Shown here: positions 1 to 64,000 of the stretch, one piece after another
Layout: every line of letters starts with the position of its first letter
Position numbering within the stretch: position 1 is the stretch's first letter
DNA from: an uncultured Blautia sp.
GTDB lineage: Bacteria; Bacillota; Clostridia; Lachnospirales; Lachnospiraceae
DNA: 64,000 bases
Direction: 5' to 3'
Assembly (NCBI GenBank): GCA_946557785.1
Contig: CAMNTH010000005.1
Location: forward strand, 1 to 64,000
Position numbers and translations under genes: made by a program
Notes under the pieces: generated by a model
Databases searched by the model: none
The model's input: only the letters and a program-made list of their open reading frames with translations
What the model was told of the DNA's origin: nothing

Positions 1-475
1 GGGATAAGGTTCTTACCTGTACATTCATAAGCTCCTGTACCTGGAACAAATCCACAAAAAACTCTTTGTTTTTCTTATACTCATCTTCCGGAATACGATA
101 TATTTCTTTAAATAACCGCAATGTATCCTCCGCTGTCAGTTCAAAAAACAACTGGCTCTTTTGTCCCATAACTACCGCATACTGCTGCTTAAATGCTTTC
201 TCCAATTTATTCGGATAAAATCCCATAACTTGTATCCTGCCGCTTGTCGGTGCAATGATACCAGTCAGCATCTTTACCAGTGTGGTTTTACCTGCTCCGT
301 TCGGCCCAATCAGACCTACAAACTCACCCTCATTCACATGAATGTCAAAATCATCTACTGCAATTTTTTCTTCATATTCTCTGTGAAACAGGCCCTTGAT
401 ACTTCCAGTCAAGCCCTCCTGCTTTTTGTAACGCTTATACCTTTTCGTTAAATTTTCCGTCTCAATAATCTTCAT
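1..475 (-). CDS. ABC transporter ATP-binding protein, 3' end outside the window
   Basis: About 158 codons of an ABC ATPase run off the left edge, so the signature motif, Walker B and C-terminus are not visible. The ATG at 475 follows a GGAGG site. A Walker A motif GPNGAGKTT lies at residues 57-65, with a Q-loop-like GQKSQLFF further on. The basic N-terminus with an insertion before strand 2 (LTGSIKGLFHREYE) resembles ATPases that work with separate ABC-2 type permeases in export. The substrate cannot be told. The long leader upstream carries a promoter, a small ORF and a terminator, suggesting that expression is attenuated until an inducer appears. Confidence 0.85.
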   Translation of the reverse strand, partial: MKIIETENLTKRYKRYKKQEGLTGSIKGLFHREYEEKIAVDDFDIHVNEGEFVGLIGPNGAGKTTLVKMLTGIIAPTSGRIQVMGFYPNKLEKAFKQQYAVVMGQKSQLFFELTAEDTLRLFKEIYRIPEDEYKKNKEFFVDLFQVQELMNVQVRTLS

Positions 476-639
476 CTTCAAAACCTCCAGTTTAAATATT
501 GTTCACCAAATAATTAAAATACAAAACAATACTGGAAACCACGGATTCATATATCTTAGATGGTCTAAAAAAGCAGGGCATCCCCCCAAAAAGGAGTCAG
601 CAATGTCCTGAAAGACACAGCCCATTTGTTCGCAGAAAT

Positions 640-671
640 AAAAAAAAGCATGACTACCACAGTCATACTTT
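640..671 (-). terminator. Intrinsic terminator inside the ABC leader
   Basis: On the minus strand AAGTATGACT and AGTCATGCTT pair across a short GTGGT loop and are followed directly by eight T residues. It sits about 165 bases before the ATPase start codon and about 205 after the predicted transcription start, so it can stop transcripts before the coding region. Confidence 0.75.
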
Positions 672-814
672 CCCCACTTTCTTATCCATCATAATAAGAC
701 AATCATTTCCGGTGTATGCAGTATTCTGTAAGGCAGAAACAACCAGCATTCCATAATGCTGAAAAGGGTAACACAAATAAAACACTCTATTCAGTGCTTA
801 CCCTCTTATAAAAT

Positions 815-856
815 TTAGTTGTTCTTTGTCATTACAGAAACAATTAACATCCACAT
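815..856 (-). CDS. Putative 13-residue leader peptide
   Basis: A short ORF reads MWMLIVSVMTKNN and starts about 20 bases after the predicted transcription start, with an AGAGCAGG ribosome site just before its ATG. It ends before the long-range GGGTAA/TTACCC pairing and the terminator. It resembles regulatory leader peptides whose stalled translation remodels the downstream RNA. Its role is inferred only from position. Confidence 0.4.
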   Translation of the reverse strand: MWMLIVSVMTKNN

Positions 857-883
857 ACCTGCTCTTTCTTAAAATATAATTCT

Positions 884-912
884 ATATTAGCCTGCAACTA
901 TCCCAATGTCAA
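884..912 (-). promoter_or_regulatory. Predicted sigma-A promoter of the ABC leader
   Basis: TTGACA (907-912) and TAATAT (884-889) are separated by 17 bases on the minus strand. The start would fall near 877, just before the leader ORF. Confidence 0.6.
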
Positions 913-1022
913 TATATTTTTGTTGGACATATTTAACAAATCTGTTAAATAACCATGTCCTTTGAAAGAACCAGCTGCCACAAACAGTTAATATACATAT
1001 AACCATCATCAAATCACTCATA

Positions 1023-1160
1023 TCATGCATAGGTAAACATTCTCTGATAGTAATAGGTGGAGCAGCAGGCAATCCGACCAAGCTGTTCATAGTCAATTTC
1101 ACCTGTCAAATGTTCCCCAATATAATTCATGCTTTGGTTTAATCTTTCAACCCATTCCAT
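1023..1160 (-). pseudogene. Broken AraC-family regulator, N-terminal remnant
   Basis: From an ATG with a GGAGG site at 1160 the frame reads 45 residues and then meets a stop. Those residues, including GEHLTGEIDYEQLGRIACCS and YYYQRMFTY, match the first helix-turn-helix of AraC-type regulators that begin with the DNA-binding domain. Homologues continue for over 200 residues; here homology stops at MFTY and the following 130 bases show no recognisable continuation in any frame. This is a deletion relic rather than a functional gene. Confidence 0.65.
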
Positions 1161-1282
1161 AAGCTACCTCCTTATCCGCACATATTGTGCTTTATGGACA
1201 TAAATTCGTCTTTATTATTATAAGGCTTATTCTTTCATTTTTCCTCTCTATCCTTGCACAAAAAAGAGAGACTTTTATTCAA

Positions 1283-1321
1283 CAAAAAACACCAGCACCC
1301 ATGATCCAGGTACTGGCATTT
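1283..1321 (-). terminator. Terminator of the coaBC-panT-coaX operon
   Basis: Shortly after the coaX stop, ATGCCAGTACC pairs (with G-U pairs) with GGGTGCTGGTGT on the minus strand, followed by a TTTTTTG tract. Confidence 0.75.
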
Positions 1322-1325
1322 CCTT

Positions 1326-2093
1326 TTATTTCCTGTTCTTTTCATAAATTACCAAAAGCCCTTTCAGCAGAAGATCTTCATCCAGGATGATGCTTCTTCT
1401 GCAGTGAGGCACGATCTTTCTGGCCATTCCGCCTGTGGCGATCACTGTTACTTTTTGGCCAAGCTCTTCCTCGATTCTGTCAATGATACCGTCCACTGCT
1501 GCTGCATTGCCGTAAAGAATACCGCTTTTCATACAGTCAATGGTATTTTTGCCGATAAGCTTTTTGGGTTCCTCAATGCTGATTCCACTTAACTGGGATG
1601 CACGGGATACAAGAGCATCCAGGGAAACCCGCACGCCCGGCATGATCATACCTCCAATATAGCGCTTCTTTTCATCCACAACGGAGAAGGTGGTAGCTGT
1701 TCCCATATCCACGGTAACAAAGGGCACCGGATATTCCGCCAATGCAGCCACAGCATCAGCCACCCGGTCAGCTCCCATTTCGCTTGGATTATCCAGCATG
1801 ATATTCAAACCTGTTTTTAACCCAGGTCCGATCACCATAACTTGTTTTTTCAGAATCAATTCGGAAGCTCTTACAACCACATTGGTAACCTGGGGAACAA
1901 CTGAGGAAATAATACATCCCTCAAGATCCGTCCGCTTCATATGATAGATGTCCAGAACCGTCTTCAGATCAATGGCATATTCCAGCTCCGTTTTTGTGCG
2001 GACTGTGGAAAGCCGCTCAATGAAATAGGTTTTTTCTTTATCGATGCATCCTACTACTATATTGGTATTTCCGATATCAATGGCTAAAATCAT
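1326..2093 (-). CDS. coaX: Type III pantothenate kinase
   Basis: Catalyses the ATP-dependent phosphorylation of pantothenate, the first step of coenzyme A synthesis, in the cytoplasm. The 255-residue length is normal for CoaX. The N-terminal phosphate-binding motif DIGNTN is at residues 6-11, GADR at 107-110 and the second nucleotide motif DMGTATTF at 129-136. This ASKHA-fold type is feedback-insensitive and unrelated to CoaA. The ATG at 2093 follows AAAGGAG. It is the last gene of a compact operon with a predicted pantothenate S component and coaBC, so uptake, phosphorylation and the next two steps are encoded together. A terminator follows directly. Confidence 0.95.
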   Translation of the reverse strand: MILAIDIGNTNIVVGCIDKEKTYFIERLSTVRTKTELEYAIDLKTVLDIYHMKRTDLEGCIISSVVPQVTNVVVRASELILKKQVMVIGPGLKTGLNIMLDNPSEMGADRVADAVAALAEYPVPFVTVDMGTATTFSVVDEKKRYIGGMIMPGVRVSLDALVSRASQLSGISIEEPKKLIGKNTIDCMKSGILYGNAAAVDGIIDRIEEELGQKVTVIATGGMARKIVPHCRRSIILDEDLLLKGLLVIYEKNRK

Positions 2094-2106
2094 GTTGGTA
2101 ACTCCT

Positions 2107-2745
2107 TTATGCCTTTGCCAGCTTCTTGCTGTTCATCTGTGCTGCCGGAATCAGGTGTGCCCGGGATAATGCAGCTCCTACAGCTCCTGTGACCACAGTG
2201 GCTGAAAGAATTTCGCATACTGCATTAATTCCTACAAATGTACAAATAAACACGATCACATTTCTTCCCCCGATCATCTCCTGGATATAATCCGTATTTC
2301 CAAAGAGAACAACCAATGCAGTCATAAAGAATGCGGTGTTCAAAAATGCGGAAAAAAATCCGGTTACTGCGCAGGAAACATAGATATTGGTTCTTTTTCT
2401 CATTCCTTTAAAAATGTAGCCAAGAAGCAGACCATCCAAAAGGCGGGGAATAAATCTCTGGATAAACGCAAGAACCGGATTGATGCTAAAAAGCATAACG
2501 CCCATGGCGCTGGTTCCGCCGATTCCGATACACTGGAGAAAACTTGTAAGTCCAAAAATGGATCCTGCAATTGCTCCTCCTACCGGTCCTAAGACTATGG
2601 CACTGATTGCAACCGGAATTACATTAAAGGTAATCGCCAAAGGTCCGATGTTCAGATAGCCAAGAGGCGTATAGGCCATCAGCAAAAGTACGGCTGCCAT
2701 AAGTCCAAGCATTGTGATCTGTGATGTTGTCAGTTTCGTTTTCAT
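2107..2745 (-). CDS. panT: ECF transporter S component, predicted pantothenate-specific
   Basis: A 212-residue integral membrane protein with about six hydrophobic helices, of the substrate-binding (S) component type of energy-coupling factor importers. The N-terminal segment TTSQITMLGLMAAVLLLMAY and the glycine-rich GPVGGAIAGSIFGLTSF are typical of the fold. The ATPase and EcfT subunits are not in this window and are presumably shared among S components. Specificity for pantothenate is inferred from its position between coaBC and coaX, 13 bases upstream of coaX. The ATG at 2745 has AAGGAGG. Another vitamin cannot be excluded from sequence alone. Confidence 0.85.
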   Translation of the reverse strand: MKTKLTTSQITMLGLMAAVLLLMAYTPLGYLNIGPLAITFNVIPVAISAIVLGPVGGAIAGSIFGLTSFLQCIGIGGTSAMGVMLFSINPVLAFIQRFIPRLLDGLLLGYIFKGMRKRTNIYVSCAVTGFFSAFLNTAFFMTALVVLFGNTDYIQEMIGGRNVIVFICTFVGINAVCEILSATVVTGAVGAALSRAHLIPAAQMNSKKLAKA

Positions 2746-2800
2746 GTTTTTTCCTCCTTGTTATCGTTCCCCCTATAGGGATACAATACGGTGATGGAAC

Positions 2801-2818
2801 TGCGGGTATGTACCCGCA
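2801..2818. repeat. Perfect hairpin between coaBC and panT
   Basis: TGCGGGT and ACCCGCA form a perfect 7-bp stem with a 4-base loop in the 89-bp gap between the two genes. No T run follows, so it is not a standard terminator. It could stabilise a processed mRNA end or be a protein-binding site. Confidence 0.5.
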
Positions 2819-2834
2819 TCCTATCGTTTACGGG

Positions 2835-4040
2835 TTACTTTTCTCTTTCCTTCATAATGGAAAGAATTTTATCCAGGATTCTTGTGGCTGCATCCTCCTT
2901 GCTCATAAGCTGGAGTGATACGTCTTCCTCCTGTGTAATCAGGGTCAAAACATTGGTATCGCCCTGGAATCCGGCGCCCGGCACTTTTAGATTGTTGGCC
3001 GCCACCATATCCAGATGCTTTTTCACAAGCTTGTCCCTGGAATTACCTAGCATATTCTGCGTCTCCATAGAAAAACCACACAAAAACTGTCCGGGACGGC
3101 GATGCTCTCCCAGGTATTTCAGGATATCGTCCGTCTTTTCCAGCTCTATGGATAATTCATTATCGTGCTTTTTTACCTTTTCATCGCTCACCTGATTTGG
3201 CCGATAGTCCGCCACGGCAGCCGCTTTTATAATAATATCCTGCTCTTCACTTATGGAAGTAACTGCTTCAAACATTTCCCTGGCAGTAGTAATCGGTACT
3301 ACCTTTACAAAAGGCGGCGGCGCAATGGATACCGGACCGCTTACCAGCGTTACCTCTGCTCCCTTAAGCATTGCCATCTTCGCCAGGGCATATCCCATCT
3401 TTCCTGAGGAATGGTTGGTAATATAGCGCACCGGATCTATGGCTTCCTGGGTAGGCCCTGCTGTTACAAGCACCTTTTTCCCTTTCAAATCCTTGGAAAA
3501 TGCAATCTCTTTTAAAATATAGGAAAGGAGCGTCTCCGGCTCCGGCATTTTTCCGGCTCCCACATCCCCGCAGGCCAAATAGCCGCTTGCAGGCTCTATC
3601 ACTTCATATCCATAGTCTTTCAGTTTCTTCAGGTTATCCTGCAGAATGGGATTTTCGTACATATTGGTATTCATAGCCGGTGCAATGATCTTATGGCATT
3701 TGCAGGCCATGATGGTAGTGGTAAGCATGTCATCTGCAATTCCGTTGGCGATCTTGCCGATCACATTGGCGCTTGCCGGAGCGATCAATGCCACATCCGC
3801 CTGTTTTGCAATAGAGACATGTTCTACCTGAAACTGAAAATTCCGGTCAAAGGTATCCACCAGACATTTCGTTCCGGTAAGGGATTCAAAGGTAATGGGA
3901 GTAATAAAATTCGTTGCATTCTTCGTCATGAGGACATGAACCTCTGCGTGAAGCTTCTTCAAAGCGCTTGCAAGATAAGCGATTTTATATGCGGCAATAC
4001 TTCCGGTCACTCCCAGAAGCACCGTTTTTCCTTTCAGCAT
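2835..4040 (-). CDS. coaBC: Bifunctional phosphopantothenoylcysteine decarboxylase / phosphopantothenate-cysteine ligase
   Basis: Carries out steps two and three of coenzyme A synthesis: CTP-dependent joining of cysteine to 4'-phosphopantothenate, then FMN-dependent decarboxylation. Residues 1 to about 180 are the CoaC flavoprotein, with GSIAAYK, the PAMNTNMYENP motif and the substrate-flap cysteine in GYLACGDVGAGKMPEPE. The CoaB ligase domain follows from about LKGKKVLVTAGPT, with the ITNHSSGKMGYALA motif. The length of 401 residues is normal for the fusion. It is the first gene of the operon; a good promoter lies at 4082-4110. Confidence 0.96.
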   Translation of the reverse strand: MLKGKTVLLGVTGSIAAYKIAYLASALKKLHAEVHVLMTKNATNFITPITFESLTGTKCLVDTFDRNFQFQVEHVSIAKQADVALIAPASANVIGKIANGIADDMLTTTIMACKCHKIIAPAMNTNMYENPILQDNLKKLKDYGYEVIEPASGYLACGDVGAGKMPEPETLLSYILKEIAFSKDLKGKKVLVTAGPTQEAIDPVRYITNHSSGKMGYALAKMAMLKGAEVTLVSGPVSIAPPPFVKVVPITTAREMFEAVTSISEEQDIIIKAAAVADYRPNQVSDEKVKKHDNELSIELEKTDDILKYLGEHRRPGQFLCGFSMETQNMLGNSRDKLVKKHLDMVAANNLKVPGAGFQGDTNVLTLITQEEDVSLQLMSKEDAATRILDKILSIMKEREK

Positions 4041-4081
4041 GGATCCGCTCTCCTTCCGTCTGGTTTCTTTTTAGCGTCCTT

Positions 4082-4110
4082 ATTATAAATCAAAGCCTCT
4101 GCAGATGCAA
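4082..4110 (-). promoter_or_regulatory. Promoter of the coaBC operon
   Basis: TTGCAT (4105-4110) and a consensus TATAAT (4082-4087) are separated by 17 bases on the minus strand, about 40 bases before the coaBC start. Confidence 0.7.
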
Positions 4111-4152
4111 TGCATTTTTTCTGTGTTCATTTTTTTATACAACTCATTTTTG

Positions 4153-4181
4153 TTGAAAGAACTGAGCTTATACAGTATAGT
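4153..4181 (+). promoter_or_regulatory. Promoter of mnmM
   Basis: TTGAAA (4153-4158) and TATAGT (4176-4181) are spaced by 17 bases and point toward the plus-strand gene at 4225. It lies back to back with the coaBC promoter. Confidence 0.7.
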
Positions 4182-4224
4182 ATTATTAATTTCTTTTGCA
4201 AAATAATATTATTAAGGAGATTTT

Positions 4225-4788
4225 ATGAGAAATTTTAAAATTACAGAATGGTGTTCTCACTTTATAAAGGAACAGGTCATGCCGGGAGATTTATGTATTG
4301 ATGCTACCATGGGAAATGGAAATGATACCCTTCTTCTTTCCAGGCTTTGCGGGGAAACCGGACGGGTTCTGGCATTTGACATCCAGGAAATGGCACTGTT
4401 CAATACCAAACAAAAATTAATAGAACAAAATGCACCGGAAAATTACCGGCTGATCCTGGATTCTCATGCGAATATGGAAGCTTATGCAAAAGAGGGTACC
4501 GTCAGTTGTATTGTCTTTAATCTTGGCTATCTGCCCGGAGGCAACCACGAAATGGCAACCAGAAAGGAAAGCAGCATCCAGGCGCTCTTCGCCGGCCTTA
4601 CCCTCTTAAAAAAAGGCGGGATGATCTCCCTTTGTATTTACAGCGGCGGCGACTCCGGATTTGACGAGCTGGAGGGAGTGCTTGCGTGGCTTAAAGAACT
4701 GGATCCCCGGAAGTATCTGGTAATCAAAAGCAATTACTATAACCGCCCCAATCACCCGCCGGTTCCGGTTCTGATCATTAAGATGTAG
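4225..4788 (+). CDS. mnmM: tRNA 5-(aminomethyl)uridine methyltransferase, MnmM/YtqB family
   Basis: A Rossmann-fold SAM-dependent methyltransferase of 187 residues. The SAM-binding motif reads DATMGNGNDT (about residues 26-35), and the family hallmark NLGYLPGGNHE follows at about 98-108. B. subtilis YtqB (MnmM) methylates the wobble uridine of tRNA from nm5 to mnm5, doing the job of the MnmC methylase domain in Gram-positives; that role is assumed by family. The start has AAGGAG. It is the only convincing plus-strand gene in the window and stands alone, facing rbgA with a 16-base gap and no clear terminator. Confidence 0.88.
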   Translation: MRNFKITEWCSHFIKEQVMPGDLCIDATMGNGNDTLLLSRLCGETGRVLAFDIQEMALFNTKQKLIEQNAPENYRLILDSHANMEAYAKEGTVSCIVFNLGYLPGGNHEMATRKESSIQALFAGLTLLKKGGMISLCIYSGGDSGFDELEGVLAWLKELDPRKYLVIKSNYYNRPNHPPVPVLIIKM

Positions 4789-4804
4789 AAGTCGGCTGCA
4801 CAGA

Positions 4805-5644
4805 TCATACCCACTCCAGGGTAATTCTTCCCAGCCTGCCGCTTCGGAAGTCCTCAAAAAGAATTCCTGCGGTTTTGGCGTAATCCAGCTCCTCTCCCTT
4901 TTTCAGACACCCTCTGGCACGGGCGATCCCTTCCAGAAGATTCACATTGCTTCCTTCCTCCTCTATACCGTAGCGCCCCTTTAATGCACCGGGATACTTT
5001 TCCCGAAGGAAGCCGATCAGGTTTAAGGAAAGCTCTTCCATATTGAGGATATCATCCTTAACTGAGCCTACGCAGGCAAGGCGGATGCCCACTTCCCGGT
5101 CTTCAAATTTCGGCCAGAGGATTCCGGGGGTATCCAGAAGTTCCACCCCTTTATTCAGGCGGATCCACTGCTTGCCCTTGGTTACACCGGGTTTATTGCC
5201 TGTTTTGGTGCAGGCCTTTCCCGCAAAGGTATTGATAAAGGTGGATTTTCCCACATTAGGGATTCCCGCCACCATGGCACGGATAGGACGGTTCTTAATG
5301 CCTCTCCTTCTGTCACGTTCGATTTTCTCTTTGCATGCTTCCTGGATCACATTCTGAATGGCCTTCATTCCGGAACCGGACCTGGAATCCACTTTTACCA
5401 CAAAGAATCCTTTTTCCTGAAAAAAGGCCTTCCAAGCTTCATTTTGGCGTTCATCTGCCAGATCCGCCTTGTTCAGCAGGATCAAACGGGATTTGTTTTT
5501 GCCCAGCTCATCAATATCCGGATTTCTGCTGGATAAAGGCACACGGGCATCCACAAGCTCAATGATCAGATCAATCAGCTTGATATCCTCCTGCATCTGT
5601 CTTTTTGCCTTGGTCATATGACCTGGGTACCACTGTACATTCAT
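4805..5644 (-). CDS. rbgA: Ribosome biogenesis GTPase RbgA (YlqF)
   Basis: A circularly permuted GTPase needed for late assembly of the 50S subunit. The permuted order is visible: the G4 motif NKADL (about residue 60) precedes G1 GIPNVGKST (about 131) and G3 DTPG (about 174). The N-terminus QWYPGHMTKAKRQM is diagnostic for the family. The upstream in-frame TTG at 5656 is less likely than the ATG at 5644, which has GGAG six bases away and begins at the conserved MNVQWYPG. It follows lepB by 15 bases in the conserved rplS-lepB-rbgA order. Confidence 0.95.
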   Translation of the reverse strand: MNVQWYPGHMTKAKRQMQEDIKLIDLIIELVDARVPLSSRNPDIDELGKNKSRLILLNKADLADERQNEAWKAFFQEKGFFVVKVDSRSGSGMKAIQNVIQEACKEKIERDRRRGIKNRPIRAMVAGIPNVGKSTFINTFAGKACTKTGNKPGVTKGKQWIRLNKGVELLDTPGILWPKFEDREVGIRLACVGSVKDDILNMEELSLNLIGFLREKYPGALKGRYGIEEEGSNVNLLEGIARARGCLKKGEELDYAKTAGILFEDFRSGRLGRITLEWV

Positions 5645-5659
5645 AATGTTCTCCAATCA

Positions 5660-6289
5660 CTAGTCTTCCAGGAAACCGAGCTTCTTCACCGGATAACAGG
5701 TGAACCAGAGCTTTCCTGAAATATATTTTTTCTTCACAATGCCAATATCGCCGTATCGGCTGTCTTCGCTGTTGTTTCTATTATCTCCAAGAACGAAATA
5801 TTCTCCGGCTTCCAATGTAATGGGGCTTGCAGCCATTCCCGGATTGCTGATCACCGGAAAATCTCTTCCCTCTTTGTAAGTCTCCCCGTTAATCAGGATA
5901 CGTCCATCGGAAATTTGAATGGTCTCTCCGGGAAGTCCAATTACCCGGCGGATATGCAGGGCAGCCTCATCACTGGCATTGGTGCGGAACACGATGATAT
6001 CCCCTCTCTCCGGAGAGGAGATACGGTAGGCCAGGCGGTTTATAAAAAAGCGGTCTCCTACCGAGAGAGTTGGCTCCATAGAGCTTTCCTGCATGGTCAC
6101 AGACTGGAACATGGTAATCGCCACAAGGGCTGCGAAAGCCAAAGTGACCGCTATCTCAAAAATAAGGCGTACTGCACTTCGTACTTTCTTATTTTCCAGT
6201 TTTTCTTTCGCCTCTTTTACTTTTTCATGTTCTTTCCAGTTTATTTTTTCTTTTCTTCTGTTCTTTTTCTTTTTTTTGCTAAATTCCAT
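5660..6289 (-). CDS. lepB: Signal peptidase I
   Basis: Membrane-bound S26 serine protease that removes signal peptides from exported proteins. A very basic, lysine-rich N-terminus (about 35 residues) is followed by one membrane helix (about 40-63), then the box with the catalytic serine SSMEPTLSVGD. The substrate-groove box RGDIIVFR, the box LHIRRVIGLPGE and the terminal box GDNRNNSEDSR are all present. The position normally held by the catalytic lysine (KR before the VIGLPG motif) reads Arg-Arg here, which is unusual and is reported as a finding. The ATG at 6289 follows GGAG. Confidence 0.93.
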   Translation of the reverse strand: MEFSKKKKKNRRKEKINWKEHEKVKEAKEKLENKKVRSAVRLIFEIAVTLAFAALVAITMFQSVTMQESSMEPTLSVGDRFFINRLAYRISSPERGDIIVFRTNASDEAALHIRRVIGLPGETIQISDGRILINGETYKEGRDFPVISNPGMAASPITLEAGEYFVLGDNRNNSEDSRYGDIGIVKKKYISGKLWFTCYPVKKLGFLED

Positions 6290-6327
6290 ATTACGTTCTC
6301 CATGGACCGGTATTCCAGGTAATCTAG

Positions 6328-6362
6328 AAAAAAGAGGGACAATAGCTTATGTTATTGTCCCT
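6328..6362 (-). terminator. Terminator between rplS and lepB
   Basis: AGGGACAATA and TATTGTCCCT form a perfect 10-bp stem with an 8-base loop and are followed by TTTTTT on the minus strand. Some read-through presumably feeds lepB-rbgA. Confidence 0.88.
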
Positions 6363-6387
6363 GCCTTTAATTACTGTGAAATTTTCA

Positions 6388-6735
6388 TTATCTAACGCGC
6401 TCTTTAACTTTAGCAGCTTTTCCTACACGGTCTCTTAAATAGTTCAGTTTCGCACGGCGTACTTTACCATGACGGATCACTTCTACTTTGATTACGTGCG
6501 GGGAGTGCAGAGGCCATGTCTTCTCTACGCCTACTCCGTTGGAACTCTTTCTTACTGTAAAGGTTTCTCTGTTGCTTCCGCCCTGTTTCTTCAGAACTGT
6601 ACCTTCGAAGATCTGAACTCTTTCGCGGTTTCCTTCCTTGATCAGTGCGTGTACTCTTACAGTATCACCTACGTTAAACTGCGGTACTTCTGCTTTTAAC
6701 TGAGCAGCTTCAATGTTTCTGATAATGTCGTTCAT
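6388..6735 (-). CDS. rplS: Large-subunit ribosomal protein bL19
   Basis: A 115-residue ribosomal protein at the 30S-50S interface. The sequence shows the family core [20 protein letters not shown], the [10 protein letters not shown] strand and [20 protein letters not shown]. The ATG at 6735 is preceded by AGGAGAG. In many Firmicutes rplS follows trmD; here a PadR gene lies upstream and a dedicated promoter is found at 6777-6806, so rplS is apparently transcribed alone with partial read-through to lepB. Confidence 0.97.
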
Positions 6736-6776
6736 TTCATTCTCTCCTATTCTGTCTGGATGTTCTTAATACATGA

Positions 6777-6806
6777 ATTGTAACAGAGGACCATCTTTTT
6801 TTACAA
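6777..6806 (-). promoter_or_regulatory. Promoter of rplS
   Basis: TTGTAA (6801-6806) and TACAAT (6777-6782) are separated by 18 bases on the minus strand, 42 bases before the start codon. Confidence 0.55.
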
Positions 6807-6881
6807 CACAAGGAATTATACAATAGAATGGAAAGGATTGCAAGAGGGAATTTCGTTAGATTTTATGCGGTTGGGAATCAA

Positions 6882-7265
6882 CTAACTTAAGGAGCCGGGA
6901 ATGATGCTCTTCCTGATACACTCCGCAAGCTCCAGAACAGAAGCCGCATATCCTGTCAGAGTCTCCTTCCAGTTTGACAGACATTCCTTCCCGCTGTCTG
7001 TGATCCGGTATTTCTTTTTGTACTTATTCACTCCCTCTTGATAGTCAAACTGTTCCAGAAGTCCTCTCTTTTCCATAAGCCTGAGATATCGGTAAATTCC
7101 CGTGGCATCAGGCTTTTCCTCCCGAAACATGGAAAACTCCCCTACCCTCTTGAAGATTCCATATCCCGTATCCGGCCCGTCTGTGAGGATTAAAAGTATG
7201 ATGGGCTGTATAAACCTGTCCAGATTTCCTCCCTTACAGGCACATTTCTTTGTTTCTATTTCCAT
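6882..7265 (-). CDS. PadR-family transcriptional regulator
   Basis: A 127-residue winged-helix protein. After a cysteine-bearing N-terminus (CACKGG), the core ILLILTDGPDTGYGIFKRV, the TGIYRYLRLMEKRGLLE recognition region and the KKKYRITDSGKE wing match PadR proteins. The start was set at the ATG at 7265 (GAAGG upstream) because a longer frame runs inside the permease gene. It overlaps the permease stop by 10 bases, so it is the last gene of the ABC operon and probably its autoregulator. The two N-terminal cysteines could sense metal or redox state, but that is inference. Confidence 0.85.
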   Translation of the reverse strand: MEIETKKCACKGGNLDRFIQPIILLILTDGPDTGYGIFKRVGEFSMFREEKPDATGIYRYLRLMEKRGLLEQFDYQEGVNKYKKKYRITDSGKECLSNWKETLTGYAASVLELAECIRKSIIPGSLS

Positions 7266-8155
7266 TTGATCAACCTTCTTTCCAGAAGTCCAATTCCCAT
7301 ATTCAATATGGAAACTACTGCACCTACAAGAATAATGCCGGCAGCCACATTGGTATAATTTGCATAGTCCGAATAATTTTTGATAAAATATCCCAGTCCG
7401 CTGGATGCACCCATCATTTCCGCCATTGTTAAAATAAGGAAAGAGGTGGACAGCGTTACCCGAAGATTGCGGATGATTCCCGGCCATACATAGGGAAATA
7501 ATATCCTGCTAAGCATAGTCCAGGTATTGGGGCACAGCGCCCTTGCAGAATCCAGGAGCTTTTTTTCCATTCCGGTCACCCTTAGCACAGTATTCATAAA
7601 CGCAGGCCAGAAAATTCCCAACACCACTACCGCTACCGATGCACTTCTGAAACTGGGCATCAATGCCACCACATAGGGAGTATAAATGATGGGCGGAATG
7701 GGGCTTATGACTCTTGCTATGGGAAACAGCATCCTGTTCAGGCGGGGGATCCACCCTGCCGCGATTCCAAAGCCCACACCAAGGGTGAGCCCCAGAATCA
7801 TCCCCGCAAGCAGCAATTCCATAGAAGAAAAGATTCCCGTTACCATTAGCCTGCGCTGTGTCACAAACACCTGAAAAACATTCTCCGGTGACGGTACAAG
7901 AACGGGATGTGCCATATCCAGCTTCGTACAAAAAAGCTCCCAGATCAGCAGCAGTACAAAGACAAGGGTGAGGATGTCATGCAGCGTTTCTATGAATTTC
8001 CCCTGAAAACACCGCAGGATCCATAGTCCGCCCAAAGTGCATACCACTATAAGAAATACCGTACAGGATTCCGTCTCCCGTTTCCCGGGCATTAAAATCA
8101 AAAAAACTAAAATCACCCACAGAAAAAAGGGAAGAGAACATATGGCTTTTTTCAT
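7256..8155 (-). CDS. ABC transporter permease, nitrate/sulfonate/taurine type
   Basis: A 299-residue membrane protein of the SsuC/TauC/ThiX class. About six to seven hydrophobic segments are visible, starting with a two-helix N-terminal extension. The cytoplasmic EAA-like loop falls around LLDSARALCPNTWTMLSRIL, where the permease contacts its ATPase. Its ATG overlaps the ATPase stop by four bases (ATGA), so the two are translationally coupled. The substrate is unknown; family members import sulfonates, nitrate, thiamine precursors and similar small molecules. Confidence 0.9.
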   Translation of the reverse strand: MKKAICSLPFFLWVILVFLILMPGKRETESCTVFLIVVCTLGGLWILRCFQGKFIETLHDILTLVFVLLLIWELFCTKLDMAHPVLVPSPENVFQVFVTQRRLMVTGIFSSMELLLAGMILGLTLGVGFGIAAGWIPRLNRMLFPIARVISPIPPIIYTPYVVALMPSFRSASVAVVVLGIFWPAFMNTVLRVTGMEKKLLDSARALCPNTWTMLSRILFPYVWPGIIRNLRVTLSTSFLILTMAEMMGASSGLGYFIKNYSDYANYTNVAAGIILVGAVVSILNMGIGLLERRLIKWK

Positions 8156-8940
8156 TCCGTTACACCGCCTTCCTCCTCGAACAGCTCCGTAATTATCTTA
8201 CGGAAGGAACAGAAACACTGGCTTCCTGTGAGCTCACCGATCTTTCTCGGTCTTTGAAGGGGAACCTTGACTTCCTCATATTGTCCTTTTTTTCTCAGGT
8301 ACAAGATACGATCGCCCAGAAAAACCGCCTCATCAATGTCATGTGTCACAAATATCACCGTCTTGGGCCTTACCTCTTTTTCCTTCTTTTGCCAAAGAGA
8401 AACCAGCAGTTCCTGAAGCATTGTCCTGCGCCTGGGATCCACTGCCCCAAATGGTTCATCCATAAGAAAGATATCACTGTCCATAGCGAAAGTTCTGGCT
8501 ATGGCGGTTCGCTGCTGCATCCCTCCGGACAATTCCCCGGGATATTTACTGCCCTCTTTTTCCATTCCAACCTGGAGAAGTGCCTGATATGCCTGCTCTT
8601 TTTCCTCCCTGCGGCTGATTCCCGATCTGGCCTGCCGAATTCCGAAACGAACATTTTTCTCCACTGTCATCCAGGGAAACAGGGAATCATGCTGAAAGAT
8701 TATGGATTTTCGAAGATCCGGGCCTGTAACTTCTTTTCCTTCTATTGTAATACTGCCTTTTTGGGGAAGGATCAGCCCTTCCAAAAGGGAAAGCAGCGTA
8801 CTTTTCCCGCATCCGCTCTGTCCGATCACAACCAGAAATTCTCCCTTTTCTATCTTCAGCGAAAAGTCCCTGATGATCTCCTCATGCCCGTTTCTCGATG
8901 GATATCCGAATGAAACATGGTTAAATTCTATATAGCTCAT
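8152..8940 (-). CDS. ABC transporter ATP-binding protein, SsuB/TauB type
   Basis: ATPase partner of the adjacent permease. Walker A GQSGCGKST, the Q-loop FQHDSLFPWMTVEKN, the signature LSGGMQQRTAIARTFAMD, Walker B IFLMDEPFGAVD and the H-loop VTHD are all intact. Two starts are possible: the ATG at 8940, overlapping the end of the binding-protein gene region, and an in-frame TTG at 8961 that has the better ribosome site (AGGAAGG). I prefer the ATG because MSYIEFNHVSFGY matches the usual N-terminus. Confidence 0.92.
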   Translation of the reverse strand: MSYIEFNHVSFGYPSRNGHEEIIRDFSLKIEKGEFLVVIGQSGCGKSTLLSLLEGLILPQKGSITIEGKEVTGPDLRKSIIFQHDSLFPWMTVEKNVRFGIRQARSGISRREEKEQAYQALLQVGMEKEGSKYPGELSGGMQQRTAIARTFAMDSDIFLMDEPFGAVDPRRRTMLQELLVSLWQKKEKEVRPKTVIFVTHDIDEAVFLGDRILYLRKKGQYEEVKVPLQRPRKIGELTGSQCFCSFRKIITELFEEEGGVTE

Positions 8941-8941
8941 A

Positions 8942-9979
8942 TCATTGATTATTTTCTTCAAAGTCCTTCCTCAGTTCCTGCCACAGCGCTTCCTCAGATT
9001 CCCGCTCCAGCATGGCGTTCAGCGCTTCCTCATAAATAGAGGAATCCACAGCCTCCTTAAGATTCCACTTGCTGTCCTTAGGGATATCTCCGTTGGCATC
9101 CATGATCTCATAGAAATCCTGAATCCTGTTTTTTACAGGATCCATGGTGATCTTCATGACATCTGCATAAATGCAGTATTCTATATACTCTTCTGACTGT
9201 CCGGAAAATTCCATTAATTTCTGAATCGTAGTTTCCCGGTCTTCCTGCTTAAGCTTCATGGCGCGAAGATTCGCGATCTGAAATTTCACCAGAGTATCTC
9301 TTTTTTCTTCAATCACACGTTTGGAAGTCGTTTGGCGGCAGCACACTGCATCCGGTGCAAAATCCCTCACGTTCAGAGCAACCTTCAGCCCCTGCTGTTC
9401 TGCTATCTGTCCGAAACCGCTGTTGACAAATCCAACATCCGCAGTTCCTTTGCTCACAGCTTCGATCACGGACTGAAATCCATCCATCTCCACAAAGTTC
9501 ACAGTATCCATAGCCACTCCCGCTTCCCGGATCAGGCTTTCTGCGATCATATGTCCGGTTTCCGGGCGAACACAGGCAATGGTCTTTCCTGCAAAATCCT
9601 TCATTTCATGAATGGTATCCTGATTCTCCTCCGTTACCACTGCCTGGCTGCCCTCCGCAATGGTTCCGCCAAAGATCACAAAGTCAGATCCCTGGGAAAT
9701 AAATGTCACAGAGGGGATCACCCCAAGAGGAAGAATGTCTGCCTTTCCAAGGTCAATTGCAGTCAGTCCTGCATTCAGATCCGTAATATTTTCAAATGTA
9801 ACATCCAGCCCTTCCTCTTCATAATATCCCATCTCAGAAGCCAGAACTACCATGGCTGCTTTTATGCTGTTTCCGGTATTGGCTACTACAAGGCTGTTGT
9901 CTGCCGCCTGCACAGTTACCCCCAGGAGCATCCCTGCTGCGATGGCGGATACGATTCCTTTAGCGATTCTTCTTTTCAT
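8942..9979 (-). CDS. ABC transporter substrate-binding protein, NMT1/SsuA-like
   Basis: A 345-residue secreted binding protein. The Sec signal peptide MKRRIAKGIVSAIAAGMLLG ends near VQAAD and has no lipobox, so it is not an obvious lipoprotein. The mature part (MGYYEEEGLDVTFENITDLN, then SVTFISQGSDFVIFGG) fits the NMT1/THI5-like and SsuA fold. The start at 9979 was chosen over an ATG at 10030 because it has AGGAAGG and begins directly at the signal peptide. It precedes the ATPase and permease genes; its partner genes (CobW, URO-D) suggest import of a methylated or metal-linked compound, unproven. Confidence 0.88.
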   Translation of the reverse strand: MKRRIAKGIVSAIAAGMLLGVTVQAADNSLVVANTGNSIKAAMVVLASEMGYYEEEGLDVTFENITDLNAGLTAIDLGKADILPLGVIPSVTFISQGSDFVIFGGTIAEGSQAVVTEENQDTIHEMKDFAGKTIACVRPETGHMIAESLIREAGVAMDTVNFVEMDGFQSVIEAVSKGTADVGFVNSGFGQIAEQQGLKVALNVRDFAPDAVCCRQTTSKRVIEEKRDTLVKFQIANLRAMKLKQEDRETTIQKLMEFSGQSEEYIEYCIYADVMKITMDPVKNRIQDFYEIMDANGDIPKDSKWNLKEAVDSSIYEEALNAMLERESEEALWQELRKDFEENNQ

Positions 9980-9999
9980 AATTTCCTTCCTTTCCTGTA

Positions 10000-10575
10000 C
10001 TAATATTCTTTTCCCGGATAAAAGGGACATTTTTCTTTTTTACACTCTTTATTATTTTCAAAATAATGACAGACTACCTTCTCCGGCCTTTTCAGCTCCA
10101 GCCCTAACCGCTCTCTCACAATTTCCACCGCCTCATCAAATGCCAGAAAGGCATTTCTCTTGCAGCACCTTGGTCCCTCCACAGAGGCAATTTTGATCAG
10201 GCACCTTCCGGTTGCCTCATTTACCCATTGCCAGGTTATATCCGAAAGAGGCGTGGTTTTTGTATAAATGCTTAAAAAGATTCCAACACCGACCCCTGCC
10301 CCGCAGTTTCCATAATTTCCGCAGAAGCCTCCCAGTACCTTTTTCGCCCGCTTGTCAGCTTCAGCCAAAAGCTTGTCCAGCTCTTCCAAAGACTTCTCCT
10401 CTTCCCGGGCACAGGCTGTCAAAAGTACGGCGGGAACCAAAAAATGATGGGGCGGGCAGTGCATAGGAAGACCCTCCAGATCCATACATTCCATGGCCAT
10501 ATCCCAAATCGTTTTTTCCTCTCCATTCTTAAAAAAATCAAGACATTTTTCCCGGATCGCCACATAATAATCCAT
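10000..10575 (-). CDS. Cysteine-rich DUF5714-type protein
   Basis: A 191-residue soluble protein of no known function that resembles the DUF5714 family. It carries many conserved-looking cysteines and histidines: MHCPPHHFLVPAV, GGFCGNYGNCGAGVGVG, GPRCCKRNAFLAF and the C-terminal CHYFENNKECKKEKCPFYPG. These could bind a metal or an Fe-S cluster. The ATG at 10575 follows GGGGAGG. It sits 13 bases after the CobW gene and 20 bases before the binding-protein gene, so it is firmly part of this operon. No catalytic function can be assigned from sequence. Confidence 0.7.
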   Translation of the reverse strand: MDYYVAIREKCLDFFKNGEEKTIWDMAMECMDLEGLPMHCPPHHFLVPAVLLTACAREEEKSLEELDKLLAEADKRAKKVLGGFCGNYGNCGAGVGVGIFLSIYTKTTPLSDITWQWVNEATGRCLIKIASVEGPRCCKRNAFLAFDEAVEIVRERLGLELKRPEKVVCHYFENNKECKKEKCPFYPGKEY

Positions 10576-10588
10576 CTTTTTTCCTCCC

Positions 10589-11518
10589 CTATTTCCCGGC
10601 CGGTTCAAAGCTCTCCACTTTGCCCGGATACCATTTTATAGCCTCTTTGACGCTTTTTGCCGCAGGAAGCCCGTTTCCTGCCAGGATCACAATTTCATTC
10701 AGGGCATTTACCTCTTTGTCATAGGGCTTGAGGCTGAAAAGATTACCCACGCAGTCCAGATACCAGGTTGCATTCTCCAGCCGTACAAATCCTTTTACCC
10801 GGTAGGTATCCTCCAGAAACATCTCTACAAATTTTTCCAGCTCATAAAGGCTGAAACTTTCATTGATCTTTAAAAGGTAGCTGCGAAGGGTTATATCCTT
10901 TGTCTGTATTTCCGGTTTTTCCGCTGAGAAAGCCGGTCTTTTTATTTCCGCCAGTATGTTATCCTTGATTTCTCCGAAGCTGGTTTCATAAATGGGAATA
11001 TCCGGGCGGTGGTCCCTGACTGTTTGACGGACATTTTCCAGCTCTTCCGGTGTCGCCAGGTCCTTCTTATTGATCAGTATGATGTCACTGATTCCAATCT
11101 GCTTTTTTACTACGGTCGCTGTCTTGTACACTTTATGGAATCTCTTGGCATCCAAAAGGCAGATACTTCCCATATATGCAAGACCTTTAAATTTCTCCTC
11201 CTGCGCCATGATCTTCCTGACATTGGTGGGATTTGACAGCCCGGAAGCCTCAATAATAATCACATCCGGAGCCGCGCTTAACGCATTTTGAAGCACCTCC
11301 TCAAACTTATCCAGCCTGCAGGAACAAAAGATGGATCCGTTGTTAATCTCATCCAGCACAGTTCCCAATTCCTTTAATAGCTGCCCGTCAATGCCTTCCT
11401 TTCCATATTCATTTACAATGACATGAATCCTCTGTCCTTCAAAAATCCGGATAAAATTTTTCAAAAAAGTGGTTTTTCCGGCTCCGAGGAAACCGGTGAT
11501 CAAATAGAGTTTTGACAT
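10589..11518 (-). CDS. CobW/COG0523-family GTPase, putative metallochaperone
   Basis: A 309-residue G3E P-loop GTPase. Walker A GFLGAGKTTFLK (residues 7-18), the family cysteine motif here reading FCSCRLD rather than the usual CxCC, EASGLSNP and the NKKDL guanine-specificity motif are present, followed by a short CobW C-terminal domain. Such proteins deliver metals (Zn, Co, others) or help insert them into partner enzymes. The likely client is the URO-D-type methyltransferase encoded next, since those proteins normally hold zinc. The ATG at 11518 has GGGAGGA. Specificity for a metal is inference. Confidence 0.88.
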   Translation of the reverse strand: MSKLYLITGFLGAGKTTFLKNFIRIFEGQRIHVIVNEYGKEGIDGQLLKELGTVLDEINNGSIFCSCRLDKFEEVLQNALSAAPDVIIIEASGLSNPTNVRKIMAQEEKFKGLAYMGSICLLDAKRFHKVYKTATVVKKQIGISDIILINKKDLATPEELENVRQTVRDHRPDIPIYETSFGEIKDNILAEIKRPAFSAEKPEIQTKDITLRSYLLKINESFSLYELEKFVEMFLEDTYRVKGFVRLENATWYLDCVGNLFSLKPYDKEVNALNEIVILAGNGLPAAKSVKEAIKWYPGKVESFEPAGK

Positions 11519-11553
11519 TTTTTCTTTCCTCCCGTGTGGTTTCCTATGCAGAA

Positions 11554-11622
11554 ACAAAAAAATGCTTCCCAAATGGATTATTAGACTTTGTCTAATAGAC
11601 TATCTCCATTATAGGAAGCATT
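11554..11622 (-). terminator. Long hairpin with T run between the URO-D and CobW genes
   Basis: On the minus strand ATGCTTCC and GGGAAGCAT close a long stem-loop, with inner pairing ATGGA/TCCAT and TTAGAC/GTCTAA, followed by TTTTTTTG. It can end URO-D transcripts, or act as an attenuator for the downstream CobW-ABC genes, for which I see no separate strong promoter. Confidence 0.65.
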
Positions 11623-11683
11623 CCAAAACTTTGCTATAAATTTTTATTTGTTTTTTGTAATTTTTTTGTATTATTAGAAATTT

Positions 11684-13045
11684 TTACAATACCTCATTGA
11701 TTGCAGCCTCTAATTCTTCCTTGGCAGGAACGATAGAGCTGAATTTCAGTTTTCCATTGATATAAATGGAAGGCAGATTCTTAACGCCCATTTTCTTGCA
11801 TCTGGCAATATTCTCTTTTACGGTAAATTTATACTCGATCATGTCAATCTTGTCGCCAAAAGCTTCTTTTGCCTCATTCGCAGCGCCCATCATGTATGTG
11901 CAGGCTGCACAGGTTGCAGAATCCAGGGTAAATACTTCCATGAATGGCTTTTCCAGATGCTCATAATCCGGAAGCTCAATCTCAATATCATCATCTGCAG
12001 CAACATAATTCTTCACCATCTCTCTTACCTCATCCGGCTGGGTAACTGCCTGTACGGCGCCGATAGTATTCTCAACCGGAACTGCATAGGGCATATCACA
12101 TCCTGGGGAGAGAATGAAGTTTCTCTTGTCCGGCATACTATCCAGAAGATCGACCACATATTTCATATTATCCTGCTGGGTTCCATGCAGCATAATAGTA
12201 GTCAGCGGAATGTTTCCGCCAATGCAGACATTATATTTGTCTGTGATCTCTTTTGCTGCAAGAAGGTTGACATTCTCATCTACGGAGATGGCATCCGGAT
12301 TCGTCTGGCACATTACCTCAATGTTTCTGGTGGCATCGCCGCACACAAAGAAAGAGGAGTATGCACCTTTTTCACGGATGTGTGCAAACAGTTCCGTAAA
12401 TGGCTTGCTCATAAATTCATTGAAATGGTTGGAGGAAATCTGGGAAATCAGCGGATCCACAACTGCGATCACATCCATACCGGCTTCAATATAATAGTCT
12501 GCCATTGCCTTAGATACTTTGCAGCAGTAATCCATAAAATCTTCCACAGCTTCCGGATCATCAAACATATCCATAAAAATATTATTTCCTCGCAGATGCG
12601 CAGCAAGGGTAAACGGGCCGCAGATCAGTCCATAAAGAGCAGTTTCCTCGCCAATCGTCTCCTTCACCCTTCTCATTACATCCAGGATCATGGGAATTCG
12701 TCCGTCTTCCTTTGTGGGAATGGTACACTCGCAGGGTGTTACCAGATCTTCATCGTCTTCCATTGGATGATGGGATACCGATGGAGGAGCATCGTCTGCC
12801 CATGTCAATTCACATCCAAGGCACTCTGCCTCTACCTGGAGGTCAAAGATCACCGGAAGGCCGGAAGGTTTATACAGCTTATGAACCTCAATCAGCGCCT
12901 TGTAAAGATTATCTCCGTCAGATAAAACCTCTCTTGCGTTGCAGCCGATCAGCTGGCCTGCATGTACTCCAGCAAAAGGCACCCAGGCCACCTGTGGTGT
13001 TTCCTCATGTCTCAATGTAGCTAAAATCAACTCTTTTGGTGTCAT
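11684..13045 (-). CDS. URO-D-type (MtaA/CmuA-like) methyltransferase fused to a thioredoxin-like domain
   Basis: A 453-residue cytoplasmic protein. Residues 1 to about 345 resemble the uroporphyrinogen-decarboxylase fold used by methylcobamide:thiol methyltransferases (MTPKELILATLRHE at the start, GDATRN, NIPLTTIMLHGT, LSPGCDMPY). In MtaA/MtbA a HxC plus a distal Cys bind zinc; here the first site reads FVC (Cys235) so the histidine is Phe233, while the distal Cys316 is kept. From about residue 370 a compact thioredoxin-like domain follows, with CAAC at 379-382 and a cis-proline-like LPSIYINGKLKF. True heme-pathway HemE is shorter and lacks such a tail. It has its own promoter. Confidence 0.85.
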   Translation of the reverse strand: MTPKELILATLRHEETPQVAWVPFAGVHAGQLIGCNAREVLSDGDNLYKALIEVHKLYKPSGLPVIFDLQVEAECLGCELTWADDAPPSVSHHPMEDDEDLVTPCECTIPTKEDGRIPMILDVMRRVKETIGEETALYGLICGPFTLAAHLRGNNIFMDMFDDPEAVEDFMDYCCKVSKAMADYYIEAGMDVIAVVDPLISQISSNHFNEFMSKPFTELFAHIREKGAYSSFFVCGDATRNIEVMCQTNPDAISVDENVNLLAAKEITDKYNVCIGGNIPLTTIMLHGTQQDNMKYVVDLLDSMPDKRNFILSPGCDMPYAVPVENTIGAVQAVTQPDEVREMVKNYVAADDDIEIELPDYEHLEKPFMEVFTLDSATCAACTYMMGAANEAKEAFGDKIDMIEYKFTVKENIARCKKMGVKNLPSIYINGKLKFSSIVPAKEELEAAINEVL

Positions 13046-13096
13046 GTCTTTATTTCCTTTCTTTTGGAATTTTTTCAGAATTTACTTGATACACTT

Positions 13097-13124
13097 ATTA
13101 TAATTTTTATTTATTTCACGTCAA
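13097..13124 (-). promoter_or_regulatory. Promoter of the URO-D-thioredoxin operon
   Basis: TTGACG (13119-13124) and TATAAT (13097-13102) are spaced by 16 bases on the minus strand, about 50 bases before the start codon. Confidence 0.65.
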
Positions 13125-13177
13125 TAGATTTTGTCCAAGTGACAAATTCCGTCCCAAAATTCCATAAAAAATCCCAA

Positions 13178-13196
13178 AATCCAATAGTATTGGATT
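13178..13196 (-). terminator. Palindrome just after the GH43-like gene
   Basis: AATCCAATA and TATTGGATT form a perfect 9-bp inverted repeat around one central base, starting five bases past the stop codon; TTTTGGGATTTTTT follows on the minus strand. It probably terminates the sugar operon, but the perfect symmetry upstream of the next promoter would also suit an operator. Confidence 0.5.
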
Positions 13197-13200
13197 AGGT

Positions 13201-15270
13201 CTAATAATCTCCTGCAATTTCCTGCTCACCAATAACCGCAAAAGAATCTACGAAAATACCCTGGTCTTCTTTTCCTGTCTTGCGTAAGCATATGACGTTT
13301 TGTTTACCGGCCTGAAGCTTTACCGATATTCTCATGGAGCGGGCATTTCTCATAGAAAAATCCCCCGTACTTTCGAATGGGACCTGCCCCTGGATTTCTC
13401 CGTTTACCACAAGCTCATAAGCAGAGCTGCCCGCCTGGCCTCTGCTGTAACGGATCTCCAGGCCAAATAGTCCGCCTGTTCCGCCGTTTACGTCGGCTAC
13501 GGTTACCGCATATCCCGGTTTTCCCAGATATTTTACCACTCTTCCGCCAAATGCAAAATAATCGTTTTCTCTCTGGGGAAGCCCGTCCCAGCATCCATTG
13601 CCGGATGGAGTAAGAGCTCCGTTTGCCGCCGCATAAACCTGACAGCAGCTATTCTCCGTTTCTAATGTAATATGGTCAATGGAGAGCTTTCCATATTGGT
13701 AGCGGCCAGACTGTATGCATACTTTGTTTACCCCCGGCTTTACATTCACAGGGATATGAACTTCCGCCGGATTTTCCCCCAAAGAAGCCCTGCCGTTTAC
13801 CGGAAAGAGGATGTTTCTCTGATAAACATCATTGATCCTAAGTTCCAGTTCTACAGCCTCATCCCTGCAGCAGTAAGGAATCACGATCTCCCCGCAGCAG
13901 CCTGCGCCTCCATCCAGTAATCCCTGAAGAGAAGCCCCTTTCAGTTCCATATTACCAAGTGCGCGATGACAGCTGGCAAGTGGATCATAGATTCTTGCAG
14001 CCCCCCGGCCCACAAAAGAATACACCGGTTCCGCAGTACTTTTTTTCTTCCCGTTATCAAACGAAAACCAGTCCAGCAAAACAGAATCTCTCGCACACAG
14101 ACATAAGGATTTTGTCCCCCAGCCGCAGGCAAGCACGCAGCTATGGATCCCTGTTTCCAAAGAAGGAGCAGCATCCCCAATAATGCATGTTCCAAGAATT
14201 TTTCCGTCAGCATTATTTTCCCTGATTTCCAAAAGAGCTTTCTTTTCCGGATTCAGGGCTTTTCCGCAAAACTGCATTTTGGTATTTTGTTCTACATTTG
14301 CAATATGAGGGAAGCAGAGCATTTCCCCCTGGTCAAGTTTCACTGCAAATCCGCCGCCCTTAAGCTCAGTTTTGCATTCTCCGGATGCGGAAAAATACCA
14401 TTCCGCCTCGATTTTTTCCCATGCAGCATCATACTGTCCGCATCCGTATTCCATAATTTTCTGGTCAATCACAATGCCTCCATCCTCTCGGTAATGGCAG
14501 GGTGCAAGATAAGAAGCTCTCAGATAACGATTGGGATTATCCATTCCTCCGGAAGCAAAATAGGTCTGATTATGATAGGTAAAATAACTTCCATGGTCAA
14601 TGTTGCAGCCTGTATTTCCCATATACTGATAGGGGCCGTAAACGTTATCCGATACCGCATAATAGGAGGAGTGGGTCAGGTAATACCGATTTCCGTATTT
14701 ATGGACAGAAGGCTTATCCTCCGGGCAGGGATTTCCTATATATTCTATGGGCTTTAAAGGCTCTGCCAGGCTTATCATATCCTCATTCAGCCTGGCGATA
14801 AAATAACAGTTGCAGGGAGCCGGCAGTCTGCACTCGCCCACGATCAGATATGCGCTGCCATCATCATCCTGAAAAGCGCAGGGATCCCATTTGGGAAAGT
14901 TCACCGGTTCCACCCGATAGTCAACAAGAGGCTTCCCCAACGCATCTTTAAAAGGCCCGGCCGGATTCTCTGCCACTCCCACGCCAACGCCCCAGTCCCC
15001 TGTGGAAAAATACCAGTAATATTTGCCGTCCTTATATGCTGCATCAACAGCCCAGCACTGATCCAGCGCTCCGCAATAAAAATCTTCCGGATGAAGCACA
15101 GCTTCCTGCTTCCATTCCACCAGATCCTCCGAAGACCAGATTTGCCAGTCTTCCATATGAAATCCTTCTTCATATCCCGGAGAATCATGGGTCGCATATA
15201 AATAAACTTTGTCGCGGAAAACATGAATGTGGGGATCACAGATCCCCTGTCTGAATATAATCGGATTCAT
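13201..15270 (-). CDS. Glycoside hydrolase family 43-like protein with C-terminal carbohydrate-binding region
   Basis: A 689-residue protein without a signal peptide, so it acts on imported oligosaccharides. Residues 1 to about 300 read as a five-bladed propeller: the catalytic-base aspartate in CDPHIHVF (Asp12), the second aspartate in KWDPCAFQDDDG (about 131) and a glutamate in CPEDKPSVHK (about 186) fit the GH43 triad. The remaining half contains two beta-rich segments that resemble CBM6/CBM35-type modules (for example NKVCIQSGRYQYGKLSIDH and GLFGLEIRYSRGQAGS). Substrate linkage cannot be predicted. It is the last gene of the sugar operon, 50 bases after a URO-D gene. Confidence 0.8.
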   Translation of the reverse strand: MNPIIFRQGICDPHIHVFRDKVYLYATHDSPGYEEGFHMEDWQIWSSEDLVEWKQEAVLHPEDFYCGALDQCWAVDAAYKDGKYYWYFSTGDWGVGVGVAENPAGPFKDALGKPLVDYRVEPVNFPKWDPCAFQDDDGSAYLIVGECRLPAPCNCYFIARLNEDMISLAEPLKPIEYIGNPCPEDKPSVHKYGNRYYLTHSSYYAVSDNVYGPYQYMGNTGCNIDHGSYFTYHNQTYFASGGMDNPNRYLRASYLAPCHYREDGGIVIDQKIMEYGCGQYDAAWEKIEAEWYFSASGECKTELKGGGFAVKLDQGEMLCFPHIANVEQNTKMQFCGKALNPEKKALLEIRENNADGKILGTCIIGDAAPSLETGIHSCVLACGWGTKSLCLCARDSVLLDWFSFDNGKKKSTAEPVYSFVGRGAARIYDPLASCHRALGNMELKGASLQGLLDGGAGCCGEIVIPYCCRDEAVELELRINDVYQRNILFPVNGRASLGENPAEVHIPVNVKPGVNKVCIQSGRYQYGKLSIDHITLETENSCCQVYAAANGALTPSGNGCWDGLPQRENDYFAFGGRVVKYLGKPGYAVTVADVNGGTGGLFGLEIRYSRGQAGSSAYELVVNGEIQGQVPFESTGDFSMRNARSMRISVKLQAGKQNVICLRKTGKEDQGIFVDSFAVIGEQEIAGDY

Positions 15271-15320
15271 ATTAATATTCCTCCAGAGCAGTATGAGTTC
15301 ATGTCATACGAAATCAAAAA

Positions 15321-16328
15321 TCAACACTTTGACCACGCATTGAATACCTCATAGACGTTTTCCGGTTTTGCCCCCGGTCCGAATTCGCACTGTGCGATAC
15401 ATCCGCCCTGTCTCCATAAGGTTTCCCGCGCTCTTGCCACAGCACTGCGAATATCTTCCGCAGACCCCTCTACCAAAAGATGCTGGCGATCCATTTCCCC
15501 CCAGAACGTGATCTTGCCTGCCAGCGGCTTAAGCTTATCCAATCCAATGCAGAAAATCTGAGAATTGATCGCATCCAGCCCCATCTCCGCAAGATCCGGA
15601 ATGATATCCAAAATATAACCATCGGAATGCATAAAAATCTTTTTATGGTGGCGTTTTGCAATGTCAATGAAGTCTTTATACATAGGCTTAAAAATCTCAC
15701 GCCATAATGCGGGACTGATCAGCAGGCTATTCTGGCTTCCCCAGTCATCCATGAAATTAATTGCATCCACCTCTGTTTTTGCCCATTCTTCCAGAAGTTC
15801 ACAATAAAAGCTGTGCATATTCTTCATGAATTTCTGCATGTTATCCGGAATATCCATGAGATCCATGTAGAAGTTTTCCGTCTTCCTGATAAACTGCATC
15901 TGCTCAAATGGTCTTGGACAGCATCCGCAGTTTACAAATTTATCCGTACTTCTGCAAAATGCATTGACTGCTTCCCTGTCAAAGCTCAGCCATTCTCTTG
16001 GAATATGAATTTTGTCCACATCCTCCCAATCATCATCCGTCACAAGAGGATCCAGCACCTCTCCTATCACGCCCTCATGAATATTCGTCACGATACATCC
16101 CCATGCATCACGGCTTACCCCTTTTCTATAAGGGTCTCCCTCTTCAATAGTCTTTTCCCCCAAGACAGCCGGCGCACTCACAATATCATCCGGATAATCT
16201 CTGTGGATTTTTGCTATGGTGTCTCCGTACTTCCATTCGCTGTAAGGAAGTGTCCACATCTGTCTGGGTACTCGTTCGGATCTGTTTTCAAATTCCAGGG
16301 TCGCATATACCAATTCTCTTGGTGTCAT
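15321..16328 (-). CDS. URO-D family protein in a glycan operon
   Basis: A 335-residue member of the uroporphyrinogen-decarboxylase superfamily (MTPRELVYATLEFENR, NFMDDWGSQNSLLISPALWR, HSDGYILDIIPDLAEMGLDA). Where zinc methyltransferases have HxCG it reads HSDG, so the Cys ligand is absent and it belongs to the HSDG subgroup often encoded next to sugar genes. Real HemE activity is unlikely; the biochemical role of this subgroup is unknown to me. The ATG at 16328 has AGGAGGT and was preferred over an upstream in-frame ATG. It lies between the regulator and the GH43-like gene, which hints at processing of a methylated glycan. Confidence 0.78.
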   Translation of the reverse strand: MTPRELVYATLEFENRSERVPRQMWTLPYSEWKYGDTIAKIHRDYPDDIVSAPAVLGEKTIEEGDPYRKGVSRDAWGCIVTNIHEGVIGEVLDPLVTDDDWEDVDKIHIPREWLSFDREAVNAFCRSTDKFVNCGCCPRPFEQMQFIRKTENFYMDLMDIPDNMQKFMKNMHSFYCELLEEWAKTEVDAINFMDDWGSQNSLLISPALWREIFKPMYKDFIDIAKRHHKKIFMHSDGYILDIIPDLAEMGLDAINSQIFCIGLDKLKPLAGKITFWGEMDRQHLLVEGSAEDIRSAVARARETLWRQGGCIAQCEFGPGAKPENVYEVFNAWSKC

Positions 16329-16377
16329 TTTATTACCTCCTAATATATTTATAAAATTCAAATTCATTTTTGCATTT

Positions 16378-18648
16378 TTATTCTTCATTCCCATTTGGAC
16401 TATGTACCTGTTCCCTGTATGCCTGGGGAGTAACGCCGACTTTCTTACGGAAATAAGTATAAAAATAATTGGTACTCACAAATCCGCATTCCTCTGCGAT
16501 TTCTTTTGCCGGTCTATCTGTGTTTTCAAGTTCACTAATCACCCGCTTCAGCCGCTCTCCATTGATATAATCTGCCACAGACATTCCGATATCCTTTTTG
16601 AACAGACGCCCCAGGTAATTGGGTGAAACACCGAATTCTTCTCCAAGCTTTTCAAGGGTAATATTAGGGTCACGGAAATTCTGTTCAATATAAAGCTTCA
16701 CCTCATCCAGTTTTCCTGTAACACCTTTCTTTACAGCAGTTTTATTCTGGTTCCATGTAATCTTTTCAAACAGCTTCAGAAACAGTGCTTCCGTTTCCGA
16801 AGCTTTTCTGCACTGCGCCAGCTGAACCAGGAATTCGTTTCCCTCAGATTCTGAACATACATATTTTTTTGATCCCCGCACAATGGAAATTCCAAGCCAG
16901 GTCATGGCACTCATATAGCCTGCCATAGAACATTCTTTTAGTTTCTTTGAAACATCTTTGTAGGTTTCTTTCGCATCTTCACCTGCATTGAGATTTTTAC
17001 TGATGCTGCTCGCATCCAGTTTCTGGAAATCCACACTCTGACCATGGTTCTCCATAATCTCTTCATAAGTCACATAAGTATTGCTGGGATAAAAAAATCC
17101 CTCAGCCGTCACATTCACAAGCTGGCTGTTCATCTCAGGAATACGCTCCAGATTCTCCGCTCTTCCCATTCCGAACAGCATAAAATCCCAAGGAACAAAC
17201 ACCTTCACATTCTCACAGAATTTCCGGAAATATTCTCCAATTTCATCCAGTCCATGATCCCGAATCTCCAGAATAAAAGTCATGGTTTCATCATCATTAA
17301 TCAATCCCATGGTCCGAAAATGCTCCCCGAAGGTTTCCTCAAAAATATTGCAGAATCCATATTTGATATCATACGTTCCTTTTTCCCCGAAAATTTCCTG
17401 ATACTTCTCATAATTCTCCAGCATAAGGAGCACTTCTGTAAACTTCTGGTCTTCCGAAACAGAAAAACCGATTTTTTCCATTTCCGCTCTCAGGCTCTGT
17501 TTGCTGAAAACCTTCCTGTTGTAAATAAAATCAAGAAGGAATCGTTCCTTGAGGATATGGGGATTGGATTTCTTTGCCTGTGTAATGCGGGCATATTTCA
17601 TCTCCAGCTTTCCGTGAAGCCTGGCAATCGATACGGAACTCCAAAGAGAGCTTAGAAGTACCGCCATTACGCAGACAACAGAAAAGATGATCATCCTTCT
17701 CTGAAGCACTGTAAGCGTGTGAAATATGGTTCCCCACTTTGTTACTTTGATATAATTCCATTTACTCCCTGCAGAATACAGATAGAAAATGCCGTATTTT
17801 TGTCCACTCTCCGTATATTCCCTGTACTTCTCCCCTTCAGAAGCCATTTTCTTCACCGTTTCCCTGATTTCCGGGGACTCTGCAAAATCCATGGTCTGCT
17901 GCTCCACCAGCCGCTCATCCTTTTCATCAATGATTCGTATAACACTATCCTCCATGAATTCCATCTGAAGGATCTCATGAATCATACTGTCAAATTTCAT
18001 ATTTACCACCACCACATTCCCGTCCGGGTCCCTGGGGGTAAACATCAGGTAGGAATAAACCATTTCCCCTTTTTCCGACTGATTGGAATTTCCAAAGGTC
18101 ACTTCCCTGGGAATCAGTGTCTGGGTATAGTAGGTATCCGGTTCCCGGATCAGCTCCACAATCCCTGTATCTGAAAAATCATCGCTTCCCGCAGCTTTCA
18201 GACCGGATCCTGAACTAACAAAAAAATCAGCAGTCCGATTATAAAGATAAATAGAATCAATCTTCAGGTTTGTATTCTGATACAGGGAAAGCTGGTGTCG
18301 GACTCTGTTCAGCAAGATGCTGTTCATTTTCTGCCGTGAGGCCCCATATAAAAATTCCGAGCAGATATCATCCAGCATTACCTGGGTGGCAATGGTATTT
18401 GCCGTATGATTGGCCTCTTCAAACTGTGACTGCACCTGGGAAAAAGCCTGAAGGGACAACTGTATGTTCTGTTGTATAATGACATCCTTTACGATCTCAT
18501 AAATAAACCCTATGCCCACTAGGATCACGATCAGCATACTTACAGAAATCTGCAAAAAGTTTTTTCGGAAGGTACGCTTCCTTTCCATCTGCTGCTGCAC
18601 TTTTGTTCTCTGGACAAAATATTCCTGCTGTTTTCCCCACGCCCTCAT
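16378..18648 (-). CDS. Membrane-bound AraC-family sensor-regulator (YesN-like)
   Basis: A 756-residue one-component regulator. A hydrophobic helix near residues 32-52 and a second near 320-340 enclose an extracellular sensor region of about 270 residues, probably Cache-like. The C-terminal 100 residues hold two helix-turn-helix units: ITLEKLGEEFGVSPNYLGRL and KEIAEECGFVSTNYFYTYF. Proteins of this design sit beside LplA-LplB-YtcP sugar importers in Firmicutes and activate them on sensing the ligand. The ATG at 18648 follows GGAGGGAAG. It is placed after the binding-protein gene, beyond a strong hairpin. Confidence 0.88.
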   Translation of the reverse strand: MRAWGKQQEYFVQRTKVQQQMERKRTFRKNFLQISVSMLIVILVGIGFIYEIVKDVIIQQNIQLSLQAFSQVQSQFEEANHTANTIATQVMLDDICSEFLYGASRQKMNSILLNRVRHQLSLYQNTNLKIDSIYLYNRTADFFVSSGSGLKAAGSDDFSDTGIVELIREPDTYYTQTLIPREVTFGNSNQSEKGEMVYSYLMFTPRDPDGNVVVVNMKFDSMIHEILQMEFMEDSVIRIIDEKDERLVEQQTMDFAESPEIRETVKKMASEGEKYREYTESGQKYGIFYLYSAGSKWNYIKVTKWGTIFHTLTVLQRRMIIFSVVCVMAVLLSSLWSSVSIARLHGKLEMKYARITQAKKSNPHILKERFLLDFIYNRKVFSKQSLRAEMEKIGFSVSEDQKFTEVLLMLENYEKYQEIFGEKGTYDIKYGFCNIFEETFGEHFRTMGLINDDETMTFILEIRDHGLDEIGEYFRKFCENVKVFVPWDFMLFGMGRAENLERIPEMNSQLVNVTAEGFFYPSNTYVTYEEIMENHGQSVDFQKLDASSISKNLNAGEDAKETYKDVSKKLKECSMAGYMSAMTWLGISIVRGSKKYVCSESEGNEFLVQLAQCRKASETEALFLKLFEKITWNQNKTAVKKGVTGKLDEVKLYIEQNFRDPNITLEKLGEEFGVSPNYLGRLFKKDIGMSVADYINGERLKRVISELENTDRPAKEIAEECGFVSTNYFYTYFRKKVGVTPQAYREQVHSPNGNEE

Positions 18649-18729
18649 CCTATCTTCCCTCCGCAATTCTGATATCCTTATTTTCTTATAAGCTTTCCAA
18701 AAATGCAACTATTTTTTCGGCACAAGCAG

Positions 18730-18767
18730 CAGCGCTGCGGATAGATTTTCCCCCATCCGCAGCGCTG
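18730..18767. terminator. Strong GC-rich hairpin between binding-protein and regulator genes
   Basis: CAGCGCTGCGGAT and ATCCGCAGCGCTG form a perfect 13-bp stem with a 12-base loop. No T run follows on the minus strand, so it more likely protects the abundant binding-protein mRNA or gives partial termination, lowering regulator expression. Confidence 0.65.
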
Positions 18768-18803
18768 ATCATAACTATGGGCTATATGAAACTATCTTTC
18801 AAA

Positions 18804-20252
18804 TTATTGTTCAGCAAGGAATGCATCTACCTGGGACTGCATTTCTTCAATAACCGTATTTACACCTGCAACTTCCAGTTTTTCCAAGAATTCTGCATTT
18901 GTCTCTTCTACAGGAAGCTCGCCGCCTACAAGGCTTTCATACTCTTTTACCACCTTGGATACGTTTGTGATTTCCATTTTTACGGGTTCCGGGTCAAAAG
19001 AGAAACCAAGGATCGGAGATGTTTTTGCACTGTCGTTTAATGCTTTTGTCTGCTCCCATACATCCTCCGGCTGTCCTGCCAGAGAGTAGGTGTTAAATAC
19101 GTTTCCAACTGCCCAGGACTGGCCATGGGAATATCCGCTGTTGGGGATCAGTTCGATGGAAGTATCACCGGTTTTATTATAGTGTGTTCCTTCAATACCA
19201 TAGGAAATCAGATTCATGACATACGGATCTGTATTCACAAGCTCAAAGTATTTCAGAGTTTCTACCGGATGTTTGGATGTTGCAGAAATACCATACATTG
19301 TTGCAATAACACTGTTTGTGGAAATATAGGGAGCTGTATCAGCAACTGCCATGACACAGTCATAGCCAGCACGTGCAGATTCCTCTGCCTCAACGCCCGG
19401 TTTATAAGTTCCTGAGTAGAATGCAGATGTCTTCTTGGCTACACGCTGGCTTTCGCTGTATTCATCCATGTAACCGCACTCGCCGTCAAGAAGGCCCTTT
19501 TCATTTAAATCTACAAGTTCATTCAGCATTGCTTTCCACTCGTCCGTTGCATAGAAGTTTACAACTTTTGCTTCTGCATCGTCCATTTTAATAGCACCCG
19601 CTGCCATATAGTCGCTGATGTATTCGTATCCGCAGTAGTCTGCAGCCTGTGCACGGTTTACACCGCCTACTTTTGCCCCATATTCATCAAATGCCTTCTG
19701 CGCATATTCGCCCATGTCCGTTAAGGTTTTAATGGTGCTGACATCTGTACCTGTTCCTTCAGCAAATTCTGCAGGCATAAGAGCTCCTATCTGACGTGCT
19801 ACGATCTGCTGGTTGGGAACTGCATAAATTCCGCCTTTTACAGTAGCCGCTTTCCACATGTAATCCGGAATTACTTCCTTAAGAGCCGGTACTTCTTCCA
19901 GCATGTCCGTGATATCAACGAAAGCGCCTTTTACCACATCTGTATTATAGGGATTCAGCCAGTTGGAGGTAAAGCAGGCATCATATTCTTCACCGGAAGC
20001 AATAATCGTCTGAATCTTGTCGCCATAGGAACCGCCGTGGAATACATATTCTACTTCTACACCGATTTTTTCTTTTGTGTACTCATTCAGAGCTTCCATA
20101 ACACCATCTCCGTCTGCCTGCTCCGGAATGGGTGTGTGAATCTTGATTTTTACAATGTCATCTGCCTTTACAGACTGTGCTCCTGCCATTGTACATGTTC
20201 CGGCTGCCATAATAGCTGCCAAACAAATAGCAAATGCTTTCTTTCCTCTCAT
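18804..20252 (-). CDS. Sugar ABC transporter substrate-binding protein
   Basis: A 482-residue extracellular binding protein of the LplA-like group with a DUF3502-like C-terminus. The signal peptide MRGKKAFAICLAAIMAAG leads to a likely cleavage near SVKA; there is a cysteine in GTCTM but without a proper lipobox, so anchoring is uncertain. The mature protein has the cluster-1 binding fold (GDKIQTIIASGEEYDACFTS, GGIYAVPNQQIVAR). It is the third transport gene of the operon, after two permeases, and has a strong AAGGAGG site. Ligands of this group are usually complex oligosaccharides or rhamnogalacturonan/mannan fragments. Confidence 0.9.
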   Translation of the reverse strand: MRGKKAFAICLAAIMAAGTCTMAGAQSVKADDIVKIKIHTPIPEQADGDGVMEALNEYTKEKIGVEVEYVFHGGSYGDKIQTIIASGEEYDACFTSNWLNPYNTDVVKGAFVDITDMLEEVPALKEVIPDYMWKAATVKGGIYAVPNQQIVARQIGALMPAEFAEGTGTDVSTIKTLTDMGEYAQKAFDEYGAKVGGVNRAQAADYCGYEYISDYMAAGAIKMDDAEAKVVNFYATDEWKAMLNELVDLNEKGLLDGECGYMDEYSESQRVAKKTSAFYSGTYKPGVEAEESARAGYDCVMAVADTAPYISTNSVIATMYGISATSKHPVETLKYFELVNTDPYVMNLISYGIEGTHYNKTGDTSIELIPNSGYSHGQSWAVGNVFNTYSLAGQPEDVWEQTKALNDSAKTSPILGFSFDPEPVKMEITNVSKVVKEYESLVGGELPVEETNAEFLEKLEVAGVNTVIEEMQSQVDAFLAEQ

Positions 20253-20324
20253 GATTGTTTCCTCCTTAAAATTATTTTATATTTTGTAATTGCTAAAGCA
20301 ATTTACATTCTCTGTTACTTTTTA

Positions 20325-21209
20325 TCAGCCTTTCACACCGCCTACGGTAAGGCCTTTTACAAAGTACTTCTGGAAAAACGGGAAGATAACCAGCATGGGT
20401 CCGGCCGCAATGACGCACATTGCCATGCGCATGGACTCTGTAGGCATATCTGCAATACTGATACCCATTCCGGAAATTGCCGAATTCTTCATCATCTCCT
20501 GTACGTCTCTCATAAGGATATATAATCTGTACTGCAGGTTATACAGATCCCTGTTGTCAACATACATCAGAGGCTGGAACCAGTCATTCCAGTAATTCAG
20601 CGTTATAAACATCCCTACGGTTGCCAGCGCCGGTTTTGCCAGCGGAAGTACGATCTTAAAGAAAATGGTAAACTCTCCCGCACCATCTACGGTTGCCGCT
20701 TCCATAAGCGAGGACGGTATTTCAGAGAAAAATGTTCTCAGAAGAATAATGAACCAGGGTACGATCAAAAGCGGGAGAAGCATGGCCCAGATCGTATTTT
20801 TCAGATTCAGGTATTTTGTCATCCAGATATAAGTAGGAACCAGTCCTCCGTTCAGTACCATAGGGATGATCAAAAATACGGTAAGCTGTTTACGGTATCT
20901 ATAATCTCTTCTGGATAGTACATAAGCGATCATGGCATTTAACAATAATCCGCTGACAAGTCCCATAAGAGTTACCAGAATTGTTACACCGTAAGAGCGA
21001 AAAATTGCTTCTGAGTCTTTAAATACATATTTGTAGGCATCTAATACAAACCCTTTTGGAAAGATTCCGTATCCTTCCTTTGCAATCTGCAGATCACTGG
21101 AAAATGAAATGGAGATTACAGTAATGATGGGAATGACACAAAGCAGGCAAATTAAGACCAGAAATATGTAAATCGCAAGCTTTGGTCCAAATGATATGTC
21201 TTTCTTCAT
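20325..21209 (-). CDS. Sugar ABC transporter permease, YtcP/LplC type
   Basis: A 294-residue inner-membrane permease with six predicted helices. The EAA loop is visible as SSLMEAATVDGAGEFTIFFK, the contact site for a shared MsmX-type ATPase, none of which is encoded here. The C-terminus YFVKGLTVGGVKG is the characteristic ending of YtcP/LplC proteins. It starts 11 bases after the other permease gene ends. Confidence 0.95.
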   Translation of the reverse strand: MKKDISFGPKLAIYIFLVLICLLCVIPIITVISISFSSDLQIAKEGYGIFPKGFVLDAYKYVFKDSEAIFRSYGVTILVTLMGLVSGLLLNAMIAYVLSRRDYRYRKQLTVFLIIPMVLNGGLVPTYIWMTKYLNLKNTIWAMLLPLLIVPWFIILLRTFFSEIPSSLMEAATVDGAGEFTIFFKIVLPLAKPALATVGMFITLNYWNDWFQPLMYVDNRDLYNLQYRLYILMRDVQEMMKNSAISGMGISIADMPTESMRMAMCVIAAGPMLVIFPFFQKYFVKGLTVGGVKG

Positions 21210-21220
21210 AATGATCCCCC

Positions 21221-22141
21221 TTAAAACAATGCACTGTCTCTGTCAATCTTACGGACAATGAGATTAGATCCCATAATGAGAATAAATCCTACCACTGCCT
21301 GGAAGCATCCTACAGCAGAACCAATTCCAATATCTCCGGTTACACGAAGCGCTCTGTAAATATAAGTATCAAGAACATCCGTTGTTGCATAAAGTGCACC
21401 CTGATCTCTTGTCAGATTGTAGAAAAGACCAAAATCCGAGTACATAATTCGTCCAATCTGAAGAATCGTCATTACAATGACGAGACTCTTGATCATGGGC
21501 AGGGTAATCTTCCAGACCATCTGCCAGCGGCTGGCTCCGTCCAGTGCTGCTGCCTCATAATAAGTATCATCGATTCCAATGATTCCTGCATAATAAATAA
21601 CGCTGTAGTATCCTGCGTTTTTCCACACGAACATAAAAGTCAGTATCGCAGGCCAGTATGCCGATTTCGCATACCAGGAAACACTGTGCATTCCAAAGAA
21701 GGCAAGTACCTGGTTCAGGATACCGTAATCATGGTGCAGATATGCATACAGCAGATAACCAACTACAACCCATGACATAAAGTATGGAAAAAACATGATC
21801 GTCTGCACGATCTTGATCACACCGCGGCTGCGTACCTCATTCATCACCATAGCAACTGCAACCGAGACAACGAGCGTCATTGCAATGAACAGGAAATTCA
21901 ACCCGATCGTATTACGTAGTACCACCCATGCGTCATTGGATCTAAAGAAAAACTCAAAGTTCTTAAATCCGATCCACTCACTTCCCAAAAAGCCTTTATC
22001 ATAGCGGAAATCTTTAAAAGCGATTGTCAGTCCCACGATCGGCACATAGGAAAAGATAAAAAGAAGTAATGTTGCCGGAAATGCCATTGCGGACAAAGTC
22101 ATTGTTTTCTTTCTTCCAGCTCTGCCTATCCGCTTATTCAT
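21221..22141 (-). CDS. Sugar ABC transporter permease, LplB/YteP type
   Basis: A 306-residue permease with six helices, starting at the ATG at 22141 behind AAGGAGG; the longer upstream frame runs through intergenic sequence. The EAA loop TYYEAAALDGASRWQMVWKI and the C-terminal VRKIDRDSALF are typical of LplB proteins. It forms a heterodimer with the downstream permease. Confidence 0.95.
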   Translation of the reverse strand: MNKRIGRAGRKKTMTLSAMAFPATLLLFIFSYVPIVGLTIAFKDFRYDKGFLGSEWIGFKNFEFFFRSNDAWVVLRNTIGLNFLFIAMTLVVSVAVAMVMNEVRSRGVIKIVQTIMFFPYFMSWVVVGYLLYAYLHHDYGILNQVLAFFGMHSVSWYAKSAYWPAILTFMFVWKNAGYYSVIYYAGIIGIDDTYYEAAALDGASRWQMVWKITLPMIKSLVIVMTILQIGRIMYSDFGLFYNLTRDQGALYATTDVLDTYIYRALRVTGDIGIGSAVGCFQAVVGFILIMGSNLIVRKIDRDSALF

Positions 22142-22311
22142 TTGCTGTCCCTCCTTATTTTTTCTTTGCAGGTTTTTTCTCAATCCTGCGCCTGTTTCTA
22201 TTGTTAACCCATTATCTTGCATTTTTCAACTTCCAAATCCTGTGATTTCACAGTTTTCCAACGAAAAAAGCTTACAATTCTGTGCCAAATCCTCTTTTAC
22301 AGAATAACAAA

Positions 22312-22446
22312 TCACTGATGATCCAGAGGATACTCTTTTCCAAGAAGCTTATTGGCGATCTGCGGCTGAATATAAAGCTCTCCCTTGGGAATTTTATCAG
22401 ATTTCTGATGAGGGATCGCCGTCAAAACACGTTTTTTCTTTGTCAT
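22312..22446 (-). pseudogene. N-terminal remnant of a URO-D family gene
   Basis: A frame of 44 residues begins MTKKKRVLTAIPHQKSDKIP and continues KGELYIQPQIANKLLGKEYP before a stop. This matches the first residues of URO-D-type methyltransferases. Its ATG overlaps the upstream stop as ATGA, as in a working operon, so an intact gene probably once stood here. After the stop a weak trace (QDLEVEK) in another frame may be a further scrap. Most of the gene is deleted. Confidence 0.6.
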
Positions 22447-24659
22447 TGCTTTTTCCCCTTTTTTATGATCTCTTCGCCTGCTCTGATCTCGATCTGCTCC
22501 ATCCTGTGAAAATACAAATGTCCAAGCTTCTGATTTCGGCTTTCGTCCACCAGAAGTGTCACTTTCGCGTCATAGTCCGAAGGGTTGGTAATTTTCAAAC
22601 AGAACTCATCCTCTTCATTTTCCCAAAACTCTGCTTTCACATGATCCGAACACCAGATAAGCTCCTTCTCAAGATCCACATATATTCCCGGGATCTCTGT
22701 GTAAGTAAGGAGCATGGTAACTTCCGGCCAGTTAGAACCGTAAAGAAACTCTCCTATGGTTTCTTTTCCTTCCCAGTCGCAGGTCTGTACACGCTCATTG
22801 AAATATCCGGAGGGCAGATTTTTTCCTGCCAGAGTATATACCGGACGGTTTTCAAGTGACACGAATTGCGAAAGTACATGGCTGATCCTGCTCATCCAGG
22901 TAAGATATCTGGTATCCCCTGTAAACCGGTAAAGCTTCAGCATAGAATTTCCGGAAAGGGTACAGATTCCAGGAGCCGAATGCTTATTCTGGGCATTTGC
23001 AAAAACCGTCCCTCTTGTATGGGCACCCAAGCCTGCCGCTGTACTTTCCTCTGGAAAATGGAAGTCATAGCTTACCACCCACGTAATCGCCAGCTCGAAA
23101 GCTTCCTTCGCCCTGGAAAGCCATATCTCTTTTCCTGTGGTTTCATAGAGCTGGACACAGGATTCCAGGAAGGCAAATGCAGATTCACTGTCCGGAGCCT
23201 GGCAGATTTCTCCCGGACCTCCGTTTAGCACTCCTTTCTGAAGAAATTCCCTGTCATAAAGCTCCCCAAGTGCTTCTGCAGTCGTCAGATAGGTTTCCTC
23301 TCCAAAATATTCATAGGCCAGTGCAAGTGCTGCCGGGGCAATTGCCGCACAGGCAGTTCCGCCCTGCAGCAGCGTATCTCTGTCCGTATCCACAAACTGG
23401 CCAAGCTGACCGTTCTTTCGGAAAAAACGCACAAAAGCATCTGCCTGAAGCCGGATACTTGCTTCCAAACCGGGAAGCATTTCCTTTTGGCTTTTTAGTT
23501 CCATTGCCTGTTTTAAAAGGAAATAGACCATATCCCCATTCTTCCTTGTGAGGGAAATGTTGCTTCCGTCATCCTGAAAATTATCGCCGTACCTTTTTCC
23601 TTTTGCATACATCGGTACATACCAGCCGCTTTCCTGCTGCAGATGCTCTACAATAAACTTCAGCGTACTCAAAGACTGTTCACGGGCAATTCCATGATCC
23701 TCCCTTAAGAAGGAGCAGGTATTCATTCCTCCCCCTACCCAGCCTGCCTGCCAGTAAGCAGGAGGTACCTCGGTTTCCGTCCCTACGCGGTAATAGCCCT
23801 CTTCTGCGAAATTATATTTCGCATACTTCGCTTTCACGGCAGCATAGGCAGCAGAGAAGGGAATACTGCAAAACTCCGTTCCCTCTTCCATATCTTCACG
23901 AAGTACATTACATTTTTTCAGATATTCCGGAATCGTCTGTGACGCGATCCAATATTTGCGTACCTCGAAACAGATCTTCTTTCCCTGTCTCAGAATCATT
24001 CCTTTATCATCAGAGGGATAATCACAGGTGGGATAAAAGCCGGAGCCATCCGGAAGTTCACCGAAATAATATTTCTCTTCTTCCCTTACAGCCGGAACCT
24101 GGATGCGAAATGCGGCTGCATTTTCTATTTCTTCAATCGTAAATCCAGTGTACCTGCCATTTATTTCATGTTTTGCAAGGATGAACTCTCCGCCATCCTT
24201 TTCTCTGTCATAATATCCCATTGCCGGAGTTGCCATATCTCCGGAACGAAACTGAATCCTGGACACCGACTTTTCTTTGTCAAGATGAGGAATATCCGTA
24301 ATTACAGAATCCCACTTGCCATCCGTCATGCCTGCATGATAGGGAGGATAGGGGATCTTTATGCTCTGCATACGATTCCCATCGTATACGGCACCGGGCA
24401 TGAAAACATATTCTGTTTTTTTCCAGTTTTCTTTTTTGTATTCCAGTGCGAGAGACACCGGTTCCTGAAATTTCTCCAGCATCTCCGCTTCCAGGAGCAC
24501 ACTCTCCATGTCTTCCCGGCTGCTTAAGCGAAAACAGATCCTTACCGGAAATTCGCAGAAGTCTTTCACCTGCTCCCCTGTTCTTTCTTCCGGTTTCCAG
24601 CGTTCTTCTTTTACCCAAGTGCTTTCTTTGTATTGTTTAAAGATTACCTGATAACTCAT
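22443..24659 (-). CDS. Predicted all-alpha (six-hairpin) glycosidase-like protein
   Basis: A 738-residue cytoplasmic protein with no signal peptide. The first ~300 residues are beta-rich; the middle (about 310-650) has repeated helical pairs with aromatic and acidic residues (PPAYWQAGWVGGGMNT, QDDGSNISLTRKNGDMVYF, DSESAFAFLESCVQLYE), which fits an (alpha/alpha)6 barrel as in several glycoside hydrolase and lyase families; the last ~80 residues are again beta-rich. I cannot assign a GH family. The ATG at 24659 has AAGGAGG. It is the first intact gene of the sugar operon and starts inside a GH38 remnant. Confidence 0.65.
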   Translation of the reverse strand: MSYQVIFKQYKESTWVKEERWKPEERTGEQVKDFCEFPVRICFRLSSREDMESVLLEAEMLEKFQEPVSLALEYKKENWKKTEYVFMPGAVYDGNRMQSIKIPYPPYHAGMTDGKWDSVITDIPHLDKEKSVSRIQFRSGDMATPAMGYYDREKDGGEFILAKHEINGRYTGFTIEEIENAAAFRIQVPAVREEEKYYFGELPDGSGFYPTCDYPSDDKGMILRQGKKICFEVRKYWIASQTIPEYLKKCNVLREDMEEGTEFCSIPFSAAYAAVKAKYAKYNFAEEGYYRVGTETEVPPAYWQAGWVGGGMNTCSFLREDHGIAREQSLSTLKFIVEHLQQESGWYVPMYAKGKRYGDNFQDDGSNISLTRKNGDMVYFLLKQAMELKSQKEMLPGLEASIRLQADAFVRFFRKNGQLGQFVDTDRDTLLQGGTACAAIAPAALALAYEYFGEETYLTTAEALGELYDREFLQKGVLNGGPGEICQAPDSESAFAFLESCVQLYETTGKEIWLSRAKEAFELAITWVVSYDFHFPEESTAAGLGAHTRGTVFANAQNKHSAPGICTLSGNSMLKLYRFTGDTRYLTWMSRISHVLSQFVSLENRPVYTLAGKNLPSGYFNERVQTCDWEGKETIGEFLYGSNWPEVTMLLTYTEIPGIYVDLEKELIWCSDHVKAEFWENEEDEFCLKITNPSDYDAKVTLLVDESRNQKLGHLYFHRMEQIEIRAGEEIIKKGKKQ

Positions 24660-24744
24660 AGAAGCCCTCCTTGATTTTCTTTTCCCATTCCCAAAGCCAT
24701 ACAGGATCCAGATGTGCATTGCATATCATATGTAACCTTTTCAT
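24637..24744 (-). pseudogene. N-terminal remnant of a GH38 alpha-mannosidase
   Basis: A 35-residue frame behind an AGAGGAG site reads MKRLHMICNAHLDPVWLWEW and then diverges to a stop. The NAHLDPVWLW motif is the metal-binding N-terminal signature of GH38 alpha-mannosidases, which are normally 800-1000 residues. Homology ends at the ribosome site of the next gene, so the body was removed by a deletion. Its presence suggests that the operon once targeted mannose-containing glycans. Confidence 0.6.
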
Positions 24745-24883
24745 TGTAAGCACACTCCTCTTTCCCACATTTTTTTACTAGTTGTACTCTATAAAAAAAT
24801 TTTCTCTTGGGCAACAAACAAATATTGTGATTTCTCTGATTTCCAACAATCCTGTCTCCCTTTTTCAACACTTTCATTTTTTC

Positions 24884-24922
24884 CAAAAGAAAGCCCGCCC
24901 GGAAAAAATATCCGGGCAGGCT
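24884..24922 (-). terminator. Terminator of the ZorAB-like operon
   Basis: On the minus strand GCCTGCCCGGA pairs with CCGGGCGGGC across an A/T-rich loop and is followed by TTTCTTTT. Confidence 0.75.
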
Positions 24923-24935
24923 GTTCAAAAGACTG

Positions 24936-25619
24936 CTATTCTCTTGGTAAATATTTTTCTGTAATATTGGTCAGATCTGTTTCTTCTATCCACAGATTGT
25001 CTTTCAGATCCATAGACGAAAATCTATGCTTTTTCTCAAAAAAATCTAAAAAAGCATCCAATACTTTCTGAGACAGTTCTGAAGTTACCACCATCTCTCC
25101 CACATGAATTTCTCCATTTTGTTGATAATAAGGCATTTTTAAATACCGAAGCTGATCACAGGTAACAGAACCGGCATCTCCGGGCACCATATCTGTGATC
25201 TGCGTATAGATCTCATCTCCTTCCAGAATAGGGGAAGCCGTAAAATAGATTCCCGGGTTATCCGGATATAAAGTTTCACCGGACAGAACTTCTCCAGGCT
25301 GACAATCCAGAATGCTGGCCCGCAGCGGCATCGGGGCAGATGTGGAAGGTTCCTGAACCGGCTGAGATTCTTTTCTTGGAACATTGTTCACCTCTTCTTC
25401 CGCTTTTTGAATATCTGTCTCCAGCTCTTCTTTCTGTTCCTTTAACTGATCTATCGTCTTTTGGCTTTCTTCCAGTTCCTTTGCAAACAGCTCGTCCAGC
25501 TGTCTGTCATCCTTTTTAAGGAGGTAAGCGTTTCGCAGCAGATATCCTGCACCTGCTGCGATACACAAGCAAAGGACGATTCCAAAAAGTATCGGCATTT
25601 TCTTATTTTGTTTATTCAT
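24936..25619 (-). CDS. Membrane-anchored coiled-coil protein with a partial M15-peptidase-like domain
   Basis: A 227-residue protein. One N-terminal helix (about 9-29) is followed by a coiled coil rich in Glu/Lys/Gln (40-80) and a Pro/Ser linker. The C-terminal ~90 residues (CDQLRYLKMPYYQQNGEIHV, GEMVVTSELSQKVLDAFLDF) resemble the segment preceding the catalytic core of M15/VanY-type peptidases, but the zinc-binding and catalytic histidine motifs are absent. It is therefore probably a cell-wall binding or scaffolding protein. It follows the OmpA-like gene by five bases, making it the third member of that operon. Confidence 0.6.
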   Translation of the reverse strand: MNKQNKKMPILFGIVLCLCIAAGAGYLLRNAYLLKKDDRQLDELFAKELEESQKTIDQLKEQKEELETDIQKAEEEVNNVPRKESQPVQEPSTSAPMPLRASILDCQPGEVLSGETLYPDNPGIYFTASPILEGDEIYTQITDMVPGDAGSVTCDQLRYLKMPYYQQNGEIHVGEMVVTSELSQKVLDAFLDFFEKKHRFSSMDLKDNLWIEETDLTNITEKYLPRE

Positions 25620-25624
25620 ATTGC

Positions 25625-26578
25625 TTATTCTCCGGAACCCACATCTGACATGATCTTATTCAGTTCACTGATCATTTCATCATCTTTCAAACGGAACTTC
25701 ACCTCCACACGGCGTGATGCATCTTTATCTACGTTTCCGTCTGCATCCAGAATCGGGTTTGCCATGGAATGGCCATTGACTGTCAGGTAATTCTCCAGGC
25801 TCTTAATCTGGGAATTATTCAAAAACTCATACTGGATGTCCAGAAGGTACTGGGCAACTGCAAGGGAACGCTGCTGGGAAAGTTCCAGATTGTAGCTGTA
25901 GTCACCGTCCGTATCCGTATATCCGTCAATAATGATCTCTGCCAGATAGGGCATATGCTGTTCTTCCAGAAGCACCTTGCAATAGATGGGAAGAACCTGC
26001 TCCAAAGCAGATTTTCCCTCCTCTGTAAGCTCGGCTTCATTATAATCAAACATAACATTTGCATCCAGTGCCAATGCACCTGTCTGGGAATCAATGTCTA
26101 CATTAACATTGTTTTTTGCAAATTCTTTTCTTAAGGATTCTACTACCTCGGCTTTTACGCCGATGATCTGGTCGATCTGTGCCTGCTGATCTTTCAGAAG
26201 GGCAGTCTTTTCATCCAGGGAAGTCTGCTGTGCATTCAGCGTTTTCTCCTGTTCCTTCAGCTTGGCAGCCAGTTCTGCAAGAAGAAGCTTCTGCTCCTCC
26301 AGTTTTTCATCCTGGGATTTCAGCTGCTCATCCTGATTCTTTAACAGTCCCTCTTTTTCTTCCAGGGCGTTTTGCTGTGCCAGAAGTTCCAGGGTATATT
26401 GCTCCTGCAGGGCGATTTTTTCATCACGCTCCTTGATGCTGTCATTATAGCTTTTCTGTGCCTGGAATAAAGTAACGCACATGATCAGGACAAAAAGAAG
26501 CAGGACACCCGCCATCATATCGGAATAAGAACGCCAGACATTAAATCCTCCGTTATCTGATTTTTTTCTTCTGCGCAT
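25625..26578 (-). CDS. ZorB/MotB-like protein with OmpA peptidoglycan-binding domain
   Basis: A 317-residue stator-type protein. The N-terminal membrane helix carries the conserved aspartate that conducts protons (SYSDMMAGVLLLFVLIM), then a long coiled coil of about 100 residues (repeated QDEQLKSQDEKLEEQ-like heptads) and a C-terminal OmpA domain with IIIDGYTDTDGDYSYNLELS and RRVEVKFR, which binds peptidoglycan. It starts 12 bases after its ZorA-like partner. Such pairs form proton-driven motors (MotAB, TolQR, ZorAB). Confidence 0.85.
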   Translation of the reverse strand: MRRRKKSDNGGFNVWRSYSDMMAGVLLLFVLIMCVTLFQAQKSYNDSIKERDEKIALQEQYTLELLAQQNALEEKEGLLKNQDEQLKSQDEKLEEQKLLLAELAAKLKEQEKTLNAQQTSLDEKTALLKDQQAQIDQIIGVKAEVVESLRKEFAKNNVNVDIDSQTGALALDANVMFDYNEAELTEEGKSALEQVLPIYCKVLLEEQHMPYLAEIIIDGYTDTDGDYSYNLELSQQRSLAVAQYLLDIQYEFLNNSQIKSLENYLTVNGHSMANPILDADGNVDKDASRRVEVKFRLKDDEMISELNKIMSDVGSGE

Positions 26579-26590
26579 GCTTCTCTCCTT

Positions 26591-28234
26591 TTATTTAAAT
26601 ATACTGAATTTACCTTTCTGCGCATTTCTGGAAAGATCCTTAATGCTTCTGGACATTTCATCAAGCGCTGCCTGCTGACGTTCATTCTGTTCCTCAAACA
26701 TACTCTGCATCTGTCTCAAGGTCTCCCTGCTGCTGTTCTGGGCAGACAGATTTCCGCCTGACAGGTAAACATCCTTGCCATTCTTGGCCACAGTAATATC
26801 TGTAAGGAGAGCACGCACCTGATCCATAGTCTGGCAGGATTTTTTCTGATATTCCATAAATTCGCCCATTCGGGAATTGAATTCCTCCACCAGGCGCTTA
26901 TTGGAGCGAAGAACCTCTTCGCTTGCCTGACTGTTGGAAGAAATACGTTCTACTGTACTGGATGCAGATTCCACATACTTCTGCATGGTCTGGTTACATG
27001 CCACCCAGAATTTCGCAGAGGATCTCTCTGCATCCTTCATATAATCAGCAATATGCTGGTAATCCGCCTGCTGCATCTTCTGGATCTCTCTGTTATCCTG
27101 AAGGATCCGGCTGGCTGTATCCATATATTTGCCCTGAGTATTGGTCATCTCTTCCATGAGAGACCGCATCATACGCTCCTGTTTCATATAAGAATCCGTA
27201 AGCTGGCGGGTCATCGTCTGGTATAACTCGCTGGTATATGCGGCATTGTCATTCTGAGCCTTCTTAAGCTTTTCCAGCGAATCAGTGAAATCCTTAAACT
27301 GAAAATTGAAGGAAGAGTGCATCTCCTTCAAAAATACGTCCAGGATATCCTTCACTGCATCCTTCTGACAGCGCAGCACAGATGTTGCAAGCATATCCAA
27401 AGACTCGTTCATTTTTACAAAGGTAGGCGTAATGACCTTTTCAAAGCTGTCCGCCATCTGCACGGAAAATTGTTCCGCCATCTGCTCCATGGCTACAGTC
27501 TGGTTCTTCTGACTGGAAACCAGAAGGTTGCGTGATTCATTCTCTGCAGTGGGCATTACACAGGAATGAAATTTCTCCAGAAATGCCCGAAGGTTTTCTG
27601 TCATGGCAGAGTATTCGCTTTTCATTCCAAAAGTATAGATAATAGACAGGGCAATTCCGTATATGGAGGTAAGGAATGCAACCTTGATACCATCTACAAG
27701 CGAAGCAACAGAGCTGGTCATTGCTTCGTAATCATTGGGTGCAAAGTTCTTCAGACCCCACACAAGGCCTACAAAGGTTCCAAGGATACCAAGGCTGGTA
27801 AAAATATCCGGAATCATCTCCAGAAGGCGTTTGTGAATGTGATCATCAAGCTCCTCCTCATTGAGATATTCCTCAATCTCTCCGATCCCTTCCTCACTTC
27901 TTGACACACTGTCTGTAAAATTTCCCATTTTTCCGTCAAGATATGTATGATTAAAAATATCATTTAAGTGAACCAGCTTCTCTGTGGCTACTTTTCCGGT
28001 TGTTTTAAAAATACCGGAAAGCTCTTCCGTAGCATTGGAAAGCGCATCCGAAATAGCACTCATGCGGAACATTCCGCCAATCATGCCTGCCAGATATAAA
28101 ATAACCATAACACCAAGGAATACAAAATTATAAATCATGACTCCTGCAGCGCCCTGCCCCACATAAATGGTCATTCCTACTGCAGCGGCAAGTACAGCTA
28201 AAAAAAGCACAATATTAACAATTTTTTTCCCCAT
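26591..28234 (-). CDS. ZorA/MotA/ExbB-like proton channel with long cytoplasmic tail
   Basis: A 547-residue inner-membrane protein. Two N-terminal helices are followed by the MotA/TolQ/ExbB core, PDIFTSLGILGTFVGLVWGL and FLTSIYGIALSIIYTFG. The remaining ~330 residues are helical and charged, a long tail like that of ZorA rather than the shorter MotA or ExbB. With the OmpA-like partner it should form a proton-driven complex. No ZorC, ZorD or ZorE gene is present, so it is not a recognisable complete Zorya system. The ATG at 28234 was preferred since the ATG at 28249 would place the AGGAGG site in coding sequence. Confidence 0.82.
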   Translation of the reverse strand: MGKKIVNIVLFLAVLAAAVGMTIYVGQGAAGVMIYNFVFLGVMVILYLAGMIGGMFRMSAISDALSNATEELSGIFKTTGKVATEKLVHLNDIFNHTYLDGKMGNFTDSVSRSEEGIGEIEEYLNEEELDDHIHKRLLEMIPDIFTSLGILGTFVGLVWGLKNFAPNDYEAMTSSVASLVDGIKVAFLTSIYGIALSIIYTFGMKSEYSAMTENLRAFLEKFHSCVMPTAENESRNLLVSSQKNQTVAMEQMAEQFSVQMADSFEKVITPTFVKMNESLDMLATSVLRCQKDAVKDILDVFLKEMHSSFNFQFKDFTDSLEKLKKAQNDNAAYTSELYQTMTRQLTDSYMKQERMMRSLMEEMTNTQGKYMDTASRILQDNREIQKMQQADYQHIADYMKDAERSSAKFWVACNQTMQKYVESASSTVERISSNSQASEEVLRSNKRLVEEFNSRMGEFMEYQKKSCQTMDQVRALLTDITVAKNGKDVYLSGGNLSAQNSSRETLRQMQSMFEEQNERQQAALDEMSRSIKDLSRNAQKGKFSIFK

Positions 28235-28297
28235 AATCAGCCTCCTCATTATTCTTGCTGATATGACATCATCATTCGGACATAACAGCTTTTTTCT

Positions 28298-28326
28298 ATC
28301 ATATCATATCACTTTATGGCGTACAA
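28298..28326 (-). promoter_or_regulatory. Promoter of the ZorAB-like operon
   Basis: TTGTAC (28321-28326) and TATGAT (28298-28303) lie 17 bases apart on the minus strand, about 65 bases before the ZorA-like start codon. Confidence 0.65.
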
Positions 28327-28446
28327 GATAGTAATTTGCAGTTTACCGCAGATAACCAAATATAACCAAAATGCCGCCGTACAAATACATCACATCCTGC
28401 ATTCATACGACGGCTTATCATGTTAAATATGCTTATGATATTTGTA

Positions 28447-29064
28447 TTAATTGGCAAACACCTTGTCCTTTGCAAGAAAAGCACAGGTTCCATCTGCAAC
28501 TTCGATAATATTCACGCTGCAGTTAGGCGGAACACATCCATTCCAAAAGGGCGTGCCCTTGGGGTATACGTTCTGCAAAAGGGCTCTCACCGCACATCCA
28601 TGGGATGCGATCAGAACTGTTTTATCCAAAAGGCTTGGGTCGGAAACCTTTTCCAGCCAGAACTCCCTGGTTCTCCTGCAGATATCCTGAATGTTCTCTC
28701 CACGGAGCGGACGAAGAAATTTTTCCGGCTCATGGAAGAAAATAGCCATTTCCTCGCTGATAATATTTCCATTTTCATCTTTAAAGCGAGTACCTTCCAA
28801 AACGCCGAAATCAATCTCCTGTATCCGCCTGTCCTCTATCACTGGAACTGCCCCCAAACGTTCTCCAAGCACCAGCTCCGCTGTTTTGCGCGCCCGCATA
28901 AGGGGGCTTGTAAAGCAGATATCAAAAGGAACATCCTTTAATGCCTCCCCCGTCTTTTTTGCCAGACGGATTCCCTCCTTGGCAAGAGGGATATCCGCTG
29001 CACCCTGTATCTTTTTCAGCGCATTCCACTGGGTAATGCCATGTCTTACAAGATAAACCCGCAT
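28447..29064 (-). CDS. Histidine phosphatase family protein (phosphoglycerate mutase-like)
   Basis: A 205-residue cytoplasmic phosphatase of the branch-1 histidine acid phosphatase superfamily. The phospho-acceptor motif LVRHGITQWN is at residues 4-13, the acidic pair lies in REIDFGVLEG-like sequence (IQEIDFGVLEG) and the second histidine in ASHGCAVRALL. Substrates of this family vary widely (phosphoglycerate, alpha-ribazole phosphate, nucleotides), so the reaction is not assigned. Its ATG overlaps the pheT stop by one base (TGATG), so it is co-translated with pheT. Confidence 0.88.
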   Translation of the reverse strand: MRVYLVRHGITQWNALKKIQGAADIPLAKEGIRLAKKTGEALKDVPFDICFTSPLMRARKTAELVLGERLGAVPVIEDRRIQEIDFGVLEGTRFKDENGNIISEEMAIFFHEPEKFLRPLRGENIQDICRRTREFWLEKVSDPSLLDKTVLIASHGCAVRALLQNVYPKGTPFWNGCVPPNCSVNIIEVADGTCAFLAKDKVFAN

Positions 29065-31481
29065 CAGCTTCTCAACTCGATTCCAAGAGCTGTAAGTCCG
29101 TTTAAGATTTTCTTCATTGCAGCCGTAATCTCGCTCTCCTCCAGGGTTTTATCATGGGCCCGGAATACAACAGAATATGCCATAGATTTGTATCCCTCTT
29201 TAATCTGGCTTCCTTCATAAATATCAAAGAGCTGATAGGATTCCAAAATTTTTCCGCCTCTCTGCGCAAGAACAGCTTCAATCTGACCTGCCAGCACCTG
29301 TTTCGGCACAACCATGCTAAGGTCTCGGGTCACTGCCGGATATTTGGCAATACCAATGAATTTGTGGTTAAATCCTGCAAATTCCAGAACTGTGAGAATA
29401 TCAACCACTGCAATATAGGCTCTGTCCCCAATACCATAGGTATCTGCAACAAGAGGATGCACCTCGCCAAGATATCCTACCACTTTATTGTTATAGATCA
29501 TATTTGCCTGTCTTCCAGGATGAAGGTAGGTTTTATTGCTGTCAGGAGAATACTCCATCTTTGCTTTCATTCCCACTTTTTCAAAGAATTCCTCGCAGAC
29601 ACCCTTCATATCAAAGAAATCGCCTTTGCCGTACATCCCCAGGGTAAACTGTGTTCTCTCATCCGGAAGCTCTGTAAGAGGCAGTTCTTTTGGAAGGTAA
29701 ACATTGCCCATTTCATAGAGGCGTACATCTTTGTTTCTTCTATTATAATTGTTTGCAAGAGAAACCAACATTCCGTTAAGGGTCGTGGTACGCATAATAC
29801 TGTAGTCTTCTCCAAGAGGATTATTAATGGTGATTGCCTGGCGGAGAGGACTGTCTGCTTCTAGGCGCAGCTTATCAAATACCTTGGGGCTTTCGAAAGA
29901 ATAACTCATGCCCTCAGAAAATCCGCAGTATTCTGCAATATCTCTTGCAACGCTTTCAATACGAAGCTTAAAGGGCAGCTTTCCGGTAGTAGCTTCCCCT
30001 GTAGGAAGGGTTGTCGGAATCTTATCATAGCCATAAAATCTTGCCACTTCCTCCGCAACATCTGCAAGGCAATGAATATCCTGACGGAAAGTCGGCGCTA
30101 CGATTTCCCCTGTTTTTTCATCATAAGCCAGTTCTACACGTGCAAGATATTCCAGCATTTCCTCTTTAAAAAGATTTGTCCCAAGAAGTGCATTGATACG
30201 GTCTGCATCAAATGCCACACGGGACGGCTCCCTTGTTTCGCTGCACACATCCACCATGCCCCCTACTACTTCTCCGGCGCCTAATTCCTCCATCAGCTGG
30301 CAGGCTCTGTCAATGGCAGCCTGGGCATTGTTTGGATCCAGGCCTTTCTCGAATTTACCGGAAGCGTCTGTACGAAGGCCGATCCGTTTAGAAGAAAGGC
30401 GGATATTTGTTCCGTTAAAGCAGGCTGCTTCAAAAAGAACTGTCTGAACCTTGTCTGTAATCATGGAGTTCTCGCCGCCCATAATACCGGCGATGCCTAC
30501 TGGTTTTTTACCATCGCAGATCATAAGAACGGAATCATCCATTGTACGTTCCTGTCCATCCAAAGTTACAAATTTCTCGTCCTTTAATGCACGGCGAACA
30601 ATGATCTCGCGTCCTTCAATGGTATCCAGATCGTAAGCATGCATTGGCTGCCCAAACTCTTCCATCACATAATTGGTGATATCTACCAGATTGTTAATGG
30701 GGCGGATTCCGTTTGCAGCCAGACATCTCTGCATCCATTTCGGCGACGGACCAATCTTAATATTTTTTACAACTCGTGCAGTATAACGCGGGCAAAGATC
30801 CGGATCCTGTACAGTTACCTTGATATAATCAGAAGCATTTTCCCCATTTCCAGTTACTTTTACTTCCGGAGGACAGAATTTCTTCCGGAAAGTAGCTGCC
30901 GCCTCTCTGGCAATTCCAATAACGCCGTAGCAGTCCACACGGTTAGAAGTAATTTCATATTCAAAAACCGTATCGTCAAGGCCAAGGGCTTTTACTGCGT
31001 TTTCTCCAACAACTGCATCTTCCGGAAAAATATAAATACCATATTCCGGTGCTTCCGGATACATTTCCCTGGTGCTTCCAAGCTCTTCAATGGAACACAT
31101 CATGCCGCAGGATTCAATTCCCCGAAGCTTTCCTTTTTTAATGCTGATTCCTCCAGGAGTCATTTTGCCATCGTGTCCGCCGGCTACACGTCCGCCGTCC
31201 AGAACTACAGGAACCTTATCTCCTTCTTTTACATTGGGCGCACCTGTTACGATCTGAACAGATTCCTCTCCTACATTTACCTGGCAGATGATCAGCTTGT
31301 CCGCATCCGGGTGTCTTTCAATTTTCGTAATCTGTCCAATGACAATATTCTCCAGGTCCTCATCCAATTTTTCATAACCTTCTACCTTGGTTCCGGATAA
31401 GGTCATGGCATCAGTATATTCCTGCGCCGTTACATCCAGATCCGGCACATACATCTTAATCCAAGACATTGAAGTATTCAT
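29064..31481 (-). CDS. pheT: Phenylalanine-tRNA ligase beta subunit
   Basis: An 805-residue subunit of the alpha2-beta2 enzyme that charges tRNA-Phe. Domains in order are the N-terminal EMAP-like tRNA-binding region (about 40-155), the B3/B4 editing region (about 200-400), B5 (about 405-475) and the C-terminal anticodon-binding FDX-ACB domain (from about 710, KYPAVTRDLSMVVPKQ). Length is normal. It starts 28 bases after pheS under the same T-box control. Confidence 0.97.
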   Translation of the reverse strand: MNTSMSWIKMYVPDLDVTAQEYTDAMTLSGTKVEGYEKLDEDLENIVIGQITKIERHPDADKLIICQVNVGEESVQIVTGAPNVKEGDKVPVVLDGGRVAGGHDGKMTPGGISIKKGKLRGIESCGMMCSIEELGSTREMYPEAPEYGIYIFPEDAVVGENAVKALGLDDTVFEYEITSNRVDCYGVIGIAREAAATFRKKFCPPEVKVTGNGENASDYIKVTVQDPDLCPRYTARVVKNIKIGPSPKWMQRCLAANGIRPINNLVDITNYVMEEFGQPMHAYDLDTIEGREIIVRRALKDEKFVTLDGQERTMDDSVLMICDGKKPVGIAGIMGGENSMITDKVQTVLFEAACFNGTNIRLSSKRIGLRTDASGKFEKGLDPNNAQAAIDRACQLMEELGAGEVVGGMVDVCSETREPSRVAFDADRINALLGTNLFKEEMLEYLARVELAYDEKTGEIVAPTFRQDIHCLADVAEEVARFYGYDKIPTTLPTGEATTGKLPFKLRIESVARDIAEYCGFSEGMSYSFESPKVFDKLRLEADSPLRQAITINNPLGEDYSIMRTTTLNGMLVSLANNYNRRNKDVRLYEMGNVYLPKELPLTELPDERTQFTLGMYGKGDFFDMKGVCEEFFEKVGMKAKMEYSPDSNKTYLHPGRQANMIYNNKVVGYLGEVHPLVADTYGIGDRAYIAVVDILTVLEFAGFNHKFIGIAKYPAVTRDLSMVVPKQVLAGQIEAVLAQRGGKILESYQLFDIYEGSQIKEGYKSMAYSVVFRAHDKTLEESEITAAMKKILNGLTALGIELRS

Positions 31482-31509
31482 GTTCGTTATCCCTTCTCTT
31501 TCTTCTAGT

Positions 31510-32535
31510 TTAGAACTGTTTTAAGAAACGAATGTCGTTTTCATACAGAAGTCTCATGTCGTCAATTTCATATTTCAAAAGTGCAATACGTTCCAGACCT
31601 ACGCCAAATGCAAAGCCTGTGTATTCCTCAGGATCAATGCCGCACATGCGAAGCACATTGGGATGAACTGTACCGCAGCCTAAAATCTCAATCCAGCCGG
31701 AGCCTTTGCAGAAACGGCAGCCTTTACCGCCGCATTTGAAGCAGGAAACATCCACCTCTGCACTGGGCTCTGTAAATGGAAAATGATGAGGTCTGAACTT
31801 TGTCTTTGTTTCCGGTCCGAACAGCTCCTTGGCAAATTCCTCTAAGGTTCCCTTTAAATCTGCAAAGGTAATGTTTTTATCAATAACAAGTCCCTCAATC
31901 TGATGGAAGGACGGAGAATGGGTCGCATCCACTTCATCAGAACGGAATACACGTCCCGGTGCGATCATACGGATCGGAAGCTTGCCTTTTTCCATGGTAC
32001 GGGCCTGTACCGGAGATGTCTGGGAACGCAGCAAAATAGAATCATTAATAAAGAATGTATCCTGCTCATCTCTTGCCGGATGATCTTCCGGAATATTCAG
32101 CTTTGTAAAGTTATAATCTGCATATTCTACTTCCGGTCCTTCTACCACTTCATAGCCCATGCCAATAAAAATACGCTCAACCTCTTCCAATGCAATTGTA
32201 TTTGGATGACGGTGGCCAATAAGGGATTTCTTTGCAGGAAGAGTAACATCAATTACCTCTGCCTTCATTTTTTCTTCACGGATCGTCTCTTCCAGTTTCT
32301 TTTTGGATTCATCTAAAAGAGCCTCAATCTTCGCTCTGGTTTCATTTACAAGCTGTCCAACTTTCGGGCGCTCTTCCGGAGCTACATCCTTCATACTTTT
32401 TAAAATAGCAGTCAGTTCCCCCTTTTTTCCAAGGTAGGCAACTCTTACATCATTTAACTTGTCCAGACCCTCTGACTCCTCGATCCGCGCTTTGGCAGCA
32501 TCAGCCAGTTCCTGGAGCTTTTCTTTCATGTCCAT
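31510..32535 (-). CDS. pheS: Phenylalanine-tRNA ligase alpha subunit
   Basis: A 341-residue class II aminoacyl-tRNA synthetase subunit with the N-terminal coiled coil (residues 1-85) and the catalytic core: HRHPNTIALEEVERIF, motif 2 GRVFRSDEVDATHSPSFHQ and motif 3 FGVGLERIALLKY. The start at 32535 has an AAGGAG site eight bases away; the longer frame up to 32622 runs through leader hairpins. Expression is controlled by the T-box leader upstream. Confidence 0.97.
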   Translation of the reverse strand: MDMKEKLQELADAAKARIEESEGLDKLNDVRVAYLGKKGELTAILKSMKDVAPEERPKVGQLVNETRAKIEALLDESKKKLEETIREEKMKAEVIDVTLPAKKSLIGHRHPNTIALEEVERIFIGMGYEVVEGPEVEYADYNFTKLNIPEDHPARDEQDTFFINDSILLRSQTSPVQARTMEKGKLPIRMIAPGRVFRSDEVDATHSPSFHQIEGLVIDKNITFADLKGTLEEFAKELFGPETKTKFRPHHFPFTEPSAEVDVSCFKCGGKGCRFCKGSGWIEILGCGTVHPNVLRMCGIDPEEYTGFAFGVGLERIALLKYEIDDMRLLYENDIRFLKQF

Positions 32536-32562
32536 GCTTTTATCTCCTTTTTCTAAAATGAT

Positions 32563-32627
32563 GTTGGGGGCAAGAGCCCCAACTATGATACCTACGGATT
32601 GCTCCGTGCTTTGCACTTCCACAATCC
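32563..32627 (-). promoter_or_regulatory. Two hairpins between the T-box terminator and pheS
   Basis: On the minus strand GGATTG and CAATCC (32596-32627, with inner GTGC/GCAC) form one stem, then GTTGGGGC and GCCCCCAAC (32563-32583) a second, GC-rich one followed by ATCATTTT. They lie after the T-box decision point and may give further attenuation or mRNA protection. I recognise no known class. Confidence 0.4.
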
Positions 32628-32718
32628 TTCCCCAATATGAATTTCTCAGGATATAGCTTTTTGAATCATAGAAATCCTCATTGAATGCAGAACAATCTGG
32701 AGTACTTTCCTATGATAC

Positions 32719-32965
32719 AAAAAAAGCTCCATCCCCATAATAGGGACGAAGCTATATCCGCGGTACCACCCTGATTCCTGCAAAATGAGCAGGCTCTTGG
32801 TTCTGCTTAACGCGCAGAGACGTCATTTCCTACTGCTGTTTCAGAAATGCAGCTCCGGTGGGAAACTCAAGAATTATCTGAACTTAAGGAAGCTTGCAGC
32901 CGGTGACTCCCTCTCTCTGTAAGAAAACAATCCTCTAAAAACACCTTCTATGCCTTTCATCTATC
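32719..32965 (-). promoter_or_regulatory. T-box leader of pheST
   Basis: The T-box core GGGTGGTACCGCGG is found on the minus strand at 32760-32773. It is followed by the terminator AGCTTCGTCCC-loop-GGGGATGGAGCT and seven T residues (32719-32753), and preceded by a long Stem I region with the expected AGAGAGAGGGAG start and an ATGACGTCTCT partner. Uncharged tRNA-Phe should stabilise the antiterminator and switch on pheS-pheT. I could not fix the UUC specifier with certainty. Confidence 0.92.
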
Positions 32966-32971
32966 TTTTTA

Positions 32972-33002
32972 ATACTATGCCACAGCCGGAAAAAGATGTC
33001 AA
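32972..33002 (-). promoter_or_regulatory. Promoter of the pheST T-box transcript
   Basis: A consensus TTGACA (32997-33002) overlaps the stop codon of the YihY gene. Candidate -10 sequences are CATAGT (17-base spacer) or TAGTAT (19-base spacer). Confidence 0.5.
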
Positions 33003-33886
33003 GAAGAAATTTTTTTCTCTTTTGCCAAAAGCTCATGAACAGACTGCTGAGCCTGGCGGAACTGGTTCTCAAAATAGGCATTGATCTCTGCGCCATAAAG
33101 CAAAAGATTCATGCAGACATATATCCACAGCATTACCAGGATAATGGCAGCCAAGCTCCCGTCATACATGTTTGTAATGCCGGGAAAAAAAGAAAAATAT
33201 AGAGAAAAGCCATAGGAAAATAAAGACCAGGCAATTGCAGTAAGCAACGCTCCGGGAACCTGACTTTTAAAAGTTGCTTTTCTGTTAGGCAATACCTTGT
33301 ACAGCAAAAGAAAAATAAGAAACAGGGCGCTGAATACGATCAGCGTTCTTGCTCCAATGATTCTTGCAATAATTTTCCCGAGAAATGGAACATGCCTTGT
33401 AAGCAGCATCTGTATGCGATTTCCCAAAACCAGCATCAAAAGGCTGGCAATCAGTGCAATCACAAATAAGAAGGTATAAAAAACCGCCTTAATCCTCTTC
33501 AAAAACCAATTACGTGTCTCTTCCACATGATAAATAGTATTTAACCCATTAATCAAAGACATCACACCCTTGCCGGAGGACCAGAGTGCAACCGCTACAG
33601 AGGTTATAGAAACCACCGCCGTATTTCTGTAGTAAATATCCGCCACGATTCCCATCACTGCATCCTGGAGATTTTCCGGGATAATGCTGATAATCGCCTG
33701 TCTCATCATACCATAAGTAACCGGGGTATATTTTATCATTGCTGTTAAAAACATGATAAAAGGCATAAAAGACATAATCATGAAAAAGGCGGCCTGGGCG
33801 GCATAGGCGCCTATGTGGTCTTCCCCTGTGCGATTCATAAATCCCATGATCAGGGAATATACCGGCTTTTTCTTATTTTCTTTCAT
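32999..33886 (-). CDS. YihY/BrkB-family inner membrane protein
   Basis: A 295-residue protein with about six membrane helices. The family signatures AAQAAFFMIMSFMPFIMFL, the WSSGKGVMSLINGLNTIYH segment and IILVMLWIYVCMNLLLYGAE are present. The family was once called ribonuclease BN by mistake; its real function is unknown and transport or envelope roles are assumed. The ATG at 33886 has AAAGG nearby and was preferred over an in-frame upstream ATG. Confidence 0.9.
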   Translation of the reverse strand: MKENKKKPVYSLIMGFMNRTGEDHIGAYAAQAAFFMIMSFMPFIMFLTAMIKYTPVTYGMMRQAIISIIPENLQDAVMGIVADIYYRNTAVVSITSVAVALWSSGKGVMSLINGLNTIYHVEETRNWFLKRIKAVFYTFLFVIALIASLLMLVLGNRIQMLLTRHVPFLGKIIARIIGARTLIVFSALFLIFLLLYKVLPNRKATFKSQVPGALLTAIAWSLFSYGFSLYFSFFPGITNMYDGSLAAIILVMLWIYVCMNLLLYGAEINAYFENQFRQAQQSVHELLAKEKKISS

Positions 33887-33970
33887 TGTTCTAACCTTTC
33901 TGTATGTCTTAGGCATCCGTATCTAATCTGCTTCCTGTGTAAGCAGCAGCAAAATATTTTCTATATCTTA

Positions 33971-35335
33971 TCATGAATCTTCCTTTGTGTCTACCTGCTG
34001 AATTTCTACCTCCCTGAAAAAATAATCCAAAATCTCCAGATAAGAATATCCTTGTGCTGCCATCTGATTGGCTGCGGTCTGGCTCATGCCTACACCATGT
34101 CCATATCCTCTTCCCTGTATGGCAACGAAATCCCCGGGATTCACTTCCATTGTAAAATAGGCGCTTGGAAGAAGGCTGCCTCCCTGCACTGTTGTCCCGT
34201 CTTTTTCCAAAATGGTACAGCCCATGGGAGACAAAAAGTCCCGAATCCCATACTCCTCTGTCAGATCAAAAGAGCCTTCGTCAGTTACCACATGGAGTCC
34301 GGTTACTGCATCGCTTTGATTTTTCCTGGTAATTTCCAGAGATTTTAGTGCTCCGCCAGACACCCGGCCATCTAACATGCTCCAGGGAATCCTTACGCTC
34401 CATGAACTCCAGGGTTCATCTTTATCAAATTGACAGGAAACTGCCTTAAGATAGGAAGCCTCTTCCTCTGCTCCCCAGATTTCATCTGTACTGGTTGCTC
34501 CTGAGGATGTAGAAAAGTAATAGGCCTGGATAAGCTCTCCATTCTGACACAGTACCTCTCCTTCGGTTGCATGAACTGCTTTTGAGGTGCTCTTTTGAGG
34601 AGGAATATTGCAATAAACCTGGAAACGCACACTGTCATCCACATCCGCACCATATTCCTTAAGACGTGCTTCCTGCATCTGGCGGCATGCATAGGTCCTT
34701 GCACAAACAGCCTGAGCCTTCAAAGCCTCTGCTTCATAAGAAGATGGCATCTCACTTGGCACTACGGATTCCAGATAACTTTCCAAGGGAAGCTCATTGA
34801 TCAAAAGGAGGCCATCCGGGGTGCTTCTGATTTCCAGGCTACCCTGGTATCTTGGATTCCCCTCCTGCCTTTCTATACTTTTTATCACAATCCCCTCCTC
34901 CTGTTTGGGAATAATAATAGGAAAAGTCTCTGTATCGAAAGCAGTATATGTAACTTCTTTGCCGCTATAGGCCACTGTTACAGAGGGATGGAAGTAGGAC
35001 TGATAGCCTGTATCCATTAAAAGTACCCTGATCTCTTTTTCCTTTGGTTCAGACTTCTGAGGGATATTTGTCATCTCATTCTGAACGGTCTGCTGAGTCT
35101 CGCTCTTCTGTGGGGCAGTCTCACTTTGTATTTCCTCACTTTGGGGTGCAGCCTCATTTTGTATTTCCTCCTTTTGGGGCGCAGCCTCACTTTGTATTTC
35201 CACTTTCTCCGGCATGCACCCCACATTTGCCTCCTGGCTCATGTTCAAGCGGATTCCTTCCTCAAGCAGAAGCATCCAGGCAAGGAAAATCAGCAATACG
35301 AATTTTACACTCAAAAAAAATCTGGTTTTCTTCAT
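33971..35335 (-). CDS. SpoIID/LytB domain protein
   Basis: A 454-residue membrane-anchored protein. One N-terminal helix (about 6-24) is followed by a repeat-rich linker of Glu/Gln/Ala/Pro (about 43-95) and the SpoIID domain, with LPLESYLESVVPSEMPSSYE, the YYFSTSSGATSTDEIWG segment and the C-terminal GRGYGHGVGMSQTAANQMA. SpoIID-type enzymes are lytic transglycosylases on peptidoglycan that lacks peptide stems, acting in engulfment during sporulation or in vegetative wall remodelling. The start lacks a ribosome site and lies inside a terminator hairpin (see findings). It could be leaderless. Confidence 0.88.
   Translation of the reverse strand: MKKTRFFLSVKFVLLIFLAWMLLLEEGIRLNMSQEANVGCMPEKVEIQSEAAPQKEEIQNEAAPQSEEIQSETAPQKSETQQTVQNEMTNIPQKSEPKEKEIRVLLMDTGYQSYFHPSVTVAYSGKEVTYTAFDTETFPIIIPKQEEGIVIKSIERQEGNPRYQGSLEIRSTPDGLLLINELPLESYLESVVPSEMPSSYEAEALKAQAVCARTYACRQMQEARLKEYGADVDDSVRFQVYCNIPPQKSTSKAVHATEGEVLCQNGELIQAYYFSTSSGATSTDEIWGAEEEASYLKAVSCQFDKDEPWSSWSVRIPWSMLDGRVSGGALKSLEITRKNQSDAVTGLHVVTDEGSFDLTEEYGIRDFLSPMGCTILEKDGTTVQGGSLLPSAYFTMEVNPGDFVAIQGRGYGHGVGMSQTAANQMAAQGYSYLEILDYFFREVEIQQVDTKEDS
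35115..35213. repeat. Three tandem 33-bp repeats in the SpoIID-like gene
   Basis: Units begin at 35115, 35148 and 35181 (each starting GCAG). The first two differ at a few positions; the third diverges at its end. They encode an 11-residue unit of the type EIQSEAAPQ-KE in the linker between membrane anchor and enzyme domain. Copy number may vary between strains. Confidence 0.8.
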
Positions 35336-35361
35336 ACTTTAATTATATGAAGAAAACCAGA
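35313..35361 (-). terminator. galM terminator overlapping the start of the SpoIID-like gene
   Basis: A perfect 16-bp inverted repeat (TCTGGTTTTCTTCATA with TATGAAGAAAACCAGA, loop of nine) is followed by eight T residues on the minus strand. The 3' arm contains the ATG and the first codons of the downstream gene. Confidence 0.8.
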
Positions 35362-35383
35362 AAATATCGCTAACATGGCAATT

Positions 35384-36448
35384 TTATTTTCTTTCCTGAA
35401 TATAGAATCTATAAGAAGTTTCCGACTGATAAGCCTCTCCCTTTTCTAAAATGGGAGAATGGAAGCGTTCCTCATTCACAGCATTTGGCTCTACCTGGGT
35501 TTCCAGACAAAAGCCGGCTCTTTTATCATAGGCATGTCCGTTCTTGCCCTGTTCCTGCTCAATAAAATTACCTGCATAAAGCTGTACACAAGGACAATCT
35601 GATTTCACTTCCATGGCAATCCCGGTCGCAGATGAACACGCATTAGCGATCACTCTTACACTGCCCTTTTCATAATGGTCCGTTACATAATTATGGTCAT
35701 ATCCGCCTGTAAAGATCAGCTGTTCATAATCTGCATCAATATCCCTGCCGATCTTCTTAGCCTTTGTGAAATCCATGGGCGTTCCGGCAACCTTCGCATA
35801 TTCTCCGGTTGGAATTCCCTGACCGCTCTTCAGCGGAGTAAAATACTCTGCATAAAGTGCCAGCTCCTGATCCAACACATTGCCGCTTCCCTCGCCGGAA
35901 AGATTAAAGTAGGAATGATTAGTCAGATTCGCCACTGTCGCCTGATTACTGGATCCCCCATAGGTAATCTTCAATTCATTGTCCTCAGTAAAGGTATAAG
36001 TCACGGAAACATGGAACTCTCCCGGGAAGCCGTTCTCTCCATCCGGGCTGACTCTGGAGAAAGTAATGCTGTTTTTCTCGTCATCCTTCTTCTCTGCCTT
36101 CCACAGCTTTTTCTCAAAAGCATCGGGGCCGCTGTGAAGATTGTTGGTATTTTCATTTTTGGAAAGAACTACTTTTTTTCCATGGATAAAAAATTCAGCG
36201 TTCTCAATCCGATTGCCGTTTCTGCCAATAGTCGCCCCAAAGAAACATCCGTTCTTCTCATATCCCTTCAGGTCATCATAACCCAGAACAACGTCCGTCA
36301 GTCTTCCCTCTTTATCCGAAACACATAATTTCACAAGAATGGCACCAAAATCCATTACTTCTGCATATGCTCCGGATGCATTTTCCAGATGGAAGATCCT
36401 GACCTCTTCTCCTGCAGGTAATGTCCCAAACACTCTATCTGTAATCAC
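35384..36448 (-). CDS. galM: Aldose 1-epimerase (mutarotase)
   Basis: Interconverts alpha and beta anomers of galactose and other aldoses in the cytoplasm. Typical segments are GATIGRNGNRIENAEF, NLHSGPDAFEKKLW, the histidine motif TNHSYFNLSG and the catalytic glutamate in CLETQVEPNAVN. The length of 354 residues is usual. It starts with GTG at 36448, behind GGAGGA. It stands alone between the 6S RNA terminator and its own terminator. Confidence 0.95.
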   Translation of the reverse strand: MITDRVFGTLPAGEEVRIFHLENASGAYAEVMDFGAILVKLCVSDKEGRLTDVVLGYDDLKGYEKNGCFFGATIGRNGNRIENAEFFIHGKKVVLSKNENTNNLHSGPDAFEKKLWKAEKKDDEKNSITFSRVSPDGENGFPGEFHVSVTYTFTEDNELKITYGGSSNQATVANLTNHSYFNLSGEGSGNVLDQELALYAEYFTPLKSGQGIPTGEYAKVAGTPMDFTKAKKIGRDIDADYEQLIFTGGYDHNYVTDHYEKGSVRVIANACSSATGIAMEVKSDCPCVQLYAGNFIEQEQGKNGHAYDKRAGFCLETQVEPNAVNEERFHSPILEKGEAYQSETSYRFYIQERK

Positions 36449-36475
36449 TTAAAATCCTCCCATATGTACACATAT

Positions 36476-36501
36476 ATAAAAAGGACCTTATGACCGGTCC
36501 T
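36476..36501 (-). terminator. Terminator of the 6S RNA gene
   Basis: AGGACC and GGTCCT pair across an 8-base loop, followed by TTTTTA on the minus strand; the plus strand also carries a T run (GTTTTTTT), so it can work in both directions. Confidence 0.8.
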
Positions 36502-36509
36502 GTTTTTTT

Positions 36510-36685
36510 ATTCCCGAGATGCCGTTCCCTTCTCTTTGACGCCTAGCCAGAGCTAGGTGGGTGTCCTCAACAGCGCTTCTGCCTACCACAACGTGAGGTC
36601 TGACATCCGAGCTGCGATCTTGGAGTCCCTTTATGTCGATGTAGGTTCAAAATAAAAAGGGGCTTCGCACATCCCAGGATTTCTT
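36510..36685 (-). ncRNA. ssrS: 6S RNA
   Basis: A non-coding gene of about 176 bases. The two ends pair in the 6S manner: the 5' part ATCCTGGGATGTGCGAAGCC corresponds to the CUGAGAUGUUCGCAAGC region of E. coli 6S, and the 3' part GGCATCTCGGGAAT to GGCAUCUCGGAGAU. A central bulge region with CACGTTGTGGTAGG lies between. A near-consensus promoter and a terminator bracket it, and no ORF is present. 6S RNA binds the housekeeping RNA polymerase holoenzyme and mimics an open promoter in stationary phase. Confidence 0.85.
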
Positions 36686-36696
36686 TTTCTTTTTTT

Positions 36697-36725
36697 ATTA
36701 TACTCTAGTGTATGCACTTTTTCAA
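36697..36725 (-). promoter_or_regulatory. Promoter of the 6S RNA gene
   Basis: TTGAAA (36720-36725) and TATAAT (36697-36702) with a 17-base spacer on the minus strand; transcription would start near 36690. Confidence 0.85.
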
Positions 36726-36743
36726 CAGAAAATACATTTATTT

Positions 36744-37127
36744 TTACTCATGTAACTCCAAAGGAAGACCATCCGGATCCTGGAAAAATGTCATTTTCTT
36801 TCCTGTGTAATCATCCGTACGGATAGGCTCACATAGGATTCCCAATTCTCCCAGCTCTCTCACTGTTTCTTCCACACTTTCCACGCAAAAAGCAAGGTGA
36901 CGCAGACCACAGGCTTCCGGATGATTTACCCGCATCGGCGGATTTTCCTGGGCAAAAATCTCCAGCTCCGTACACTCATTCACACGCAGATCCAGCTTCC
37001 AGTCCCTGCGCTGTGGCCTGTAGTTTTCCCTGATCACTTGAAAACCAAGCTTATTCACATAAAAATCCTTTGCAGTCTCATAATCCGATACGATAATAGC
37101 AATATGATGAATTGATGATAAATTCAT
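36744..37127 (-). CDS. VOC/glyoxalase-family protein, YaeR-like
   Basis: A 127-residue metal-binding beta-alpha-beta-beta-beta protein. The paired motifs IHHIAIIVSDYETAKDFYVN and LRHLAFCVESVEETVREL, plus the terminal FFQDPDGLPLELHE, match the GloA2/YaeR group. His (IHHI), Glu (LEIF), His (LRHLAF) and Glu (LELHE) are the expected metal ligands. The substrate is not known. The ATG at 37127 has GGGAGA. It has its own promoter and is read alone. Confidence 0.88.
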   Translation of the reverse strand: MNLSSIHHIAIIVSDYETAKDFYVNKLGFQVIRENYRPQRRDWKLDLRVNECTELEIFAQENPPMRVNHPEACGLRHLAFCVESVEETVRELGELGILCEPIRTDDYTGKKMTFFQDPDGLPLELHE

Positions 37128-37178
37128 GAAATCTGTCTCCCTTTGTTTTCTAAAAAAATCTGTTCTCACCTTGTTACC

Positions 37179-37207
37179 ATATTACCTGTTCATGCATAGC
37201 TTTGCAA
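37179..37207 (-). promoter_or_regulatory. Promoter of the VOC-family gene
   Basis: TTGCAA (37202-37207) and TAATAT (37179-37184) are spaced by 17 bases on the minus strand. Confidence 0.6.
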
Positions 37208-37309
37208 GGATTATCCGTTCCTTGGTTCATAATTTTTTTCACTTCAATTTTTTATCCAAACCCTTTTCACAAAGCACCAAATAGAATATACCGGAGGAGA
37301 CACACTTAT

Positions 37310-38491
37310 TCATTTTCTCCATACCATCTTATCTACAACACCCGTATAGCTCTGAATAAGCTTCACTACCTTTGTACTAACATTTTCTTCCACATAATCA
37401 GGTACCGGAACACCATAATCCCTTTCTAGATTCATCGTTACCGCTGTATCAACAGCCTGCAGCAACGATTTTTCATCAATACCTGCCAGTATAAAACACG
37501 CCTTATCAAGCGCTTCCGGGCGCTCTGTTGATGTACGGATGCATACTGCCGGGAAAGGGTGTCCTACTGCCATAAAGAAGCTGCTCTCTTCCGGCAACGT
37601 TCCTGAATCTGAAACTACCGCAAACGCATTCATCTGCAAATGGTTGTAGTCATGAAATCCAAGCGGCTCATGCTGAATCACACGCTTGTCCAACTCAAAT
37701 CCGGACGCTGCCAAACGGTTACGGCTTCGTGGGTGACAGGAGTACAAAATCGGCATATTGTATTTTTCTGCCATTTTGTTGATTGCCGTAAATAATGACA
37801 AGAAATTCTTCTCCATATCAATATTTTCTTCTCTGTGTGCAGAAAGCAGAATGTATTTCTGAGGTTCTAATCCCAATCTTTCCAGAATATCCGACTTTTC
37901 AATCTCCGACAGATTCTGGTGCAATACCTCTGCCATCGGAGAACCGGTCACATACACCCGCTCCTTCGGAAGTCCGCACTCATGAAGATACTTTCTCGCA
38001 TGTTCCGAATAAGCCAAGTTTACATCGGAAATAATGTCCACAATCCGACGGTTCGTTTCCTCCGGCAGACACTCATCCTTGCAGCGATTTCCGGCTTCCA
38101 TATGAAAAATCGGAATATGTAGACGCTTCGCCGCAATGGCCGATAGACAGGAATTTGTGTCACCCAAGATCAGCAGCGCATCCGGTTTAATCTGGTTCAT
38201 CAGCTTATAAGAACAGTTGATAATATTTCCAACTGTTGCACCAAGATCATCTCCAACCGCATCCATATATACTTCCGGATTCTCAATCTTCAAGTTTTCA
38301 AAAAATATTCCATTCAGATTATAGTCGTAGTTTTGTCCTGTATGAGCAAGAACTACGTCAAAATATTTACGGCACCTATCGATTACCGCTGCAAGGCGGA
38401 TGATTTCCGGCCTGGTTCCTACGATGATGAGGAGCTTCAGCTTTCCATCATCTTTAAAATGTATATCAGAATAATCCGTTCTTATTTCCAT
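37310..38491 (-). CDS. capG: UDP-N-acetylglucosamine 2-epimerase-type enzyme (CapG/FnlC-like)
   Basis: A 393-residue non-hydrolysing 2-epimerase of the WecB fold: IVGTRPEIIRLA, HTGQNYDYNLNGIFFE, HMEAGNRCKDECLPEETNRR and SAHREENID. Because CapF- and CapE-like genes precede it, it should catalyse the last step to UDP-N-acetyl-L-fucosamine (2-epimerisation of UDP-N-acetyl-L-pneumosamine) rather than UDP-ManNAc formation. It is the last gene of the capsule operon; I see no clear terminator after it. Confidence 0.88.
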   Translation of the reverse strand: MEIRTDYSDIHFKDDGKLKLLIIVGTRPEIIRLAAVIDRCRKYFDVVLAHTGQNYDYNLNGIFFENLKIENPEVYMDAVGDDLGATVGNIINCSYKLMNQIKPDALLILGDTNSCLSAIAAKRLHIPIFHMEAGNRCKDECLPEETNRRIVDIISDVNLAYSEHARKYLHECGLPKERVYVTGSPMAEVLHQNLSEIEKSDILERLGLEPQKYILLSAHREENIDMEKNFLSLFTAINKMAEKYNMPILYSCHPRSRNRLAASGFELDKRVIQHEPLGFHDYNHLQMNAFAVVSDSGTLPEESSFFMAVGHPFPAVCIRTSTERPEALDKACFILAGIDEKSLLQAVDTAVTMNLERDYGVPVPDYVEENVSTKVVKLIQSYTGVVDKMVWRK

Positions 38492-38545
38492 CTCAATGGC
38501 TCCTTCTCTGCATATTCCTCAAATCAGTTATGCTTTATTTCGGTT

Positions 38546-39742
38546 TTATACCGGCTCAAAAAATGTATCTGGTCTTTCCGGATTAAAAATCTCATTACAA
38601 GTCATCACCGTCACCAGATTCTCTGTCTCGCTTAAATTAATGATATTATGAGTCCAACCCGGAATCATATGAATCGCTTCAATCTTCTCTCCACTCACTT
38701 CAAACTCTACCATTTCTCCCGTATAAATGTTGCGTTCCTGAATAAGGCCATGTCCGGCAACTACGATAAACAATTCCCATTTGGAGTTATGCCAGTGCTG
38801 GCCTTTTGTGATTCCTGGTTTACTGATGTTGATACTAACCTGGCCGCAGTCTGCGGTATGCACCAGTTCCGTGAAAGAGCCTCTGGCATCTACATTCATC
38901 TTCAACCCATATTTGAACTTCTCCACCGGAAGATATGTCAGATAAAGACTATATAACTTTTTCGCAAAAGAACCTTCCGCCATCTTCGGCATCATCAGTG
39001 TTTCCGGATGCGCCTTGAACTGCTCCAGCAAATCCACTATTTCGCCAAGCGTTACCTTGTGTGTCACCGGCACACAGCAATATCTCCCACTTTCAGTAAC
39101 AACCGTCTCCACACCTTCAAACTCACAATGAACTTCTTTACATTCAAGCAGGTCAAACATTCCCTCTACCAGATCGTCAATATAAAGAAGCTCCAGTTCT
39201 GTACTGCGGTCATTAACCGTAAACTTTTCATCATTTGCCACCGCCCAGCAGAATGTGCTGATGGCACTGTTATATTTCGGACGGCTATGTCCCATCAGGT
39301 TTGGGAATCGATAAACTGCCACTTTCACCTGGGTTTCTTCAGCATAAGAGAAGAACAGTTCTTCCCCGGCTTTCTTACTTCTGCCATATTCACTATTTCC
39401 AAACCGCCCAGATAAAGTTGCCTGTATAGAAGAAGAAAGCATAATCGTTGCTTTATTCTCGTACTTTTTCAAAGTATTCAAAAGCTCAGACGCAAACCCG
39501 AAATTTCCTCTCATGAAATCTTCTGGATTTTCTGGTCGATTCACTCCAGCAAGGTTGAACACAACGTCTGCTTTCTGACAATACTCATCCAATTCCTTAG
39601 CAGTAGAATCCAAATCATACTCATAGATTTCATCAATGTGAATATCTGGTCTCGTCCGATTTTTATCCTCTTTAATATTTCTTAAATTGGCACACAGAGC
39701 TGTTCCTACCATGCCCTTTGCACCGGTTACTAATATATTCAT
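38546..39742 (-). CDS. capF: Capsular reductase with C-terminal cupin domain (CapF/FnlB-like)
   Basis: A 398-residue bifunctional enzyme. The N-terminal SDR domain starts MNILVTGAKGMVGTAL and contains the SSSIQATLSGRFGNSEYGRSKK active-site stretch with YxxxK; from about residue 270 a cupin domain follows (GQHWHNSKWELFIVVAGHGL) with the metal-binding histidines. In S. aureus CapF epimerises and reduces the CapE product with NADPH. The ATG at 39742 is preferred over a GTG six bases upstream. It lies 14 bases after capE. Confidence 0.88.
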   Translation of the reverse strand: MNILVTGAKGMVGTALCANLRNIKEDKNRTRPDIHIDEIYEYDLDSTAKELDEYCQKADVVFNLAGVNRPENPEDFMRGNFGFASELLNTLKKYENKATIMLSSSIQATLSGRFGNSEYGRSKKAGEELFFSYAEETQVKVAVYRFPNLMGHSRPKYNSAISTFCWAVANDEKFTVNDRSTELELLYIDDLVEGMFDLLECKEVHCEFEGVETVVTESGRYCCVPVTHKVTLGEIVDLLEQFKAHPETLMMPKMAEGSFAKKLYSLYLTYLPVEKFKYGLKMNVDARGSFTELVHTADCGQVSINISKPGITKGQHWHNSKWELFIVVAGHGLIQERNIYTGEMVEFEVSGEKIEAIHMIPGWTHNIINLSETENLVTVMTCNEIFNPERPDTFFEPV

Positions 39743-39756
39743 ACACACCTCAATTA

Positions 39757-40797
39757 TTATTGATTATTTTTCGCCAATTCTTCCTGAATATATGTAAGCG
39801 CTGCAATCTTCACTTTCGTTTCCTCCACGGTCAGCAGCTGTGTATTATTGGAATTAAACTCGCTTAACTTCGCTCTCTCAACATTGCCTTGTGTGAAATA
39901 TTTATCGTAATTCAGCCCTCTCTTGTCGCATGGTACACGGTAATAATTTCCCATATCAATGGCGTGTGCACATTCCTCATTGGTCAGAAGCGTTTCATAC
40001 ATTTTTTCACCATGACGAATACCAATGACCTTAATATCCTCTTTCTTTCCGCCGAACAGTTCACACACTGCTTCCGCCTGTGTCTTAATCGTACAAGCCG
40101 GCGCTTTCTGTACCAGAACATCACCCGGCTCGCCATGCTCAAATGCAAATAGAACCAGATCAACTGCTTCATCAAGAGACATGATAAATCTTGTCATGGT
40201 CGGTTCAGTTAATGTAATCGGATTTCCATTTCGAATCTGATCGATCCAAAGCGGAATAACAGATCCACGGGAACACATTACATTACCATAGCGAGTACAA
40301 CAGATCTTCGTTTTCTTTGTTGTCTTTGCCTTCGCAACAATTACTTTTTCCATCATTGCCTTACTCGTTCCCATTGCATTTACCGGATAAGCTGCCTTAT
40401 CTGTAGACAAACATACGACAGCTTCTACCCCTTCTTCAATTGCAGCCGTCAATACATTCTCTGTACCAAGTACATTCGTCTTAACCGCCTCAATCGGAAA
40501 AAACTCACAGGATGGAACTTGCTTTAAAGCGGCCGCATGAAAGATATAATCCACACCATGCATTGCATTCTTTACTGAAGCTAAATCGCGGACATCTCCT
40601 ATGTAAAAGCTGATTTTATCCGCAACTTCCGGCATCTTCGCCTGGAACTCATGACGCATATCGTCCTGCTTCTTCTCATCTCGAGAAAATACACGAATTT
40701 CTCCAATATCGGTTGCAAGGAAGCGATTTAAAACAGCATTTCCAAAAGAACCGGTACCTCCAGTGATTAATAATGTTCTATCTTTAAATGTACTCAT
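39757..40797 (-). CDS. capE: UDP-GlcNAc 4,6-dehydratase/5-epimerase (CapE/FnlA-like)
   Basis: A 346-residue cytoplasmic extended SDR. The NAD motif TGGTGSFGNAVLNRFL, the CRYGNVMCSRGSVIPLW motif and LSTDKAAYPVNAMGTSKAMMEK place it with CapE/FnlA and the short FlaA1-like dehydratases. It converts UDP-GlcNAc to 4-keto-6-deoxy sugars, the entry into UDP-L-FucNAc. It heads the capE-capF-capG trio, 71 bases after the ugd-like gene. PseB-type activity is the main alternative, but the CapF partner argues against it. Confidence 0.88.
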   Translation of the reverse strand: MSTFKDRTLLITGGTGSFGNAVLNRFLATDIGEIRVFSRDEKKQDDMRHEFQAKMPEVADKISFYIGDVRDLASVKNAMHGVDYIFHAAALKQVPSCEFFPIEAVKTNVLGTENVLTAAIEEGVEAVVCLSTDKAAYPVNAMGTSKAMMEKVIVAKAKTTKKTKICCTRYGNVMCSRGSVIPLWIDQIRNGNPITLTEPTMTRFIMSLDEAVDLVLFAFEHGEPGDVLVQKAPACTIKTQAEAVCELFGGKKEDIKVIGIRHGEKMYETLLTNEECAHAIDMGNYYRVPCDKRGLNYDKYFTQGNVERAKLSEFNSNNTQLLTVEETKVKIAALTYIQEELAKNNQ

Positions 40798-40868
40798 TTA
40801 TTTTTATCTCTCCATTTTTATATTTGCTCTTTCAAAATTGTATTAAATTAGGCCTTCTGATGTCAAAG

Positions 40869-42113
40869 TTAGTCTCTGAAGAAAATATCTCTCGTATAAA
40901 CTTTATCTTTTACATTATCCAGGCATCCATCATACCGATTCGCAATAATTGCCTGGCTCATTTCTTTGAACTTCTCCAGATCATTCACAATTCTGCTGCC
41001 AAAGAACGTACTTTCATCCTCAAGCGTTGGCTCATAAATAACAACCGTCGCGCCTTTCGCTTTGATGCGCTTCATAACTCCCTGGATAGAAGACTGACGG
41101 AAGTTATCAGAATTAGACTTCATAGTCAAACGGTATACGCCAACCACCACCTCGACTTCTTTACTGGCATGATAATCACTATTCGCCTCATATCCCCCTG
41201 CAATCTCAAGCACGCGATCTGCTATAAAATCTTTTCTCGTTCTATTACTCTCCACAATTGCAGACATCATATTCTGAGGAACATCTGCATAGTTTGCCAG
41301 TAACTGTTTCGTATCTTTCGGCAAACAATATCCACCATAACCAAAACTCGGATTGTTGTAATGTGAACCGATACGCGGATCCAAACAAACTCCATTAATA
41401 ATCTGTAGCGTATTCAGTCCTTTCATCTCTGCGTATGTATCTAGCTCATTGAAATAAGAAACACGCAGAGCGAGATAAGTATTTGCAAACAGTTTAACAG
41501 CCTCGGCCTCAGTAAATCCCATAATCAAAGTATCTATATTCTCTTTGATAGCCCCTTCCTGCAGAAGACCTGCGAATGTGTTTGCTGCTTTCACCAATCT
41601 TGCATTCTCCTCATCCGTACCAACAATAATTCGTGACGGATACAGATTGTCATAAAGAGCCTTAGATTCCCGCAAGAATTCTGGACTGAAAATGATATTA
41701 TCACAATGATACTTCTCACGCACTGACGCTGTAAAGCCTACCGGAATCGTAGATTTAATAACCATAACCGCATCTGGATTGTACTGAATTACTAACTTAA
41801 TCACCGTCTCAACGGCTGATGTATCAAAGAAATTCTTCTTACTGTCATAGTTGGTAGGTGCCGCAATTATAACGAGATCTGCCTCCTTGTATGCCGTCTC
41901 TGCATCAAGTGTAGCTGTTAAATTCAGTTTCTTTTCTGCCAGATATTTTTCTATGTACTCATCCTGAATCGGAGACTTCCTATTATTAATCAGTTCTACT
42001 TTTTCAGGTACAATGTCCACAGCTATAACTTCATGATGCTGGGATAAAAGTGTGGCAATCGATAAACCTACATAACCTGTACCAGCCACTGCTATCTTAC
42101 ATTTCTTTTCCAT
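40869..42113 (-). CDS. ugd: UDP-glucose 6-dehydrogenase
   Basis: A 414-residue NAD-dependent dehydrogenase that makes UDP-glucuronate from UDP-glucose by two oxidations. The N-terminal Rossmann motif is [15 protein letters not shown] and the catalytic cysteine lies in [12 protein letters not shown]. The frame could be read up to 42230, but the ATG at 42113 behind AAGGAAGG fits the usual N-terminus. The next gene upstream is a UDP-glucuronate epimerase-like protein, so together they supply UDP-GlcA and UDP-GalA to the capsule. Confidence 0.92.
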
Positions 42114-42153
42114 CTTTGCATCCTTCCTTGTGTGAGTATTTCCTCTCATATCT

Positions 42154-43242
42154 TTATAAATAAAATTCTTTATACCACTCTGCAAAACTCCGAAGTCCCT
42201 CTCGAAGACTTGTAGTTGGTTTAAATCCAAAATCCCGTTCTAACGCACTTGTATCTGCATAGGTTATAGGCACATCTCCCGGTTGCATCGGAACCAACTT
42301 CTTATGAGCTTCAAAGTCATAATCTTCCGAAAGTACACCGGCATGTATCAATTCTTCCTGTAATATCTGTACAAAATCCAACAAATTCTCCGGTTGGTTA
42401 TTTCCAATGTTATAAATTGCATACGGCGGAATCGGCAAACCATCTTTTCCGTTCTTTTTCTCCGGTGCTGCCTGCAAGACTCGTTTCACACCTTCCACAA
42501 TATCGTCCACATAGGTAAAATCACGTTTGCAGTTTCCGTAGTTGAAAATCTGGATTGTTTCGCCTTTTAATAGCTTATTCGTAAATCCAAAGTACGCCAT
42601 ATCTGGTCTGCCTGCCGGTCCATAGACTGTAAAGAAACGCAACCCTGTAGATGGTATATTATAGAGTTTTGAATAGGCATGAGCCATCAGCTCATTGCCT
42701 TTCTTTGTTGCTGCATAGAGAGAAACTGGATTATCCACCTTATCCTCTGTACTATACGGAACTTTCTTATTCGTACCATAGACAGATGAAGAAGATGCAT
42801 AAACAAGATGCTCTACACCGGTAGAACCGCCATCATAGGAATGGCGACAAGCCTCAAGAATATTATAGAAACCAATTAAATTACTTTTTATGTAGGCATC
42901 TGGATTCGTAATTGAATACCGGACACCAGCTTGCGCTGCCAGATTCACTACTATGGACGGCTTATATTGTTCAAAAATGGAATCAACGAAAGCCTTTTCT
43001 CCAATTGAGCCTTTAATGAATGTCCAACTGGATTCTGGATGTTCTTCTGTAATTTTTTCAATTTCCTTTAGCCGCCATTCCTTGATTGATACATCATAAT
43101 AATTGTTCAGATTATCGATTCCGATGATATGCAACGGAGACTGAGCCTTGAGCAGTTCCAAGACCAAATTGAAACCGATAAAGCCTGCCGCTCCGGTCAC
43201 TAAGATTATTTTATTTTTTAAAATTACGTTTTTTTGTTTCAT
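42154..43242 (-). CDS. UDP-glucuronate 4-epimerase-like protein
   Basis: A 362-residue extended SDR epimerase. [16 protein letters not shown] binds [33 protein letters not shown] and [20 protein letters not shown] contain the catalytic Ser/Tyr/Lys; [20 protein letters not shown] is characteristic of glucuronate epimerases such as Cap1J and GlaE. It likely turns UDP-GlcA into UDP-GalA. A hairpin (43254-43287, CATCCGC with GCGGATG) sits just before its GGAGG site and may modulate translation. Confidence 0.9.
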
Positions 43243-43298
43243 TTTGTTTCCTCCATCCGCTTCACTCCCTTTCGGCGGATGAAGCTATCTCATTTCTC

Positions 43299-44780
43299 CT
43301 ATAATTTTAATGAATTAAGTGACTTCAAAATATAGCTTATTCTTTTTCTGAATACCAGTAAAATTGTGCCAGAAAATCCGCCCATGGCGAATATCATTGC
43401 AATATATTGATTAAGTTTATTAAATATAAGTTTCCCATTAATGAAGTAAAACACCGTTGCAACAAAAGCAAGGCCTAAGACAAAAGACAAAATATCCTTC
43501 AAATCTATAATATCCATCCATTTTGCATTTAGAATTTCAGCTGATCTTCTTAAAATAGCTATTGTATATCCAGTAGTTACAATTAATGTGGCTATTGCTG
43601 GTCCGATATTTCCCCATATATTAAAGAAAATAATATTAAAAACCAAATTCGCAATCAAAGAAAATGCCGAGTATTTCGTCAAAAGCTTAGCGTTTCCACT
43701 TGCAGTTAATATTAAATGCATACTTGCAAACTTCATCATACTGTCAATAACGTAAATGATAAATATTGTCTCACCTGCCAGATATTCCTGTGAATACAAA
43801 AAACAGATTGCCTGTTTTGCAACAATTAGGACTGCACAGCCAAAAGTCCATACTGTGTAATAACCGATTTTTAAATAATTTTTAAATAATGTAATAGAAT
43901 TTATGTGTTGTTTTTGAGAAATATATTTCATTATATAGGGTATTAAAACTGTAGCAAATGAAAGGACAATCATATCAAACGGCAGCACCTTCGAACAATT
44001 AGAATAAATTGCTATTGTTTCTGTATCAGCCATATTACCAATGATAAGTTTGTCTATATCTCGTGTTAATGTATTAGTTAGTGCAAATATCCCCATTGGA
44101 AATCCATATTTCATAATTTCTTTCACCAATCCAAAATCACACTGGAACGGAGAAACCACAAACTCTTTTTTAGAAAAAAGAAATGCAAAAAAAGCCAACT
44201 GCAACACATCTAAAAAGATCAATGCCACATATATCGCAATTACGCTTTTAAATAAATGAACAGCAATAAAAACAGAAACCACCTTTAAAATGGAAACAAT
44301 TAAATTTCTAATCGCAATAACTTTTGCCTTTCCTATAGAAACAAATAATACCTGATAAAAATAAATTATATTGTCTAACATTGGTTTTATGGAAATGATC
44401 ACAACAACCAATTTTAAACCTACGTTTGAAAAATATCGTGCAATCAAACCGCGTCCCCAAAAGACAACACAAACCAGTACAATCCCAGCAATCATTTCTA
44501 TCGCATATACTGTATTAACAATCTGAATTCGTTTTTCTTTAGAGTATTTTCCAGAACTGTCATTAAAAAAATAGTTTATTGCATCTCCTAATCCAAGTAA
44601 AAGAACCGACACACAAATTGACACAATAATATTTGCTTGTGAATACGTCCCATAGTCAGTTAATGAAAGTCCTACTGATAATATCTTGGTTTGGAGTATT
44701 GCTGTAAAAGTTGTTATGAATTTAACAACTGAAAGAAACACTGAATCCCATGTAGCTCCTTTCATACTAATCTTTTTCAT
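43299..44780 (-). CDS. Oligosaccharide flippase (Wzx-like)
   Basis: A 493-residue membrane protein with about twelve to fourteen hydrophobic helices of the MOP/PST flippase family, which turns lipid-linked repeat units outward. N-terminal MKGATWDSVFLSVVKFITTF and the mid-protein ALTNTLTRDIDKLIIGNMAD fit Wzx proteins; such proteins have low sequence identity, so specificity is unknown. The DNA is markedly A+T-rich. It overlaps the preceding acyltransferase by 14 bases. Confidence 0.88.
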   Translation of the reverse strand: MKKISMKGATWDSVFLSVVKFITTFTAILQTKILSVGLSLTDYGTYSQANIIVSICVSVLLLGLGDAINYFFNDSSGKYSKEKRIQIVNTVYAIEMIAGIVLVCVVFWGRGLIARYFSNVGLKLVVVIISIKPMLDNIIYFYQVLFVSIGKAKVIAIRNLIVSILKVVSVFIAVHLFKSVIAIYVALIFLDVLQLAFFAFLFSKKEFVVSPFQCDFGLVKEIMKYGFPMGIFALTNTLTRDIDKLIIGNMADTETIAIYSNCSKVLPFDMIVLSFATVLIPYIMKYISQKQHINSITLFKNYLKIGYYTVWTFGCAVLIVAKQAICFLYSQEYLAGETIFIIYVIDSMMKFASMHLILTASGNAKLLTKYSAFSLIANLVFNIIFFNIWGNIGPAIATLIVTTGYTIAILRRSAEILNAKWMDIIDLKDILSFVLGLAFVATVFYFINGKLIFNKLNQYIAMIFAMGGFSGTILLVFRKRISYILKSLNSLKL

Positions 44781-45366
44781 AATTTTCTCCCCGCTTTAGT
44801 TTCTTAACTACTCTAGCAGGATTACCTACAGCAACACAGTATTCTGGAACATCATGTGTTACTACGGATCCCAATCCTACTATGGAACCTTTACCAATTG
44901 TCACCCCTTTCATTATTACTGCATTTTTTCCTATCCATACATTTTCTTCAATTACAATCGGTTTACTATGGGCATAATTCCAAGTCCAAAGTTCATTTGT
45001 CATGTAGTTTTCACATTCGGACAATAACATTCTCTCTTCTGGATCAGTTGGATGATTATTATTGTCACAAATAAGAACATTATTGGATATTATCACATTA
45101 TCTCCTATAGTAACTCTCTCTTTTGATTGAATATACGTACCTGAGCCTATATATATATTATTCCCAACGATTATTTTACCTGAACACATTGCTTGGAAAA
45201 TTCCAAAGCAACAACCATGGTTTCCAATCACAATATTATCGCGTTTTCCTGTATTTAAAACACCTGAACTAGTTGCAAACTGTATATTTTTTCCCACTAT
45301 AGCTTTCTTTCTAATTTCATTTTCCTTCTTTTGCATAATAAGTTTTTTCAGAAAACCTTTAATCAT
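44767..45366 (-). CDS. Left-handed beta-helix acyltransferase, CatB/WbbJ type
   Basis: A 199-residue hexapeptide-repeat protein. Repeats such as GNHGCCFGIFQ, VGNNIYIGSGTYI and IEENVWIGKNAVIMKGVTIG end in GLGSVVTHDVPEYCVAVGNP, the usual trimeric acetyl-CoA-dependent O-acetyltransferase pattern with a DNNNHPTD loop carrying the catalytic histidine. It probably O- or N-acetylates a sugar of the repeat unit. Confidence 0.85.
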   Translation of the reverse strand: MIKGFLKKLIMQKKENEIRKKAIVGKNIQFATSSGVLNTGKRDNIVIGNHGCCFGIFQAMCSGKIIVGNNIYIGSGTYIQSKERVTIGDNVIISNNVLICDNNNHPTDPEERMLLSECENYMTNELWTWNYAHSKPIVIEENVWIGKNAVIMKGVTIGKGSIVGLGSVVTHDVPEYCVAVGNPARVVKKLKRGENYEKD

Positions 45367-45379
45367 GAATCAAACTCCT

Positions 45380-45922
45380 CTACTGAATCGGAACATTTCT
45401 TTCTCTCAAAATATTCTCATGTTTTCTAATCTCACTTTCAGTAAAGCGCGGTATATTTTTAGCTGAAGGTACACCCACATATATTGAGTACGCCGGTATG
45501 TTTCTTGTTACAACTGCTCCAGCACCAATTACACTACCGCGCCCTACAGTAACACCTTTTAAAATAATCGATCGTGTTCCTATCCAACAGCCAGATTCAA
45601 TTGTAACATCTGCATCGTACCCCCCCCCTAGATTATCTTTATCCTTATCTGTAATTTCACATATATGTTTTCCCACAATATCTGTTGGATGATCTCCTGA
45701 ATAAATTGTTACATTTGGTCCAAACATTACATAATCATGTATTTTTATCGTAGCTCCTGTTGAGACAAAATATGCACCAACACCAACTGTAACGTTATCA
45801 CCACATTCAACATTTCCTTGGAAATGGCAATTTTTTGAAATGCGAACATTATTCCCGCATTTCTTTAAGGCTTTTTTTCTTTTATTTTGTATAATCTTAT
45901 AAATCATTATCTTAAACTTCAT
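45380..45922 (-). CDS. Left-handed beta-helix acyltransferase with an internal G9 tract
   Basis: A 180-residue hexapeptide-repeat acetyltransferase: NVTVGVGAYFVSTGATI, FGPNVTIYSGDHPTD (catalytic histidine) and GCWIGTRSIILKGVTVGRGS, ending VTRNIPAYSIYVGVPS. The coding strand has nine consecutive G residues at 45620-45628, encoding Gly-Gly-Gly in an otherwise A+T-rich gene. Loss or gain of one base would truncate the protein, so it may be phase-variable. It overlaps the wzy-like stop by 11 bases. Confidence 0.85.
   Translation of the reverse strand: MKFKIMIYKIIQNKRKKALKKCGNNVRISKNCHFQGNVECGDNVTVGVGAYFVSTGATIKIHDYVMFGPNVTIYSGDHPTDIVGKHICEITDKDKDNLGGGYDADVTIESGCWIGTRSIILKGVTVGRGSVIGAGAVVTRNIPAYSIYVGVPSAKNIPRFTESEIRKHENILRERNVPIQ
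45620..45628 (-). repeat. G9 homopolymer in a capsule acetyltransferase gene
   Basis: Nine C residues on the plus strand (G on the coding strand) within an A+T-rich gene. The length agrees with the reading frame through Leu-Gly-Gly-Gly-Tyr. Such tracts are common sites of slipped-strand mispairing. Confidence 0.85.
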
Positions 45923-47045
45923 AATAATCCCATTCTCTTTGTTCCGGCATTGACGATAGCCAACACAATATTACCCACAAACAGCGATTGTCTATTGCAT
46001 CAAGAAACATAATCTGCAGCAAGCAACCAGTCAAAATGCAAAAATAAGTCTTGTTTACTCTAAATGTTTTGGCCAAAAGTCTCATTGAGAACATTGAAAA
46101 AAGCATAAAACCTATAACTCCAGTTTCACTCAATAACTGAATATATGTATTGTGAGAGGCCTTCCCATAAATACGAGTCATTGCACCCAGACCTTTTCCC
46201 AAAACAGGAGATTGTCTCCATGCATTAAACGCTCTATTCCAAAGTTCTATTCTTCCGTTATCATTTTCTTCTCCAAACACAGTCATACGTTCCCACTGAA
46301 GAGTATAATTCGAAGCTAAATATTTCGACAGATAAACCACGGCCACTACTATGAGCATTACCCAGATTATTTTTGTCACTATTGAAACTTTATTTTTTTG
46401 TAGATAAACACTCAAAACTAATATATTTGAAATTAGCAGGCTCAACATGTTACCTCTAGAAGCCGTGTAAACAATGGCAATGGTTAAAATGACGTAACAT
46501 ACTAAATTAATCAAACGCTTCTTTCCTTCAAGAATATTATCCAAAATCAATACCGAAGCTGAAACAAATGGAATTCCAATAAAATTAGGATCTAACTTAG
46601 TGTTAAACAGCACAATGCTATCATGATAATACCTTGTTGTACCCAATTGATAGCAAGACCAAATAGTAAGTAATGCATATATTACTGTTGACACAGTAAA
46701 AACAAATCTCAGAAAATTTTCTTCTGGTTTTTCCAAAGAATACATTGCTAATAAGACGATACATAATAATATTTGTGCGATATATCTTAAAATGTAACTT
46801 GGAAAACTACCTGAAAATAAAGTCGAAAACAATGTAAATGTAAGAAAAAGTATTAGTATCTTACTTTCTCTCGGTAAGTAAAACAGTTTAAAAGATACAC
46901 CTCCACTAGAAAATGCTGTAAATATAGCAAGCATCAATGTCACAAGTGCTGTAACAGTTCCTAATCTCATATATGATGTTTGAAATAGCATCAGCGCCAT
47001 AAAGATTCCAAACCAGATTATAGGAGTTCGCACTTTATTGTCCAT
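45912..47045 (-). CDS. O-antigen/capsule polymerase (Wzy-like)
   Basis: A 377-residue protein with about ten to eleven membrane helices. The large periplasmic loop near the C-terminus contains GRIELWNRAFNAWRQSPVLG and KGLGAMTRIYGKASHNTYIQ, the pattern of the O-antigen ligase/Wzy_C family. It would polymerise repeat units outside the membrane. Its presence with Wzx supports the Wzx/Wzy pathway. The gene is A+T-rich and strain-specific in appearance. Confidence 0.85.
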   Translation of the reverse strand: MDNKVRTPIIWFGIFMALMLFQTSYMRLGTVTALVTLMLAIFTAFSSGGVSFKLFYLPRESKILILFLTFTLFSTLFSGSFPSYILRYIAQILLCIVLLAMYSLEKPEENFLRFVFTVSTVIYALLTIWSCYQLGTTRYYHDSIVLFNTKLDPNFIGIPFVSASVLILDNILEGKKRLINLVCYVILTIAIVYTASRGNMLSLLISNILVLSVYLQKNKVSIVTKIIWVMLIVVAVVYLSKYLASNYTLQWERMTVFGEENDNGRIELWNRAFNAWRQSPVLGKGLGAMTRIYGKASHNTYIQLLSETGVIGFMLFSMFSMRLLAKTFRVNKTYFCILTGCLLQIMFLDAIDNRCLWVILCWLSSMPEQREWDYYEV

Positions 47046-47073
47046 ATTGTATTCACCTCCATAGTGTCCCCAT

Positions 47074-48174
47074 TTATGCTTCTATATCCGAATAGACCTT
47101 ACAAAGCATGGCAATATTGCTTTCTAAAGTATAATTAGAACTCAAATCTCGGTTTTTCGTTTGCATTTCTTCTAAAATGCCCGGGGTGTCATACAATCTT
47201 CTTACTGCCGTTTCTATATCATGATGGCTTTTCACTCCAATCCAAATTACATTGTTCTCATTCAAAATTTCCGGAGTTGCCCCAACTTTCGTTGAAATCA
47301 GAGCACATCCCTGACTCATTCCTTCCAATATAACAAGCGGCATCCCTTCATGATAGGATGGCAATAATAATACATCTGCCCGATTAAATAATGCTGTTTT
47401 TTGTTTTCCAGAAACATACCCCCATATAGTAGCTTTTTCACCAAGTCTGTCAAATAAACTATTCACGTCACTCTTGATTGATTTATCAGTAAATTTCCCG
47501 CATAGATCCAAATGAAAATCTATATCCTTAAGGTTGTTTAAAGCAGTCAGTAATTCCAGCACTCCTTTTTCTCTGTGTATCGCACCTACATAAATCAAAT
47601 GCAGCTTTGCTGTCCTTTTCAATGCTGCATTATTGCCGACAGTTTCCATATCATGAAAATTATAAAGTACTTTACATCTTTCTTTATACAGCCCTGCTTC
47701 GATAAATTGCTTTTCAATCTCTTTTGACAAAAAAATCACCTTACTGACATATTTATTCATATATGAAATCAATAAATTCCTTAGCAGACGTATTCTGTTA
47801 AATACTGTATTAATATCCCCCACATGGATATTGATAACTACAGAGCAGTTAAATTTCTTTTTTGCCATTTTTGCCAATAAAATGTCTTTTAAAAACAGAA
47901 ACTCTCTAGATGTATGTATGTTTATAATTACATCAGAATCATCTTTTATTTTACTGGATAATGCCTTCCTCTGCTGAAAAATGTATACAATATTATTTAA
48001 TTTTGAGTTATGTTTATCCCATTTCCCCGCAGGTTGATAATCAAATACATCAATTTGAACACCTGCATTTTTAAACAAATCTTTATTTTTCAAATATGAC
48101 TGTAGAATCGAAACTACTCCACCTACATAGGAATTATTGTGCGGCATTCTACAACACATTAAAACTTTTTTCAT
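47074..48174 (-). CDS. Glycosyltransferase family 4 protein
   Basis: A 366-residue GT-B fold enzyme. The N-terminus carries CCRMPHNNSYVGGVVS; the donor-binding half has LIYVGAIHREKGVLELLTAL and the EX7E motif region LLPSYHEGMPLVILEGMSQG. It adds one sugar to the lipid-linked repeat unit on the cytoplasmic side. Donor and linkage are not predictable. Confidence 0.88.
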   Translation of the reverse strand: MKKVLMCCRMPHNNSYVGGVVSILQSYLKNKDLFKNAGVQIDVFDYQPAGKWDKHNSKLNNIVYIFQQRKALSSKIKDDSDVIINIHTSREFLFLKDILLAKMAKKKFNCSVVINIHVGDINTVFNRIRLLRNLLISYMNKYVSKVIFLSKEIEKQFIEAGLYKERCKVLYNFHDMETVGNNAALKRTAKLHLIYVGAIHREKGVLELLTALNNLKDIDFHLDLCGKFTDKSIKSDVNSLFDRLGEKATIWGYVSGKQKTALFNRADVLLLPSYHEGMPLVILEGMSQGCALISTKVGATPEILNENNVIWIGVKSHHDIETAVRRLYDTPGILEEMQTKNRDLSSNYTLESNIAMLCKVYSDIEA

Positions 48175-48225
48175 ATTTTACCTTTCCGATTTTCCGTATA
48201 CCAATTTATATCTAAAATCAGAAAA

Positions 48226-49380
48226 TCACATTATACTATTAACAAAATCTACAATCTTCTTAGATTGAAGATAATAGTTTTTCTTTCCTATAAACTCCTG
48301 TGCAGCTTCACAATATTCGATATATTGCTCATCTTTTAATTGCAAATTGTGAATTATTGCTTTTTTTACCTTTTCCTTGTCTGCCTGATCGACTGGAACA
48401 ATATACTCAAAATATTCCTCTGGTATCCCAAGTAATTTTGTAGATAAAACCAGACTACCTGATGCAATGTATTCAAGAATTTTCGATGGAAAAGAATATT
48501 TTGTTAGTTCTTCAGCAGGTGAGCGAAAGTTTATTAATATTTTCGCTTTTTCTTCCATCTCAAGAACCTCTTTATTATTTACCCTGCCAAAATATTTGAT
48601 TCTGGAATCTTGCGAAGCAAGTGCTCTTATTGTATCTTCGTCAGATCCAACACCACAAATCCACACTTCGCATATTTCCGGTATTTCTTTGCAACACTCT
48701 AACAAGAACGGAATTTTATTATCTGCCGCCAAACCACCGGCATACATGATTATATTTTTTTTGCCGGATGTTGGTTTCTTTCTAATTTCCGGTGCAATTC
48801 CTTCCAGAACCATAGTACGTTTGCTTTTGTACCGTACAACATTTTTCATCTCAGCTGAAAAAAATACATATCCATCAAACTGCTCATTAAACCAAGTAAA
48901 GACTCTCTTTTTTATTTTCGAAAAAAACGAATTCCCATAGCGTCGTAACTCCGGTACTTCCGAACAGATTGTGACAAACTTAATATTATATTTTTTCTTA
49001 TATTTAACAAGATAATGCTCAAATATTGGATTGACGGCATACATGATCACTCTTAAACCATCCTGACTCTTTTTACATATATCTAGTAAGTATTGCTCAA
49101 ATATCTTCCCTGCCAAAATTGCACTCCTCGCACTACTCTTTTCTATCGGAAGATGTTTAACCTTAGCATTTTCAATATAACTTTGTGTTGGAATCTGCAA
49201 TCTGCCATTTGTTGGAACATAAGAAATAAAATCAATATTTTCTCCCAACTGAGCATGTAATCCCCGAATCAGGTTATACTCAAACTTCTGTCTAGCAACA
49301 GACATATTATTAATCTTCTCTTTTAAAATCAATTCAAACGTCATCTCGTCAACATAGTATCCAACAAATAAATAATGCAT
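48226..49380 (-). CDS. Glycosyltransferase (GT4-like)
   Basis: A 384-residue GT-B type protein. The C-terminal half has IIMYAGGLAADNKIPFLLEC, YFGRVNNKEVLEMEEKAKIL and INFRSPAEELTKYSFPSKIL with EYIASG, equivalent to the EX7E donor region of GT4 enzymes. The N-terminal half diverges from typical family members. It should act on the capsule repeat unit. The ATG at 49380 has AAGGAA. Confidence 0.8.
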   Translation of the reverse strand: MHYLFVGYYVDEMTFELILKEKINNMSVARQKFEYNLIRGLHAQLGENIDFISYVPTNGRLQIPTQSYIENAKVKHLPIEKSSARSAILAGKIFEQYLLDICKKSQDGLRVIMYAVNPIFEHYLVKYKKKYNIKFVTICSEVPELRRYGNSFFSKIKKRVFTWFNEQFDGYVFFSAEMKNVVRYKSKRTMVLEGIAPEIRKKPTSGKKNIIMYAGGLAADNKIPFLLECCKEIPEICEVWICGVGSDEDTIRALASQDSRIKYFGRVNNKEVLEMEEKAKILINFRSPAEELTKYSFPSKILEYIASGSLVLSTKLLGIPEEYFEYIVPVDQADKEKVKKAIIHNLQLKDEQYIEYCEAAQEFIGKKNYYLQSKKIVDFVNSIM

Positions 49381-49384
49381 TTTT

Positions 49385-49930
49385 TTATTCCTTATAATGA
49401 TAATATTCTTTTAAAGCCCTATCTTTTTTTTCGTATTTTAAATGTCCCAATCCCAAAGATTCTTTCTTTGCCTTTTCAAAATAATCATCTGCAGTTTTTA
49501 TTACTCGTGCTGGGACGCCTACTGCAACGGAGTTACTCGGAATATCATGTGTTACAACTGCTCCTGTTCCGATAATTACTTTATCGCCAATCGTCACTCC
49601 CCCCATTATGGTTGCGCGCGCTCCAATATACACTTCATTGCCAATGACAATTGGTCGGGTCAATTCCAGTGTTGGCTCCTGATTCCTAAAGAGAAGCGTT
49701 GCACCATCATGGGTTACAAATCTGCATTCCGCTGTAACATAAACATTATTTCCCAATGTAATAATCCAGGGTTCCGTTCCCCAGGAAACCTTCCCGTAGA
49801 CATGGCAATTATCACCCATATTGACTCCGATTTTTCTCGCAAAGAATTCATGACTTATTTTATCCAATATAAAATAATAGGGATTGATAAATAACTTCTT
49901 CACTTTTCTTAATATGCTATTCATCTTCAT
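49385..49930 (-). CDS. Left-handed beta-helix acyltransferase
   Basis: A 181-residue hexapeptide acetyltransferase. RFVTHDGATLLFRNQEP contains the catalytic histidine, and the coil IGNEVYIGARATIMGGVTIG leads to VTHDIPSNSVAVGVPARVI. It starts at the last base of the CDP-alcohol transferase stop region, so it is coupled to that gene. It probably acetylates a sugar of the repeat unit. Confidence 0.87.
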   Translation of the reverse strand: MKMNSILRKVKKLFINPYYFILDKISHEFFARKIGVNMGDNCHVYGKVSWGTEPWIITLGNNVYVTAECRFVTHDGATLLFRNQEPTLELTRPIVIGNEVYIGARATIMGGVTIGDKVIIGTGAVVTHDIPSNSVAVGVPARVIKTADDYFEKAKKESLGLGHLKYEKKDRALKEYYHYKE

Positions 49931-50673
49931 TAATGCTCCCTATCATATTTATCTGCCTTGTAGATATAAATCACTGTAGTCGAAACCAATGCGAAAATAT
50001 TAAACGCACAATAAAATAATGTCATCAAATCATATGCGCCAAAGATTCCACACAATATCGTCAGAGGCATAAATGCGCCCGAAATACCAATTTCTTTTCC
50101 CACTCTTCTCCGAATATAAGAAAGTGACTTTTTGCTTTCGTTGATATAATCTGTAGGAACATAATCGGAACGTTTCATAGAGAAATTCCCATAATCCTTG
50201 TTTATCAGTCTTGCAAGAATATCCGAGATACATGACACAGCACCAATTACAATAATCCAGTGACTACCATTCAGAAAAATTCCTCCGTCAACGTATGTGC
50301 GAATTGATATTGCAAGATATACAAAAGCAACTACATAGTATCCACCTATATCGTCTACAAACTCTCCATAAATTGTTTTCTGTTTCCTACAACGTGCTAT
50401 ATTTCCATCTACACAGTCCAAGATCAGCCATAGATTAATAGCGACAATTGCTGCCACCAGGGTCCACATAGCCGGTACAGCAAAGCAAACGAATGAAAAC
50501 AGCGCTACGAAAATAGAAAGCACAGAAACACCATTCGGTGAAAATCCCAAATTGATCAACAAAAATGTAAATAGGAAGGATGTTTTCCGTACCCACAGTT
50601 TCACCCACCAGGAACTATTCGAATTCTTTTTCACCGGAAGTGAATCTAAAATCTGGCTATATGTATATTTCAT
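49930..50673 (-). CDS. CDP-alcohol phosphatidyltransferase family protein
   Basis: A 247-residue membrane enzyme with about six helices. The signature D-x2-DG-x2-AR-x8-G-x3-D-x3-D is complete in DCVDGNIARCRKQ followed by GEFVDDIGG. Family members transfer a phosphoalcohol from a CDP-alcohol to another alcohol. With the cytidylyltransferase gene just upstream it suggests a capsule decorated with or built from glycerol phosphate or another phosphoalcohol. The ATG at 50673 has AAAGGAG. Confidence 0.88.
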   Translation of the reverse strand: MKYTYSQILDSLPVKKNSNSSWWVKLWVRKTSFLFTFLLINLGFSPNGVSVLSIFVALFSFVCFAVPAMWTLVAAIVAINLWLILDCVDGNIARCRKQKTIYGEFVDDIGGYYVVAFVYLAISIRTYVDGGIFLNGSHWIIVIGAVSCISDILARLINKDYGNFSMKRSDYVPTDYINESKKSLSYIRRRVGKEIGISGAFMPLTILCGIFGAYDLMTLFYCAFNIFALVSTTVIYIYKADKYDREH

Positions 50674-50736
50674 ACAAACCTCTCCTTTCAACTCTCCGAC
50701 TAATAAATTTGATTAGTCTCATTCATACTCCATTGA

Positions 50737-50844
50737 TTACTTCATGCCCCTATATATAATCCTTAACTTATTTCTAACCGCCGTAGAATTATCTGGAACA
50801 TCTTCAAATATGACTGTACCAGCCCCTCCACTTTCCAAATTCAT
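50737..50844 (-). pseudogene. Small ORF, C-terminal remnant of an acetyltransferase
   Basis: A 35-residue frame starts one base inside the cytidylyltransferase stop (TGATG) and includes GTVIFEDVPDNSTAV followed by RNKLRIIYRG. This resembles the C-terminal end of hexapeptide acetyltransferases (VPDNS..VGNP), with no body. It is probably left by an in-frame deletion; a functional micro-protein is less likely. Confidence 0.45.
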
Positions 50845-51269
50845 CACATAGTCTGCCCAATTCTATCTCTAAGCATCGTAGATGAAACCGACTGTGTATA
50901 TGGTAAATAAACCATATCTACACCGATTTCCAAAAGTTCTCTTTCTATACGCTTCCACTTTTCCGTACCTTTCCAGTCATCTCCAACAAACATGACATCA
51001 ATATCATATTTGACTGCAGCAGATTTTTTATCTGAATAGTCTGTCTGTGGAACTACTTCATCAACATATCGAATTGCTTCCACAATCCTTACCCTGTCTT
51101 CAAAATTAATAATTGGCTTTTTATGCTTGTTCTGCCAAACGACCTCATCTGTTGAAACAGCAACAATCAAGTACTCACAATATTGCTTTGCACTCATAAT
51201 TACATTCAGATGCCCTACATGGAACATATCGTAGACACCTGCTGTATATCCTACTTTGTATTTTTTCAC
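50844..51269 (-). CDS. Glycerol-3-phosphate cytidylyltransferase-like protein (TagD-like)
   Basis: A 141-residue cytidylyltransferase. The nucleotide-binding HxGH motif is DMFHVGHLNVI, with VGDDWKGTEKW and YLPYTQSVSSTML completing the TagD pattern. It makes CDP-glycerol (or another CDP-alcohol) from CTP. It starts with GTG at 51269, behind GGAG, and overlaps the stop of the preceding gene. The natural partner is the CDP-alcohol transferase downstream. Confidence 0.9.
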   Translation of the reverse strand: MKKYKVGYTAGVYDMFHVGHLNVIMSAKQYCEYLIVAVSTDEVVWQNKHKKPIINFEDRVRIVEAIRYVDEVVPQTDYSDKKSAAVKYDIDVMFVGDDWKGTEKWKRIERELLEIGVDMVYLPYTQSVSSTMLRDRIGQTM

Positions 51270-53146
51270 AGAAGAATCTCCTTAATTTTCTCTTTATACG
51301 CATTAACAACAATACTCCGAGAAAAATTCTCTTCTACATACTGTCTTCCAGCTTTTCCCATCGTCTTTCTAATCTCATTTTCCATCGCTAAGAATCGTTC
51401 AATTTTCTTTACTAAATCCTCAACATTACCACCGTGATAAATAAAACCTGTCTGCTCATTTATTACGGTTTCCTGGCATCCAGGATTATCTGTGGTAATG
51501 ATAAATCGTCCTGAACTTGCATTCTCCAGAAGAACATTACTCATCCCTTCCCCGTAGGTAGACGGATGAATGATTGCATGTGCTCTTGTGATAAATGGTT
51601 TTACATCTTTCTGGCTTCCCAGGTATCTTACAATGTTCTGTTTTCTCAGTTTTTTCAGTACTTTCATATAATGTTTTTCCGTTGGTTCAATAAAACCAAG
51701 CATATTGAATTCTGTATTCGGATATTTTTTCTTAATCCGTTTTGCTGCCTCAATATAGTCATCCACACCTTTATCATGCAGAATACGACCTATGTAATTG
51801 AACACAATTGATTCACCATCAACACCATTGCCGCCAAGCGGATATGGCTGCAGTGGGTATCGCTCTGTATCCACCCCTGAACCTGGAATCAACTTATAAT
51901 CCCCTTTAATCATTCCGGAATCCAACGCCATCTTCATATTGGTAGAGTTCTGAAACATAACACAGGCTGCTCCGCGATATGCCGTCTTAAACAATGTCAT
52001 GATAAACGCACGCATCAAACCTGTCTTATTCAAAACACTGCCCAATCCTGTTACATTATTGATGTACGGAATCCCAAGCTGTCTTGCTGCAACACTTGCA
52101 TAAACATTAGGCTTCGCTGTGTATGTCAGCACAACTGCCGGTTTATATTTCTTAAATAACTTTCTATAATGCAAGAATAATTTGCTGTCTGCAACAACAT
52201 TTGTTCCACGTCTATCAATGACAGGATCATCATAGATGTACGGAATATCTGTCATTAGTTCAAACTTGGGACCATTCGGACACGAAATAAGCATTTCGTA
52301 GCCTTCTTCAATGAGTCCTTCGATAAGTTCCTTACGAAAGCAATAAACATCATCATCATTATTTGTAAGTAACGCAACCAATGGCTTTTTTCTATTTACT
52401 TTAGTATTTTTTGTTGTTTTTTTCATAATCTTTTTCTTCTTTGTTTTCTCTTTTTCTGGAAAGTCTATTCCTACTACTGCCAACACAGTCTTTATCATCG
52501 TTCCAATTTCTCTCCAAAAACTGAACTTTCGGATGCTCTCCAAATTGTATTTCATCTTTTGCGGAAGTACCTGTTTCACATACACCTTATCAACATCATC
52601 CGCAGCATTCAGTAATTCTGCTTCATCTTTATATCTAATGCTGGCTTCTGATGTAATTCCTGCAGGAAGCAACAATGTCGCACGCATCTCTTTCGTATAC
52701 TTCTTCACGTATTTCGTTGCCTCTGGCCTGGTTCCCACCAAACTCATATCTCCCAAAAGAACATCAAATACCTGCGGTAGCTCGTCCAATCGATATTTTC
52801 TTAAAAACTCTCCCACTGGTGTAATCCGGCTATCTCCGGAAACTGTTACTGTAGAACCAATCTGATCTGCGTCCGCTACCATTGTGCGAAACTTATGTAT
52901 TCTAAATTTCTTTCCATATGTCGTGATACGTTCCTGCCGATAGAACACACCTCCCGGTGATTCAGCTGTTATCTTAAAACTGATAATCAACATCGGTATT
53001 GCAGTCAAAATAAGCACACAGGTTCCAGCAGCGATGTCAAAAAGGCGTTTCATCTTCAGACTCAATCTCTTCTCAGAAAGAATATCGTAATATTCTTTTA
53101 CTTCTTCACACTGCATAAACTTCGGAAGCTCTTCCCACTTTCTCAT
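51266..53146 (-). CDS. Fused priming sugar-phosphate transferase and GT4 glycosyltransferase
   Basis: A 626-residue two-domain protein. Residues about 30-225 are a bacterial sugar transferase (monotopic phosphoglycosyltransferase): one hydrophobic re-entrant helix, KFRTMVADAD, the catalytic Asp-Glu in KYRLDELPQVFDVLLGDMSL and VGTRPEA. After a lysine-rich linker (about 228-255) comes a GT4 domain with YTAKPNVYASVAARQLGIPY, GSGVDTERYP and YGEGMSNVLLENASSGRF. In PglC/PglA these two steps are separate proteins. It would load the first and second sugars onto undecaprenyl phosphate. The ATG at 53146 is preferred over a TTG at 53161. Confidence 0.9.
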   Translation of the reverse strand: MRKWEELPKFMQCEEVKEYYDILSEKRLSLKMKRLFDIAAGTCVLILTAIPMLIISFKITAESPGGVFYRQERITTYGKKFRIHKFRTMVADADQIGSTVTVSGDSRITPVGEFLRKYRLDELPQVFDVLLGDMSLVGTRPEATKYVKKYTKEMRATLLLPAGITSEASIRYKDEAELLNAADDVDKVYVKQVLPQKMKYNLESIRKFSFWREIGTMIKTVLAVVGIDFPEKEKTKKKKIMKKTTKNTKVNRKKPLVALLTNNDDDVYCFRKELIEGLIEEGYEMLISCPNGPKFELMTDIPYIYDDPVIDRRGTNVVADSKLFLHYRKLFKKYKPAVVLTYTAKPNVYASVAARQLGIPYINNVTGLGSVLNKTGLMRAFIMTLFKTAYRGAACVMFQNSTNMKMALDSGMIKGDYKLIPGSGVDTERYPLQPYPLGGNGVDGESIVFNYIGRILHDKGVDDYIEAAKRIKKKYPNTEFNMLGFIEPTEKHYMKVLKKLRKQNIVRYLGSQKDVKPFITRAHAIIHPSTYGEGMSNVLLENASSGRFIITTDNPGCQETVINEQTGFIYHGGNVEDLVKKIERFLAMENEIRKTMGKAGRQYVEENFSRSIVVNAYKEKIKEILL

Positions 53147-53199
53147 CTTTTTATCCCTCAATTCTGCTGAGAAAGCGTTGCTCTTCCTCCCGCAAATTT

Positions 53200-54435
53200 C
53201 TATATGTATTCTTTCAAAGCCTCTTTAAATTTCTCCACCACATACTCCACATCCTCATCAGATAGTTTCGTATGTAATGGTAACGTAATCAAATTCTTAT
53301 AATAGTCATACGCATTCGGAAAATCCTTGATATCCCATCCAAGTGCTTTATACGCAGTCATCATCGGAAGCGGTTTATAATGAACATTCGTTGCTACACC
53401 TTTTTCTGCCAGCTTTTCGATGATTTCGTTTCTCTGTTCGCAGGTAATTCCCGGAATTCTGGTTAGATAGAGATGTCCGCTGCTCTTGTAATCCTCTCCG
53501 TAATGATTCATGTGGAACACGCCAAGTTCATCACATATTGCATCGTACTTACCGATAATCTCCCTTCTTCTTTCCAACATTCCCGGATAACGGTCAAGCT
53601 GACGTAAACCCATTGCTGCCATGATATCAGTCATATTGCACTTGTACCATGGGCCAATAATGTCATACTCCCATGCCCCAAGCTTTGTCTTCGCCAAAGC
53701 ATCCTTATTCTGCCCATGCAGGCTGTATAACTGGTACTGCATGTAAAGAGCTTCATCATCTGCTCCCGGAATATTCCAGGTTGCAGCTCCACCTTCGGCT
53801 GTAGTAAAATTTTTTACAGCATGATAGCTATAAGAGGTCAAATCGGCTGCTTCTCCTGCCATTTTACCGTGACGAAATGCACCTAAAGCGTGAGCACAGT
53901 CGGATACCACAGCAACTCTGCCAAGCAGTTCCTGAACTGGACTTTCTGCCTTAAACAGATGCTTCTTGTTTTCTACTGCCTGATAAATCCGCTCATAGTC
54001 GCACATAATACCGCCAAGGTCAACACAGATAATCGCTTTGGTGCGCACTGTGATAGCCGCTTCCATAACGTCATAATCCATTTCAGGAGAGCCTGTGACC
54101 GGATCGCCATCCTTCTGGGAATCTACAAAAATCACAGTAGCTCCGCAATGGATTACTGCCGACGCTGATGCCGTGTATGTGTATGCCGGAACTATGACTT
54201 CATCCCCCGGTTTAACTCCAAGAATACGCAGATTTAGTTCTTCTGCCGCAGTCGCAGAATTTAAGCACACCTGTTTATTTGTATGACAATATTCTGCCAT
54301 ACGCTTTTCTAATTCTTTCGTTCTCGGGCCTGTGGTAATCCAACCAGAGCGAAGCGCCTTTGCTACCTCTGTAATCTCCGACTCGGAGATATCCGGCGGA
54401 CTAAACGATATTATTCTCTTTCCATTCTCTACCAT
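53200..54435 (-). CDS. DegT/DnrJ/EryC1/StrS-family sugar aminotransferase
   Basis: A 411-residue PLP enzyme. GVKPGDEVIVPAYTYTASAS, the aspartate in VVSDCAHALGAFRHG and the Schiff-base lysine in SYSYHAVKNFTTAEGGAA are as in PglE/PseC. It would add an amino group at C4 of the 4-keto sugar made by the dehydratase encoded just upstream, giving a UDP-4-amino-4,6-dideoxy-GlcNAc type sugar for the priming step. The start has AAGGGAG. Confidence 0.93.
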   Translation of the reverse strand: MVENGKRIISFSPPDISESEITEVAKALRSGWITTGPRTKELEKRMAEYCHTNKQVCLNSATAAEELNLRILGVKPGDEVIVPAYTYTASASAVIHCGATVIFVDSQKDGDPVTGSPEMDYDVMEAAITVRTKAIICVDLGGIMCDYERIYQAVENKKHLFKAESPVQELLGRVAVVSDCAHALGAFRHGKMAGEAADLTSYSYHAVKNFTTAEGGAATWNIPGADDEALYMQYQLYSLHGQNKDALAKTKLGAWEYDIIGPWYKCNMTDIMAAMGLRQLDRYPGMLERRREIIGKYDAICDELGVFHMNHYGEDYKSSGHLYLTRIPGITCEQRNEIIEKLAEKGVATNVHYKPLPMMTAYKALGWDIKDFPNAYDYYKNLITLPLHTKLSDEDVEYVVEKFKEALKEYI

Positions 54436-54512
54436 GATCTATGTATCTCCCTTATGTATATTGCTGCCTTCTTGTTTCCATTGAGACTAATGCAGCTTAA
54501 CCTCCTTAGTCC

Positions 54513-56453
54513 TCATACAACTGCCAGTTCCCGCCGATTCTTCATCTCATCAGATTCACTGGCTTTTACATTCACCTCTTCTGGTTTCTTAAAGGTTGGA
54601 ACAACCCGTCTCAAAACATCACGGACCCAATCATCAGATCCGGTTTCACAGGCACGATGAAGCATTTCCAGTTTTTCATTAATTTCCTTTTCACTCAAAG
54701 GTATATCACGCTCAACGAAAATCAAGCTGTTGTCTGTTTTATCAAGTTCCTCTGTTTTCACAAGAAGCTCCTCATAGAGTTTCTCTCCTGGTCTTAATCC
54801 TGTTTCAACAATTTCAACTCCCTGAATACCGGACAATCGGATCATATTTTCCGCAAGGTCAAGAATCCGAATCGGCTGTCCCATATCCAGCACAAACAAT
54901 TCGCCGTTATGTGCCATAGCTCCGCTTGCCAATACCAGCTGACTTGCTTCCGGTATTGTCATGAAGTATCGGATGATACGCTTATCTGTCAGTGTAACGG
55001 GACCTCCATTAGCGATCTGTTTCTTAAACAACGGAATTACAGAGCCCGCCGACCCTAAAACATTCCCAAATCGGGTAGCGCTGTACTTTACTTTCCCATG
55101 GGTACTTGCACTTCGTACCAGCATCTCACACATCCGCTTTGTCGCACCCATGACATTTGTTGGATTAACCGCCTTATCTGTAGATACCATCATGAAACGT
55201 TCGGCTCCATATTCCTCACAGCAGTCCATCACATTCTTTGTTCCAAAGACGTTATTCTGCACTGCTTCCACACAGTTGCGTTCCATAAGCGGAACATGCT
55301 TATGTGCAGCCGCATTAATTACAATATGAGGATGATAGGTGCGGAATACCTTTCCCAATGCCTTCTTATTCGTAATAGACATAATTTCTATACGGACATC
55401 CAGCTTTCCAGTATAGGCAATTTTTAATTCCTGTTGGACATCATATGCACCATTTTCATAAATATCTAAAATCACAATCTGTTTTGGCTGCATCTTCGCA
55501 AGTTGCCTGCACAGCTCAGAGCCAATAGAGCCACCGCCTCCAGTAATCAAAATTACTTTATTACGATAATATTTACTGGTTCGCTCATCGTTTACAACGA
55601 TTGGACGCCTGAAGAGCAATTCTTCAATATCAAACTCTCTGAGATGCCGCTTTCCACCGGCGGCCTGCATTGTTGGATAGTCATATACTTTGATCTTGTA
55701 TCCGGCCTTTTGATAATGTTCATAAAGCCTCTTCTTTTTGTCATCTGCAAGATGCGGAATTGCAAATACAACTTCCTGGATATCCAAAAACTTCAATTGT
55801 TCCAACGTAGCTTCATCTTCAACAAGCACAGGAATTCCATGAATATCCCGCCCAACTTTTTCCTTGCTTACATCTACAAAGCACTGCGGTGTATATGCGG
55901 AAGCAGCATTGTTTAAGAGTTCCTCCGCCAGGCTGACTCCTACACGCCCTGCGCCAATAATTGCAATGTTAATCTTCGTTGCATCAAGCGTGCGCTCTCC
56001 AACTATCTTGCTTCCAGCAAACACCCTTAATATCAGCAGCAGGATTTTCCCAAAAAGGGTATTGCTATTTCCACATTTAAACGCATAACGGTACATTATT
56101 CGTATTGTTAATGCACCCAGTAAATTCATGCAGGCAATGACAAGCACTCTCAAACAGGTTGCATGTTCCATCGGAAGTATTCTTCCTATAATCAATGTAA
56201 TCACCAACCCAATCGAATCTGTAAAAATCAATCGAATATAGCATTGAATCCCACCGTATCTCCAAATTTGGTTATATATGCTTCCCAATAATCTGGATAG
56301 AAAAACAGCAGCAAAACCAACAGTTCCCTGAGCCACTATTCCTGAAACGGAAAGTTTACTACCTGAGAAATCAAACAGCAGTAAATTAACAAAAATCATT
56401 ATAAAAACATCATAAAAAAAAAGCTGCCATCGAATATTTATCTTTTTCTTCAT
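54513..56453 (-). CDS. Membrane UDP-GlcNAc 4,6-dehydratase (CapD/PglF type)
   Basis: A 646-residue protein: four N-terminal membrane helices (about 10-130), a CoA-binding-like Rossmann domain (NIAIIGAGRVGVSLAEELL, about 160-280) and the C-terminal SDR dehydratase with TGGGGSIGSELCRQLA, VSTDKAVNPTNVMGATKR and RFGNVLGSAGSVIPLF. The methionine in place of the SDR tyrosine (STDKAVNPTNVMG) is the known feature of this group. It supplies the keto sugar to the aminotransferase. The ATG at 56453 is chosen because the upstream frame runs through two hairpins. Confidence 0.93.
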   Translation of the reverse strand: MKKKINIRWQLFFYDVFIMIFVNLLLFDFSGSKLSVSGIVAQGTVGFAAVFLSRLLGSIYNQIWRYGGIQCYIRLIFTDSIGLVITLIIGRILPMEHATCLRVLVIACMNLLGALTIRIMYRYAFKCGNSNTLFGKILLLILRVFAGSKIVGERTLDATKINIAIIGAGRVGVSLAEELLNNAASAYTPQCFVDVSKEKVGRDIHGIPVLVEDEATLEQLKFLDIQEVVFAIPHLADDKKKRLYEHYQKAGYKIKVYDYPTMQAAGGKRHLREFDIEELLFRRPIVVNDERTSKYYRNKVILITGGGGSIGSELCRQLAKMQPKQIVILDIYENGAYDVQQELKIAYTGKLDVRIEIMSITNKKALGKVFRTYHPHIVINAAAHKHVPLMERNCVEAVQNNVFGTKNVMDCCEEYGAERFMMVSTDKAVNPTNVMGATKRMCEMLVRSASTHGKVKYSATRFGNVLGSAGSVIPLFKKQIANGGPVTLTDKRIIRYFMTIPEASQLVLASGAMAHNGELFVLDMGQPIRILDLAENMIRLSGIQGVEIVETGLRPGEKLYEELLVKTEELDKTDNSLIFVERDIPLSEKEINEKLEMLHRACETGSDDWVRDVLRRVVPTFKKPEEVNVKASESDEMKNRRELAVV

Positions 56454-56491
56454 TTTTTTCCTCTTCCGTCTATTTGTTATCACCCGATATT

Positions 56492-56563
56492 CGCATATAG
56501 GAACGGTACGGTCTCCCATATCGCTCCTATATGCGCACCTGCCGCCTGCTGTCCGGCAGATGC
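56492..56563 (-). promoter_or_regulatory. Two adjacent RNA hairpins ahead of the dehydratase gene
   Basis: In transcript order, GCA-CTGCCG pairs with CGGCAG-TGC (56535-56563, one mismatch) and then CGCATATAGGA pairs with TCCTATATGCG (56492-56535). No T run follows either. They lie in the 124-bp gap between the secreted-protein gene and the dehydratase gene. Tandem hairpins of this kind can recruit antitermination factors in long polysaccharide operons, but no such factor is in the window. Confidence 0.45.
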
Positions 56564-56577
56564 ACAAGCGTTCCGGA

Positions 56578-57243
56578 TTATTCACCTGTTTTTGGGTTAT
56601 ACACGATCATCAAAGGACCTACTTCTTCCAAATGGAAGAACAATGTTTTTTCTTTGTAATCTACTTCCGGTTTGATCACAGTCCATCTTTTTTCTTTATG
56701 GATGTTATGGTGCAGAACACGGATATCCCTCATTTCTTCTGTCAGGTTCTGCACTTCAACCTTTACATCAACATTCTTAGCCCCTTCTATGATGTTTCCT
56801 GCTGCATCTTTCACCACAACGTCATGAATCTTAGTCAGGGGAAGACATGCCTCCACATCAAAGGTATCCTCCGGATCTGCATATTCAATCTGCTCTTCCT
56901 TGATCATCTTCTTGATTTCTTCCTTAAAGACATTCATATTGCCGGTTTCTGCTGCTTTGTCAATGGCCTCATTCACTTTCTCAATCTGAGTCCGTACTTC
57001 CTCTGTGACCTTTGTAGTAATCTCAATTACTTTTCTCTCTTCATCTTCCACAGGGAATACCTCGATCCAGCCTTCCGACACCGGATTTCCCTGGGCATCC
57101 GTTACACCGGAAGCTTCCGTAATCTGAGATTCCACAACAGTTACCCCTGCCCCGATGCTGGGTGCTGCATATACACCGGATACGGTAAGCACTGCTGAAA
57201 GCACCCAGGCTGATAATATTTTCAATAATCTTCTCTTCATCAT
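56578..57243 (-). CDS. Secreted protein of unknown function in the capsule operon
   Basis: A 221-residue protein with a clear signal peptide (MMKRRLLKILSAWVLSAVLT, cleavage near VYAAP). The mature part is acidic, helical in the middle (TEEVRTQIEKVNEAIDKAAE) and beta-rich at the end (WTVIKPEVDYKEKTLFFHLE). No catalytic motif is visible. The start codon at 57243 has AAAGGAGG. It directly follows the LCP gene by 17 bases, so a role in polymer attachment or surface display is possible but unsupported. Confidence 0.7.
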   Translation of the reverse strand: MMKRRLLKILSAWVLSAVLTVSGVYAAPSIGAGVTVVESQITEASGVTDAQGNPVSEGWIEVFPVEDEERKVIEITTKVTEEVRTQIEKVNEAIDKAAETGNMNVFKEEIKKMIKEEQIEYADPEDTFDVEACLPLTKIHDVVVKDAAGNIIEGAKNVDVKVEVQNLTEEMRDIRVLHHNIHKEKRWTVIKPEVDYKEKTLFFHLEEVGPLMIVYNPKTGE

Positions 57244-57260
57244 CTCTGCCTCCTTTTGCA

Positions 57261-58268
57261 TCACATTGATTTCCTTTTGTAAAAAAGTTGCAATACCAAC
57301 TGCTGCAATGCTTCTTCATCCACCAGAAATTCATCATGGTATTTTCCAGCTTGATCCGTTCCCTGGACTATGTAATAGTCCTGTTCGGGATCAAACTCAT
57401 ACTTCAATGCCATCTCTGCAAAAGAAGAAATTTCATTCAGTCCGATATTGGTTACTGTGTTTGAAAAAACAGTTTCCATTCTGGATACGGTTCCGGAGAA
57501 ATCCTCCCTCAGCAGCAGTTTCAATTTCTCCAGATAGGCTTCCATATAAAGTTTCTGTCTTCTCATTCTTCCCTGATTGGAAAACTCCTGCTCCGTGTCA
57601 CGGCTTCTTACAAACCGCTCCACGTTCCCGGATGTAAGGGTCAGGGAACCCTCTTTATAAAAATCAGCATCCAGACCAGACAAATCGTCTTCTGTAACCT
57701 GAATGGTGATTTCCCCCACTAAATCATGAAATACCGAAAGTGCAGTCAGATCTGCAGCTCCGTAATAAATAACCGGGATGCCCTGAAACATCTTGGATAC
57801 CGCTTCCTGAGCCAGCAGGCACCCCTTTTGCCTGGTTCTTCCGAAAGCATATGCAAGTGCCAGATGCTGTTCATTCCAGCCAAGGTCGTTTCCTACAGCA
57901 TCAAATACTCGGATCGGCACCATGGAATCACGGGAAATTCCCACCACCCGTATTCTTTTTTCCCCTCTGTCAAGAATCAGAAGATTAATAAAATCCGATT
58001 GTCCCATCGTATCCTGACCCTCAGAATCAATTCCCAGCAGAAGCATGGTGATCAAATTCGTATTGTATCTATATTCAACACCATCTGCAGTAGCCTTTCT
58101 GTACAGGCGTTCATCAAGCCCGACAGGTGGTATACTTATTGAGATTTCCTCCCGCCGATTCACATACAGCAAAAACAAAAGTCCTGCCGTCGCAGCGATC
58201 ACCGCAACAGTAACAAAAAATCCTGCACCTATCCGGCGTCTCCTGCTTTTACTTTTCTTTATATCCAT
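57261..58268 (-). CDS. LCP-family (LytR-CpsA-Psr) polymer transferase
   Basis: A 335-residue membrane-anchored protein with one N-terminal helix (about 13-33). The LCP core shows MLLLGIDSEGQDTMGQSDFI, VVGISRDSMVPIRVFDAVGN and the arginine-bearing ERFVRSRDTEQEFSNQGRMR. LCP enzymes transfer lipid-linked capsule or teichoic chains to peptidoglycan. It overlaps the kinase gene by 20 bases. Confidence 0.92.
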   Translation of the reverse strand: MDIKKSKSRRRRIGAGFFVTVAVIAATAGLLFLLYVNRREEISISIPPVGLDERLYRKATADGVEYRYNTNLITMLLLGIDSEGQDTMGQSDFINLLILDRGEKRIRVVGISRDSMVPIRVFDAVGNDLGWNEQHLALAYAFGRTRQKGCLLAQEAVSKMFQGIPVIYYGAADLTALSVFHDLVGEITIQVTEDDLSGLDADFYKEGSLTLTSGNVERFVRSRDTEQEFSNQGRMRRQKLYMEAYLEKLKLLLREDFSGTVSRMETVFSNTVTNIGLNEISSFAEMALKYEFDPEQDYYIVQGTDQAGKYHDEFLVDEEALQQLVLQLFYKRKSM

Positions 58269-58923
58269 ATTTGTAATATCCTGAATAATAATAATAATCT
58301 TTCTGGTGCTTTTTCACTCTGTTCAAAATAACACCCAAAAGCTTGCACCCATTCTGTTCAAATTGCTCAGCGCCTCTCTTCACTGCCGCCTTTTTGCAGA
58401 AATCATTGCGGACTACTATCAAAGTACCGTCTGCATTTCTTCCGGTAATGGCAGCATCAATTACAGATCCGATTGGCGGTGCATCCATCACGATATAGTC
58501 ATATTTCTCTTTTAACGCATTCATAAATACAGAAAATTTCTGACTGGATAGCAGTTCCGAAGGGTTGGGCGGAAGCTTTCCGCTGCTTATAAAAGATAGA
58601 TTTGGAATATCCGTATTATGAATGATCTTTACAGACTGCCCTGTAAGGAGTTCGCTTAAGCCCTCCAGCTTTCTGCCTCCATGAAAACGATCCATCATGG
58701 AAGACTTTCTAAGGTCGCAGTCCACCAGCACCGTCTTCTTTCCTAGCTCAGCAAAGCTTCTGGACAGCTGAACTGCAATTGTAGATTTTCCTTCATTAGG
58801 TAATGTGCTGCTGATATTAATGGTCTTAATATCATTGCTGTAGATGATATTGGTTCTTAAAGTATTCATGGCTTCCGTGACAGCAAACTCCGGTTCCATT
58901 CCTTTCATTTCTATCATACTCAT
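58249..58923 (-). CDS. Capsule BY-kinase (CpsD/YwqD-like)
   Basis: A 224-residue P-loop tyrosine autokinase. Walker A STLPNEGKSTIAVQL, Walker A' VLVDCDLRKSSM and Walker B DYIVMDAPP are intact, and the C-terminus has a tyrosine cluster (YYYYSGYYKYGY) for autophosphorylation. It works with the membrane activator encoded next to it to control chain length and export. The start at 58923 is 15 bases after that gene. Confidence 0.93.
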   Translation of the reverse strand: MSMIEMKGMEPEFAVTEAMNTLRTNIIYSNDIKTINISSTLPNEGKSTIAVQLSRSFAELGKKTVLVDCDLRKSSMMDRFHGGRKLEGLSELLTGQSVKIIHNTDIPNLSFISSGKLPPNPSELLSSQKFSVFMNALKEKYDYIVMDAPPIGSVIDAAITGRNADGTLIVVRNDFCKKAAVKRGAEQFEQNGCKLLGVILNRVKKHQKDYYYYSGYYKYGYKEK

Positions 58924-58938
58924 ACGTTTCTTATCCCC

Positions 58939-59643
58939 TTACCACTCCACAGTCTTCTTCTGAGGTACATTTTTATAGGAACAGCTGGTGCTTTCCGGTA
59001 CAATACAGAAAACAGGCAAACGCAGCACCTGTTCCACATCCCGTACGGAACGGATGGTATCGTTCAAAATATAATTCAACGTAATAGCGCCTGCTACCAA
59101 TACAATTCCCAAAAGCGCACCCATCATCAAGTTCTTTCTGTGGGAAGGGCTGACCTTATCCCAGTCCGTCACAGCTTTTTCTATCAGGTATGGCTCCTTG
59201 GAATCAATTTCTTTAACACTTTCCATTCCTACTTCCACAAGCTCATTTACGATGCTGCTGGCCAGCTCCGGGTCTGCATCCTTTATGGCAACCCGCAGGA
59301 TACGGGTATCCTCCTGATTATTCAGTTCTACTCTTCCCTTTAACTGTTTCCAGGTCATATCAAGGTTCAGATTTTTAATTACTTCTTCCAGGATCGGACG
59401 GCTTCTGAAGATCACCTCGTAATCTTTTGTAAGGGCTGCGCCTACCTGCAGGTCCTGAAAAGAAACGGTTTCCCCTGCACCTCTCATATAAACCATGGAT
59501 GACGCTTCATAAATTGGAATGGCAATCTGGAAGGTATACACCCCTGCCAGAAGGATTCCTGCCACAAATCCACTAAGGATCATCCACCATCTTTTTAAGT
59601 ACTGCCGGAATAGATCCTGAAGATCAATATAATCCGAGTTCAT
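58939..59643 (-). CDS. Chain-length regulator/kinase activator (Wzz/CpsC-like)
   Basis: A 234-residue membrane protein with helices at about 20-40 and 170-190 and an extracellular loop between, plus the proline-rich-type segment DKVSPSHRKNLMMGALLGIV. It activates the BY-kinase and sets chain length. Two starts are possible: the ATG at 59643 (AGGA) or an in-frame TTG at 59679 (GGGGAA). I chose the ATG since MNSDYIDLQDLFRQYLKRWW fits the family N-terminus. It is the first gene of the capsule operon. Confidence 0.88.
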   Translation of the reverse strand: MNSDYIDLQDLFRQYLKRWWMILSGFVAGILLAGVYTFQIAIPIYEASSMVYMRGAGETVSFQDLQVGAALTKDYEVIFRSRPILEEVIKNLNLDMTWKQLKGRVELNNQEDTRILRVAIKDADPELASSIVNELVEVGMESVKEIDSKEPYLIEKAVTDWDKVSPSHRKNLMMGALLGIVLVAGAITLNYILNDTIRSVRDVEQVLRLPVFCIVPESTSCSYKNVPQKKTVEW

Positions 59644-59707
59644 GTTATTCCTGCTTACATCCGTCTTAATTTTTTCCAAAACCAGTTCCCCATTCTTTCC
59701 CGGTAAG

Positions 59708-59756
59708 TTTTACCAATTTATCATAAAGTTAGATACTTTACGATAAATTGGTAAAA
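59708..59756. repeat. Long palindrome containing the left crossover site
   Basis: TTTTACCAATTTATC and GATAAATTGGTAAAA, extended by TAAAG/CTTTA with one mismatch, form about 21 paired bases around the loop TTAGATA. On the minus strand it can form a hairpin in the leader of the capsule mRNA; no T run follows. One half lies inside the invertible segment, so inversion would break or rebuild it. Confidence 0.8.
59722..59742 (+). repeat. Left inverted repeat (recombination site)
   Basis: CATAAAG-TTAGATA-CTTTACG. Arms TAAAG/CTTTA surround a 7-bp asymmetric core, the usual form of a tyrosine-recombinase crossover site. It matches the reverse complement of 59901-59921 at 19 of 21 positions. Confidence 0.8.
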
Positions 59757-59837
59757 TATTACAGAAACCAAAAAATCCATAAGGCATAATAAACGCCTTT
59801 TGGGGCAGAAATAAAAAATTACTGGGTAAAATTACGA

Positions 59838-59866
59838 TTGACATATGTAAATAATTCAAGTAAACT
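59838..59866 (+). promoter_or_regulatory. Promoter inside the invertible element
   Basis: Consensus TTGACA (59838-59843), a 17-base spacer and TAAACT (59861-59866) on the plus strand. In this orientation it reads into the antisense strand of the recombinase gene. A weaker opposite candidate (TTGAAT-17-CGTAAT on the minus strand) overlaps it. Confidence 0.6.
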
Positions 59867-59900
59867 ATTAACGTCAGTAGATTATAGCCTATATATGTTT

Positions 59901-59921
59901 CGTATAGTATCTAACTTTAAG
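59901..59921 (-). repeat. Right inverted repeat (recombination site)
   Basis: Read on the minus strand it is CTTAAAG-TTAGATA-CTATACG, the same 7-bp core and nearly the same arms as the left site. It ends five bases before the recombinase stop codon. Confidence 0.8.
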
Positions 59922-59926
59922 ACTAT

Positions 59927-60877
59927 TCAGAGTTTTAAAAGATTTATCTGTTTTCTTTTGGTTTCCAGGGAAGAATGTACATAATAATTCAGCGTAATGC
60001 TTATATTTGCATGTCCCAGAATTTCACTTAACGTTTTCACATCCATCCCCACTCTCACACATTGTGTCGCAAATGTATGCCGCAGAATATGAAAATTCAC
60101 GTTCCTGATTCCGTTTTTTCGGAGTACGCTTTTAAAAAAATATTGATAATTCCTGGGTTCTATAAACCGATTCGTATTAGTCAGAAAAAAGCTGGAATCA
60201 TCCGCTTTTCCCCGGATTTTTTTGATACTTTGATAGATCTGATTAGAAATAGGAATTGTCCGAATGGAAGAGGCTGTTTTGGGTTCATCCATTACAATCT
60301 GCGTTCTATGCACACTGTTTTCATCTGTTACGGAAATGCGCTGCAGAGTATGTCGGACATGAATCACCTTATTTAAAAGATCAATATCCGCCCAGCGAAG
60401 AGCACAGACTTCCCCCAGACGTATCCCGGAATACATACATAAAAGAATTCCTTCGCATCGGGCATCACTCCTGTGTTCCCACAGATAATGGAATAAGGTC
60501 TTCGTCTCCTCCTCTGTTAAAGTTTCTATTTTTTCTTTTTTCACCTTTGGCATGACTGTATTTTCTGCCACATGACATATCTGGTACTCGCTCTCTGCAT
60601 ATTTGATAATTGCTTTTAAAACCATATTAATGTCTCTGACTGTTTTGCTTCCCAGTCCTTTTTTACTACCCTCTCCACCAATTCCCATCTTTTTGCTGGT
60701 AAATGCATTGATCATGGAGGAATTCAGTTTTTCCAGGGGTATTTCCCCCAGCTCAGGGATTATCTGACGCTTTACAATACAATAATACGTAGAAAACGTG
60801 GATTGCTTTACAGTCAGCTTTTTCATACTCAGCCATTCGGTACTTACATCATTAATTGTAATCTTTGAAACATCCAT
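59927..60877 (-). CDS. Tyrosine recombinase, likely the invertase for the capsule switch
   Basis: A complete 316-residue site-specific recombinase. An N-terminal SAM-like core-binding domain (about 1-100) precedes the catalytic domain, in which the residues are present: Arg in YSGIRLGEVCALRW, the HILRHTFATQCVRVG box (HxxR), the histidine in EILGHANISIT and the nucleophile in TLNYYVHS. Its 3' end lies next to the right inverted repeat, and no excisionase, other phage gene or attachment duplication is nearby, so a local inversion role is more likely than prophage integration. The ATG at 60877 has AAAGGAG. Family members include XerC/D, Tn916 Int and DNA invertases. Confidence 0.92.
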   Translation of the reverse strand: MDVSKITINDVSTEWLSMKKLTVKQSTFSTYYCIVKRQIIPELGEIPLEKLNSSMINAFTSKKMGIGGEGSKKGLGSKTVRDINMVLKAIIKYAESEYQICHVAENTVMPKVKKEKIETLTEEETKTLFHYLWEHRSDARCEGILLCMYSGIRLGEVCALRWADIDLLNKVIHVRHTLQRISVTDENSVHRTQIVMDEPKTASSIRTIPISNQIYQSIKKIRGKADDSSFFLTNTNRFIEPRNYQYFFKSVLRKNGIRNVNFHILRHTFATQCVRVGMDVKTLSEILGHANISITLNYYVHSSLETKRKQINLLKL

Positions 60878-61024
60878 TGCTTATTTCTCCTTTAGTGTTT
60901 ATCATTCTTACTAATGCCTATAAGATCTATAGATATTATGTGGAAAATCGAAAATCAGATTCATACCCTGGCACACTGCTTCACTTTTAGTATTATAGGA
61001 ATCCGCCATAAAATTCCCATGATA

Positions 61025-61068
61025 TAAAAAAAGAAGCCCTCACACAAATTTATCGTGCAAAGGCTCCT
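61025..61068 (-). terminator. Terminator of the purB-purA-HAD gene group
   Basis: GAGCCTTTGCAC pairs (with G-U pairs) with GTGTGAGGGCTTC on the minus strand and is followed by TTTTTTT. It separates housekeeping transcription from the recombinase gene. The rest of 60878-61094 holds no gene; a 10-bp palindrome ATCTATAGAT is at 60925. Confidence 0.75.
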
Positions 61069-61094
61069 TTTCCCATATTTACCTTAAACCATAT

Positions 61095-61916
61095 TCACTT
61101 CACTCCAAGCTTCTCCAGCTCTGCTGCAGCCTGTTTGAAACTCTTAAAGCAGATTGCATGTATCCCAAGAGCCTGGGCTCCCTTACAATTCTCCTTCCGG
61201 TCATCTAAAAATACGGTTTTCCCCGGCTCCAAATGGTACTGCTGCAAAAGCTTCTGGTAAATTCCAGCCTCAGGTTTTAATTCCTTTACTTCGCAGGAGA
61301 AAACAATCCCATCCATATATTTTAGGAATGGCAGCTTTTCTTTCGTCTGATCCAGCATAAACAAGGAATAATTCGAAAGAATATATAGATGATAGCCCTG
61401 GTTCTTCAGATATTTCACCCAGGTTTCTGCATAGTCAAATGTGTGTATAGTTTCCGGGCTCCGGCGCATTACCTCCCGGATGTCCGCTTCATACTCCGGT
61501 GCAGCTGCGCAGAATTGCCTTAAATATTCCTCCTCCTCATAGAGTCCTCTGTCCCTCTCATCCCAGACCCTGCTCTTAAAAACTGCTTCTGCAATCTTTT
61601 CGTATTTTTCTTCCGAAAATCCGAATCCTTTAAGATAACTTTCCCAGTCATACTCCACCAGTACTTTTCCAACATCAAACACAATATTTTCAATCATGTG
61701 TTCCTTTTCCTCCTCAGACTTGTTTTTTCCAAAAAAGCGAAAGCCTAATAAAAATATATACGCCATTACAGGTACCATGATTGCTGCTGCCAAAGCTCCC
61801 TTAAATGCAGACTGGGATCCTTCACTGTCTCCAAATGCAAATATCATTGGAAGACAAAATATCAAAAGCAGCAATACCGCTCCGAGAATTGCCGCCGCTC
61901 TCTTAAAATTCTTCAA
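61095..61916 (-). CDS. HAD-family hydrolase with an N-terminal membrane region
   Basis: A 273-residue protein. Two membrane helices occupy residues 5-28 and 40-62. A YihX-like HAD phosphatase follows from about residue 75: motif I FDVGKVLVEYD, motif II LYILSNYS, the lysine in KELKPEAGIY and motif III VFLDDRKENCKGA. The HAD part could also be made alone from an ATG at 61697 (MIENIVFDVG), which has GAGGAGGAAAAGG just upstream. The substrate is unknown. It comes 103 bases after purA and lies before the terminator. Confidence 0.82.
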   Translation of the reverse strand: MKNFKRAAAILGAVLLLLIFCLPMIFAFGDSEGSQSAFKGALAAAIMVPVMAYIFLLGFRFFGKNKSEEEKEHMIENIVFDVGKVLVEYDWESYLKGFGFSEEKYEKIAEAVFKSRVWDERDRGLYEEEEYLRQFCAAAPEYEADIREVMRRSPETIHTFDYAETWVKYLKNQGYHLYILSNYSLFMLDQTKEKLPFLKYMDGIVFSCEVKELKPEAGIYQKLLQQYHLEPGKTVFLDDRKENCKGAQALGIHAICFKSFKQAAAELEKLGVK

Positions 61917-61958
61917 CCTTCATCTCCTTTTCTTTTCCAGAGCAGAGATACAGCACAC

Positions 61959-61978
61959 GCCGGAGAGAACTCTCCGGC
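61959..61978. repeat. Perfect GC-rich palindrome after purA
   Basis: GCCGGAGAG and CTCTCCGGC form a 9-bp stem with a 2-base centre, 42 bases past the purA stop. No T run follows, so it may protect the 3' end of purA mRNA or give weak termination. Confidence 0.5.
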
Positions 61979-62019
61979 GCGGATGCTTTACTGCGGATAT
62001 ATTACTTTTTTTGATTTGT

Positions 62020-63300
62020 TTATTTATTTCTGTAAATAATATCATTTCTTCCCGGTCCGTTGGAAATCATAGTAATGGGGAAGCCAATCTTCTCTTCCAC
62101 AAATTCAATGTATTTGCGGCAGTTTTCCGGAAGCTCCTCATAATTCTTAATTCCCCGGATATCCTGCTTCCATCCCGGAAGCACTTCAAGAACCGGTTTC
62201 GCCTTCTCAAGAAGTCCTGTTGTGGGGAATTCCGTTGTTATCTCACCATTGATTTCATAGCCTGTACATACCGGAATCTCATCCAGGTATCCCAATACGT
62301 CCAGTACAGTAAAGGCCACATCCGTTGTTCCCTGCATACGGCAGCCGTATTTGGACGCAACACAGTCAAACCATCCCATACGTCTTGGGCGTCCTGTTGT
62401 TGCGCCGTACTCTCCCCCGTCTCCGCCTCTTCTGCGAAGTTCATCTGCCTCTTCACCGAAAATCTCAGAAACAAAGGCACCTGCTCCTACTGCACTTGAG
62501 TAAGCTTTGCATACGGTAACGATCTTCTTGATCTCATACGGCGGTACGCCCGCACCAATGGCTCCGTAAGCAGCCAATGTAGAGGAAGAAGTAACCATAG
62601 GATAAATTCCATGATCCGGATCCTTTAAGGAGCCAAGCTGTCCCTCCAGGAGGATCTTCTTTCCATCCTTCAGCGCATTCCAAAGGTATAGGGAAACATC
62701 CCCTACATAAGGCTCAACCATCTTCCTGTAGCCATTCAGTTCTTCCATAAGTTCATCCGGGTTCAGCAGCGGTTTATGATACAGATGCTCCAAAAGGACG
62801 TTCTTCATCTCACAGATCCGCACTACCTTTTCACGGAGAGTTTCTTCGTCAAACAGTTCGCTTACCTGAAAACCAATCTTCGCATATTTATCAGAATAGA
62901 AAGGAGCGATACCTGATTTGGTAGAACCAAAGGATTTTCCGCCCAAACGTTCTTCCTCATACTGGTCAAACAGGATATGATACGGCATGACCATCTGTGC
63001 CCTGTCTGAAATCATGATTTTCGGAGCCGGTACGCCTCTGCCTGTAACTTCATTATATTCCTTAAAAAATACCGGAATGTTCAGCGCCACCCCGTTTCCG
63101 ATGATGCTGGTTGTATGGTCATAAAATACACCGGACGGGAGTGTGTGAAGTGCAAATTTGCCATAGTTATTCACGATTGTATGGCCTGCATTGGCTCCTC
63201 CCTGGAATCTTACGATGATATCTGCTTCCTTGGCTAACATATCGGTGATCTTACCCTTCCCTTCATCTCCCCAGTTGGCACCAACTACTGCTGTGATCAT
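62020..63300 (-). CDS. purA: Adenylosuccinate synthetase
   Basis: Joins IMP and aspartate using GTP in the first committed step to AMP. The N-terminal active-site motif GANWGDEGKGKITDMLA is intact, with GGANAGHTIVNNYGKFALHT and the QLGSLKDPDHGIYPMVTSSS region; the GTP-binding C-terminal half is complete. The 426-residue length is normal. It follows purB by 12 bases, placing both AMP-forming enzymes in one unit. The ATG at 63300 has AAGGAGG. Confidence 0.95.
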   Translation of the reverse strand: MITAVVGANWGDEGKGKITDMLAKEADIIVRFQGGANAGHTIVNNYGKFALHTLPSGVFYDHTTSIIGNGVALNIPVFFKEYNEVTGRGVPAPKIMISDRAQMVMPYHILFDQYEEERLGGKSFGSTKSGIAPFYSDKYAKIGFQVSELFDEETLREKVVRICEMKNVLLEHLYHKPLLNPDELMEELNGYRKMVEPYVGDVSLYLWNALKDGKKILLEGQLGSLKDPDHGIYPMVTSSSTLAAYGAIGAGVPPYEIKKIVTVCKAYSSAVGAGAFVSEIFGEEADELRRRGGDGGEYGATTGRPRRMGWFDCVASKYGCRMQGTTDVAFTVLDVLGYLDEIPVCTGYEINGEITTEFPTTGLLEKAKPVLEVLPGWKQDIRGIKNYEELPENCRKYIEFVEEKIGFPITMISNGPGRNDIIYRNK

Positions 63301-63312
63301 AGCACTTCCTCC

Positions 63313-64000
63313 TTATACGTTAATCTCTGCCTTCATACCAAGCAGGTCCTTACGATCCTTAAGAATGGGATTGACCACCTTCGTAAGGAATGCATCTGTC
63401 TGCTCCTTGGCGCGGCCTACATATCTGGCAGGATCCATAGCCTTCTGAAGCTCCTCCAGCGTCAGGTTAAATGCAGGATCTGCTGCGATCAATTCCAAAA
63501 GGTTGTTCTCTTTTCCTTCCGCCTTTACGTTTCGGCCTGCTTCCATGGAAAGCTCGCGGATACGCTCATGAAGCTCCTGACGGTCTCCGCCGGCTTTTAC
63601 CGCATCCATCATAATATTCTCTGTAGCCATAAAAGGCAGCTCAGACCTTAAACGTTTTTCAATAACTTTTGGGTAAACCACCAATCCGTCAACTACATTC
63701 AGGCAAAGATCCAGAATGCCGTCAATTGCAAGGAAGCCCTCCGGAATACTCAGCCGCTTATTTGCAGAATCATCCAATGTTCTCTCAAACCACTGGGTTG
63801 CGGAGGTAATGGCCGGATTCAGGGCGTCCACCATCACATATCTGGACAGGGAAGCAATACGCTCGCTTCTCATAGGATTTCTCTTATATGCCATTGCAGA
63901 AGAACCGATCTGCGATTTTTCAAATGGTTCCTCTACTTCCTTCAAATGCTGCAGCAGACGAATGTCATTGGACATCTTATGTGCGCTGGCCGCAATGCCT
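63313..64000 (-). CDS. purB: Adenylosuccinate lyase, C-terminal part
   Basis: The reading frame is open to the right edge; the last about 229 residues are present and the N-terminus lies outside. The superfamily signature SSAMAYKRNPMRSE, with the catalytic serine loop, identifies it, and the residues before it (AHKMSNDIRLLQHLKEVEEP) are typical. It cleaves adenylosuccinate to AMP and SAICAR to AICAR. An internal ATG at 63975 is not the true start. Confidence 0.94.
   Translation of the reverse strand, partial: GIAASAHKMSNDIRLLQHLKEVEEPFEKSQIGSSAMAYKRNPMRSERIASLSRYVMVDALNPAITSATQWFERTLDDSANKRLSIPEGFLAIDGILDLCLNVVDGLVVYPKVIEKRLRSELPFMATENIMMDAVKAGGDRQELHERIRELSMEAGRNVKAEGKENNLLELIAADPAFNLTLEELQKAMDPARYVGRAKEQTDAFLTKVVNPILKDRKDLLGMKAEINV

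Follow-up and report, generated by a model that had tools for sequence, protein, structure and literature searches.

Does the short segment that separates a capsule operon from a tyrosine recombinase gene in an uncultured Blautia sp. act as a promoter that can be turned around, and so as a switch for the capsule? The segment lies near the end of the window, by which we mean the whole stretch of DNA that was analysed (64,000 nucleotides). A first-pass annotation had proposed an invertible capsule promoter here. We think it very likely that the segment is an ON/OFF phase-variation switch for the capsule operon in this Blautia genome, and it probably flips in this strain, judging from the sequence. 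The comparison with relatives is the strongest evidence for a switch and carries more of the case than the consensus of the promoter or of the hairpin.

The segment has the anatomy that was claimed for it. Two inverted 21-mers (59722-59742 and 59901-59921) are identical at 19 of 21 positions, have the core TTAGATA in common and are separated by 158 bp (172 bp core to core). That is, inverted repeats with a common core flank a short segment. They lie between the first capsule gene and a complete tyrosine recombinase gene, a placement that the open reading frames bear out, down to the recombinase frame ending five bases off the right 21-mer. A repeat search stretched the arms to 28 nt at 86% identity (Table 1). 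The best inverted pair of 21-mers in the 260 bp after the recombinase scored 19, and the maximum in 200 dinucleotide shuffles was 18; the pair is thus above chance, which is moderate evidence. On the minus strand, the order of genes is purA (62020-63300), a HAD-family gene (61095-61916), the recombinase gene, the segment, and then the genes for Wzz, the CpsD-like and LCP proteins and more polysaccharide genes.

Table 1. Features of the probable switch locus in the window, and examples of the RNA element found at other loci
Feature	Location	Strand	Comment
Presumed capsule cluster, about 22 kb	37310..59679	-	Pfam scan from 51266 upwards; rest by eye from translations
LytR-CpsA-Psr (LCP) family gene	57261..58268	-	
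CpsD-like tyrosine autokinase	58249..58923	-	
First capsule gene, Wzz-type chain length determinant	58939..59679	-	TTG start
Long palindrome around capsule-side site	59708..59756		22-bp arms, 95%; one half outside, one inside the segment
Capsule-side recombination site	59721..59748	+	28-nt arm; core TTAGATA at 59729-59735 (+)
Putative invertible segment	59736..59907		172 bp between cores; interior has homologues in L007 (same sense) and L113 (inverted sense)
Terminator-like hairpin and T-rich tail	59771..59799	-	Faces capsule genes as read
Conserved promoter-plus-hairpin block	59778..59868	-	Source of model R1
Promoter TTGACA-17-TAAACT	59838..59866	+	TTGACA 59838-59843, TAAACT 59861-59866; faces recombinase as read (OFF); conserved in L007 and L113
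Recombinase-side recombination site, inverted	59895..59922	-	28-nt arm; core TTAGATA at 59908-59914 (-)
Tyrosine recombinase, 316 aa, presumed invertase	59927..60877	-	Catalytic residues R153, K200, H263, R266, H289, Y298/Y299
RNA element, example	L258:7742-7836	-	
RNA element, example	L261:7867-7976	-	
RNA element, example	L011:2798-2903		
RNA element, example	L017:2007-2092		

We searched for the site pattern in the 3.17-Mb genome that contains the window. There were two exact matches, both at the switch, and no further copy with up to 2 mismatches in this own-genome scan. A copy with 3 mismatches on contig C15 was taken as chance; a reversed control pattern gave 7. A 13-mer scan of 8 genomes at 2 mismatches was uninformative, as the control pattern exceeded the matches, among the matches listed. 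The flipped junction, sought in viral contigs, gave 0 matches.

The promoter annotated between the sites is present on the + strand with its 17-nt spacer, so by sequence the segment does contain a promoter, and TTGACA-17-TAAACT is kept in two homologous elements, L007 and L113 (see below). A consensus scan did not make it significant: 4 sites were found in the 3-kb region and 8.6 were expected, that is, the count was below the shuffle mean. The opposite strand carries a terminator-like hairpin. The hairpin proper (59781-59799, -) has a predicted energy of -12.7 kcal/mol, and 1 of 200 shuffles was equally stable; the hairpin of L007 is stronger (-14.5 kcal/mol, 0 of 200 shuffles) and has a T-run behind it. 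Terminator-like consensus sites were hardly above chance (4 found vs 2.1 expected). The palindrome around the capsule-side site has a predicted energy of -25.2 kcal/mol and is without a T-run. Because one of its halves is outside and the other inside the segment, it would be present in the OFF orientation only. Neither the hairpin facing the capsule genes nor the palindrome was in the first-pass annotation.

A mechanism can be proposed in which the recombinase would bind both sites, TC(A/T)TAAAG-TTAGATA-CT(T/A)TACGA, and strand exchange in the asymmetric core would invert the 172-bp segment. In the inverted form (ON), the promoter of the segment would read into the capsule genes. The form found would be OFF: the promoter is directed towards the recombinase, and the hairpin, facing the capsule genes, would block read-through from upstream. 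We infer that the neighbouring recombinase is the flipping enzyme, that capsule expression follows the flip, and that the hairpin terminates transcription.

We looked for homologous elements in relatives. A search with the recombinase gave 14 loci in the first round, and a search with Wzz gave a match in 50 of 64 genus genomes. L007 (G024:C178) has an element in the orientation of the window, with the core TTAAATA and 172 bp inside; its recombinase is 64% identical and its Wzz ~35%. In L113 (G028:C36), where the contig holds only the 3' end of a recombinase gene (residues 264-316 match) and its first ~70 bases look disturbed, the element is inverted, with the core TAACATA and 174 bp inside. 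Its Wzz is 85% identical, and its promoter, TTGACT-17-TACACT, reads into Wzz. The interiors were compared by local alignment in direct and inverted sense, each against 1000 base shuffles. The window and L007 scored 73 direct and 21 inverted (shuffle maximum 32), the window and L113 scored 20 direct and 38 inverted (28), and L007 and L113 scored 32 direct and 108 inverted (26); in this last pair the direct score also beats its shuffles.

The conserved promoter-plus-hairpin block was made into model R1, which is sequence-only and has 98 columns and three sequences. In 64 Blautia genomes, R1 gave three strong matches (E 1.7e-26 to 2.7e-23), which are the same sequences that it was made from, and then there was a gap to 8.1e-5. 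No fourth strong copy of the block was found in the 64 genomes by this search, the strict filters of which may miss weak copies. The matches in the window and in G024 face the recombinase; that in G028 faces the capsule gene. Comparing orientation in related genomes, as the first-pass annotation had suggested, thus gave both senses between genomes (G024 as the window, G028 inverted; both are metagenome assemblies, with contamination of 6 and 3%, respectively), and one orientation in the assembly of the window's genome. The homologue in G028, with its promoter towards the capsule gene, supports the earlier reading that the promoter of the window faces away from the capsule and is OFF. Together with the polysaccharide genes behind 7 of 8 such elements (see below), it also supports the proposal of an invertible capsule promoter.

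The regions ahead of Wzz genes were scanned at 32 distinct loci (L083-L112, L118 and L119; L105 is without upstream sequence, and L006 is outside the scan). Site-like pairs were found in L083, which is the window, and in L084, which is L113. At L093, which is the locus of L007, the scan gave another pair, and it was a pattern search that found the real one. Pairs in L089 and L104 were rejected as switches because they do not have the form of the sites. No inverted pair was detected ahead of the Wzz orthologues in G050 and G043 (59 and 55%), where a plain TTGACT-17-TACAAT promoter can be read by eye.

The recombinase has an N-terminal SAM-like domain and a Phage_integrase domain (E 7.6e-29), and its catalytic residues are kept in 12 of 12 aligned members of its clade, as expected of a tyrosine recombinase. 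In a tree of 74 proteins it formed a clade of five with L004, L005, L006 and L007 (support 100/98), inside which architecture labels are mixed. One match at 21% was the only relative in viral contigs. With its full length and all catalytic residues, the protein appears intact. This bears on the possibility that the switch has decayed, that is, that it was invertible in an ancestor and is now locked OFF, the capsule being either silent or expressed from another place. Decay would fit with the one orientation seen here and with the two sites being unlike at 2 of 21 positions, and more generally the single orientation in the genome, a promoter consensus that is not above chance and the partial recombinase of L113 are points against an active switch. 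However, both cores are identical, the sites of L007 and L113 differ as much as those of the window, and the recombinase has kept its length and its catalytic residues. We consider decay improbable. Anatomy and comparison argue that the switch is real, and that it is OFF as read.

We surveyed 77 oriented recombinase loci, 76 after dropping L151, a copy of L011. In 46 of these, the recombinase sits inside its own inverted-repeat pair, roughly 1.1-1.7 kb apart (some of these labels, L170 and L192, are weak). This layout, seen for example in L201 (G000:C10), L191 and L210, is Hin-like. Neighbours of the recombinases inside repeats had no dominant family; TnpB-like genes were the commonest on one side (4/42), and on the other side none exceeded 2/43. 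The pair is downstream of the recombinase in 8 of the 76 (the window, L006, L007, L011, L017, L113, L182 and L183; looser settings were needed to find those of L007 and L113) and upstream in one (L164, where it overlaps a DnaJ gene). No pair was found in 21, including L005, the contig of which ends at the core.

Seven of the eight downstream elements precede polysaccharide genes, and the eighth (L183) runs off its contig. Wzz is behind the element in the window, L006, L007 and L113. A TnpB-like gene comes first in L017, followed by Wzz, and in L011, followed by a Polysacc_synt_2 gene; L182 has a 168-aa open reading frame without a family, a NusG-domain gene, an aminotransferase and a sugar transferase. 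The best promoter by raw consensus count faces the recombinase in 7 of the 8 and the operon in L113 only, with small margins between the two senses in L007 (9.75 vs 9.5) and L011 (10.75 vs 10). The recombinase-side site of L006, L011 and L017 forms a strong hairpin that might stop antisense transcripts from the OFF promoter. Antisense silencing of the recombinase by that promoter is only a thought.

The arms of the sites are alike across much of the family (TTCGTRAAG...CTTYACGAA, with variants, and a second set, GTCGCTTAT...ATAAGCGAC). The short cores vary from locus to locus and agree within each pair, as is predicted by strand exchange in a core private to the locus. Strong hairpins can form at several of the sites (in L006 and L017 a T-run goes with them, behind the recombinase gene), and the repeats could be no more than terminators or hairpins between two genes, their inverted likeness incidental. 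We regard this as extremely unlikely: it leaves unexplained why two distant arms have one asymmetric core in common, why the cores of a pair change together from locus to locus, and why the interiors are alike in inverted sense. That the sites are recombination sites is also in keeping with a pair of relatives. Between L258 (G051) and L259 (G004), from two close genomes, a 1446-bp segment bearing a recombinase is inverted (91.5% identity), with one flank 97.1% identical (4.7 kb) and the other 98.6% (73 bp). This inversion is evidence that sites of the family may well recombine. In L005 (JAUNGM010000074.1), with a recombinase 70% identical to that of the window, the contig stops at 3063, precisely where the core TTAGATA ends, as would be expected from assembly of a population of mixed orientation; this is a single case.

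Some recombinases have no adjoining pair of sites. These include L004, from a close relative, and the clade members L008, L009, L010 and L012, so the recombinase gene can exist without a local switch. Three genomes, G009, G020 and G026, have clade recombinases without local sites (L008, L012 and L009) and also, at other places, small switches whose arms are similar and which precede TnpB-like genes (L266, L269, L267, L272 and L271), which suggests that the clade recombinases act in trans there. L004 keeps purA, the HAD gene and the recombinase (81%), and is missing 36745-59926 of the window, that is, the switch, the capsule cluster and a glyoxalase-like gene. It runs from the recombinase end straight into a region with 6S RNA and aldose epimerase. 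The window also has a T-box leader (32739-32959, -) and the 6S RNA gene (36507-36683, -), and both are matched in L004.

The missing region in L004 would fit with an integrase whose mobile island is the capsule region, the inverted sites being a by-product, and so would the best solved relatives of the recombinase, which are chains named 'Int protein' (6en0, 6emz and 6emy, E 3.3e-22 and up). We take these to be Tn1549/Tn916-type integrases. The recombinase here shares their catalytic domain family (E 3e-22), but has no conjugative element genes beside it in the open reading frames examined, and its sites are inverted, not direct. Inverted sites predict inversion, not excision. Moreover, the own-genome scan gave the two sites and the one 3-mismatch match on another contig, with no third site and no direct-repeat copy at the far end of a movable segment. 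Because no further copy of the site was found, excision of 36745-59926 by the switch sites is not supported, and we consider an island very improbable.

That capsules are switched ON and OFF is well known for Bacteroides and, more recently, for Akkermansia. The first-pass annotation had drawn an analogy with the Mpi and Tsr switches of Bacteroides and with those of C. difficile (RecV). For Mpi the likeness is one of layout: Mpi is a serine recombinase, and that of the window is a tyrosine recombinase. We compared the locus to described switches. The capsule promoters of Bacteroides fragilis are small, invertible and directly before the capsule operon, which is ON or OFF by orientation (PMC10939037); in contrast, the operon here is a Gram-positive one (Wzz/CpsD/LCP), a tyrosine recombinase gene adjoins the switch, and the site sequence is another. 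In Akkermansia muciniphila, the cps1 inverton likewise puts a capsule cluster under an invertible element; its repeat motif, CGGATT..AATCCG, is different, and the word 'recombinase' is absent from the main text of that paper (PMC13343947). The pdcB (Cdi2) switch of C. difficile is similar in its Firmicutes host, its size (174 bp), its imperfect 19-bp repeats, the promoter inside and the silencing in the OFF form, which blocks an upstream promoter; its target is different, a c-di-GMP phosphodiesterase gene 840 bp away (PMC9286219). C. difficile also has flagellar switches, and its recombinase RecV is described (PMC8890394). The switch would work like those of Bacteroides, Akkermansia and C. difficile, a likeness in working that need not mean membership in any of these groups.

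Among the matches listed from open-licence full-text literature, there was no paper on this switch or on a Blautia capsule inverton; the 2019 inverton survey (Jiang and others) may list such elements. Invertible DNA in the group is not new as such, as the median per Clostridia-like genome in one community is put at 3 invertons by a paper the main text of which does not contain 'Blautia' (PMC11892184). The device is likely of a known kind and its setting new; its probable tyrosine recombinase adjoins it, and a promoter/terminator pair lies inside. Blautia is an abundant gut genus, and the switch is small and beside its likely enzyme. If the switch is as proposed, capsulated and bare cells would occur side by side in a clonal Blautia population, with a bearing on phage resistance, on immune contact and on the interpretation of single-colony experiments.

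A further gene was seen at related loci. In L011 (1503-2687) and L017 (658-1902), a protein with a Pfam TnpB C-terminal domain (Cas12f1-like_TNB) is encoded between the switch and the capsule genes; the window locus is without such a gene. The family also occurs elsewhere in the window's own genome, at G000:C10:84851-86107 (L212, L250), and at loci L250-L275, and relatives of the C10 copy were found in 15 of 64 genus genomes. A second TnpB-like gene of the own genome, G000:C36:946-2123 (L235, L270), is split over two frames and lies behind an inverted pair with arms as at the C10 locus and another core. A strong inverted pair was present <=800 bp upstream of the TnpB-like gene in 17 of 26 loci vs 0 of 26 downstream controls (the control stretch is short or nearly absent for L270 and L271). 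Among the remaining 9 loci, a related recombinase lies upstream in six; the pairs of L263 and L264 are weaker, and there is none in L262. The 74 open reading frames downstream (first three per locus where present) included 13 Epimerase, 11 Polysacc_synt_2 and 9 Glycos_transf_1 members.

The TnpB-like proteins are apparently nuclease-dead, as far as an alignment of 27 of them with one another can tell (fragment L270 was dropped). At the places where the RuvC acidic residues should presumably be, which we set from the usual motifs, there are FTN (N in 27/27), P (26/27) and, by eye, a non-acidic residue before LN (27/27). A D two residues past FTN is kept in 25 of the 27, and thus the first RuvC place is open to doubt. 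No credible relatives of the protein were found in the PDB, and none in viral contigs. Guide-like matches 3' of the genes were rejected: the longer ones are paralogous 3' regions, and the rest are 13-18 nt and patternless. A 78-nt query for a guide target in two genomes found itself and then, in one genome only, a best match of 17 nt (E 0.07). As no more than a side observation, TnpB relatives that look nuclease-dead and lie near an invertible promoter are reminiscent of TldRs, nuclease-dead TnpB repressors described with flagellin and Hin recombinase (PMC13418256). The loci here differ in having polysaccharide operons and sites of the tyrosine recombinase type. Among the matches listed from open-licence full-text literature, none was on TnpB relatives with capsule switches.

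It is possible, although we hold it only tentatively and with some doubt, that the switch in the window is the simplest form of a wide Lachnospiraceae system for capsule phase variation. Recombinases of the family, nearby or in trans, would act on sites that have arms in common and each pair a core of its own, and would flip promoters that at other Blautia loci read a nuclease-dead TnpB-like gene, in many cases then a conserved structured RNA, and then a polysaccharide operon. The protein and RNA would be a second, RNA-based layer of control, which might antiterminate in cis or target rival capsule loci. UpxY and UpxZ of Bacteroides have a role comparable to that proposed.

The RNA element (GGTTGAATACCGCC...GTATTCGAAGTTAT) lies 3' of TnpB-like genes, has a long helix that covaries and is closed by GAAGTTAT in 20 of 28 loci. 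There was no Rfam match in 12 loci. We analysed the helices in 18 non-redundant copies, chosen by the GAAGTTAT motif. In the long helix, 99.1% of cells were paired, with two-sided changes at 3 of 6 pairs; the other two helices were 75 and 81% paired. The covariation score was 0.250 vs 0.167 in shuffles, and pairs with a two-sided change were not above shuffles. RNAalifold gave only -2.98 kcal/mol for a shorter alignment, and for a longer one -21.3 kcal/mol vs -1.3 in column shuffles (minimum -8.9).
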